IMG/VR virus record: IMGVR_UViG_3300031673_000253
Location: 1 to 34,715 of that record
DNA: 34,715 bases
Reading direction: 5' to 3' (one strand)
Source of the DNA: a virus
This document shows, piece by piece, positions 1-34,715 of this stretch (positions are counted from its first letter, which is position 1; every line of letters begins with the position of its first letter). The position numbers were made by a program, and so were the translations under genes. The notes below the pieces were generated by a model that searched no databases, was not told the DNA's origin, and was given only the letters and a program-made list of their open reading frames with translations.

Positions 1-13
1 TGATCGTCGGAAG

Positions 14-1117
14 ATGGCTATGATCGAAGGCAGGCTCTTGCCTTTTGAGAAACATGCCAGCCTTCCTAACGAGGCTTTTGCGCTCCTCATTGAGGGACGT
101 ACAGGTTTGTTCCGCCGGTATCCGATCTACTCTAAGACGGCTACGGCAGTGAGCACCGCGTACTTTGATGAGACCCACGGGTCCCTTCATCCGGAGCTTC
201 AGCAAGCAACCGCTGTGAAGTTGGCCGAGGCCTGTAAGTACTTCGGTCTGGAGGTTCCGGCCTCTTTTGCCAAGATCGCCGAGAAGAGTGTTCCTCAGTT
301 TGACCGCATCGTTCGGGCATCTGATCTGTCAGATACAGAGCACGCCACATACTTCTCGAAGAAGGCTGCCCTGCAGAGCCTTCAGCGTCAGTACGAAGAC
401 CGCTTCCGCGAGATGACCAACGAAGAGCGCGTTGAACGTGCGACCACGTTGTGCAAGATCGCCAAGCAGCTTCACGTTGATATGCCCATCCGTGTCGTTG
501 ACTACGCCGAGAAGACCACCTTCGGTCCGTTGTTCAAGAAAGCTGTGGACGACAGAGCTCGATTCATGGAGGTCTCACGCGGCGACAAGGTAGCAGCGTT
601 TGAGCTTAGGAGCATGATGAAGTCAGCTTCCCCGAAAGAAGCTGTGAGCCTCATGGAGGCCTTCGACATCAAGCACCGGCTGGCTGACAACTACTCGAAC
701 CTCGTGGATCCTGTACGGGCCGTCTACGGCGCTCAGAAGATGGCTTTCCAGGCGATGGGTACACCCAAGGACGATATCCGGGCGTACACTTTCCAGACGA
801 TCATCCTTCAGTACGAGAAGGACCTCCGCAGGACGTTGACAGAGAGAGGTCTGAGCTCACTCAAGGCCGATCCGGACAAGTTCTACCGGAACGCTTCGCC
901 GGCCGTGAAGAAGATGCTCGACAGTATGGCTGCCAACGTCGCCACCCACATGGGTGATGTCGATGTGAAGTGCACGGAAGAGGTCAAGTCCGTAACAGAT
1001 CGTGCTAAAGAGAAGAACAAAGCAGCTCCGGCGAACAAGTCGAACAAAGAAGATCAGGTCCACCGCGATACGGCCAAAGGCGATAAGACCTTGACCCGCA
1101 TCGGTCCTGCTTCGTAA
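14..1117 (+). CDS. Hypothetical phage protein with an internal duplication
   Basis: No family recognised. The 367-residue product is soluble and mostly helical in character, with a Lys/Asn-rich, probably disordered tail after about residue 320. Two stretches, roughly residues 61-97 and 138-172, look like diverged copies of one unit: each has an Ala-Thr start, a helical run, then a proline, and closes in AEKS or AEKT. It carries relaxed versions of the K-x-A motif common in this cassette (SKTAT, AKIAE, CKIAK, DKVAA). The frame is open to the window edge, so the 5' end is uncertain. The ATG at 20 has GGAAG at 9-13 at ideal spacing and may be the true start, rather than the ATG at 14. It lies upstream of the portal, so a virion role is possible but unproven. 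Confidence 0.75.
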   Translation: MAMIEGRLLPFEKHASLPNEAFALLIEGRTGLFRRYPIYSKTATAVSTAYFDETHGSLHPELQQATAVKLAEACKYFGLEVPASFAKIAEKSVPQFDRIVRASDLSDTEHATYFSKKAALQSLQRQYEDRFREMTNEERVERATTLCKIAKQLHVDMPIRVVDYAEKTTFGPLFKKAVDDRARFMEVSRGDKVAAFELRSMMKSASPKEAVSLMEAFDIKHRLADNYSNLVDPVRAVYGAQKMAFQAMGTPKDDIRAYTFQTIILQYEKDLRRTLTERGLSSLKADPDKFYRNASPAVKKMLDSMAANVATHMGDVDVKCTEEVKSVTDRAKEKNKAAPANKSNKEDQVHRDTAKGDKTLTRIGPAS

Positions 1118-1137
1118 GCTGCCAACGGACGTTACTC

Positions 1138-1767
1138 ATGCTTACGTACAAGGAAATGGATCGCTTCGGCGATCCTCTTGTCCTCGACAAGGCGCTCAAG
1201 CGGGAAATCTCCGGCTACCCTGACGATGTGGGCTGTGAGGCGGTAGCTGACGTCATCGGCACGAGCTACCAAGCTATTGACGTCGAACCCGATCAATCCG
1301 TTGTAGAGAAGGGCTGTGCTCTTCTCCTGTGCCACACGTCCGACGCTCCGTGGACAGACGTTGTCGTCTTCGAGAAGGTGGTCGACGCCCTGTCCGGCTT
1401 CGAACCAGACCACACGATCTTGGAGGGAACTTCCCCGGCTCAGGTCGGCTTGGCCGCTTGCGTTATGAAGAAGATTCGGTCAGTGAAGTTCAACGACAAC
1501 GTGGTCAGCTACATCCGTGGCATTATGAGAGAAGACGGCATTGTCTGTTACCCGGAATGCCTTGCGTTTGCTCAAGAAGAGTATATGACTAAGGACCTTC
1601 GGGAACTTTGCAAAGCTGTTGGCGGAAAGACGGGAAAACGGCCGAACGTTGAGGGAGTAGTTCACGATCTGGAGTCCGACGATCCTATTGAAGTCCAGCT
1701 GGCTAAGCTGTCTTTGATGCAGGAATACGTGAACTCCGTGTTGGACCCGAAGGCGGTGAAGAAATAA
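1138..1767 (+). CDS. Hypothetical phage protein
   Basis: No family recognised. The 209-residue product is acidic, with no membrane segment or signal peptide. Scattered cysteines occur near residues 33, 61, 65, 108, 139 and 143, without a clear metal-binding spacing. It starts at the ATG 20 bases after the previous stop, with only a weak GGA upstream. Its stop overlaps the start of the next gene (TAATG), which points to translational coupling. It sits in a run of small genes leading to the portal, so it is probably expressed late with the structural genes. No more specific role can be supported. Confidence 0.75.
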   Translation: MLTYKEMDRFGDPLVLDKALKREISGYPDDVGCEAVADVIGTSYQAIDVEPDQSVVEKGCALLLCHTSDAPWTDVVVFEKVVDALSGFEPDHTILEGTSPAQVGLAACVMKKIRSVKFNDNVVSYIRGIMREDGIVCYPECLAFAQEEYMTKDLRELCKAVGGKTGKRPNVEGVVHDLESDDPIEVQLAKLSLMQEYVNSVLDPKAVKK

Positions 1768-2048
1768 TGACTGTTCCAATTCCCAATCCGTCCAACTTGG
1801 ATAGACTCAGAAAGATACTTCACCACCCTGCTACACAGCTTCCGCTCTATGGCGCTCTTGCAGCTGGCGACGTAGAGGCTGGTTTGGAAGAAAGAAAGAA
1901 GGGGAAGTCCGGCATCTTGCCCTTCGCCGGCGCCGGAGCCTTGGGCCTGATGGCAGCCCCGTATGTAGTCGACCTGGTCAAGATGATGAAAGGCCACAAG
2001 GTTGCAAACAACGATCAGGTAATTTCGTCTCTGAAGTCAGTACTGTAA
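1767..2048 (+). CDS. Small hypothetical protein with one hydrophobic segment
   Basis: A 93-residue protein of unknown function. It has a charged stretch (EERKKGKSG, about residues 41-49), then a Gly/Ala/Leu/Met-rich hydrophobic segment at about residues 50-72. That segment could be a single membrane-spanning helix or a buried hydrophobic helix. The start ATG overlaps the previous stop as TAATG, a strong sign of real, coupled translation. The next gene, the portal, follows after 12 bases. The size and one hydrophobic stretch would fit a small accessory virion protein, but I do not recognise it. Confidence 0.7.
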   Translation: MTVPIPNPSNLDRLRKILHHPATQLPLYGALAAGDVEAGLEERKKGKSGILPFAGAGALGLMAAPYVVDLVKMMKGHKVANNDQVISSLKSVL

Positions 2049-2060
2049 GGACGGTTGTCG

Positions 2061-4028
2061 ATGGCTGGAAACGATGGATCAGACGCTAGTTTCACTAGCG
2101 ACGCGAGACGGTTCGATCCGCAGAAGCAATACCCGCACCCGTTCTTCGATATCTCGCTCAAGTACACTCCGACCACAGTCAAGGAGATGTACCGTTGGGC
2201 TCAGTTCATCTACTCAACCAACCCGGTCTTTCAGCAGATCGTCCGCAAGCTCGCCGGCTACGTTACAACCAATCTTCTGATCAACTCGAAGAACAGCCAG
2301 GCTATTGAGCATTGGGATCAACTGCTGAACGGACAGCTTCAGTACAAACGGTTCGAGAAGCGCATGCTCCTGGACCGATACGTTTTTGGCAACGCGTATG
2401 CGATGTTCCTGTGGCCGACACGTAAGTACCTGAAGTGCCGCAAGTGTGACACCGAGACGGCGCTCGACAGCATTTCCTGGAAGTTTGAGGATTTCAAGTT
2501 CATTGCTGCGTGCACGAAGTGCAAAGCCTACGGACCGATGAAGGCTATCGAGAAGAAGGTTCAGAGCCGGAAGAAGGTCAAGCTCCTGAGAATCGACCCC
2601 AGGTTGATCTCTCCGATCTATGAACCGGTCACCGACTCCTACACGTACACGTACAACATCCCCAAGTCAGTCGCCGCGGTATTGAGGTCGTCAACCTACC
2701 GCCGTGAGCACATGAACCTGTTTCTCAACAACCTGCCTCTGGCGGTGATTGAGGCTGTGAAGACCAACACCCTCGTCAAGTTTGACGAAGGTCAGATCTA
2801 CCACATGAAGTCGGATTCGATCAGCCAGGACGATGCGTCCCTTGGCGAGATCCCGTTCATGCCCATCTTCAAGGTCATCTGGTTGTATCACACCATCTGG
2901 CGGTCGCAGGAAGCTGTGTCGTTGGAACGCATTCTCCCGTGGACGGCGTTGTCGCCGAGGGCTACCGCTACAGCTGACCCCATCTCGTCGATCAACCTCG
3001 ATGAGTGGAACACGAAGATGACCGGCAACATCGATCGCTGGCGCCGCGACCCCAACTACGTCGCGCTGATGCCGTACCCGATGGATGTCATCAACCTTCG
3101 TGGCGAAGGTAAAGCTCTCGACAACTGGGAAGGTCTCACCCACCTCCGCGACCTTATGGGCGCGGGCATGGGAGTACCCCCAAGCTTTCTGTTCGGCGGC
3201 TCAGTCTATTCAGGCGCCAACGTCGAGTTGCGTGTGCTTGAGAACGACATGCGGAACGACGTCCTCATGCTCGACGACATGCTCACGAAGTTTGTCGTAC
3301 CCAAGCTGCAGACGTTCGGTCGTATGCCGAAGGCCGACATCAAGCATGAAGACTTCAAGATGGCTGACGACGTTCAGCAGAAGGGTTTGATCGTCTCTCT
3401 GCGCTCAGAGGGCGTGGTGTCCGACGAGACCCTGCTCACCGAGCTTGGTCTGGATCCGGACGAAGAAGCCAGGAAGATCGAGAAGGAGCAGGAAGCAAAG
3501 CGTTCGCAGCAGATTCAGATGCAGCGCGAGCAGCAGGAGCTCCAGCTTGAGTTCCAGAAGAAGCAGATGGCCTTGCAGGAAGAGGCCAGCATGCGCCAGA
3601 TGCAGATGCAGATGCAGATGCAGCGGCAGCAGCAGGAGGAGCAGATGGCCATGCAGCAGCAGGCTAATGCTGATATGGTGGCTCAGGGTATAGACCCGGC
3701 CACAGGGCAGCCACCTATGGCTCCTCAGCAACCTGGAGCTGCACAGCAGCCGGGAGGTCAGCCGGCACCGGCACTCCCAAAAGCGGCTAGTCCCATGCTT
3801 CCGCAGGATGTTCGTACACCGGACATCGCTGAGATGCAGGCTAGATCGTGGTTGGCGACCACCAACCCGGCTCAACGTAAGAACGAGCTGGCTCAGCTCT
3901 CGAAGACCGACCCCGACCTGGCTAGGTTGATCGGGAACAAGCTGAAGCGGTTGACCCAGGATCAGAAGGCGGCTAATAAGCCGATGAACGAGGTTCGTCC
4001 TCCGTCAGGCAAAAGCGCAACGATATGA
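2061..4028 (+). CDS. Portal protein with zinc-ribbon insert and Met/Gln-rich coiled coil
   Basis: Portal: the dodecameric ring at one capsid vertex through which DNA is packaged and ejected and to which the neck attaches. Support comes from overall length (about 655 residues), the motif GAGMGVPPSFLFGG typical of portals near residues 368-381, and the following helical stem region. Four cysteines at 126, 129, 151 and 154 (CxxC, 21 residues, CxxC) look like a zinc ribbon. Residues about 475-545 form a Gln/Met/Glu-rich helix, likely a coiled coil, encoded partly by a hexanucleotide repeat. A Pro/Gln/Ala-rich linker and a basic C-terminus follow. The ATG at 2061 has AAGGA nine bases upstream. A TTG at 2055 in frame is less likely. 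The next gene overlaps by four bases (ATGA). Confidence 0.85.
   Translation: MAGNDGSDASFTSDARRFDPQKQYPHPFFDISLKYTPTTVKEMYRWAQFIYSTNPVFQQIVRKLAGYVTTNLLINSKNSQAIEHWDQLLNGQLQYKRFEKRMLLDRYVFGNAYAMFLWPTRKYLKCRKCDTETALDSISWKFEDFKFIAACTKCKAYGPMKAIEKKVQSRKKVKLLRIDPRLISPIYEPVTDSYTYTYNIPKSVAAVLRSSTYRREHMNLFLNNLPLAVIEAVKTNTLVKFDEGQIYHMKSDSISQDDASLGEIPFMPIFKVIWLYHTIWRSQEAVSLERILPWTALSPRATATADPISSINLDEWNTKMTGNIDRWRRDPNYVALMPYPMDVINLRGEGKALDNWEGLTHLRDLMGAGMGVPPSFLFGGSVYSGANVELRVLENDMRNDVLMLDDMLTKFVVPKLQTFGRMPKADIKHEDFKMADDVQQKGLIVSLRSEGVVSDETLLTELGLDPDEEARKIEKEQEAKRSQQIQMQREQQELQLEFQKKQMALQEEASMRQMQMQMQMQRQQQEEQMAMQQQANADMVAQGIDPATGQPPMAPQQPGAAQQPGGQPAPALPKAASPMLPQDVRTPDIAEMQARSWLATTNPAQRKNELAQLSKTDPDLARLIGNKLKRLTQDQKAANKPMNEVRPPSGKSATI
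3597..3623 (+). repeat. Tandem CAGATG hexanucleotide repeat in portal gene
   Basis: Four perfect CAGATG units followed by CAG. They encode alternating Gln-Met in the portal coiled-coil region. The surrounding sequence is also CAG-rich. In-frame expansion or contraction by slippage would add or remove Gln-Met pairs without breaking the gene. Confidence 0.9.
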
Positions 4029-4354
4029 CCGAGAAGAAAAAGACCAAGAAGAAGGCAGCTCCTCGCCGCCGGCAGAAGCCTACAAAAGAAGAACTCTCTG
4101 GCATCGAACCCATCCAGAAGCCCGAGGCTGATGACCGTACACTGAGTAGTAGGTTAGGCTCGGGAGGACGTAAGTACGCTGAGATATTCCACCTTCATCT
4201 TCCGTCAGATAACATCAAGTACCACGAGATCATCAATAATCAGGACAGGTACACAGTCCTGGAGACTGAGTTTACCTGGAACAAAGACAAGGGTTCGGTC
4301 ATCGGTCTGACATTTTACCTGCGCTACGTGGACCGGGATGCTGAACCCGAATAA
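4025..4354 (+). CDS. Small basic hypothetical protein
   Basis: A 109-residue protein of unknown function. The first 22 residues are dominated by Lys and Arg (MTEKKKTKKKAAPRRRQK), which would suit nucleic-acid or acidic-surface binding. The rest looks like a compact beta-rich domain (FHLHLP, YTVLETEFTW, IGLTFYLRYV). Its ATG overlaps the portal stop by four bases (ATGA), so it is translationally coupled to the portal. It directly precedes the RNA polymerase gene. A partner role with the portal or with the polymerase is conceivable, but only position supports it. Confidence 0.75.
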   Translation: MTEKKKTKKKAAPRRRQKPTKEELSGIEPIQKPEADDRTLSSRLGSGGRKYAEIFHLHLPSDNIKYHEIINNQDRYTVLETEFTWNKDKGSVIGLTFYLRYVDRDAEPE

Positions 4355-4356
4355 CA

Positions 4357-4377
4357 TGGCGGCAGAGTCTGCAGCCA
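4357..4377. repeat. 21-bp imperfect palindrome, copy 1 (inverted), upstream of RNA polymerase gene
   Basis: This copy lies wholly between the stop of the 109-residue protein gene and the polymerase start, ending two bases before the GGGA that may act as its ribosome binding site. Its reverse complement is identical, base for base, to the copies at 19893-19913 and 25286-25306. The arms TGGCGGCAGA and TCTGCAGCCA pair at 9 of 10 positions around a central G. It could be an operator, an RNA hairpin next to the ribosome binding site, or part of a short leader ORF. Confidence 0.8.
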
Positions 4378-4389
4378 CGGGATTAGTGA

Positions 4390-7300
4390 ATGCTGTCCAT
4401 CACAGAGCAGTTTCAAAACCTACTCGATGATGTAAAAAGCCAGGTCGGCGAGACATTCCCGATCGAAGGCCGCAAGCGTACACTCCGAGCCAAGAACCTC
4501 AAGTACGACAACGCCGGCGCAGAGCGGATGATGGACTGGTCCGAGATCCGCAAGGTCAAGGACAACGAAGGCACCTTCGCTTCTAACCTCAGAGGCGACC
4601 TGGAGCTGGTCGATAACGAAACCGGCAAGGTAGTCGATTCCCATAAGAACGCTGTGCTGGCCCGCGTCCCCCACATGACCGGCCTGGGCAGCTTTGTCAT
4701 CAACGGAAAAGACCTTCAGATTGTCAACCAGCTTCGTCGCCGTCCGGGTATCTACCCCAGCTTCACGCCGGACGACAACGTCAAGACCAAGCTGACGTCC
4801 ACTGGTGCTGACTACGACGTAACTCTCGACCGTAAGACCGGTCAGTACCTTATGAAGGTTGGCACCTCGAACCTGAAGCTGGTTCCGTTCCTGGAAGGCA
4901 TCGGTGTCAAGTCCAAGGACATCATCGACGCCGTAGGCGAAGGGTCGTACTCCGAGAATGCGGCAGCCGGGGGCAAGCGTGATGAGGTGATGCGCTTCTG
5001 GAACAAGGTCCGGTCGAAGGCTCCGTCTGAGGACAGGGCGACACTGGTCAGCGACATCAATGAGTTCCTGGAGTCGAAGCCTCTGGACCCTGACGTTTCC
5101 CAGGAGACCATTGGCAAACGCCACGACAAGATCTCAGCGTCCGCTCTGGTGGACGCTATGCGTGCCGCCAAGGAAGTCGCTCAAGGTAAGCGGAAGCCTG
5201 CCGACATGGAGTCGCTGTCGTTCAAGTCGATCCACAGCGTCGAAGACTTCGTAGGTGATCGTCTTCGTAAAGCACTCCCCGGTATCAAACGTAGTCTCGG
5301 ATACACCGTAGATCGCGGCCTCCCTAAAATTCGCCGGATCATCGGACCTGACGTGCTCAGCAAGCCGATCATGTCCCAGTTCACCACGTCGGAGTTCACG
5401 CGGTATTCCGACCAGAACAACCCCATCGACATTCTCAGCAAGCTGCAGGCTGTCACGGTCATGGGTGAAGGCGGTATCTCCAGCATTCACCGCGTGACGG
5501 ACGAGGTTCGAAACCTGCACTCGACGCACCTGGGTTTCATCGACCCCGTGCACACCGCAGAGAACGAGCTGATCGGTCTATCGAACCACTTGACCGAAGG
5601 TGTTACCAAGAAGGGTAATCACCTTTTCCGTCAGGTGTTCGACGTCAAACAGAAGAAGATGGTTAGCAAGAGCCCGGTGGAGCTGTCCCGAGCCGTCGTC
5701 GGGTTCCCTGACGAGTACAAGGTCGACGATCCGAAGCGCCCGAGGTCTTTCACGGCGCTGAAGTCCACCGTGCTGGCCATGGACAAAGGCGTATTCACCC
5801 AGATGCCGGCCAAGAACGTCGACTACATCATACCGACGACCAGCGCTCCGTTCAGTTTTGCTACTAACGCAGTTCCGTATCTACACTCCAACAGCGGCGC
5901 CAGAATGCTGATGGCCGGCCGTCACATGGAGCAGGCAGTGCCTCTCGTTGAGCGAGATGTTCCGCTGGTGCAGTCTGAATACCACGGCCACCCGTACAAC
6001 GACATCGTCGGGTCGGTGATGTTGACCAAGTCTAAGAAGCCTGGCACCGTCACGAAGGTTACGTCCGAAGAGATCCACATCCGCCACGACGGGGACAAGA
6101 AGGCCCAGGTCTATAAGATCCCCGACCACTACGCTCTGAACTCGGAAGCCTTCATGACTGAGGCTCCCGCGGTAAAGGAAGGCGATAAGGTCAAAGCTCA
6201 TCAGCCCCTTACAGAGTCCAACTTTTCGAAGAACCAGAGCCTGGCCGTCGGGAAGAACCTGGTCACCGCGTTCATGCCTTGGAAGGGTCACAACTTCGAA
6301 GACGGTATCGTGATCTCCGAGTCCGCGTCGAAGAAGCTGGCGTCAGAGCACAAGCACGAGCTGAGAGCAGAGAAGAACCAGAACACTGTCCTGTCCTCGA
6401 AGAAGCTGTTCGCTCAGTTTCCTCACCTGAAGACGCCCGACGCCTGGGCGGAAGGGCGAGAGGATATCCTCAAGGTTGGCGACGTAATCAAGCCGGGTCA
6501 GATCATCATTCCGTCCATCACGAAGAACGTGTTGGGCCCACAGACCGAGTACGACCGTATCCACAAGGCTTTGACCAAACCGTTCAAGGACACCAGCGTC
6601 CGGTGGATGGAAATGGTCGACGGTGAGGTTGTCCGCGTCGTGAACAACCCGAACTTCACCAAGGTCTATGTGAAGACCCGTGAGCCCATGGTTATCGGCG
6701 ACAAGTTGTCCACTCGTCACGGTAGCAAGGGCATCGTCACCAAGATCACGCCGGACAATGAGATGCCCCGCGACGCGGAAGGCGGCACGGTAGATGTGTT
6801 GTTCAACCCGTACGGTATCCCTGGCCGGATGAACCCTGGCATCATGTTCGAGACGGCCATGGGCAAGGTCGCCCTGAAAACCGGCAAGAACATCACGGTG
6901 AAGAACTTTGGCGACCTGAAGTCGCAGGTCAAGGACATCCAGGCTCAGCTCAAGAAGCACGGCTTGTCTGACACCGAGACCTTGTGGGATCCAACACACA
7001 ACACCAGTCACGAGAACGTGCTTACCGGCCCGCTTCACTGGATCAAGCTGAAGCACCAGGTCCGGAATAAGCTGTCGGCTCGTGGGCACCAGGACGCCTA
7101 CACCGTAGATGGTAGGCCGGCAAAGGGCGGTGTCGGAGCTCTCGACGAATCTACCTCTGCGCAGTCCATGGGGCCGTTGGAGATCTACTCTCTGATGGCA
7201 GGCGGGCAGACCGAGTTCCTGAAGGATGTGGCGGGCATCAAGAGTAATCGGAACGTCGATTACTGGAACGCGTACCAGTTGGGTATGCCTACTCCACCGC

Positions 7301-10300
7301 CTCTGGTTCCGCAGGTTCTGGACAAGTTCCACAAGTACCTTCAGGGCGCCGGCGTGAACCTCCGGATGGAAGGTAACACGATCAAGGCTCTTCCGATGAC
7401 GGACAAGGACATTCTTGCCCGCAGCCGAGGTGAGATCACAGAGCCCACCGTTGTACGTACTTCGGGTCAACACCTCGTCGAAGAGAAGGGCGGCCTGTTT
7501 GACCGTGGACTCACCGGCGGAACTCAAGGAAAAGACGACCACTGGACGCACATTGAACTGGCCGAGCCGATCCTTCACCCGTTGTATGAAGCGCCGGCAA
7601 TGGCGCTGACAGGGCTCAAGAAGAAGGACTTCGACAAGGTCCTGGCCGGAAAGACCTACGTCGACCTGGCCGGGGATCTTCACGACGCTCCGGGTAAAGA
7701 CCGCGTAACTGCAGGTCTGGCTATGGAACGTTTGCTGGGCAAGATCGACGTTGAAGCGGATCTCCGTTCAGCACGGTCAAAGCTTCGATCGGTGAACAAG
7801 ACCGACCGCCCTAAGCTCATGAAGAAGGTACGCTACCTCACTGCCCTGAAGAACATGGGTGTGACACCGAAGGACTCTTTCATCAACAAGCTGATCCCGG
7901 TGATTCCGCCGAGTGCACGTCCGATCTACGCCATGGGGGATGGCAACCTGAATGTCGCCGACCCGAACCACGGCTACCGTGAGGTGTTGTTCGTCAACAG
8001 GGCTCTCAAAGACTTGAAGAAGGCGAAGGTAGACGAGGACCTGCTTCAACCTCAGCGCGAAGGCCTCTACCGGTCTGTGGTGGGCATGGTTGGTCTGGCA
8101 GAGCCGATGACCCGTAACGCCAACTTCAAGGGGTTCATCTCGGCCATTGCCGGCCCGCAGAACAAGCTTGGGCTGTTTCAGTCCCAGGTGGTGAAGCGTA
8201 CCCAGGACCTCACCGGACGCTCAACCATTATCGTTGATCCGACTCTCCACGTAGATGAGGTTGGCATCCCGTTCAAGATGGCGCAGAAGATCTTCGCGCC
8301 TTTCGCCATCCGCAATATGGTCACTTCTTACGGCATGAAGCCGATCGATGCGCGTACAGAGCTGGAAGAGATGACCCCTCGGGCCATGAAGGTCCTGGAG
8401 AACATCGCGGCTGAGCGTCCGGTAATCATGAACCGTGCTCCGTCGCTGCACAAGTTCAGCACCGTGGCTGTAAAAGCACGGCTGGTGCCAGGTCAAGCCA
8501 TCCAGGTCAACCCGTTGATCGTAGGTGGACTCAACGCTGACTTCGATGGTGATACCGTGGGTATCCATGTACCTGTGTCGGAGAAGGCCAGGCTTCAGTC
8601 TTGGAACCTGCTGCCATCCAGGACGTTGCTGTCACCAAAGGATCTCAGCGTCATTCACGGTCCAGCCAAAGAAGCTCTGTTCGGCTTGTTCGCTATGACC
8701 ACTCCGACCTCCAAGAAGGCGGTGAAAGTTACCGGAGCGGCTGAAGTGATGAAGATGGTGCAGTCCAACAAGCTGCGTCCGAACGATCCGGTTTCCTACA
8801 AAGGCAAGAACTGGACTGCCGGCCACTTCATGATCAACGCTGAGCTCCCGACGGAGTACCACATCGATCATGAGCCGATGACCGGTGGCAAGACGAAGGA
8901 CTTGATCAACACGTTGGCCAAGGACCCTAAGTACCGCCTGAAAGCCGGCGACATCATCACAAAGCTAAAGGACCACGGGTTCCTTCAGGTATCCAACCTG
9001 GGTACGTCGATAGGGCTGAGTGACCTTACCAGCACGCAGCTCGACGGCATGCACAACAAGATCATGCCGAAGGTTATCCAGATGGCCAAGACGAACCCGC
9101 TCAAGGCGATCATGTGGGGTTCAGATCAGGCCGGCAAAGCCATGGACAAGGTCACGAACAACCGCATGGCGAATCTGACCTACAAGTCTGGAGCCGCCGG
9201 CAAGTACAAAGGCAACGTGCAGCAGATGGTCCTGGCGCCCGTTGGCGTGCAAGACGTGAAGGGTAACGTCGTTCCAGTACCTATTACTCGTGGGTACGCT
9301 GAGGGTATGAATCTCGGCTCGTACTGGGCAACTCTGCCTGGTATGCGCAAGGGCATCGCTGACCGGGCTCTCGCCACAGCTGACACAGGTTCGTTCGCCA
9401 AGGAACTTCAGAACACCACAATCCACATGAGGATCACCGAGGAAGACTGCGGGACTACGGACGGTATTGACCTTCCGATAAACCACCCTGACATGTCCGG
9501 CCGATTCCTGGCGTCTAACGGACGCATGCTCGACGGCTCAATGATGAAGTCTTTGAGGTCTAAGAACGTAAAAATGCTCAAGGTCCGGAGCCCCGCTACT
9601 TGCCACGCACACAGCGGCATCTGCGCGAAGTGCATGGGCACCAACGAACACGGAGGGCTCTACAACAAGGGCTTCCACATTGGCACCCTGGTGGGCACGA
9701 CCATCTCTGAGCCTCTGACCCAGATGGTCATGCGTACATTTCACACCGGCGGACAGGTTGGACAGACCGAGGTGGGCTACAAGCGCATCGCCCAGATCTT
9801 CAACATGCCGGCCAACATGCGCGGCAAGACTCCTCTGTCTACCCGTGACGGCACTGTAGATCACATCGCTGACACAGATCGTGGCGGCTACGAAGTTCAC
9901 GTTGACGGAGTGAAGCACTTCGTTCCTACAGAGCTGAACCTGAAGGTGAAGGTTGGCGACAAGGTGCTGGCCGGAGACAAGCTCAGTCACCTGGGCGTTA
10001 CCCACCCACGGGAGCTTGCTCAGCACAAAGGTATCGAAGCTGCTCGCGACCTTCTTCTCAACGACATTGACGTCGAAATGAAGCTCTCCAAGCAGAATGT
10101 CCGTCGTAGAATCTTCGAGGCTGCCATCCGTCCACTGATCGACAAGTCGATTGTCGTCGACGCCGGAGACGCTGAGAAGGCTCACGATATCCAGTCAGGG
10201 GACGTAATCAGCTCGAATTACGCCCGTCACCTGAATAGGAAACTGAAGAATCCGATGAAGATTGAGCCTCACCTGATGAGCGTGAAAGAAGTACCCTTCA

Positions 10301-10479
10301 CCTCGTCTGACTTCATTGGTCCGTTGATGGCGCAGAGGTTGCCTCGTACATTGAAGCAGGCTCCAGCTATTGGCGCGATTACGAAGCTGAAGGGGTTCGA
10401 CGCGCATCCGATTGTTGAGTTCGCCTACGGCAAGATGGCGGAGTACGAAGGCCTGACGGTTATATGGAACAACGACTAG
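4390..10479 (+). CDS. rpoBC: Single-chain DNA-dependent RNA polymerase: fused beta and beta-prime subunits
   Basis: A 2029-residue fusion of bacterial-type beta and beta-prime, carrying out template-directed RNA synthesis. Beta landmarks: DQNNP of the rifampicin region (341-345), AFMPWKGHNFEDG (E637, D638), GDKLSTRHGSKG with the two active-site lysines K772 and K780, NPYGIPGRMNPG (about 807), and the C-terminal clamp helix ending near 995. Beta-prime starts almost at once (MTDKDILARSRGE, about 1003). It has GRSTIIVDP, the Mg-binding NADFDGD (D1384, D1386, D1388), the bridge helix around GMRKGIADRALATADTG (1651 on), a zinc site (C1687, C1738, C1745, C1748) and the trigger-loop motif MRTFHTGG (1781-1788). 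The beta-prime N-terminal zinc module is missing. Start: TAG lies two codons upstream, so ATG 4390 (or GTG 4387) with GGGA at 4379. It is shorter than E. coli beta plus beta-prime (about 2750), consistent with absent lineage inserts. The next gene overlaps by 16 bases. Confidence 0.96.
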   Translation: MLSITEQFQNLLDDVKSQVGETFPIEGRKRTLRAKNLKYDNAGAERMMDWSEIRKVKDNEGTFASNLRGDLELVDNETGKVVDSHKNAVLARVPHMTGLGSFVINGKDLQIVNQLRRRPGIYPSFTPDDNVKTKLTSTGADYDVTLDRKTGQYLMKVGTSNLKLVPFLEGIGVKSKDIIDAVGEGSYSENAAAGGKRDEVMRFWNKVRSKAPSEDRATLVSDINEFLESKPLDPDVSQETIGKRHDKISASALVDAMRAAKEVAQGKRKPADMESLSFKSIHSVEDFVGDRLRKALPGIKRSLGYTVDRGLPKIRRIIGPDVLSKPIMSQFTTSEFTRYSDQNNPIDILSKLQAVTVMGEGGISSIHRVTDEVRNLHSTHLGFIDPVHTAENELIGLSNHLTEGVTKKGNHLFRQVFDVKQKKMVSKSPVELSRAVVGFPDEYKVDDPKRPRSFTALKSTVLAMDKGVFTQMPAKNVDYIIPTTSAPFSFATNAVPYLHSNSGARMLMAGRHMEQAVPLVERDVPLVQSEYHGHPYNDIVGSVMLTKSKKPGTVTKVTSEEIHIRHDGDKKAQVYKIPDHYALNSEAFMTEAPAVKEGDKVKAHQPLTESNFSKNQSLAVGKNLVTAFMPWKGHNFEDGIVISESASKKLASEHKHELRAEKNQNTVLSSKKLFAQFPHLKTPDAWAEGREDILKVGDVIKPGQIIIPSITKNVLGPQTEYDRIHKALTKPFKDTSVRWMEMVDGEVVRVVNNPNFTKVYVKTREPMVIGDKLSTRHGSKGIVTKITPDNEMPRDAEGGTVDVLFNPYGIPGRMNPGIMFETAMGKVALKTGKNITVKNFGDLKSQVKDIQAQLKKHGLSDTETLWDPTHNTSHENVLTGPLHWIKLKHQVRNKLSARGHQDAYTVDGRPAKGGVGALDESTSAQSMGPLEIYSLMAGGQTEFLKDVAGIKSNRNVDYWNAYQLGMPTPPPLVPQVLDKFHKYLQGAGVNLRMEGNTIKALPMTDKDILARSRGEITEPTVVRTSGQHLVEEKGGLFDRGLTGGTQGKDDHWTHIELAEPILHPLYEAPAMALTGLKKKDFDKVLAGKTYVDLAGDLHDAPGKDRVTAGLAMERLLGKIDVEADLRSARSKLRSVNKTDRPKLMKKVRYLTALKNMGVTPKDSFINKLIPVIPPSARPIYAMGDGNLNVADPNHGYREVLFVNRALKDLKKAKVDEDLLQPQREGLYRSVVGMVGLAEPMTRNANFKGFISAIAGPQNKLGLFQSQVVKRTQDLTGRSTIIVDPTLHVDEVGIPFKMAQKIFAPFAIRNMVTSYGMKPIDARTELEEMTPRAMKVLENIAAERPVIMNRAPSLHKFSTVAVKARLVPGQAIQVNPLIVGGLNADFDGDTVGIHVPVSEKARLQSWNLLPSRTLLSPKDLSVIHGPAKEALFGLFAMTTPTSKKAVKVTGAAEVMKMVQSNKLRPNDPVSYKGKNWTAGHFMINAELPTEYHIDHEPMTGGKTKDLINTLAKDPKYRLKAGDIITKLKDHGFLQVSNLGTSIGLSDLTSTQLDGMHNKIMPKVIQMAKTNPLKAIMWGSDQAGKAMDKVTNNRMANLTYKSGAAGKYKGNVQQMVLAPVGVQDVKGNVVPVPITRGYAEGMNLGSYWATLPGMRKGIADRALATADTGSFAKELQNTTIHMRITEEDCGTTDGIDLPINHPDMSGRFLASNGRMLDGSMMKSLRSKNVKMLKVRSPATCHAHSGICAKCMGTNEHGGLYNKGFHIGTLVGTTISEPLTQMVMRTFHTGGQVGQTEVGYKRIAQIFNMPANMRGKTPLSTRDGTVDHIADTDRGGYEVHVDGVKHFVPTELNLKVKVGDKVLAGDKLSHLGVTHPRELAQHKGIEAARDLLLNDIDVEMKLSKQNVRRRIFEAAIRPLIDKSIVVDAGDAEKAHDIQSGDVISSNYARHLNRKLKNPMKIEPHLMSVKEVPFTSSDFIGPLMAQRLPRTLKQAPAIGAITKLKGFDAHPIVEFAYGKMAEYEGLTVIWNND

Positions 10480-11645
10480 GTATCACTAATCAGCCCGGAC
10501 AGACCATGACTGGTCTCGTGTTGGGCTACGATGTTGAAAAGAACATCTACCGTGTCCGCCTAGACCGTGGCCAAGCTGTGGACGCTCGTCTTTTGGACAC
10601 CGGCAATAACCGGGCGCTCCATCTCGACGACAAGGTCCTGTGCATTCGAACACCTAATACTCAGTGGCTGATCATGGGGTCAATTCCCTTGATCAGCCAG
10701 GGCGCTACATCAGATCCGGAAGTGAATCGCCAGCTCAACCTGTTCCCTACGTCCCCATCTCTCAACGAGAACACCCCGAGTTTCCGTCAGCACGGTGACA
10801 CCGAGAGCCTCGGACCTGGTGACCAGCAGGTAATAGCCCGATCAGACAGCTCGTTCGCCAGGTTCGTTCTATGGGCCTCTGGCGGCATGTTGATGGAAGT
10901 CGGCCGGCGAGCGTTCAGGTTCATGAATGGCGCACTCGGCATCATCAAAGATTTCTGCTTCACCTACATCCTCTCGGTTCCGGGAACCACGGTGGGGTTG
11001 GTTACCAACAGCACTGAGAAGACGTCACAAGCCTCGATCGATATTCAGCCTACGCTCCAGGAAGGGTTCAACGAAATCGACCGCCTGACTGTGCTTGCTG
11101 GCGCCAATTCGGTCAGCTCAGACGGCGAGAGCCCGGTGGCTCGTAAGCAGGGAAGCTGCGGAGAAGTGACCTCAGCTGAGACAGGCAAACCCGGCATAAG
11201 TATGATTCTAGGCTCGTTCATCAAGACTCTGATGGACTCGCAAGCCGGCAAGATGAAGATATCTCTCGGAGAGAACAACACCTTCGAGTTCGACCTACAG
11301 GAGCTCCGTGCAGCCCTAAGTGACACGGAATTGACGATGGGAGCTGATGGAATCATTCTTCGGAAAGGGAGTGAAACCATAAACTTGGGGCTGCAAGAGC
11401 TCATTTTTACCATCACAGCGCTTACAATGACTGTAGCCAATTCAGTGAACCTGACCGCCGCGGATATCAACATCACGGGGATCACGTCCATCAATGGCTA
11501 CAAGTTCGTGGAGGATCTGATTACGACGTTGAACACGCAGTGGGCGTTGCTTTACGCCACACATGTTCATGCGACGACTGTTCCAGGAGCGCCAACCGGG
11601 GCACCATCGACCGGACCGTTCCCGCCAATACTACCTTCGGGGTAA
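10464..11645 (+). CDS. Baseplate central spike-like protein (gpV/gp5 type)
   Basis: Probable membrane-piercing spike at the tip of the contractile tail. The N-terminal 75 residues read as a small beta-barrel (OB-fold-like: MTGLVLGYD, YRVRLDRG, DDKVLCIRTP, WLIMGSIPL), as in gpV/gp45-type spikes. The C-terminus has H367-V-H369 followed by Gly/Pro-rich GAPTGAPSTGPFPP. This resembles the HxH metal-binding apex and closing segment of P2-like spikes. The middle, about residues 240-345, alternates short strands (MKISLGENNTFEF, LTMGADGIILRK, SVNLTAADINITG), as expected of a beta-helix. The gene overlaps the end of the polymerase gene by 16 bases. A later ATG at 10506 would still keep the barrel. The spike call is from motifs by eye. 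The alternative is a generic baseplate beta-helix protein. Confidence 0.6.
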   Translation: MEQRLGITNQPGQTMTGLVLGYDVEKNIYRVRLDRGQAVDARLLDTGNNRALHLDDKVLCIRTPNTQWLIMGSIPLISQGATSDPEVNRQLNLFPTSPSLNENTPSFRQHGDTESLGPGDQQVIARSDSSFARFVLWASGGMLMEVGRRAFRFMNGALGIIKDFCFTYILSVPGTTVGLVTNSTEKTSQASIDIQPTLQEGFNEIDRLTVLAGANSVSSDGESPVARKQGSCGEVTSAETGKPGISMILGSFIKTLMDSQAGKMKISLGENNTFEFDLQELRAALSDTELTMGADGIILRKGSETINLGLQELIFTITALTMTVANSVNLTAADINITGITSINGYKFVEDLITTLNTQWALLYATHVHATTVPGAPTGAPSTGPFPPILPSG

Positions 11646-11651
11646 TGATCC

Positions 11652-13436
11652 ATGACTGAAAACCTCTTCGTTGACCTTCCCACGTTCCAGTTCAACAAGG
11701 TGGCTGATGTTCGACTTCCCGCTGACACTACTCAGTGGGAGCACGCGATTTTCAATGCGTTGTCGGATCAACACCCCAACCTACCCACGGATCAGTTCCG
11801 CCTGAGCCTCAACTCTCAGGACGAAGGAACACGTAGCGCCATCGGAAACATCGTCATCCGTGACGGTCTCCAGATCCCGGTCATCGTTGACCAAGGGAAG
11901 CTGAAGCCGTTCGACATGTTCCTGAACGACGGCAAGTTGTACTCCATGGACGCGGATACTCTGGCCGAGGCGGTTCAGAACACCGGCTTTGGTGAAATCA
12001 TGCCTCCAGGCCAGGGTGAGATCATGGACGTGTTCCTCACTCACAGCCGGCCCCCGTATGACGGCAAGTACACCTTCGCTGCGTACCTTGGTGGCAAGAA
12101 CGAGTACCTTGAGGCTCTCACCAGAGTCATGGGTGAGAAGACAGCTTCCTTCGTAGAACAGGACACCGCTGTCCTGGGCATGCTCAAGGACGCCGGAACC
12201 AAGACCTACGATCTGCAGGTAAAAACGAAGACTGCTTCCATCGTGAAGCAGGCCGCTGTTCCTATCCAGAACGAGATCTACCGCCCCATCGTCAGCTCTG
12301 GTTGCTACAAGGTAGCCAGCTACGACGGTAAGCGGTATCGCGGGTGGTTCATCCAGCGACCGTACGATCCGGGTTTTGACGGACCGTCCAATATGTTCGT
12401 TCCGTTCTCCAAGCACGCGTACGCGCTCAAGCTCGGAACCAACGAGTCCCTGCGCGACATCGGCGGAATCGAAGAAGAGTCCATGGGTCGTCTTCCTGAT
12501 GACGACACCCGAGGACACGGAGCCTTCTGCTGGATCAACAAGCAGGGCGAGCTTAGAAGCACGGTTCCGATGACGATTCTCGGACAGTCGGTGTCAGGAC
12601 ACTACGCCAAGACCGCGTCAGTGCTCAGCCAGTCCATTCGTGTTGAGAAGGACGACGACCTTGATGAGCCGATCACGCTCGGCGGGGTAATGTACGTCCC
12701 TAAGCACGCCAACTGGATGCACATCAACGACAACGAGATCGACCTCAAGGAGGCCGCTACTCAGCCTCTGTTCGATCGCCCGTTCATGACGATCTTCCGT
12801 ACCTCCGACGATCGGTACCGTGTCGACATGCCGTCGAACGTCAAGCAGGCCTGCTTCGATGACATGCCCGAGAGCATGAACAAGAAACAAGCCTCGGATT
12901 TCCTCAGTAACCTGTACGAACATGAGAGCGTATCCACAGTGCTCAGCACCATTCAGGCTCGCGGGTCTGTGATGCTCCGTGCTCCGCTCGTATCGAAAAC
13001 AGCCGGGCTGGACAGTACGAAGCTGGCCACCGTGTGTGCGAAGTTTGTTCCGCGGATGAAGAAGCACGCTGAGGAAGCTCTCAAAGCCTTCATCTCTATG
13101 CGCTACCTTCCGGACCTGACACTGCTGAAGCGTGTGGGTATGGTACTCCCTCTTGCTAAAGTAGCCGCCGACGACCTCATGCAAGATGACGTCGACGAAG
13201 GATTAGACGCCACTCTTGGGTTGAATATCTTGACCGAAGAGAACATCATGAAGTATCTTGATTACGTCGATTTGTTGGACTCCGCGAGACAGGCCGCATT
13301 GAAGCTTCTCCTGGCCGCACGTCTCGGGCTTCCGGTCGACGAAGGCGCCGCTCGGTCTGCCGCATTCTCTTTGGATGCGCTGATCTCCGACCTCCGCCAG
13401 CTTAGAACCATACAAACGCCGGCTGGCAACATGTGA
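11652..13436 (+). CDS. Large hypothetical virion protein with five KTAS-type motifs
   Basis: A 594-residue protein of unknown family. It has no signal peptide or obvious membrane segment. The first about 120 residues look like a mixed alpha/beta domain, and the last about 150 residues are helical and Leu/Ala-rich. It holds five strict K-[TVIL]-A-[SG] motifs: K163-S166, K193-S196, K220-S223, K320-S323 and K449-G452, plus looser ones (NKVAD, TKLAT, AKVAA). These divide it into about six segments. If the motif is a protease site, this would be heavily processed during head maturation. It starts at an ATG six bases after the spike stop, with GGGG upstream, and its stop overlaps the next gene (TGATG). 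Confidence 0.75.
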   Translation: MTENLFVDLPTFQFNKVADVRLPADTTQWEHAIFNALSDQHPNLPTDQFRLSLNSQDEGTRSAIGNIVIRDGLQIPVIVDQGKLKPFDMFLNDGKLYSMDADTLAEAVQNTGFGEIMPPGQGEIMDVFLTHSRPPYDGKYTFAAYLGGKNEYLEALTRVMGEKTASFVEQDTAVLGMLKDAGTKTYDLQVKTKTASIVKQAAVPIQNEIYRPIVSSGCYKVASYDGKRYRGWFIQRPYDPGFDGPSNMFVPFSKHAYALKLGTNESLRDIGGIEEESMGRLPDDDTRGHGAFCWINKQGELRSTVPMTILGQSVSGHYAKTASVLSQSIRVEKDDDLDEPITLGGVMYVPKHANWMHINDNEIDLKEAATQPLFDRPFMTIFRTSDDRYRVDMPSNVKQACFDDMPESMNKKQASDFLSNLYEHESVSTVLSTIQARGSVMLRAPLVSKTAGLDSTKLATVCAKFVPRMKKHAEEALKAFISMRYLPDLTLLKRVGMVLPLAKVAADDLMQDDVDEGLDATLGLNILTEENIMKYLDYVDLLDSARQAALKLLLAARLGLPVDEGAARSAAFSLDALISDLRQLRTIQTPAGNM

Positions 13437-14554
13437 TGGCGGGAAAAACAAGCTTGTCGAAGTCAGGTATATGCACTACGTATGGCCTGACTGAAGCTAC
13501 GCTTGCCCACCTTGAAGACCTCGACCTGTTTGACTCAACAGGTGGAAAGGTTATTCGAGGTGAGCGTCGTTATCCTATTTCAACTAGCCTGCAGGACGTT
13601 TTTGAGCTAGGCAAGGCGCACTTTCCAAACCTGCGCTCCGAGAAGACCCCGCTATTTCCGTTTCAACGAGCCATCATCTTTTATCTGCTCTCCGTCGGGC
13701 CTGACATGGCCTACCAGATACTCACGGAGAGAGGGTTCGTGCCGGCTAAGCGTCCGACTCAAGAATACTTCAAGATGTTGTTCAACAAGCTCGTAGCTGC
13801 TGCTCCGAAGTCCATCAAGAAGTGGGTGAAGAGAGAGCAGGAGCTCCCGACCGCCTCCAACGAGAAAGCCGTCGAGCTGTACCTGGATATCCTTGGGCTA
13901 GGTGCGTTCTGGGAAGACCCTGATCAAGTAGAGCTTCCATTCTTGTACGACGACCTGATGGTCCGGTCCACCTTGGAAGGGCTCCTCTGCACACAGGCGA
14001 AGTACGAAGAGATCGCCGATATCCTCTCGGCTCAGTTTGACCTGGATGTTCATACAGAGGACGTAGAGATCTATCACCGGTTCTACTTCGACCGGGAGTT
14101 GGTGCCCAGCGCGGACTTCGTTCTGTGGAGAGATTCTCTCGGGACCAATCACAAGGTTCATATCCGAAACAGCATGAACCTGACTCTGTCGGAGTACGTG
14201 AGGAAGTTCCGTGTTGAAAGAACCCTGGATACAGCTGAAGAGTTAGACGCTATGCTCTCAGTGTCTCAGCAGGGTTTTTGGCAGCACAAAGAAGCGGCGA
14301 GCTACGGCTCGCTGGAGGCGTTGAAAAAACAACAGATCCTTGTACAAAACAGCCTGAGGATCTTTGAAGCTAGGGTGAGCCTCGTTCCGACCAACGTCGG
14401 GACTATCAACGACCGCTTGAAACTGGAGTTCGAGAAGCCGACCAACCTTCAGATTGTGAACCGTGACGACTTTGACCCGAACGAAATCGACTCGCCGAAG
14501 ATCTCGAAGGACGCAGGCCTCAGCGATACTTCGGCCAAAGAGCAAGGCGCCTAA
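13436..14554 (+). CDS. Helix-turn-helix protein upstream of large terminase (possible small terminase)
   Basis: A 372-residue protein. Near the N-terminus, TTYGLTEATLAHLEDLDLF followed by GERRYPI resembles a MerR-like winged helix-turn-helix. A second helical DNA-binding-like stretch around residues 185-215 (CTQAKYEEIADIL, then FDLDVHTEDVEIYHRF) has the look of the recognition region of packaging or regulatory proteins. Position directly before terL is the usual place of the small terminase, which recognises phage DNA for packaging. However, 372 residues is long for that family, so the role is inference. ATG 13436 overlaps the previous stop (TGATG). A GTG at 13433 is also in frame. The next gene starts after seven bases if the terminase begins at 14562. 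Confidence 0.65.
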   Translation: MAGKTSLSKSGICTTYGLTEATLAHLEDLDLFDSTGGKVIRGERRYPISTSLQDVFELGKAHFPNLRSEKTPLFPFQRAIIFYLLSVGPDMAYQILTERGFVPAKRPTQEYFKMLFNKLVAAAPKSIKKWVKREQELPTASNEKAVELYLDILGLGAFWEDPDQVELPFLYDDLMVRSTLEGLLCTQAKYEEIADILSAQFDLDVHTEDVEIYHRFYFDRELVPSADFVLWRDSLGTNHKVHIRNSMNLTLSEYVRKFRVERTLDTAEELDAMLSVSQQGFWQHKEAASYGSLEALKKQQILVQNSLRIFEARVSLVPTNVGTINDRLKLEFEKPTNLQIVNRDDFDPNEIDSPKISKDAGLSDTSAKEQGA

Positions 14555-14561
14555 GCTACAG

Positions 14562-16178
14562 GTGCTGGATGCTTTGCATGAAGAAGACGACTCTGAGGAA
14601 TATCTCAGGGCTCCTCGGTCTGAAATTTTCCAAAGGATCATCCACATCCGCCCGTCGATCCCGTACTCACTACAGGATCGACCATACCTTCGTGAAGTCA
14701 TCGAGCTGGCCGCCCCAGAGACCGTACTGAAGTGCGGCCGGCAGGTGGGCAAGAGTGTTCTTCTGGCGGCAGACGAAGCCACTGAGGGTGCTCGCATCCC
14801 CGACCTTGGTCACCTGTACATCGCTCCGCGAGGAGAACAGGCGGCTACCTTCTCGCGAATGGTGTTCGACGTCATGTGCCGGTCGTCGCCGTATCTGTCC
14901 TGGTTGATTCCTAAGGGGTTGAAAGCTGTTTGGCAGATCGGCACCCGGATGATGACCAACGGGTCTTATTTTTACTTCAGATCTACGTTCAACTCGCCTG
15001 ACGCGATCCGTGGTCTCACGGCGTACCGCATCAAGTTTGACGAGTTCCAGGACATCCCGTCGGATCACATTGGTCCGATCGAAGAAGTCGCAGGTAACGC
15101 TCCCATCCACCTGAAGAAAATCATCAGGGCGGGCACTCCCAAGACCTTCGACAACCCGCTGGAGAAGTACTGGGCGATGAGCTCGCAATGTGAGTGGCAC
15201 ATCAAGTGCCAGTCCTGCGGATTCTACAACTTCCAGGACGTGAAGCTTCTGCGCCCGGACCGGTTCGCTTGCCGTAAATGCGATGGGACCTTGTACCCGC
15301 ACCTCGGTGTGTGGGTCCCTGGTCAACCGGGGATGCTCGGGAAGCGTAACGGATGGCGAATCACCCAGCTGATGAACCCGAACAAGACCCCAGAGGAACT
15401 CTGGGACAAGATGCACAACTACCCCATGTCGCAGTTCATGAACGAGGTCATGGGTCTCAGCTACGCCGAAGGTCAGTTGCTGTTGTCTCAAACAGACATC
15501 CAGCGGGCCTGCAACCCCCGCCGTAAGATGGCCGGCGTCGGGCAGCTTCACGACTTCCATGTGGTGGCCGGTATCGACTGGGGAACTGGCGGCCTGGGGG
15601 CTCACACCGTAAAGGGGTCAACCAGGGTGTCGTACACAACCCTGACCATCGGAGGCATCCGTGCTGGACAGTTCCACGTCATCTACCAAAAGAGGTTCAT
15701 GGGAGCAGAGGCTGAGCTCTCCAACCAGCCTGAGATGCTCAACCACCTTATGACGGCGTTTCGTGTCAGATGCGTGTTCTCTGACTGGGGCTTCGGTGCC
15801 CCGCTGAACGCCATCTTGATGAACCAGTACGGTTGGATGCACCGTAACCTGTTCCAGATCCAGGAAGGTGCTCAGCGGGATATGATCCGATGGAGCAAAG
15901 AGTCCGGGCGGTACACCATCGACCGGAATGAAATGTTCATCAAGGTCATCGACGACATCAAGCACGGTCGTATCGAGTTCTTCTCTTATGATGAGTTCAA
16001 GGAGTTCGAAGAGGACTACACCTCGATTTACGTTGAATTGAACGCTAACAAGCGCCGGATGAAGTTCGATCACACTAAGCCGGACGACTGTTTTCACTCT
16101 ACCAGCTACGCGTATTTTGCTGCATTGAAGCTGGCCGGAGCACTAAGCCGCTACGATATGACCTCTTTGGTTCCTTGA
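14562..16178 (+). CDS. terL: Terminase large subunit (ATPase and nuclease) with zinc ribbon
   Basis: The DNA-packaging motor and headful or site-specific nuclease. Numbering from GTG 14562: Walker A variant CGRQVGKS (58-65), Walker B IKFDEFQD (157-164), a zinc-ribbon-like pair of CxxC (C216/C219 and C237/C240) between ATPase and nuclease, and RNase H-like nuclease acidic residues in GIDWGTGG (D339), FSDWGFG (D408) and PDDCFHS (D508, D509). Length, about 538 residues, fits the family. The frame extends upstream to a GTG at 14463. That would overlap the previous gene by 92 bases and add a strange Arg/Ser-rich leader, so I prefer 14562. Neither start has a good ribosome binding site. A TTG at 14574 is another option. 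Confidence 0.92.
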   Translation: MLDALHEEDDSEEYLRAPRSEIFQRIIHIRPSIPYSLQDRPYLREVIELAAPETVLKCGRQVGKSVLLAADEATEGARIPDLGHLYIAPRGEQAATFSRMVFDVMCRSSPYLSWLIPKGLKAVWQIGTRMMTNGSYFYFRSTFNSPDAIRGLTAYRIKFDEFQDIPSDHIGPIEEVAGNAPIHLKKIIRAGTPKTFDNPLEKYWAMSSQCEWHIKCQSCGFYNFQDVKLLRPDRFACRKCDGTLYPHLGVWVPGQPGMLGKRNGWRITQLMNPNKTPEELWDKMHNYPMSQFMNEVMGLSYAEGQLLLSQTDIQRACNPRRKMAGVGQLHDFHVVAGIDWGTGGLGAHTVKGSTRVSYTTLTIGGIRAGQFHVIYQKRFMGAEAELSNQPEMLNHLMTAFRVRCVFSDWGFGAPLNAILMNQYGWMHRNLFQIQEGAQRDMIRWSKESGRYTIDRNEMFIKVIDDIKHGRIEFFSYDEFKEFEEDYTSIYVELNANKRRMKFDHTKPDDCFHSTSYAYFAALKLAGALSRYDMTSLVP

Positions 16179-16229
16179 TCCAGGGTCGTTCTTTCTATTT
16201 TGTCTGTGTAGAGGTTTTCGAGGATAACC

Positions 16230-17576
16230 ATGGATCTGACAGCTTACGAGCTTGCCAGAATGGCGAACAAAGCCGCCAGTGGTTTCTCTGAGACCGGGGA
16301 CCTGACCTCGGAGGTAGCCAAGATCGCTTCTGAAAGCGAATTGACTCCTCCGCAGATCCAGACCCTGGTTACAGAATCAAACCACGAGGTGAATCGTCGT
16401 CTGTACACCACAGAAGACGATAAGCGGTTCGCATTCAAGGTGGCAACTCTCGATGGAGTCCTGGACTCCTTGAACGGAAAGTCTGAGCAGCCGAAGATAG
16501 CTTCGGTGGTCAGCTCGGGTTTCCATACTCTCGACGTGGATGCACAAAAGACTGCATCTGCTGCTGACAGGATTGAGCCCGACTGGATCAGAGATCCTGA
16601 GACTCGTTTGAGGGACACGAAAGTCTACCTCAAGCAGGCCGCTGAGAAGCTCCAGTCCTACGCCGACTCCTGTGCCTCGAAGAAGAACGTGCTGACCCTC
16701 AAGATCGGCGAGTCCAAAGCTCGCGCTCTTGGTGAGATCAAGCAGCTCGTTCGGAACGGCACTCCGTTCAGCACCCTGTACAAGGCGGCTCAGCGCTTCC
16801 ATCCTGATACCCCGAAGGCCGTTCGCGGCTTTTTCGAAGGGTTCCACGGTGAGTATTCCAAGACAGCTTCTGCGGTTGAAAAGGAACTGCTGAAGTTTGA
16901 TCCGGAAGCCCTCGACGGCAAGGACGAGATCGGTACCAGGATCGTGAACGGTAACCATCCCCTGTTCATCCACCTGGACGACATGGCTGCTGACCTCAAA
17001 GAGTACAGCGACGTCAACACCTGCGATGAGGGCCTGAGGAACACCTTCAGTGCGGTTACCTCAGCGATCCACCGGTTGAACACACCGAAGGACGTCGACA
17101 ACTACCTGGCAAACGAATCCCAGCGGTTTGCTTACGCCGTGAAGAAGGGCATGGACGAGGCGCTGGACGCCATCGTCGAGCTCAGGAGTGTGCTCCCAAA
17201 AACTGATGGGCACGATTCTGACAAGACGGCCGGGTGGAGAGATAACTTCGCAGCGAAGTATCCCCGTTCAGGTCGTGCCCTGAAGTACGTTACTACCCCG
17301 TCCGGCGGTGTCCGTGCAGCTGGAGCGGCTCTGGCTGCCCCGGTCGTAGGTGGCGCCAAAGTCCTCAAACACTCTCCGGCCATTGCTAAGGCTACAGGCG
17401 CTGCGCTTACAAGTCCTCTGGGACTGGGTAAGTACAATGCCCCCGGACTGGCGTCTCTTGCCGGCCTGTTGTGGGCAGGGTCTAAGGCAGTCAAAGGCGT
17501 AGGTGATGCCGCAGGCCAGGCGACAAACGCAGCCATGGCAGGTGGATCAAGATCGGCCGGCGTAGGCCTGGCTTAG
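16230..17576 (+). CDS. Putative internal virion protein with repeated KTAS-type motifs
   Basis: A 448-residue protein of unknown family. Residues 1-320 are helical and charged, while the C-terminal about 100 residues are rich in Ala, Gly, Val and Leu with alternating hydrophobic stretches (AAGAALAAPVVGGAKVL, LASLAGLLWAGSKAV). These could associate with membranes or form a buried bundle. Strict K-[TVIL]-A-[SG] motifs lie at K31, K89, K107, K211 and K332, with KAAS near residue 14. A Gly/Ala hydrophobic tail of this kind occurs also in its neighbour and at the protease C-terminus, which suggests a shared function such as ejection or inner-head assembly (inference). Start: ATG with GAGGA eight bases upstream after a 51-base gap, where I found no convincing promoter. 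Confidence 0.7.
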   Translation: MDLTAYELARMANKAASGFSETGDLTSEVAKIASESELTPPQIQTLVTESNHEVNRRLYTTEDDKRFAFKVATLDGVLDSLNGKSEQPKIASVVSSGFHTLDVDAQKTASAADRIEPDWIRDPETRLRDTKVYLKQAAEKLQSYADSCASKKNVLTLKIGESKARALGEIKQLVRNGTPFSTLYKAAQRFHPDTPKAVRGFFEGFHGEYSKTASAVEKELLKFDPEALDGKDEIGTRIVNGNHPLFIHLDDMAADLKEYSDVNTCDEGLRNTFSAVTSAIHRLNTPKDVDNYLANESQRFAYAVKKGMDEALDAIVELRSVLPKTDGHDSDKTAGWRDNFAAKYPRSGRALKYVTTPSGGVRAAGAALAAPVVGGAKVLKHSPAIAKATGAALTSPLGLGKYNAPGLASLAGLLWAGSKAVKGVGDAAGQATNAAMAGGSRSAGVGLA

Positions 17577-17584
17577 GAGCTGCA

Positions 17585-18355
17585 ATGAAACTGGTAGACA
17601 AATACGCTCAGCTCGTCAACGACATCGTCCCAACGGACGAAGAGGCTGAGTTCATTGGCCGCTTCTCCGCTGACATGGCTTATGCCAAGGTCGCGGGGGA
17701 CGAAGAGCTCCAGCATAAGTTTCTTGCAGCTCTCGTTCTCAGCCTGCCTGAAGATGTCGTGATGAAGGTAGGACATGTGCTCGACGAGATCAGCTCGTCA
17801 GGTGACATGGAGAAGGCCGCTTTCGACTGGAGCGGAGCCATCGGCGGTATTGGTCGAGGGCTGAAGAGTGTGGGTTCTGCCGCAGGTAAGGGCTTGATCC
17901 TCGGCACGTCTGCTGCAGCTATTCCTGCGCTCATCGGTGTTACCGCAAAAGCCATCGGTAAGAAGTTGGACGCAGCTACATCGGATCACGGCGCCTTAGT
18001 TCTGAGCAATGTGTTTGAGAAGCACCCAGACCTTAGGCATAACGTTGAGCAGGTGACCGCCAACTACGCCACCATTCAGAAGTTCTCGCCTACCCTGGCG
18101 AAGGATCCGAATGCGGCCGGTGCTCTGCTGTCCAACATCAACCAGCTCGGCCACGGTGGAATGACGTACCACGTCCTCTCTGACCTGGCTAAGATGGAAT
18201 CCAGTGTTACGAAGTCGCGCAGTGATGCACCGGGAGGGTTCTTCTCTCAGTTTGGCAAGGAACTCGGACACGGTGCAAGCGGTATCGGCAGCAGCATCGG
18301 AGCAAGAGCTGTTGAACAGAGCATTTTCCCAGGTGGTGGACGAGGCGGACCGTAA
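17585..18355 (+). CDS. Putative internal virion protein with hydrophobic Gly/Ala segment
   Basis: A 256-residue protein of unknown family. It has an N-terminal helical, acidic domain (1-75), then residues about 78-120 rich in Gly, Ala, Ile and Leu (SGAIGGIGRGLKSVG, LGTSAAAIPALIGVTAKAIG), which may insert in a membrane or pack in the capsid. A helical domain (about 130-200) and a Gly/Ser-rich tail ending GGGRGGP follow. One strict KVAG motif occurs near residue 35. AGGAG before the ATG is a clear ribosome binding site, and the gap to the previous gene is eight bases. The layout parallels the preceding 448-residue protein, so the two may act together. Confidence 0.7.
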   Translation: MKLVDKYAQLVNDIVPTDEEAEFIGRFSADMAYAKVAGDEELQHKFLAALVLSLPEDVVMKVGHVLDEISSSGDMEKAAFDWSGAIGGIGRGLKSVGSAAGKGLILGTSAAAIPALIGVTAKAIGKKLDAATSDHGALVLSNVFEKHPDLRHNVEQVTANYATIQKFSPTLAKDPNAAGALLSNINQLGHGGMTYHVLSDLAKMESSVTKSRSDAPGGFFSQFGKELGHGASGIGSSIGARAVEQSIFPGGGRGGP

Positions 18356-18377
18356 ATCTTAGTGTTGAGTGCTTATA

Positions 18378-18695
18378 ATGGGTCTGTACGACAACATCCG
18401 TTCGAAGACTGAGGACACGCAGACAAGCGGTCCTCGTACTCATCAGCGTGGTGATCTCGCACCGATTCCGGAGATGATTGGCGGTCCAGCTGCGGACATC
18501 CACTCTGCTCCGTTTCGTGGGGAAGAAACAACGACGTCTTTTGACAACCCTCGGGCTTTGCCGGCAGTTCCTCCAGAGCTGGCTGAAGCCATGGAAGAAA
18601 ACGAGCTTCCTGATCATGGGCCGGCTAGAGGTGCGGCAATACTCAGGAAAGCGGTGATACAGATGTTGGCCAACGCTCACAAGGAAGGTATCTAG
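18378..18695 (+). CDS. Small hypothetical protein
   Basis: A 105-residue protein of unknown function that starts MGLYDNIR. It is Pro-, Glu- and Arg-rich and probably disordered in the middle, with a C-terminal helix (ARGAAILRKAVIQML). A GTG at 18369 in frame would add three residues. No good ribosome binding site is visible for either start. The stop overlaps the GTG start of the protease gene (TAGTG), so translation of the two is probably coupled. A small protein fixed just upstream of a prohead protease could be a core component or protease partner, by position only. Confidence 0.65.
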   Translation: MGLYDNIRSKTEDTQTSGPRTHQRGDLAPIPEMIGGPAADIHSAPFRGEETTTSFDNPRALPAVPPELAEAMEENELPDHGPARGAAILRKAVIQMLANAHKEGI

Positions 18696-20494
18696 TGTCC
18701 TTCATAAAGTTCACGCCTCCGGCTGTAGACGTTTACGAGCTTCCCGCGATCGATCTGTTCAGCCGTGAACTTTCGAAGTACGCGTCACGTAATTACCTTC
18801 CACCGAAGATCGAAGAGTACCTGAAGACCGCTGAGCCTATTGAAGGCGGACGGATTGTTCTCGTCCACGGCCTCGGCTCAGATGAAGTCTGGGGCATCAA
18901 CAACAACGGTGATGGATTCCCTGAATACATGATCAACGACGATGGCGTGAAGGAAGCTACGCTGATCAACGATGATCCCGCTAACGACTGGGGCTACATC
19001 ACTTTCCAGAAGTACGCTCACTCGTTTGCCGACCACGTCAACAACCACCCAAACAACACGATCGGCGGCAAGGTTATCCTGGCCGACTGGAACCCTGAGA
19101 TGCACCGGGTTGAGATCGTGATGCCGATCGTCCCGAAGGCCACCAAGACCGCCGCTGCTCGTCATAAGGCAGAAGAAGCCGTCCACAAGATCGACCAGGG
19201 CGAGCCGATCGACGTCAGCATGGGCTGCAAGGTCGCCTACGACGTATGCAAGCGCTGTAAGAATAAGGCAAAGAACCGCTCTGAGTACTGCGACCACGCC
19301 AAGCACGCCATGGGCCAGGTCATGTCCGACGGTGTCCGCATCGGCGTAGACAACCCTCGTCCGAAGTTCTTCGACATCTCCTACGTGAAGCGCGGCGCCG
19401 ACCGGGCTGCCAAGCTGCTCATGAAGGTAGCCAGCACCACAACAGTGGTTAGAGTCCCTGACTGGCCTGATCACCGTAAGAAGGCCGGTAGGAAGGTCAG
19501 CGCTATCAAGAAGCAGGTCCCGATGTCAGGCGTGGATCCTATCTCTGCCCTGGCTGACCGGACTGAAGTTGACATTCTGAAGAACGTTGTCCCGTATGAC
19601 ATGTCCACATCGGAGAAGCTTCCGGCGAAGGTGGCTCGTCTCTTCAGTGTCTACCCTGCCGCTGACGTGATCTCCACGTTGACCGCGGCCGGAGTGGTCC
19701 TTCTTCCTCACGAGCTTCCGGAGAAGGTGGCCAGCGAGAGGTTCTACACCAAAGAGCCTGCTGCCTCCATTCTCAGCGACATCGACATTCAGGACCTGAT
19801 GGTAAAAAGGTCCATGTACACCCCGTTCCTTGTGATGCGTTTGACCCGTAAGGGGTTGATCTCAGGTTCGGGCAGTAAGGTCGCGTCCAATGTGGCTGCA
19901 GACTCTGCCGCCATGACTCGATACGGAAAGTACGTGAACTTCTTGAAGACAGCTTTTCAAACCGAATCTCAGGTTGAGAGTTGGAACAAGATGGTCACAG
20001 CCAGTCACCGTATCGTGGAAACCCTGACTGCCGAGTCCAACAAGGTTGTTGGCCTCTGGAAGGATGCAGGTTTTCCAGCTCTGGACGACGATATGAAATC
20101 GATGTTGGGGACCGAATGGTCTCAGGCATCGTCTGTAGTCAAAGTGGCGTTGAGTCAAGGATGGATGGACCTCGGAAACAAGATCAAAGGCGGTGTCGCC
20201 GGTCTCGCTGGTCAGGCTAAAGGCTTGGGCTCGAAAGCCCTGTCTGCAGCTAAGCCCGCAGCAGACGTCGGAGCACACGCTCTTGGTGTTGGCGGAGGAC
20301 CTTACCCGGCGTCGGCTTTGTTAGCGTATGGTGGTGCTCCTCTTGTTATGAGTTCGTTCTTTGCGGACAAGATGAACAAAGGAGAGGATCCCGGAGCTGT
20401 TGGTCAGTTCGTGGCCAAGCACCCCCTGATGTCATCGGGGGCCTCAGTTCTTGGATCGCTTTGGTTGCATAGGATGGCGAATAAGTATCGCTAA
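18695..20494 (+). CDS. Putative prohead (head maturation) protease with C-terminal extension
   Basis: A 599-residue protein whose first about 240 residues look like a prohead serine protease, which processes scaffold and core proteins during capsid maturation. Candidate catalytic residues are H114 or H118 (ADHVNNHP) and S175 in IDVSMGC, followed by a FFDISYV strand. A zinc-knuckle-like insert has C185, C188, C199 and H201, a pattern I recall from phage maturation proteases of this class. The catalytic part is followed at once by a KVAS motif (K244-S247), and further KVAS motifs lie at K344 and K395, so self-processing is plausible. The C-terminus ends in a Gly/Ala hydrophobic region. Start: GTG overlapping the previous stop, with GGAAGG upstream. 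The family call is by motif and position, and the 350-residue C-terminal part is unassigned. Confidence 0.65.
   Translation: MSFIKFTPPAVDVYELPAIDLFSRELSKYASRNYLPPKIEEYLKTAEPIEGGRIVLVHGLGSDEVWGINNNGDGFPEYMINDDGVKEATLINDDPANDWGYITFQKYAHSFADHVNNHPNNTIGGKVILADWNPEMHRVEIVMPIVPKATKTAAARHKAEEAVHKIDQGEPIDVSMGCKVAYDVCKRCKNKAKNRSEYCDHAKHAMGQVMSDGVRIGVDNPRPKFFDISYVKRGADRAAKLLMKVASTTTVVRVPDWPDHRKKAGRKVSAIKKQVPMSGVDPISALADRTEVDILKNVVPYDMSTSEKLPAKVARLFSVYPAADVISTLTAAGVVLLPHELPEKVASERFYTKEPAASILSDIDIQDLMVKRSMYTPFLVMRLTRKGLISGSGSKVASNVAADSAAMTRYGKYVNFLKTAFQTESQVESWNKMVTASHRIVETLTAESNKVVGLWKDAGFPALDDDMKSMLGTEWSQASSVVKVALSQGWMDLGNKIKGGVAGLAGQAKGLGSKALSAAKPAADVGAHALGVGGGPYPASALLAYGGAPLVMSSFFADKMNKGEDPGAVGQFVAKHPLMSSGASVLGSLWLHRMANKYR
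19893..19913. repeat. 21-bp imperfect palindrome, copy 2, inside protease gene
   Basis: Identical to the copy at 25286-25306 and to the reverse complement of 4357-4377. Arms are TGGCTGCAGA and TCTGCCGCCA around a central C. Here it is within the protease coding sequence, encoding part of VAADSAAM in the C-terminal region. Confidence 0.8.
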
Positions 20495-20510
20495 TCTTTC
20501 TACACTGATG

Positions 20511-20526
20511 ACGGATAGTAATCCGT
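20511..20526 (+). other. Small hairpin between protease and core-protein genes
   Basis: ACGGAT, loop AGTA, ATCCGT, followed by only three T. The six-base stem is weak for a terminator. It may instead be a processing or 5' leader structure ahead of the GGGAG ribosome binding site of the next gene. Confidence 0.35.
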
Positions 20527-20545
20527 TTGACTTGGGAGAAATCGC

Positions 20546-21028
20546 ATGGATCTGGAAAAACTGGCGTCACTCTTGAACGAGGACGTGGAGGAACGTGCAA
20601 CTGAGGCCGTAGTGCCCCAGCCGACCAAAACCGCCTCTGCGGAAGATGCCGGCAGCACGGATGAAGACGAAACGACCATGAAGGTTGCGTCTGAACTGTT
20701 TGCCATGGGCGATATCATCGCCAGTGGCTTCGTCAATCACCTGGCCAACCGCGTCAAGGAAGCCAACAGTCCGTCACCGGACCTGGGCAACAGCGCTGGC
20801 GGCAAGGGCTCGGTTGCAAAGTCCAAGGGCGACTCACTGCCCCAGAACACCGCACCGATGCCGGCTGACGAAGAGGACCACAAGCTCAAGGAAAAGGGCC
20901 TCAAGAACACCGGTCCGAAGGTCAGCACCAAGGGTGACAGCCAGGGCACGGGTATGGGCGAAGGCGGCGGCAAGTCGGCTGCTGACAAGACCATCCTGGA
21001 TCGTCTGGCCAAGGCTCTCCGTAAGTAA
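20546..21028 (+). CDS. Putative core/scaffold protein 1 (acidic, KTAS-bearing)
   Basis: A 160-residue low-complexity protein, unrecognised by family. Three strict motifs lie at K5-S8 (KLAS), K28-S31 (KTAS) and K46-S49 (KVAS). Residues about 70-140 are Gly/Lys/Ser/Asp-rich and probably disordered, and a short basic helix ends the protein (ILDRLAKALRK). It lies between the protease and the capsid protein, where T4-like phages encode small core proteins cut by their protease. The ATG has GGGAG at a good distance. By that analogy it may be an internal scaffold component that is trimmed or shredded during maturation (inference). Confidence 0.7.
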   Translation: MDLEKLASLLNEDVEERATEAVVPQPTKTASAEDAGSTDEDETTMKVASELFAMGDIIASGFVNHLANRVKEANSPSPDLGNSAGGKGSVAKSKGDSLPQNTAPMPADEEDHKLKEKGLKNTGPKVSTKGDSQGTGMGEGGGKSAADKTILDRLAKALRK

Positions 21029-21077
21029 GCGGAAGCCTTGATTTGTCTGTTGTACTGAAACCACGAAAGGAACGGCC

Positions 21078-21449
21078 ATGGCCGAAGAGATGAGCTTCAC
21101 CAAGTTGCTCGCCGATTACGGCAGCGACAAGGTCGCCGGCCAGGACGAACCGTCAGAAGAGACTGTCGATACCGAAGCCAGCACCAAGGAACCTTCGAAG
21201 GTAGCATCCGCCGAAGGTACCACCAAGCTGGCAGGTATGGACTGGCTCCATCACAACTCCGCATCCATCGAGAAACTGGCCTCGGACATTTCCGAGGTGC
21301 TGGACAACGATGATAATCGCGAGTTGTTCGGTCGTTGCCTGGACGCTGTGACCCTTTTGAAAGTTGGCGGGTACCTCAACGACGAGGATTCGGACAAAGC
21401 TAAGGACGTCGTTGTCCTTGCCAACGAACTCTACCGTCGCCTCCCGTAG
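21078..21449 (+). CDS. Putative core/scaffold protein 2 (acidic, KTAS-bearing)
   Basis: A 123-residue acidic protein of unknown family. Four strict K-[TVIL]-A-[SG] motifs (KVAG near residue 18, KVAS near 42, KLAG near 51, KLAS near 67) divide the disordered N-terminal half. The C-terminal half is a helical domain (DNDDNRELFGRCLDAVTLL to VVVLANELYRRLP). AAAGGAAC precedes the ATG, the same ribosome binding site type as the capsid gene and 27260. Second of five small genes between protease and capsid. A core or scaffold role is inferred from position and motif density. Confidence 0.7.
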   Translation: MAEEMSFTKLLADYGSDKVAGQDEPSEETVDTEASTKEPSKVASAEGTTKLAGMDWLHHNSASIEKLASDISEVLDNDDNRELFGRCLDAVTLLKVGGYLNDEDSDKAKDVVVLANELYRRLP

Positions 21450-21482
21450 GTCGAGGCCCGTTCACAAAAAAGGAAAAGACCA

Positions 21483-22004
21483 ATGGGAGAATTGACGCTT
21501 ACAAAGGTGGCATCCTCGCTGAACCGCATGCAGCAGGAACAGGAGAACCGCAACGCTCTCTCCTTGTTCTCTTCCTATGGGAAAGAGGACCAGGAAAAGA
21601 TCGCCAAGTGCTTCGAGTTCCTGAAGCAGTCGGAAGCGGCCACCAAGATTGCTCACGAAAAGGGTGAGATGGAAGAGTCGGCTGTTATTGCGCCGATGAC
21701 TCCGGCTCGTCGCCTCAAGGTAGCCATCGAGCTGGCTCACTTCAATGAGCTGGCCTCGAACGAGGGTCTGGCCAAGCAGGCTGAGGAAGCTGCAGCCGCC
21801 GGAGCTTTGATGTCGAATCTTTTCGTCGACTACGTCAAGCAGGCCGAAGAAAAGGCTGCCGCGATGCCGCCGCAGTTCGCCGCCATGAAGGAGAAGATGA
21901 AAGACTCCAAGGATGGCGACGGAGACGGCAAGAAGATGGAAGGCACCGGCAAGAAAGACAAGAAGGACGACGACAAAGAAGACGAAGACGACAAGGAAGA
22001 CTAA
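21483..22004 (+). CDS. Putative core/scaffold protein 3 with acidic/lysine tail
   Basis: A 173-residue, strongly helical protein of unknown family. One strict motif KVAS lies near the N-terminus (K8) and looser copies occur further on (EKIAK, TKIAH, LKVAI). The last about 45 residues are almost only Lys, Asp, Glu and Gly, a highly charged tail that is surely disordered. AAGGAAAAG precedes the ATG. Such charge-rich tails are common in scaffold and internal head proteins. The family itself is not recognised. Confidence 0.7.
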   Translation: MGELTLTKVASSLNRMQQEQENRNALSLFSSYGKEDQEKIAKCFEFLKQSEAATKIAHEKGEMEESAVIAPMTPARRLKVAIELAHFNELASNEGLAKQAEEAAAAGALMSNLFVDYVKQAEEKAAAMPPQFAAMKEKMKDSKDGDGDGKKMEGTGKKDKKDDDKEDEDDKED

Positions 22005-22005
22005 C

Positions 22006-22284
22006 GTGTCTGACTCCTACGACGACATCCTCATGAATGCCATGCAAGCCGCTCAGGTGGAGGGACTGGTTACAGGTCCCTCCGCCGAGAGTGGCGGAAC
22101 TGATGTTCATAAGGAATCCAGCGAAGCCGAGGAATCGGATTCACTGGTCCAGGAACACCTTCAGGCAGAGTCCAAGAAAGAGGCTCAGAGCACCCACCGC
22201 CGTACGGCAAAGGTTGCTCTTCTGGCCTTACTCACCGCAGGCGACACATGCCTGTCTGTTGAGAGACTGAAAAATGGACGATAA
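22006..22284 (+). CDS. Small putative core/scaffold protein 4
   Basis: A 92-residue protein starting at a GTG two bases after the previous stop, with GGAAG upstream. The same frame is open further upstream inside the previous gene, but that part encodes a Lys/Thr/Arg low-complexity stretch and is a shadow. The product is acidic and Ser/Glu-rich (SSEAEESDSLVQEHLQAESKKEAQ), with a hydrophobic C-terminal helix containing a relaxed motif (RTAKVALLALLTAG). It overlaps the next gene by 11 bases. Function unknown; position suggests the head core group. Confidence 0.6.
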   Translation: MSDSYDDILMNAMQAAQVEGLVTGPSAESGGTDVHKESSEAEESDSLVQEHLQAESKKEAQSTHRRTAKVALLALLTAGDTCLSVERLKNGR

Positions 22285-22696
22285 ACAAGCAAACGATCTT
22301 CTCAAAGCAGCCACCTTTGCTCATACGCAGCTGAAGGTGGCGCAAGATAAGATTGCTACGCTTGAAGCCAACCTGAAGCAAGAGCAGGAAGAGAAGTCTG
22401 CAGCCAACCTCGCTCTGGAGATGGTTAGTGAAGGCCGGCTCGACCCGGAGGATGCACCGGCGTTCGCTAAGAAGGCTGTGGAACAAGGTATTGATTTCAT
22501 CAAACGCGCTCTTGACCTGGAATTGCTCACACCTGAGTCCTTCGGATCTCTGGTAGAGAAAGACGCTGTTGAAGGAGTCAAGGTCGCTGGATCCTCTCCC
22601 ACTGTGAGTGGGAAAGAAATTTCCAGATTTGACCAGAGCTTTTTCGAGCTCAAGCACACTCTGTATGGAGATGAGTTTCCGTACGACTCCGTATAG
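22274..22696 (+). CDS. Putative core/scaffold protein 5 with coiled coil
   Basis: A 140-residue protein of unknown family. Residues about 5-55 form a charged amphipathic helix (AQDKIATLEANLKQEQEEK), a likely coiled coil. The rest is helical and ends in an aromatic segment (SRFDQSFFELKHTLYG). One strict motif KVAG occurs near residue 102, and relaxed ones near the start (LKAAT, LKVAQ). The ATG lies inside the end of the previous gene with a weak GAGA ribosome binding site, so coupling is likely. Coiled-coil proteins just upstream of the capsid gene are often scaffolds. This is the best positional candidate of the five. Confidence 0.7.
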   Translation: MDDKQANDLLKAATFAHTQLKVAQDKIATLEANLKQEQEEKSAANLALEMVSEGRLDPEDAPAFAKKAVEQGIDFIKRALDLELLTPESFGSLVEKDAVEGVKVAGSSPTVSGKEISRFDQSFFELKHTLYGDEFPYDSV

Positions 22697-22729
22697 AAGC
22701 TCTTGTACTGAACTTTTAGGAGGAACCAG

Positions 22730-23365
22730 ATGCCGTTTTTCAACGACACGACCGGTCAGGTTCCGACGACTTACCTCGTCGAAGTCGACGCGAAGGCTGA
22801 AGCGTGGGAACGTATTTCAATTCCCCGTGGACCCGTTGCCATTCCCGAAGGCGCTGTCTTCGTGAGGGACAACCGCCGCCGCGCCGCCGAACTTGCCGCT
22901 GTGGACGGTGTGTCCTTGCTGGACGACCCGTTCGTTTACATCAACTACGCGAATCCCGCAGCACCGCAGACCAATGACCGTCAGACGTACAACGTCGCCG
23001 GCCAGGGTGTGCAGTACTCGGTCGACCTGGATGGCGGCAATTATGTCGGCATCATGGGTCCGAGCCTTCGCATCACCATGCCGTATGACGCCCGGTTCTT
23101 TGTGACCGCCGACATCGGCAACTTCGTGCTGGGTGATCCGATCACCTTGAAGCGCGAAACTGCCGGCGCGGCTGTACGCCCGGCTGCAATCAAATGGGGT
23201 CGTCCGTCCAACGGTGATAACGCCGACGGTCGTGCTACCCTGCTTGGCGCCCCGACAGCGGGCGCGGCTGCTGAATCCAGCCTGTCGTTCGCGACGGTTG
23301 AGTCTTTCAGCCCCAACAACCAGAAGATCACCTTCATCTTCGGTAACTCAGGCAAGGTTGTCTAA
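22730..23365 (+). CDS. Putative capsid decoration protein
   Basis: A 211-residue protein, beta-rich and Gly/Ala-rich, with no K-x-A-S motif, coming directly before the major capsid gene. The perfect AGGAGG ribosome binding site suggests high expression. The sequence has the feel of a capsid cement or decoration protein: a short N-terminal arm, alternating strands (YSVDLDGGNYVGIMGPSLR, FFVTADIGNFVLG) and a strand-forming C-terminus (QKITFIFGNSGKVV). I cannot name the family. The call rests on position, composition and expression signals. A head fibre or a minor tail protein are alternatives. Confidence 0.5.
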   Translation: MPFFNDTTGQVPTTYLVEVDAKAEAWERISIPRGPVAIPEGAVFVRDNRRRAAELAAVDGVSLLDDPFVYINYANPAAPQTNDRQTYNVAGQGVQYSVDLDGGNYVGIMGPSLRITMPYDARFFVTADIGNFVLGDPITLKRETAGAAVRPAAIKWGRPSNGDNADGRATLLGAPTAGAAAESSLSFATVESFSPNNQKITFIFGNSGKVV

Positions 23366-23376
23366 GAGACAACCTT
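23354..23376 (+). other. Perfect 10-bp hairpin spanning the stop codon before the capsid gene
   Basis: AAGGTTGTCT pairs perfectly with AGACAACCTT across a three-base loop. The TAA stop at 23363-23365 lies in the stem/loop junction. No T-run follows, so it is not a typical intrinsic terminator. It could stabilise or separate the capsid transcript. Confidence 0.6.
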
Positions 23377-23426
23377 AGCTTGGTCCCGTAGATTTTCGGT
23401 GTGCTTCACTTTTGAAAGGAACGACG

Positions 23427-24554
23427 ATGAGCTTGGTTACCGCCGAAGAATTCAATCCCGTGTTCTTCGACGCGCTCCGTCACAACGAGTTCACGAAGGC
23501 AGGCCAGGTTGTTGGTGACTACATCCAGGAACGCATCCGCGAAAGCGGCTTTGCACGCAAGATCCTGGACGTGCAGACTGTCACTGAGAACGACCGCGGC
23601 ATGCAGGTGGACCCGAACGGCGCACACGACGGTTTTGAATACGTCGTACCCATCGAACCCAACACGGTAGCACAGCGTGTTGATTTCCGTGGTGAGCCGG
23701 AGCGTGTCTGGATTCCGGGCAATCGCTTTGCGATTCGCTTCCAGAAGATCTCCACCAACGAGTTCACGAAGCCCGAGGAAGAACTTCTCGCGCACCGTGA
23801 GCCGGTCCTGAAGATCATTGAGCAGAACAGCATCAAGGATATGCAGGAGCAGGAGGACATTGCGTTCCTCGACCACGCGAAGACCTGTGCAGGTCTGAGC
23901 ACTCTGCGCCTGAACGAATCCCCGGCAGCCACTGGTGGCTTCCTTGGGTTCACCACTGGTGCACAGGTGGATGCGTTCTTCAAGGGTGCAGCTCCGGTTG
24001 CCAACCCTCGGACAGCGAACATCACCCTGTCACCGAACAACTACTTCCGTCGTGATACCATCGCCGACATGGCGAAGATCCTGCTGGCACGCCAGCTGGA
24101 GCTGAAGGTGTTCCTGATGTCCGCACAGGACTTCGTGGACACTCTTCGATGGTTCGCGGACGAAGTGGGCCATGACATTGCCACGAAGATCACCATCGGT
24201 GGCTACAAAGAAGCAACCGTTGGTGGCTACACCTTCGTCACCACGATCAAGACCAACCGTCGCCTCGTGCAGCCGGGTCACATCTACGGCTTCGCTGACA
24301 AGACGGCCCTGGGCAAGTTCCTGATTCTGACCGCTCCGAAGTTCTGGTTGAATAAAAGAGCGAACCTGATTCAGATGCAGGCCTGGGAAGTCATCGGTGC
24401 AGGCATCGGTAACATCAACGGCTGCGCGATCATCCTGCTTGCAGGCGCTGAGCCTCTGGATCTTCCGGTTCCGCCGGAAGTGTTCACCAGCGGTTTCCTT
24501 CGGATTTATCCGGAAGGCGTCAACCGCGCAGGTGGTGCAAACCCGGACGAGTAA
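23427..24554 (+). CDS. Major capsid protein (HK97-fold type)
   Basis: A 375-residue protein forming the icosahedral shell (inferred). Support: length, position after protease/core genes and before a terminator and neck genes, strong AAAGGAAC ribosome binding site. The sequence has the usual order: an N-terminal arm (MSLVTAEEFNPVFF), an E-loop-like beta stretch (about 60-100), a long spine-helix region (EEELLAHREPVLKIIEQ), then a mixed A/P domain ending with WEVIGAGIGNINGCAIILL and a short C-terminal arm. There is no K-x-A-S motif, so no processing by that route is predicted. An in-frame TTG at 23412 lies inside the ribosome binding site region and is rejected as start. Confidence 0.8.
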   Translation: MSLVTAEEFNPVFFDALRHNEFTKAGQVVGDYIQERIRESGFARKILDVQTVTENDRGMQVDPNGAHDGFEYVVPIEPNTVAQRVDFRGEPERVWIPGNRFAIRFQKISTNEFTKPEEELLAHREPVLKIIEQNSIKDMQEQEDIAFLDHAKTCAGLSTLRLNESPAATGGFLGFTTGAQVDAFFKGAAPVANPRTANITLSPNNYFRRDTIADMAKILLARQLELKVFLMSAQDFVDTLRWFADEVGHDIATKITIGGYKEATVGGYTFVTTIKTNRRLVQPGHIYGFADKTALGKFLILTAPKFWLNKRANLIQMQAWEVIGAGIGNINGCAIILLAGAEPLDLPVPPEVFTSGFLRIYPEGVNRAGGANPDE

Positions 24555-24576
24555 GTACGGGGCAGCAAGCTTTTTT

Positions 24577-24610
24577 ACAAGGACCAGCTTTTGCTGGTCC
24601 TTGTTCTTTG
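24577..24610 (+). terminator. Intrinsic terminator after the major capsid gene
   Basis: A perfect 12-bp stem, ACAAGGACCAGC with GCTGGTCCTTGT, closes a TTTT loop and is followed by TCTTTG. Position just after the capsid stop fits a site that ends or attenuates the head transcript. Confidence 0.85.
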
Positions 24611-24624
24611 CCTCTGGTTATACT
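24595..24624 (+). promoter_or_regulatory. Candidate promoter for the neck/tail genes
   Basis: TATACT at 24619-24624 lies between the terminator and the next gene start. The best -35 match, TGGTCC at 24595-24600 (3 of 6 to TTGACA), is 18 bp upstream and falls inside the terminator stem. The same TATACT with an 18-bp spacer is found at 34602. Support is modest. Confidence 0.3.
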
Positions 24625-24660
24625 ACGACCCTAAACTGGTAGTAGGAAACAGGAGCTTAC

Positions 24661-25284
24661 ATGTCTCGTACCGTCGTGATGCCTCGTAAGGTTTATGAGG
24701 TGAAAAGCAAAGTAACCGACCCTATTCGTCTCTACTTGGACACCGGCATCCAGCGTCACATCAATCCTGGTGACACTGTGCTGCTTCTCGGCGAAACCGC
24801 CGGCCGTGTAGGTCTCGATCGCGAGATGCACCGTGGCCGTGTTGATTTCCGCGAGTTCAACATCGTGATGCCGGAAACCACAGATCCCCAGGTTGCTGAG
24901 TCGAAGTTGTTTCAAGACTCCCTCAAGCAGTACGAGGGTGTCATGAAACACCTGTTCAGCGGCAACGTGCTGTACCTCGACTCCAACGGCGCCATCTCCG
25001 AGGGGCCGCCGCCGGCCGCCGCCGAGGTCGTTGCACCGAAGGTGGACGACTCTGAGCAGGTCGAGAAGCTTGAGAAGGCTGTGAAACAGCCAGACCTGAA
25101 GATCGTCAAGGACGAGACACCCTCGGCCGAGGAAGAATTCTCTGCTGAGGACGACACTGAGATCCTCTTGGACGACGAAGAAGAGGATGCAGAGGTATCT
25201 GAGGACGGCGAAGATGCTGAAAAGCCTGAGCCGGCTAAGACGGGCAAGAGTCGTAAGAAGGGTCGCAAGAAGTCCAAGAAGTAG
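24661..25284 (+). CDS. Hypothetical protein with acidic then basic C-terminal tail
   Basis: A 207-residue protein of unknown family. Residues 1-110 look like a folded, beta-rich domain (RKVYEVKSKVTDPIRLYLD, NPGDTVLLLGETAGRVGL). Residues about 120-190 are strongly acidic (runs of Asp and Glu), and the last 20 are almost all Lys, Arg, Gly and Ser, so the tail is a charge-segregated disordered region. It has an AGGAG ribosome binding site and is the first gene after the post-capsid terminator. The folded part, following the capsid gene, might be a head-completion protein. That is inference from order only. Confidence 0.65.
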   Translation: MSRTVVMPRKVYEVKSKVTDPIRLYLDTGIQRHINPGDTVLLLGETAGRVGLDREMHRGRVDFREFNIVMPETTDPQVAESKLFQDSLKQYEGVMKHLFSGNVLYLDSNGAISEGPPPAAAEVVAPKVDDSEQVEKLEKAVKQPDLKIVKDETPSAEEEFSAEDDTEILLDDEEEDAEVSEDGEDAEKPEPAKTGKSRKKGRKKSKK

Positions 25285-25285
25285 A

Positions 25286-25306
25286 TGGCTGCAGACTCTG
25301 CCGCCA
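25286..25306. repeat. 21-bp imperfect palindrome, copy 3, upstream of gene at 25319
   Basis: Arms TGGCTGCAGA and TCTGCCGCCA around a central C, with 9 of 10 pairs. It begins one base after the previous stop codon and ends one base before the GGAGGT ribosome binding site (25308-25313) of the next gene. It is identical to 19893-19913 and to the reverse complement of 4357-4377. Confidence 0.8.
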
Positions 25307-25318
25307 CGGAGGTAAGAC

Positions 25319-25855
25319 GTGCCCTATCCGAACCAGAATCCGAACGTCTTCGACGGACCAGGACAGGACGAATCGTTCTATCCGAAGCCACCGAGTCATT
25401 GGGTGGATGTGCTCCGCAACTACCTCCGTGACTTCGCTCCGAAGAACATCCTTCGCAACCAGGAGTTCGAGAGCACACCGGAACAGCTTGAGCTGGCCTG
25501 GGGACTCGCCCTGATGCACTGGAATCAGACACCGCCGACCTTCGGCGCCGTAGGGTTCCTGAACCACCCGAAGCGCCTGTTCCTTCTTTACAAGGCTGCC
25601 ATCGAGGTGGTACGTATGGTCTCCTTCGAGCTCATGCGTAATGAACTGGATTACACAGACGGTGACGAGAGGTACAACATCAACTCTCAGTACCGTGCTA
25701 TGCTGGACTGGGCTACTCGACTGGACACGGAATACAAAGATCTCCTGTCGAAAGCCAAAACTGAAATCAATGCTTCTGCTGGTTGGGGTGGTAGTACGAG
25801 CGAGTTCGGTCTTCATTTGTCGCAACTCAATCGCGCATCCGCCGGACTTGATTAG
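25319..25855 (+). CDS. Putative head-tail connector/neck protein
   Basis: A 178-residue, mainly helical protein. It starts at a GTG with a perfect GGAGGT ribosome binding site six bases upstream. Motifs include HWVDVLRNYLRDFAPKN, LELAWGLALMHWNQTPP and KAAIEVVRMVSFELMRN. The last two look like the packed helices of adaptor-type neck proteins that bind below the portal. It is followed after two bases by a zinc-containing candidate neck protein. I do not recognise the family with certainty. Order (after capsid, before sheath) and helical character support a connector. The start region holds a palindromic element that may control its expression. Confidence 0.5.
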   Translation: MPYPNQNPNVFDGPGQDESFYPKPPSHWVDVLRNYLRDFAPKNILRNQEFESTPEQLELAWGLALMHWNQTPPTFGAVGFLNHPKRLFLLYKAAIEVVRMVSFELMRNELDYTDGDERYNINSQYRAMLDWATRLDTEYKDLLSKAKTEINASAGWGGSTSEFGLHLSQLNRASAGLD

Positions 25856-25857
25856 CC

Positions 25858-26694
25858 ATGGCTGTCGTCTTCGATGAGCTGCATGTAGACATCATCAATC
25901 CGCGTAATGCGGTGGTGTCGTGGTCCATCGAACCAACGAACGAACCGCTGGGTAACTATCGGTTCGATGTAAGTAGGTCCCAAGACCCAGAGAGTGAGTT
26001 CGTTTCAAAAGTAACTGGTCTCCGGAACCAGTACTACTGGATCGACTCGTCCCCGGACGAGCTCTCAAAATGGGCCAAGTCCTACTATCAGGTCAAGGCC
26101 TACCAGGTTGACTCCTCCGGGTCCCTGGTGCCAGGTTCCGAGGTGTATTCTGCCCCGATTTCAGCGGAGGTGGTCCCAAGCGCTCTGGGCCTGTATAAGA
26201 TCTACGCCAAGCAAGTAGTTTACCGGCAGACAGGAATTGGCCGTGAAACTCTTGTTTTTCGTCGACGTGGCTCAGGTCAGCGGTGCCCAGAGTGCTGGGA
26301 CCCCGTAGAACAGGTGGTGACGAAACACAGCTGTCAGGTGTGTTTCGGAACCGGATTCCTTCAAGGGTACTACCCGCCGATCAAAGTGTTGGTGAAGTAC
26401 AAGCCTTCACCGTCGGCAAACACCCTGGATACTCAACTGAAAGAGTTCAACTACACTGAAGGCAGGATGGCGAACTACCCGCCGTTGAAACCCAGAGACA
26501 TCTTGTACGAGATTGGAACCGGGCGGTGGTGGTTGGTAAACTCCATTAGGGTTACCGAAGACAAACGTGTTTTGGTCTCCCAGTTCATGGAATTACGTCA
26601 GTTAGACTCACAGAACGTTGAGCAAGATCTTCAGTTGCCTATACTGGCTTCAGATGAAACGATCCAATCCATGTGGTTGGTCGAAGTCCAATAA
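25858..26694 (+). CDS. Putative neck protein: fibronectin-like domain plus zinc-binding module
   Basis: A 278-residue protein with two visible parts. Residues about 5-110 read as an Ig/fibronectin-III-like beta sandwich (AVVSWSIEPTNEPLGNYRF, YYQVKAYQVDSSGSLVPG). Then C143-P-E-C146 and C159-Q-V-C162-F-G-T-G form two CxxC pairs like a rubredoxin or DnaJ-type zinc module, followed by a beta-rich C-terminal domain (GRWWLVNSIRVTEDKRVLV). I recall similar CPxCWD...CxxCFGTG patterns in phage neck or head-closure proteins, but cannot verify it. The ATG is two bases after the previous stop with only a weak ribosome binding site, so coupled translation is likely. Confidence 0.5.
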   Translation: MAVVFDELHVDIINPRNAVVSWSIEPTNEPLGNYRFDVSRSQDPESEFVSKVTGLRNQYYWIDSSPDELSKWAKSYYQVKAYQVDSSGSLVPGSEVYSAPISAEVVPSALGLYKIYAKQVVYRQTGIGRETLVFRRRGSGQRCPECWDPVEQVVTKHSCQVCFGTGFLQGYYPPIKVLVKYKPSPSANTLDTQLKEFNYTEGRMANYPPLKPRDILYEIGTGRWWLVNSIRVTEDKRVLVSQFMELRQLDSQNVEQDLQLPILASDETIQSMWLVEVQ

Positions 26695-26703
26695 GGGAAA
26701 ATC

Positions 26704-27228
26704 ATGTCGAACGAATCTGTCAAAAAGGCGATGGCAGACGCCACGCTCAAATTGAAGGAAGCGATGCGCGAGACGTCGGTGAAGACGGCCTCACGTAACG
26801 AATTCGTCTCCGAACATCCAGAAGATGCGTCGCCTTCTGAGCGCCTCGAACAGATGCTTCGCCCTCACATCAACGAGATCAAGACTGCCAACGACAAGCG
26901 CGAAGGCATCGAGCCGGAAGTTTCCCTGGAGGTTCACTCCGAAGGTGAGACCGCTGACCTGGTCGACGACAACGACAAGGAAGCTCACGACCGTCCAGAC
27001 GGTGCTCGTGGACCGGATACCAACGACAAGGCCGGAGATCATGTCTCTGATCAGGTCGGACCTGGTGCCTCCACAGAAGTAGCCCCGACAGTCAAGGCTG
27101 CCGAGCTGTGGGAACTGCTGTCGAGCAACCCGTTTGTGCAGGCAGGTTTTGAGGCTGGTCTGCAGAAGAAGCAGGCGATGATCTCCGACCTGTCCATGCA
27201 GCTCATGTCCATCGAAGCCCGTAAGTAA
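26704..27228 (+). CDS. Hypothetical acidic protein with a KTAS motif
   Basis: A 174-residue protein of unknown function. One strict KTAS motif lies at about residues 26-29. The centre (about 80-135) is rich in Asp, Gly, Pro and Glu and is probably disordered, and the C-terminus is an amphipathic helix pair (ELWELLSSNPFVQAGFEAGL, AMISDLSMQLMSIEARK). It resembles the small core proteins at 20546-22696 in composition and motif but lies among neck/tail genes. If the motif marks processing, this may be a displaced core protein. It has a GGGAAAA ribosome binding site. Confidence 0.6.
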   Translation: MSNESVKKAMADATLKLKEAMRETSVKTASRNEFVSEHPEDASPSERLEQMLRPHINEIKTANDKREGIEPEVSLEVHSEGETADLVDDNDKEAHDRPDGARGPDTNDKAGDHVSDQVGPGASTEVAPTVKAAELWELLSSNPFVQAGFEAGLQKKQAMISDLSMQLMSIEARK

Positions 27229-27259
27229 TCTGGGCGAGCCGAGCTAAAAGGAACGACGT

Positions 27260-28168
27260 ATGCCGTTCGTTGTAGAAGTCCTGCACATCGATTTCATCGA
27301 TACCCAGGGCAACAAGCACGCCATCATGAAGGCCGCCGAGTTGGACCTGGCTGTTTCCGGGTCTACAGTGGGCTACCGAATTGAAATTCGGTACAACGGC
27401 GTACTGGTTGAGACCTTCACGGAAGGCGTAGACTGGACCAATGCAGGCACGGACGAGCGTAATGCTGAGCTGATTGCCAAGCTGTTCAACAACCGCGGTC
27501 TGACTGGCCAGCTTGCGTTGCTGGCTACGTGGGAAGAAGGCACCGCCACAACCAATATTCGTGCCAAGATGATTGGCCGTGGCGGCACTGGCTACTCAAT
27601 CACAATCTTCCACCCTGGTGCAGCGGAGATCGATCTTACAGGTCTTGCTGCAGCTGAGACCGTTGTTTTTGACGTAGGCGGAACCGTAGGTTATGGCCCG
27701 ATAACCTTTACCCAAGGTGTCGATTTCACAGACGCTGCTACTTTGGCCTCCGCAATCAATCTTGATGCCACAATGGGACCGCTGGTCACTGCTCAAGCTA
27801 TCGGAGAGGTTCTCCAGGTATTCGACGACGGGGGTTATACCACTGACGCTGACTTGCTGACGTTCCTCGGGACTCTCTCGGACACCGTTACTGGCGACAG
27901 CTGGCACGAATTGAACGGCGGGCCTGCGGCTACACAATTCACAGAAGTCAATGGTGCCGCCACAGTCGACGGCCTGGCGACATCCAGCCTTCGTGACTAC
28001 ACCTACGACGGTCGCGGTCCCGCCCAGGAAGTCTTTGCGAACTGGCTCAACGCCAACGTTCCTGCGATAGGTGCTGGAGCCGGCGACCGTATTGCAGGCA
28101 GTTTGAAAGTAGAGTTCGTTCCGATTCCTGAGGGAACTCAGGTGATGGTCATGTGGGAAGAAGTCTAA
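27260..28168 (+). CDS. Hypothetical beta-rich protein sharing modules with the tail sheath
   Basis: A 302-residue protein. Two internal units (ETFTEGVDWTNAGT near residue 52 and ITFTQGVDFTDAATLASAIN near residue 150) match a module found twice in the sheath (VFTFGVEWSTTATLVAAIN and DWSTDAELAAAI). This strand-turn-helix pattern is common in phage tail proteins. The C-terminal about 70 residues (GPAQEVFANWLNANVP to VEFVPIPEGTQVMVMWEEV) form a separate small domain. AAAAGGAACGACG precedes the ATG. Lying before the sheath, it may be a tail or neck surface protein. The precise role is unknown. Confidence 0.6.
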   Translation: MPFVVEVLHIDFIDTQGNKHAIMKAAELDLAVSGSTVGYRIEIRYNGVLVETFTEGVDWTNAGTDERNAELIAKLFNNRGLTGQLALLATWEEGTATTNIRAKMIGRGGTGYSITIFHPGAAEIDLTGLAAAETVVFDVGGTVGYGPITFTQGVDFTDAATLASAINLDATMGPLVTAQAIGEVLQVFDDGGYTTDADLLTFLGTLSDTVTGDSWHELNGGPAATQFTEVNGAATVDGLATSSLRDYTYDGRGPAQEVFANWLNANVPAIGAGAGDRIAGSLKVEFVPIPEGTQVMVMWEEV

Positions 28169-28171
28169 AAC

Positions 28172-28855
28172 GTGCCCTTCGACGATGAAAAAGTTTTTGT
28201 TGATGAGAGCGAGAAAAAACAGGCCCACGAAGAGACGCGTTTCTTCGATCAAGCCGGGTTAGCTCAGCTCTCGCGACTCGATGATCGAGTCCGTAAATCC
28301 TTCATCGATGTTCTTCAATCGTATTTTGGGCAAGACGAGATTCTGGACGAATGTCCGAACCTCTTCCGTTGGTACCCGAGCGAGTCACAGTCAAAGATTC
28401 TGATCGCCGCCAGGTTTGTGGCTGACCATGTGGCGAAGAACCCCAACCACTCAATCATCGTGGGCAGGGGATCAATCGCTTTTGAATCTTTCGCTATCAA
28501 CAACTGGAACGAGCCGAGTTGGGGACCGTCGTACGGAAAGTACTCTGTTTTAGCCTCTACGGCGATACAGGTAGAAGTTTCGTCTGTTCAACCCAAAGAG
28601 TGCGGAGAAATCGCCACACTGGTTGTAGGAGCGCTCCTGTTCTTCAAGGATGTTCTCCGACGCAGAGGTGAGTTCCATAGGGTCGGCAACCCTATAATGA
28701 ACAGTACCACGGCGAAGGAAGCGCAAGACTCAGAGGTCAGAAGGGCCGAGTGCGTAGTAACGATACCGGTAACCTGGCCTGTTGTTTGGACGCTGAAGAG
28801 CAATCTTCGTCAGAAGCTGCAGATTGAATTGGATACCAAAATCCTAGACTGCTAG
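28172..28855 (+). CDS. Putative tail completion/terminator protein
   Basis: A 227-residue protein starting at a GTG three bases after the previous stop. Mixed alpha/beta composition: an N-terminal helical part (LAQLSRLDDRVRKSFIDVLQ), a central strand region (HSIIVGRGSIAFESFAINNW, GKYSVLASTAIQVEVSS), a helix (IATLVVGALLFFKDVLRRRG) and C-terminal strands (AECVVTIPVTWPVVWTLKS). It directly precedes the sheath, the position typical of the tail-terminator that caps the tail below the neck. The call is by order only and no family motif is recognised. Confidence 0.45.
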   Translation: MPFDDEKVFVDESEKKQAHEETRFFDQAGLAQLSRLDDRVRKSFIDVLQSYFGQDEILDECPNLFRWYPSESQSKILIAARFVADHVAKNPNHSIIVGRGSIAFESFAINNWNEPSWGPSYGKYSVLASTAIQVEVSSVQPKECGEIATLVVGALLFFKDVLRRRGEFHRVGNPIMNSTTAKEAQDSEVRRAECVVTIPVTWPVVWTLKSNLRQKLQIELDTKILDC

Positions 28856-28870
28856 GCGGAGGAATAAGTT

Positions 28871-31800
28871 ATGGCTGGTGGATTCACTCCTGGACCTATT
28901 GACCGCCCGAACGTCGTCGTTCAGCAGATTTATCAGCTGAACGCGCCGGTACCTCCGGCGTCGACGCTCCCTGCGGTTTACGTAGGTCCCAACCGCCATG
29001 TAGAGTTCGATGAATCAATGGGCTCGTACGTGGGCGGCACGGCTTCTGTATACTCAATCAATTCTCTCCTGGCCTTCGCAGGCGCCACGATCGAAAGCTT
29101 CGCTTCGATCAGCGGTGTCGACGTGGATACCGGAGACAACGTGTCCTCGCCTGCTCTACCTCAGGTTGTACTGAGGCATGCGCTGTACGGGGACATCCTG
29201 CTGGATGCAGCCGACTACACCGTGGACAGTTTGAATGCTGAGCTCACGGTGAACTCTGGCGTGAGCGTGGATGTGGAAGCTCTCTCATCCAGCGCTGGTT
29301 CGTACACAGCGTGGGGCACACCGAATTTCGGACGCCGTACGTTTACCGACCTGACAGCTGACTTCCTGAACTCCGGTATCCAGGTCGGTGACTCGATCTC
29401 GATCGGCGGGGTTGCGGTATTCACCGTCATCACCGTTCTCAACCAGACCCAGTTGGTCGTTGAGGACTCCGTGAAGTCCTACCTGGGACCGACTGAGGCG
29501 ATCACCTCAGCGTCCGTGACTTACTCGATCACGAGAACTCTCACCGGGACATCCCTGTCCGGCGGCATCTTCTTCTCGTATGTCGCTCTTCGCAGCGACC
29601 GCACCACTCAGATGCAGACCATCGACTTCGACAACATTGACGAAGAGTTGGGTCTTGGCAGTATCTACAACAAGTTGGCACTGGCCGCGAACAACGGCCT
29701 GTTGAACACCAACTCTGCAGTACTTTGTGTCCAGGTGGGAACCGACGATCTGGCCGGCTACACAGCGGCTCTTGACGTCATCTCAAACTCCCCGCTTCCT
29801 TACAACCTGGTTCCTCTTACTCAGGACGCTGCGATTCTGGCCCTCTTCCGTACACATGTCGATACGGAGAGCGACTCAGAGGTTGGCCACGAACGCCGAC
29901 TCTGGCAGAGCCAGGTGATCGAAGACGAGATCTGCCGCGTCGACGAGAACGACAGCACCTTCTCGACTCCGACAAAAGCCTCACCGACGGACATGCAGTT
30001 CACGGTGGCAGCAGCCGGCGAGAACATCCACACCTTCGGCGCCAAGCAGGGCGATGTGGTCAAGGACCTCACCCCCGGCTTTGGCGGAGAAGCCCGTATC
30101 ACCTCTGTTACTCCGCTCGGCGGAGACGACGGAGCAGTAGACGTCACACTCGCCACCCCGAACACCCTCGGCAACGTGGGTACTCAGGGTGAGATGACCA
30201 TTACTCCGGTTGGATCCCAGCAGGGCGGCGTCAGACTTGACGACGTCTCTGGTGCTCTTGGCGGAGAAATCGTCACCATCCGCGGCACTGTCTTCACCTT
30301 CGGGGTGGAGTGGTCGACAACCGCAACCTTGGTCGCGGCCATCAACGCAGCGTTCGCAGGAGCCTTGACGGCAACCAACCCGTCCGGCGACGAAGTTCGC
30401 GTCGAAACAGATACCGGTGGCTGGACGGATGCTCGTCTGCTCACCGACGGCTACACCATCACAAGCAACGTAACAGGTGCCACCGTGGAAAGCGTGGCGG
30501 GAGCAGCTACCCCCGTCACCCAGTTCGTGGTCACCGACATGACGGCTGGTGTCCGTGACGGCGAGACCTTCGCGGTCAGGGACCAGGCAGGTACACTCAT
30601 CACCTGCGAGTTCGATAACGAGCAGCTGATCGCTAACGGCGAGTTGGGTGACGGTACCTCTGTTTCCTTGAACGCTGTCACCATAGCGGTGGGCGGACCT
30701 GTTCTGAGCTCGGCTGAGGTCCGGGACCAGATCATTGCAGCGGCCAACCTGAAGAGGCACTCAGGTGCGTTCACGATGTCTGTGAACGGAACCCCGCCGC
30801 TGGTTACGGTAAAAGCGGACGCCACCGGTCAAATCGGCTCAGTTGCCGCCACAGGTACGATCACCGCAATCCAGGGCCAGGAAGCTGGAGCCCAGATCGA
30901 CGTGACTGGTGCAACAGGTGGTGACTCGGTCACGGTTGCAGGTGTACTCTTCAGCTACGTTGCTGTTCCAGTACTTCCTACTGATTGGAGCACTGACGCC
31001 GAGTTGGCTGCTGCGATTCTTGGAAACATCCCGAACGTAGCCACGGCGACGCCGGGAGCCAATATCGTAGAGGTCACGACCACCACTTACGGTTGGACCA
31101 ACGCACTGCTTCTGACGGCGGGACTTACCGTTGCCAAGGCTGGCGCTCTTCCGGCCTGGACCCGTATCGGTGGCGCGGGTCTTTCCCCGGCCGCCCAGTT
31201 CAACGTCGAAGGTGCTACCTCAGGTATCCAGGACGGCGAAACATTCGTCCTGAGCGACGGTGTCAACCCGGCGCGAACCTTCGAGTTCGACAGGAATGCC
31301 TCTGTGGTTCCTGGTCGTGTCACAGTGAACATCGCTCTTGCGAATACGGCCTCCGCCGCAGCCTCTATCATTGAGGCGGCGATCAACGGAGCGTCGGCCA
31401 TGAACGTCACAGCCGCGGCAGTTGTCGCAGCTGTCGGACTTACCAACGATGTGGCAGGCACCGCAGGGAACCAGACCATCACCGACACGGTGGTGGACGG
31501 TAGCTTCACGGTGGCCGGTATGTCCGGCGGAACGAACGGAACCATGTCGGGCGGAGACACCGTGACCGCAGCAGGGTTCATTCTGACCTCGACCTCTCCC
31601 GGTGGTGGAGCTATCAACGGAACACCTCTGACGGCATGGGAGATCTGCTCATACCCTCTCACGACCGACCAGAAGGCCACAGCGGCGGCTCAGATCCCTC
31701 AGGGGATCGTCAACCGCCGTGTGTCCAACGTTTGGCCTCACAAGGTCGATGTGGCCTTTACAGACCTGTCGGCAGGTATTGCAGGACCTACGAACGGCAC

Positions 31801-32377
31801 AGGGCTGTTCGGCGGAGCTACTGTGATCATCCAGCGTGACGGTGGATACTGGAACTGTGTTGGCCTGGCCGGCCGCAAGTCTGGTCTGAACCCAGCACTT
31901 CCGTTGACCGGTCGTGATGTTTCAGGTGTGTACCAGCTCCGGGATGTGGACGACACGTTCACCCGCTCGCAGCTTGATCGCATACTGTCCACTGGCAACG
32001 TGCTGATGGAACAGCTCGGCGGAATCGGAACGCCGGTTACAGCAGTTCGTAACGTGACCACCGACACCACTGATCTGAAGACCATCGAAGAGTCAGTGAC
32101 GGCCGCGGTCGACAACTTTGCCAAAGATGTGCGTACAGCGACCCGGTCGTTGTTCGGTCCGAACCTCATTGATCCTGAGGGGCAGTTCTACGATGCCTTC
32201 AGCGCCAGGGTGCAGGCCGTCATCTACCGGTACTTGGACAAGGCGAACCGTAGGGCCGCAGACATTTTGATTGAATCGGTGTTCGAGAACCCGGCACGTA
32301 AGGACTCTGTCATCATGGAGGTTTCCTTCACCCCGGTGTTCCCGGCTAACAAGGGCATCGTACGGATCTTCGTCTAA
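28871..32377 (+). CDS. Contractile tail sheath protein with tandem inserted modules
   Basis: The sheath that contracts around the tail tube. The N-terminus (GPIDRPNVVVQQIYQLNAP, AVYVGPN) and C-terminus (FSARVQAVIYRYLDKANRRA, MEVSFTPVFPANKGIVRIFV) have the form of myovirus sheaths. The 1168 residues exceed typical sheaths (T4 gp18 is 659). The excess is largely residues about 450-905, two tandem units (about 450-672 and 673-905). Each has a FGVEWS/TDWST helix start, a GWT[DN]A.LLT segment, and a later DGETF[AV][VL] strand followed by EFD. These probably project from the sheath. GGAGG precedes the ATG, a strong ribosome binding site. The tube gene follows after 18 bases. Confidence 0.85.
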   Translation: MAGGFTPGPIDRPNVVVQQIYQLNAPVPPASTLPAVYVGPNRHVEFDESMGSYVGGTASVYSINSLLAFAGATIESFASISGVDVDTGDNVSSPALPQVVLRHALYGDILLDAADYTVDSLNAELTVNSGVSVDVEALSSSAGSYTAWGTPNFGRRTFTDLTADFLNSGIQVGDSISIGGVAVFTVITVLNQTQLVVEDSVKSYLGPTEAITSASVTYSITRTLTGTSLSGGIFFSYVALRSDRTTQMQTIDFDNIDEELGLGSIYNKLALAANNGLLNTNSAVLCVQVGTDDLAGYTAALDVISNSPLPYNLVPLTQDAAILALFRTHVDTESDSEVGHERRLWQSQVIEDEICRVDENDSTFSTPTKASPTDMQFTVAAAGENIHTFGAKQGDVVKDLTPGFGGEARITSVTPLGGDDGAVDVTLATPNTLGNVGTQGEMTITPVGSQQGGVRLDDVSGALGGEIVTIRGTVFTFGVEWSTTATLVAAINAAFAGALTATNPSGDEVRVETDTGGWTDARLLTDGYTITSNVTGATVESVAGAATPVTQFVVTDMTAGVRDGETFAVRDQAGTLITCEFDNEQLIANGELGDGTSVSLNAVTIAVGGPVLSSAEVRDQIIAAANLKRHSGAFTMSVNGTPPLVTVKADATGQIGSVAATGTITAIQGQEAGAQIDVTGATGGDSVTVAGVLFSYVAVPVLPTDWSTDAELAAAILGNIPNVATATPGANIVEVTTTTYGWTNALLLTAGLTVAKAGALPAWTRIGGAGLSPAAQFNVEGATSGIQDGETFVLSDGVNPARTFEFDRNASVVPGRVTVNIALANTASAAASIIEAAINGASAMNVTAAAVVAAVGLTNDVAGTAGNQTITDTVVDGSFTVAGMSGGTNGTMSGGDTVTAAGFILTSTSPGGGAINGTPLTAWEICSYPLTTDQKATAAAQIPQGIVNRRVSNVWPHKVDVAFTDLSAGIAGPTNGTGLFGGATVIIQRDGGYWNCVGLAGRKSGLNPALPLTGRDVSGVYQLRDVDDTFTRSQLDRILSTGNVLMEQLGGIGTPVTAVRNVTTDTTDLKTIEESVTAAVDNFAKDVRTATRSLFGPNLIDPEGQFYDAFSARVQAVIYRYLDKANRRAADILIESVFENPARKDSVIMEVSFTPVFPANKGIVRIFV

Positions 32378-32395
32378 TACCTGGGAGCAGCTCAG

Positions 32396-33193
32396 ATGGC
32401 TGACTTTTTGAACTGGAGCTGGACATCAGCTCACGTACAGACAGAAGTGGTAAACGGTGAGTACATCACGTCGGAAGCGGCGTTGATTGCTGCCGGACCG
32501 CCTCGTCTGGACATGCTAAGAGACTCGCAGGGGCCAGCCAGCCCTGGTGACGCTCTCACTATCGCTTTCGATTCTGCCCCGATTATTCTTCAACCCATTG
32601 GGTTGCTGAGTAACTTCCAGGCAAACCAGAATCGTAACGTGAACCGTCTGTTCGAGATCGGCTCAGCCAGGGCCTACATGATCCCCGGCCGCCACTTCGC
32701 AGCCTTCAGCATGGGTCGGATCATGTTCTTTGGTCCATCTCTGCTGCGCATGCTGTACTCGTGGTACCCGGACGAAAACCTCAAACCATCCCACGGTAAG
32801 TTCGCAGCGGGCCTGGGTGTGAACCAGAACTTCGGTCCTGGTGGGGCGTGGCCAAAAATCGGTATCGAGGACGCGCCGGGTTTCGGCCCGTCGCTCAATG
32901 TTCCTATCGTAGGTCAGCAGGGAAACGCCGACTCGCACAAGAACAACGCAGACTTCTGGATCAACCTGACATCAATCGTCTTCCGTCAGAGTCTCGGCCT
33001 GTGTCTGCTGCTCAAGGCTTCGAATAACAAGACCTACGGCGCCTGCTACCTGGAAGACTGCATGTTGGAAGGTCACGGCTTCGGCCTGGACGCCAACAAC
33101 GTCGTCATCACGGAAGCCACCAACGGACAGTTCGACCGCATCCGCCCGATTCACATTCTCGGAACGGACGTTCGCTCAGTCACTGGTGGATAG
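32396..33193 (+). CDS. Tail tube protein
   Basis: A 265-residue protein directly after the sheath, the usual position of the tube (T4 gp19 type), which forms the inner channel for DNA. The segment GLLSNFQANQNRNVNRLFEIG followed by SARAYMIPGR matches the look of tube proteins. The C-terminal strands (VVITEATNGQFDRIRPIHILG) fit a tube beta barrel. No K-x-A-S motif. GGGAG lies before the ATG. It ends with TAG TAA, then a strong terminator, so it is the last gene of the rightward cassette. Sheath and tube are adjacent, but no tape measure or tail chaperone is seen nearby. Confidence 0.75.
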   Translation: MADFLNWSWTSAHVQTEVVNGEYITSEAALIAAGPPRLDMLRDSQGPASPGDALTIAFDSAPIILQPIGLLSNFQANQNRNVNRLFEIGSARAYMIPGRHFAAFSMGRIMFFGPSLLRMLYSWYPDENLKPSHGKFAAGLGVNQNFGPGGAWPKIGIEDAPGFGPSLNVPIVGQQGNADSHKNNADFWINLTSIVFRQSLGLCLLLKASNNKTYGACYLEDCMLEGHGFGLDANNVVITEATNGQFDRIRPIHILGTDVRSVTGG

Positions 33194-33228
33194 TAAAGCG
33201 GCGGTGGGTCATCACTGCCACCTGGAGG

Positions 33229-33265
33229 CAACGGAGAGTGCGATTGCACTCTCCGTTGTTTTGTT
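33229..33265 (+). terminator. Strong intrinsic terminator ending the rightward cassette
   Basis: A perfect 13-bp stem, CAACGGAGAGTGC with GCACTCTCCGTTG, closes a GATT loop and is followed by TTTTGTT. No A-run lies on the other side, so it should act mainly for plus-strand transcripts. The T-run overlaps the stop codon of the convergent sigma gene (33264). Confidence 0.92.
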
Positions 33266-34037
33266 ACAACGCTGAAAGGCCGGTAAGGATGGCTTCTTCG
33301 TTGATGTGGAGGAAGAGCTGACGAAGAGCCTGATGTTCGGTGTTGCGAACGTCATCGACGGACATCGAAAAGTCTTTGGCAAGCTCGTTGTAGGTCTTGG
33401 TGTTTCCGGAGAGACCGTAACGGTTACCAATGATCTCCCGCTCCATAGGTTCAAGGCACTTGAGAGCTTCACGGAGCTTTGTGCTCTTGATGTTTGTTTC
33501 GATCGCGTCAACCACGTCAGGTATGTTGTGGTCTTCTTTGTCGAAACCTTCGAAGTGCGAGATCGGGGACACGTTGATGCTGACGTGCTTCACCTGGGAC
33601 AGCGCTTTGGCCGGCTTGCTGGCATTCACTTCAAAGAGGATGATCTTGCGGATGTTGTCTTCAATGTGCCAGGCGGCGTAGGTGATGAGCTTGCACTCTT
33701 TGTCAGGCTTGAACTCATCGATGGCTTTCAGCATCCCTAAGCACCCGGCGCTGATCGCTTCGAGGAAGAGGCTGTTCGACGGCTTAGCGGTGGAATAGTG
33801 CCGCCGGACGGCGGCCTTAGCCTTGCGTATGATGAACTTCAGGTTGTGGTACACTAAGGCTTGTCTGGCGTCCATGTCTCCGGCAACAGCCCTGTAGAGT
33901 AAGTCCTTCTCCTCTACCGGAGTCAGAAGCTGAATGTTTTTGGACTGCGAGAAAAAGGCGTGAACGTCGTCATCGTGGGCAAGGTGTCCCATGAGTCTGT
34001 CGTACTTGCCCCCGTACCCTCCGTATTTATCGCTCAT
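33264..34037 (-). CDS. Sigma-70-family transcription initiation factor
   Basis: A 257-residue sigma factor directing core RNA polymerase to promoters. Region 1.2 is VHAFFSQSKNIQLLTPVEEKD (about 25-45). Region 2 has ARQALVYHNLKFIIRKAK (57-74), AISAGCLGMLKAIDEF (94-109) and the promoter-melting stretch LITYAAWHIEDNIRKII (117-133). Region 4 has LREALKCLEPMEREIIGNRY (188-207) and a helix-turn-helix YNELAKDFSMSVDDVRNTEH (216-235). Region 3 is short and degenerate (about 50 residues between 2.4 and 4.1), so this is a compact, group-3-like factor. The ATG overlaps the previous gene stop as TAATG. It converges with the structural cassette. It could serve the phage polymerase, the host core, or both. 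Confidence 0.88.
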   Translation of the reverse strand: MSDKYGGYGGKYDRLMGHLAHDDDVHAFFSQSKNIQLLTPVEEKDLLYRAVAGDMDARQALVYHNLKFIIRKAKAAVRRHYSTAKPSNSLFLEAISAGCLGMLKAIDEFKPDKECKLITYAAWHIEDNIRKIILFEVNASKPAKALSQVKHVSINVSPISHFEGFDKEDHNIPDVVDAIETNIKSTKLREALKCLEPMEREIIGNRYGLSGNTKTYNELAKDFSMSVDDVRNTEHQALRQLFLHINEEAILTGLSAL

Positions 34038-34489
34038 TAGCCGAATACCTCTTTGAGTTTGCGCAGCAGGGTTTCCAGGACGAGTTCGACCTGTTCACCG
34101 GGTACGCCGGTCATGATCATATCCAACTGGTCGTTGAACATGGGACTAGGAGAGAGGTCTACACGGCAGACCAGCTCAGGAAAGCGAGCGCCAGGTTCGT
34201 GTTTGTTCACCCAGGCGCGGAGGACCTCTGAGAGCTTGCGCATCACCGTGAGGCCTCTGCACTTCTTGAAGTGAAACTTGACGTCCCACTGAGTACGGCT
34301 TTTGGACCACGGCGTGCTGACGATACCGAGAATGAAATTGTGTTTGAAATCTTCACCGCGGACGTTGTACTCACGCGGAAGAAAGGACTCTTTCAACTTA
34401 CCTGTGTCTTTGTCCCAGAGGTCGCTGAACTCCTTGAAGCCGTCTACGGAGTCGGGAAGTGGCAGCTGCGCGATGTCTCGTTGATCCAT
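34037..34489 (-). CDS. Hypothetical protein co-transcribed with the sigma factor
   Basis: A 150-residue protein of unknown family. It contains an alpha/beta pattern (FKHNFILGIVSTPWSKSRTQ, WDVKFHFKKCRGLTVMRKL, LVCRVDLSPSPMFNDQLDM) with no signal peptide or membrane segment. The stop overlaps the sigma start (TAATG), so the two are translationally coupled and likely act in one process. The start ATG at 34489 has a weak TAAGG ten bases upstream. A cofactor or regulator of the sigma factor is a fair guess, but nothing in the sequence shows it. Confidence 0.7.
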   Translation of the reverse strand: MDQRDIAQLPLPDSVDGFKEFSDLWDKDTGKLKESFLPREYNVRGEDFKHNFILGIVSTPWSKSRTQWDVKFHFKKCRGLTVMRKLSEVLRAWVNKHEPGARFPELVCRVDLSPSPMFNDQLDMIMTGVPGEQVELVLETLLRKLKEVFG

Positions 34490-34601
34490 GGTTTACGGCC
34501 TTAGCTAAGTCCGGTCTTTTCCGGATCTCTCTTATGAGGGCGCACAGGCCCATACGGTTCAAAACAACTTGGAAAATTGATCCTGTGTAGAAGCTTCGAC
34601 A

Positions 34602-34631
34602 AGTATAGGCACGGTTTTTTGATTCGTCCAA
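34602..34631 (-). promoter_or_regulatory. Candidate promoter for the sigma-factor operon
   Basis: On the minus strand, TTGGAC (34626-34631), an 18-bp spacer, and TATACT (34602-34607, 5 of 6 to TATAAT). A transcript would begin near 34595 and carry a leader of about 105 bases before the ATG at 34489. It resembles a host sigma-70 promoter, although the -35 matches TTGACA at only three positions. Confidence 0.45.
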
Positions 34632-34689
34632 CAATCTTACGGCAAGATCTTTACGAATTGTGACCGTTTTGAAGAACGGGAACCACCGT

Positions 34690-34715
34690 ATGATCGTCGA
34701 CCTGTTGGGACCACG
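34690..34715 (+). CDS. Possible truncated gene at right edge
   Basis: An ATG with GGGA eight bases upstream opens a frame (MIVDLLGPR) that runs off the window. The divergent arrangement away from the sigma operon makes a rightward gene plausible. Only nine codons are visible, so no function can be assigned. Confidence 0.3.

Follow-up and report, generated by a model that had tools for sequence, protein, structure and literature searches.

Can a phage encode a whole bacterial-type RNA polymerase (RNAP) core in one gene, and is such an enzyme carried in the virion? Cellular RNA polymerases have five core subunits, and their assembly path is directed by alpha. In the 34,715-nt stretch of viral DNA analysed here (IMGVR_UViG_3300031673_000253, referred to as the window), positions 4390-10479 of the plus strand form a single open frame of 2029 codons, which an initial annotation had read as a one-chain phage RNAP lying within a structural cassette. 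This reading stands, although the "spike" label given to a neighbouring gene does not, and a sigma factor gene had been missed.

Results

One frame encodes both large subunits

The product of the frame matches Pfam domains of beta (Rpb2_6, 5e-57; Rpb2_3, 3.5e-13) followed, in the same protein, by those of beta' (Rpb1_2, 6e-27; Rpb1_5, 1.5e-17; Rpb1_1, 1.4e-9), the profile search thus recovering RpoB- and RpoC-type domains in order. Its top matches by sequence and by fold are bacterial RNAP chains, a bacterial beta' in the PDB matching at 1e-82. Open frame, Pfam domains and alignment with E. coli all confirm that one uninterrupted frame carries beta motifs and then beta' motifs, as had been claimed.

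The probability that the frame is an artefact of assembly or sequencing, or a piece of bacterial chromosome, is negligible. A second contig (IMG/VR 3300031669_000409) is 99.98% identical to the window across 16,340 bp, with 3 mismatches; a 194-kb sister genome has the identical single-frame layout, with an RNAP of 66% amino-acid identity; and at least five further lineages carry the one-chain RNAP with the joint at the same place. A false join of two genes, the objection that the initial annotation had raised against itself, is thereby excluded. A bacterial chromosome fragment or a recent capture of a host gene is likewise ruled out by the phage structural genes that flank the RNAP and by the tree, in which both halves cluster with phage relatives. 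Between the window and the sister genome, pN is 0.24 and pS is 0.74 for the RNAP, and the chain is under strong purifying selection.

Table 1. Features of the window at and around the polymerase gene.
Feature	Position	Strand	Basis or remark
Portal homologue (Arash gp204)	2055..4028	+	homology
Small protein, 109 aa, between portal and RNAP	4025..4354	+	conserved in sister genome
One-chain RNA polymerase core, beta + beta'	4390..10479	+	2029 aa
Beta part, residues 1-994	4390..7371	+	RpoB alignment stops at E994 = E. coli E1340
Active-site lysines K772/K780 = E. coli K1065/K1073, beta barrel	6703..6729	+	
Joint, one residue, G995	7372..7374	+	E. coli alignment and AlphaFold2
Beta' part, residues 996-2029	7375..10476	+	E. 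coli alignment
Site of missing beta' N-terminal zinc ribbon (E. coli C70/72/85/88)	7531..7536	+	alignment
Mg-binding Asp triad D1384/D1386/D1388 (NADFDGD) = E. coli D460/462/464	8539..8553	+	
Position of the Arash/D69-type beta' gene split	8794..8808	+	uninterrupted here
Second zinc site C1687/C1738/C1745/C1748 = E. coli C814/888/895/898	9448..9633	+	
Trigger loop MRTFHTG, catalytic H1785	9730..9750	+	MRTFH = 1781-1785
393-aa protein overlapping the RNAP stop codon	10464..11645	+	counterpart only in sister genome
Arash virion protein gp218 homologue	11652..13436	+	
Terminase large subunit, GpA_ATPase type	14463..16178	+	PF05876; Arash gp1
Arash virion protein gp220 homologue	16230..17576	+	
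Arash virion protein gp222 homologue	18695..20494	+	
Major capsid protein (Arash gp226)	23412..24554	+	
Arash virion protein gp236 homologue	28871..32377	+	
Sigma-70-type factor, regions 2 and 4 (Arash gp196 type)	33264..34037	-	

Residue equivalences (Table 1) were taken from an alignment of the chain with E. coli RpoB and beta', which extends along both subunits and includes the bridge helix, the trigger loop, the clamp region and the flap region. The first aligned beta' residue, N996, corresponds approximately to E. coli D18, the first ~17 residues of E. coli beta' being missing from the chain. As beta ends at E994 and beta' starts at N996, the linker is one residue, close to the earlier estimate of almost no linker (beta ending near 995, beta' starting at 998-1003). 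Judged by its sequence, the chain is a two-barrel, bacterial-type RNAP core with every catalytic motif intact. In AlphaFold2 the joint region forms two adjacent strands (positions 690-695 and 698-703 of the model). Structure prediction, a check proposed in the initial annotation, returned bacterial RNAP folds as matches; however, the models are moderate (pLDDT 74 and pTM 0.59; pLDDT 65 and pTM 0.46) and the Foldseek TM-scores of the RNAP models are ~0.4, so that the domain arrangement is unconfirmed. The alignment also shows that several rifampicin-contact positions are altered relative to E. coli (H526 to K351, R529 to A354 and S531 to T356), from which transcription by the phage enzyme is predicted to resist the drug.

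The polymerase lies in a conserved head-gene cassette

The order portal, RNAP, gp218-like protein is conserved, and the portal gene reported earlier beside the RNAP is the homologue of gp204 of Salmonella phage Arash. Counting only loci where a portal was found, and including redundant contigs, the portal homologue lies at most 800 bp upstream of the RNAP in 30 of 41 loci and 5 kb off in 5 more. Only 4 of 50,697 phage records contain portal homologues, every one of them Arash/D69-type. The window shares with the Arash-like lineage the portal, capsid, terminase, gp218 and RNAP genes in a common order. The gene overlapping the RNAP stop codon yielded neither a family match nor a solved-structure match, leaving its identity as a "spike" unsupported.

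Fusion and later split

Trees were built with FastTree and with IQ-TREE in fast mode; a scan of genome contigs had supplied mostly ordinary bacterial rpoB and rpoC, which served as outgroups, and a few phage-like contigs in MAGs. When each half of the chain was placed separately, as had been suggested at the outset, both clustered with phage relatives and not with bacteria. In these trees, which contain no sequence known as mReC, the phage RNAPs cluster together beside bacteria. All beta-beta' fusions fall into a single clade, Arash and the Vibrio phages D69, D148 and D181 among them; these isolates have the joint but carry the second half of beta' as a separate gene, a split restricted to one sister branch. 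The tree favours an ancient fusion of beta with beta' that happened once, beta' having been split later, also once. Judging by the position of the phage fusion among phages, it would be independent of the rpoBC fusions of Helicobacter and Wolbachia. Rather than an isolated oddity, the RNAP is a single branch within a large family of phages whose fusion is apparently ancestral. An intron linking the two genes was rejected for D69, where no Rfam intron was found at the split, and for Arash, where the 4.8-kb gap contains genes on the opposite strand.

Comparison with known polymerases

Arash gp206 plus gp216 (PMC10585845; OQ632216) and their D69/D148/D181 counterparts are homologous to the window protein along the chain and have the same joint, with 30% identity over the first 1468 residues and 24-30% over the remainder. 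They lie in the same cassette (portal, small gene, RNAP, gp218), and the capsid, the terminase (Arash) and the sigma factors are related as well. In contrast to the unsplit window chain, their beta' is interrupted past the Asp-triad barrel, the rest being encoded by a second gene, and their trigger loop reads STKHD where the window has RTFHT. Arash gp206 was annotated merely as a beta subunit, in a paper without remark on the fusion (PMC10585845).

The mReC phages (Weinheimer and Aylward 2020, PMC7481178) are also tailed and have a bacterial-like beta and beta' branching beside Bacteria; their paper mentions fusion for crAssphage only and handles beta and beta' as two subunits. By its capsid and terminase the window does not belong to this group: its capsid protein has no match to the mReC family PF07068 (no Pfam match at E<=0.01) and its terminase is of PF05876 rather than PF03237. 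The phiKZ/AR9-type RNAPs resemble the window enzyme in being multisubunit-type, in lacking alpha and omega and in having a virion form, but they consist of four or five polypeptides, with two enzymes per phage and no sigma-70 (PMC7598289), whereas the window lineage has one chain, one enzyme and sigma factors. An unsplit chain and one RNAP per genome in 14 relatives exclude it from that type. Both barrels also share one polypeptide in crAss phi14:2 gp66, P23-45 gp64/gp96 and YonO, some of which are virion enzymes; these form a separate, highly diverged clade (PMC10770324, PMC5467207), while the window chain has a nearly full-length bacterial beta and beta' detected by ordinary Pfam models. Such easy matches to cellular models (Rpb2_6 and the PDB beta', above) set it apart from the crAss/YonO type. 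The best NCBIfam matches are fused rpoBC models, in which beta precedes beta' in one chain (Helicobacter/Wolinella, PRK09603; Wolbachia, PRK14844; PMC11515920). These are, however, host genes of about 2840-2890 aa, and the window chain scores far below their cut-offs (436 bits against 5372 for PRK09603; 396 against 4632 for PRK14844), which rules out membership.

Partner subunits

Neither an alpha nor an omega gene was found in the window, as stated in the initial annotation, which had overlooked the sigma gene on the minus strand. In the 14 related genomes PF01000 and PF01192 gave zero matches, with control families detected in 13-14 of them, and PF01193 gave two, both under the family cut-off. 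Each of these genomes has a single beta'-barrel polymerase. A gp10-type sigma, related to the Arash virion sigma, is present in all 14 and the gp196 type of the window in 11, the latter being a type absent from the Arash virion protein list. The gp10 type was found in the 194-kb sister and not in the 34.7-kb window. An SNF2 helicase adjoins the C-terminal beta' gene in Arash and occurs in its virions, but searches of the sister genome and of the two other one-chain genomes tested did not find it, which rules it out as a universal partner.

Virion proteomics of Arash

In Arash, the best-studied relative in this lineage, proteomics identified the RNAP subunits gp206 and gp216 as virion proteins. 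The most-detected protein was gp206, with 128 peptides and 3516 spectra; the major capsid protein gave 1333 spectra, gp216 1210 and the sigma factor gp10 467 (PMC10585845). In semi-quantitative terms, spectra per residue are alike for gp206, gp216 and gp10 (2.3, 2.0 and 2.0), the pattern expected of a complex, and gp206 exceeds nearly all listed structural proteins by this measure. The list comprises 116 proteins, nucleotide-metabolism enzymes among them, and its authors considered that abundant enzymes might simply have been carried over into virions (PMC10585845). The Arash data lend strong, though indirect, support to the packaging suggested in the initial annotation: by analogy, the one-chain RNAP is probably packaged in the virion.

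Discussion

We consider it fairly probable that the window encodes a packaged and injected one-chain core, assembled without alpha and switched by two sigma factors. At the joint, a turn of one residue would link the C-terminal strand of beta directly to the N-terminal strand of beta', where separate subunits have two free ends. Such covalent joining could plausibly substitute for the alpha dimer, which in bacteria holds beta and beta' together; this would fit the lack of genes for alpha and omega. As a late product expressed alongside the head genes, the core would be taken up into virions and reach the cell together with the DNA. A virion sigma of the Arash gp10 type would then steer it to early phage promoters, and the gp196-type sigma, made during infection, would probably redirect the same or a newly made core to later promoters, as the presence of one polymerase per genome suggests. 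For the one-chain form we infer activity, packaging, injection, alpha-free assembly and the two-sigma switch.

An active one-chain RNAP might instead stay out of the virion and transcribe middle or late genes, its location among head genes being due to chance. The phiKZ-type phages do possess a separate non-virion RNAP (PMC7598289), carry-over of abundant enzymes is allowed for by the Arash authors (PMC10585845), and the window sigma is of a type not listed in Arash virions. However, with just one such polymerase in each of 14 genomes, a conserved RNAP cassette, and gp206 yielding more spectra than the capsid protein and, per residue, more than nearly all listed structural proteins, we regard this as rather unlikely. 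The fused chain might also require host alpha and/or omega, forming a hybrid holoenzyme. Its strong likeness to bacterial beta and beta' speaks for such a need, as does the fact that the bacterial fusions of Helicobacter and Wolbachia retain alpha. As phiKZ-type phage cores function without alpha or omega (PMC7598289), a hybrid enzyme seems unlikely. Far less credible is a head scaffold or core protein that has lost polymerase activity. Great abundance in Arash virions would be consistent with this, and giant phages have large core-like assemblies of ejected proteins; but the Lys pair, the Asp triad, the trigger-loop His and the zinc cysteines are all kept, selection on the chain is strongly purifying, and sigma factors are maintained in the genomes.

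The packaged one-chain core may be part of a wider scheme, for which we would put the chances somewhat short of even: a self-sufficient, alpha- and omega-free core, forming a holoenzyme of just two proteins with interchangeable phage sigmas, one packaged and one made in the cell, would be injected with the genome and serve host-independent transcription throughout the family, after a single ancestral fusion and with beta' cut in a side branch at a site of the cyanobacterial/phiKZ type.

If the one-chain reading is true, this bacterial-looking enzyme, encoded by one gene, may represent the most minimal form known of the polymerase on which all cells rely, and the virus may read its own genes without the host RNA polymerase. 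A single gene with matching sigma factors can be expressed, mutated and imaged, making it testable whether alpha is needed solely for holding beta and beta' together. A phage family that had been overlooked also comes to light, and its cultured members (Arash, D69/D148/D181) permit study of a packaged polymerase, of early transcription free of host RNAP, and of sigma switching.

Sequence and joint of the one-chain polymerase

The initial annotation had claimed a single 2029-codon frame carrying beta and then beta' with their catalytic motifs, and this was borne out by the uninterrupted frame of the gene for P0001, by Pfam domains in the correct order (beta set first, beta' set after), and by alignment to the E. 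coli RNA polymerase (RNAP). One PHROGs family was matched per part (beta, 24349, 4e-86; beta', 25354, 1e-84), and the closest solved chains were bacterial RNAP subunits throughout (beta' 1e-82, beta 2e-79). The catalytic residues are conserved (two active-site lysines, Asp triad, trigger-loop histidine), as are the clamp region and, in the second zinc site, all four cysteines. Because beta' lacks its N-terminal zinc ribbon and the large inserts of the E. coli enzyme (beta about 938-1040, beta' about 943-1130) are absent, P0001 has only 2029 residues versus 2749 in E. coli.

Where the two parts meet, ...AGVNLRME(994) corresponds to the end of E. coli beta (...LGINIELEDE), and alignment to the beta' stretch FDAIKIALASPDMI starts at N996 (NTIKALPMTDKDI). 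Beta' lacks about 17 N-terminal residues, and the linker is a single residue, G995. An AlphaFold2 model of residues 300-1468 (pLDDT 74, pTM 0.59) has adjacent strands there (model residues 690-695 and 698-703), consistent with a joint that may form a tight hairpin, the pairing being read from the model's secondary-structure string only. Foldseek matched this model to bacterial beta chains (E 5e-43) and a 1300-2029 model to bacterial beta' chains (E 4e-28), with TM-scores near 0.4 for both because the domain arrangement is uncertain.

An assembly artefact was ruled out by a separate IMG/VR contig (3300031669_000409; 99.98% match across 16,340 bp, RNAP gene entirely covered), by the single 2034-codon frame (66% amino-acid identity) of a 194-kb sister genome, G001, and by further one-chain relatives (loci L009, the L025-L030 group, L051 and L069). 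Third-position GC of both halves agrees with that of neighbouring genes. Between P0001 and the sister enzyme, pN was 0.24 and pS 0.74, with synonymous sites near saturation; pN is low relative to pS in each half (beta 0.22/0.72, beta' 0.25/0.75), and beta and beta' are therefore both under purifying selection.

Coordinates of polymerase and sigma features
Feature	Record	Position	Strand	Remark
RNAP, P0001	window	4390-10479	+	one chain
sigma-70-type factor	window	33264-34037	-	sigma regions 2 and 4; Arash gp196 counterpart
gp10-type sigma	G001	108637-109197		
RNAP	L017	9887-16012		four in-frame TGA codons
RNAP	L025	3622-11172		intein-like insert
group I intron + homing endonuclease	L005 (Vibrio phage D181)	2964-3244		splits beta part of RNAP gene

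Relatives and phylogeny

Searching IMG/VR with profiles built from the window, Salmonella phage Arash and Vibrio phage D69 gave 35 and 25 loci, in three gene arrangements: one chain; beta-beta'N plus separate beta'C (Arash, D69 and the majority of other loci); and a further cut within beta'N (L031, L033, L034, L044, L048, L063). More distant relatives (L036-L040) have beta and beta' on separate genes. The Arash/D69 cut lies directly past the Asp-triad barrel, the place described for beta' in cyanobacteria and phiKZ-type phages (PMC7598289). L017 is one chain provided that TGA is tryptophan; two of its TGA codons sit at family-conserved tryptophans (DYW, WSH), which suggests such decoding by the phage or its host. 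No cultured phage with a one-chain RNAP was found. A 2167-codon one-chain RNAP (L069) lies on JAKPDW010000082.1, a probable phage contig whose binning as a deltaproteobacterium hints at the host of the one-chain branch.

In beta, beta' and combined trees (Archaea outgroup), the fused phage RNAPs form one clade, which groups with other phage enzymes adjoining Bacteria. The concatenated tree makes one-chain and beta'-split forms sister groups, and parsimony gives one beta' split; the beta tree alone does not resolve them as clean groups. One fusion followed by one later split is thus favoured, not proven, because some deep supports are modest (SH-aLRT, concatenated tree: fused clade 82.6, all phages 46.3) and near-root labels may change on rerooting.

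In the related RNAPs L025, L042, L050 and L051, intein-like inserts occupy active-site motifs. The sites are the stretch separating the catalytic lysines (GDK/C...GN/S), the trigger loop in L051 and, in L050, a position close to the Asp triad. The L054 beta gene is interrupted at the same point as that of D181. Two diverged beta homologues (L185, L186) on a 211-kb contig (G013:C2) in a Woesearchaeota bin, the contig being possibly a large virus, differ from that genome's own archaeal gene.

Neighbourhood, sigma factors and virions

The window's genes match Arash proteins and follow the Arash order (portal gp204, RNAP gp206+gp216, gp218, gp220, gp221, gp222, capsid gp226, gp233, gp234, gp236, gp237), except that terminase gp1 is inserted. 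Counting redundant contigs, 41 loci with a beta gene had a portal homologue, and in 30 of them it was upstream at a distance of no more than 800 bp. Within a collection of 50,697 phage records, the window's portal is shared by Arash and the three Vibrio phages only.

The window's sigma factor was missing from the initial annotation. The second, gp10-type sigma is absent from the 34.7-kb fragment. In 14 related genomes, whose records may be incomplete, the gp10-type sigma was present in all 14, RNAPs of this kind occurred once per genome, and neither the alpha insert domain (PF01000) nor omega (PF01192) was matched (control genomes positive in 13-14 of 14); PF01193 gave two sub-threshold matches (16.0 and 11.5 bits, cut-off 24).

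In the published Arash virion proteome, no protein was detected more often than gp206, with 3516 spectra, 128 unique peptides and 100% coverage; spectra numbered 1210 for gp216, 467 for sigma gp10, 1148 for helicase gp217, 877 for portal and 1333 for capsid. The list does not name gp196, and it includes enzymes that its authors consider probable contaminants (PMC10585845). Spectra per length, semi-quantitative only, were 2.3 (gp206), 2.0 (gp216), 2.0 (gp10) and 2.4 (gp217), exceeding most structural proteins and lower than capsid protein (4.3). This suggests that a holoenzyme is packaged in Arash virions.

Discussion

Already known are the mReC phage RNAPs, in which beta and beta' are recognisable (PMC7481178), the virion RNAPs of the phiKZ type, fused barrels in some derivatives of the cellular-type clade (PMC10770324), linear-plasmid RNAP fusions (PMC7281927), and the one-chain two-barrel enzymes of crAss, P23-45 and YonO, which belong to a different clade. 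No description of the present beta-beta' fused phage RNAP family was found in the open-access literature.

The gene, its motifs, selection, the cassette, sigma co-occurrence and the Arash virion proteins are the observed basis of a mechanism for which we infer RNAP activity, packaging as one chain, independence from alpha and a sigma switch. The RNAP would be synthesised late, alongside head proteins, packaged, and ejected together with the DNA; it would then carry out early transcription with a gp10-type sigma, which would afterwards be exchanged.
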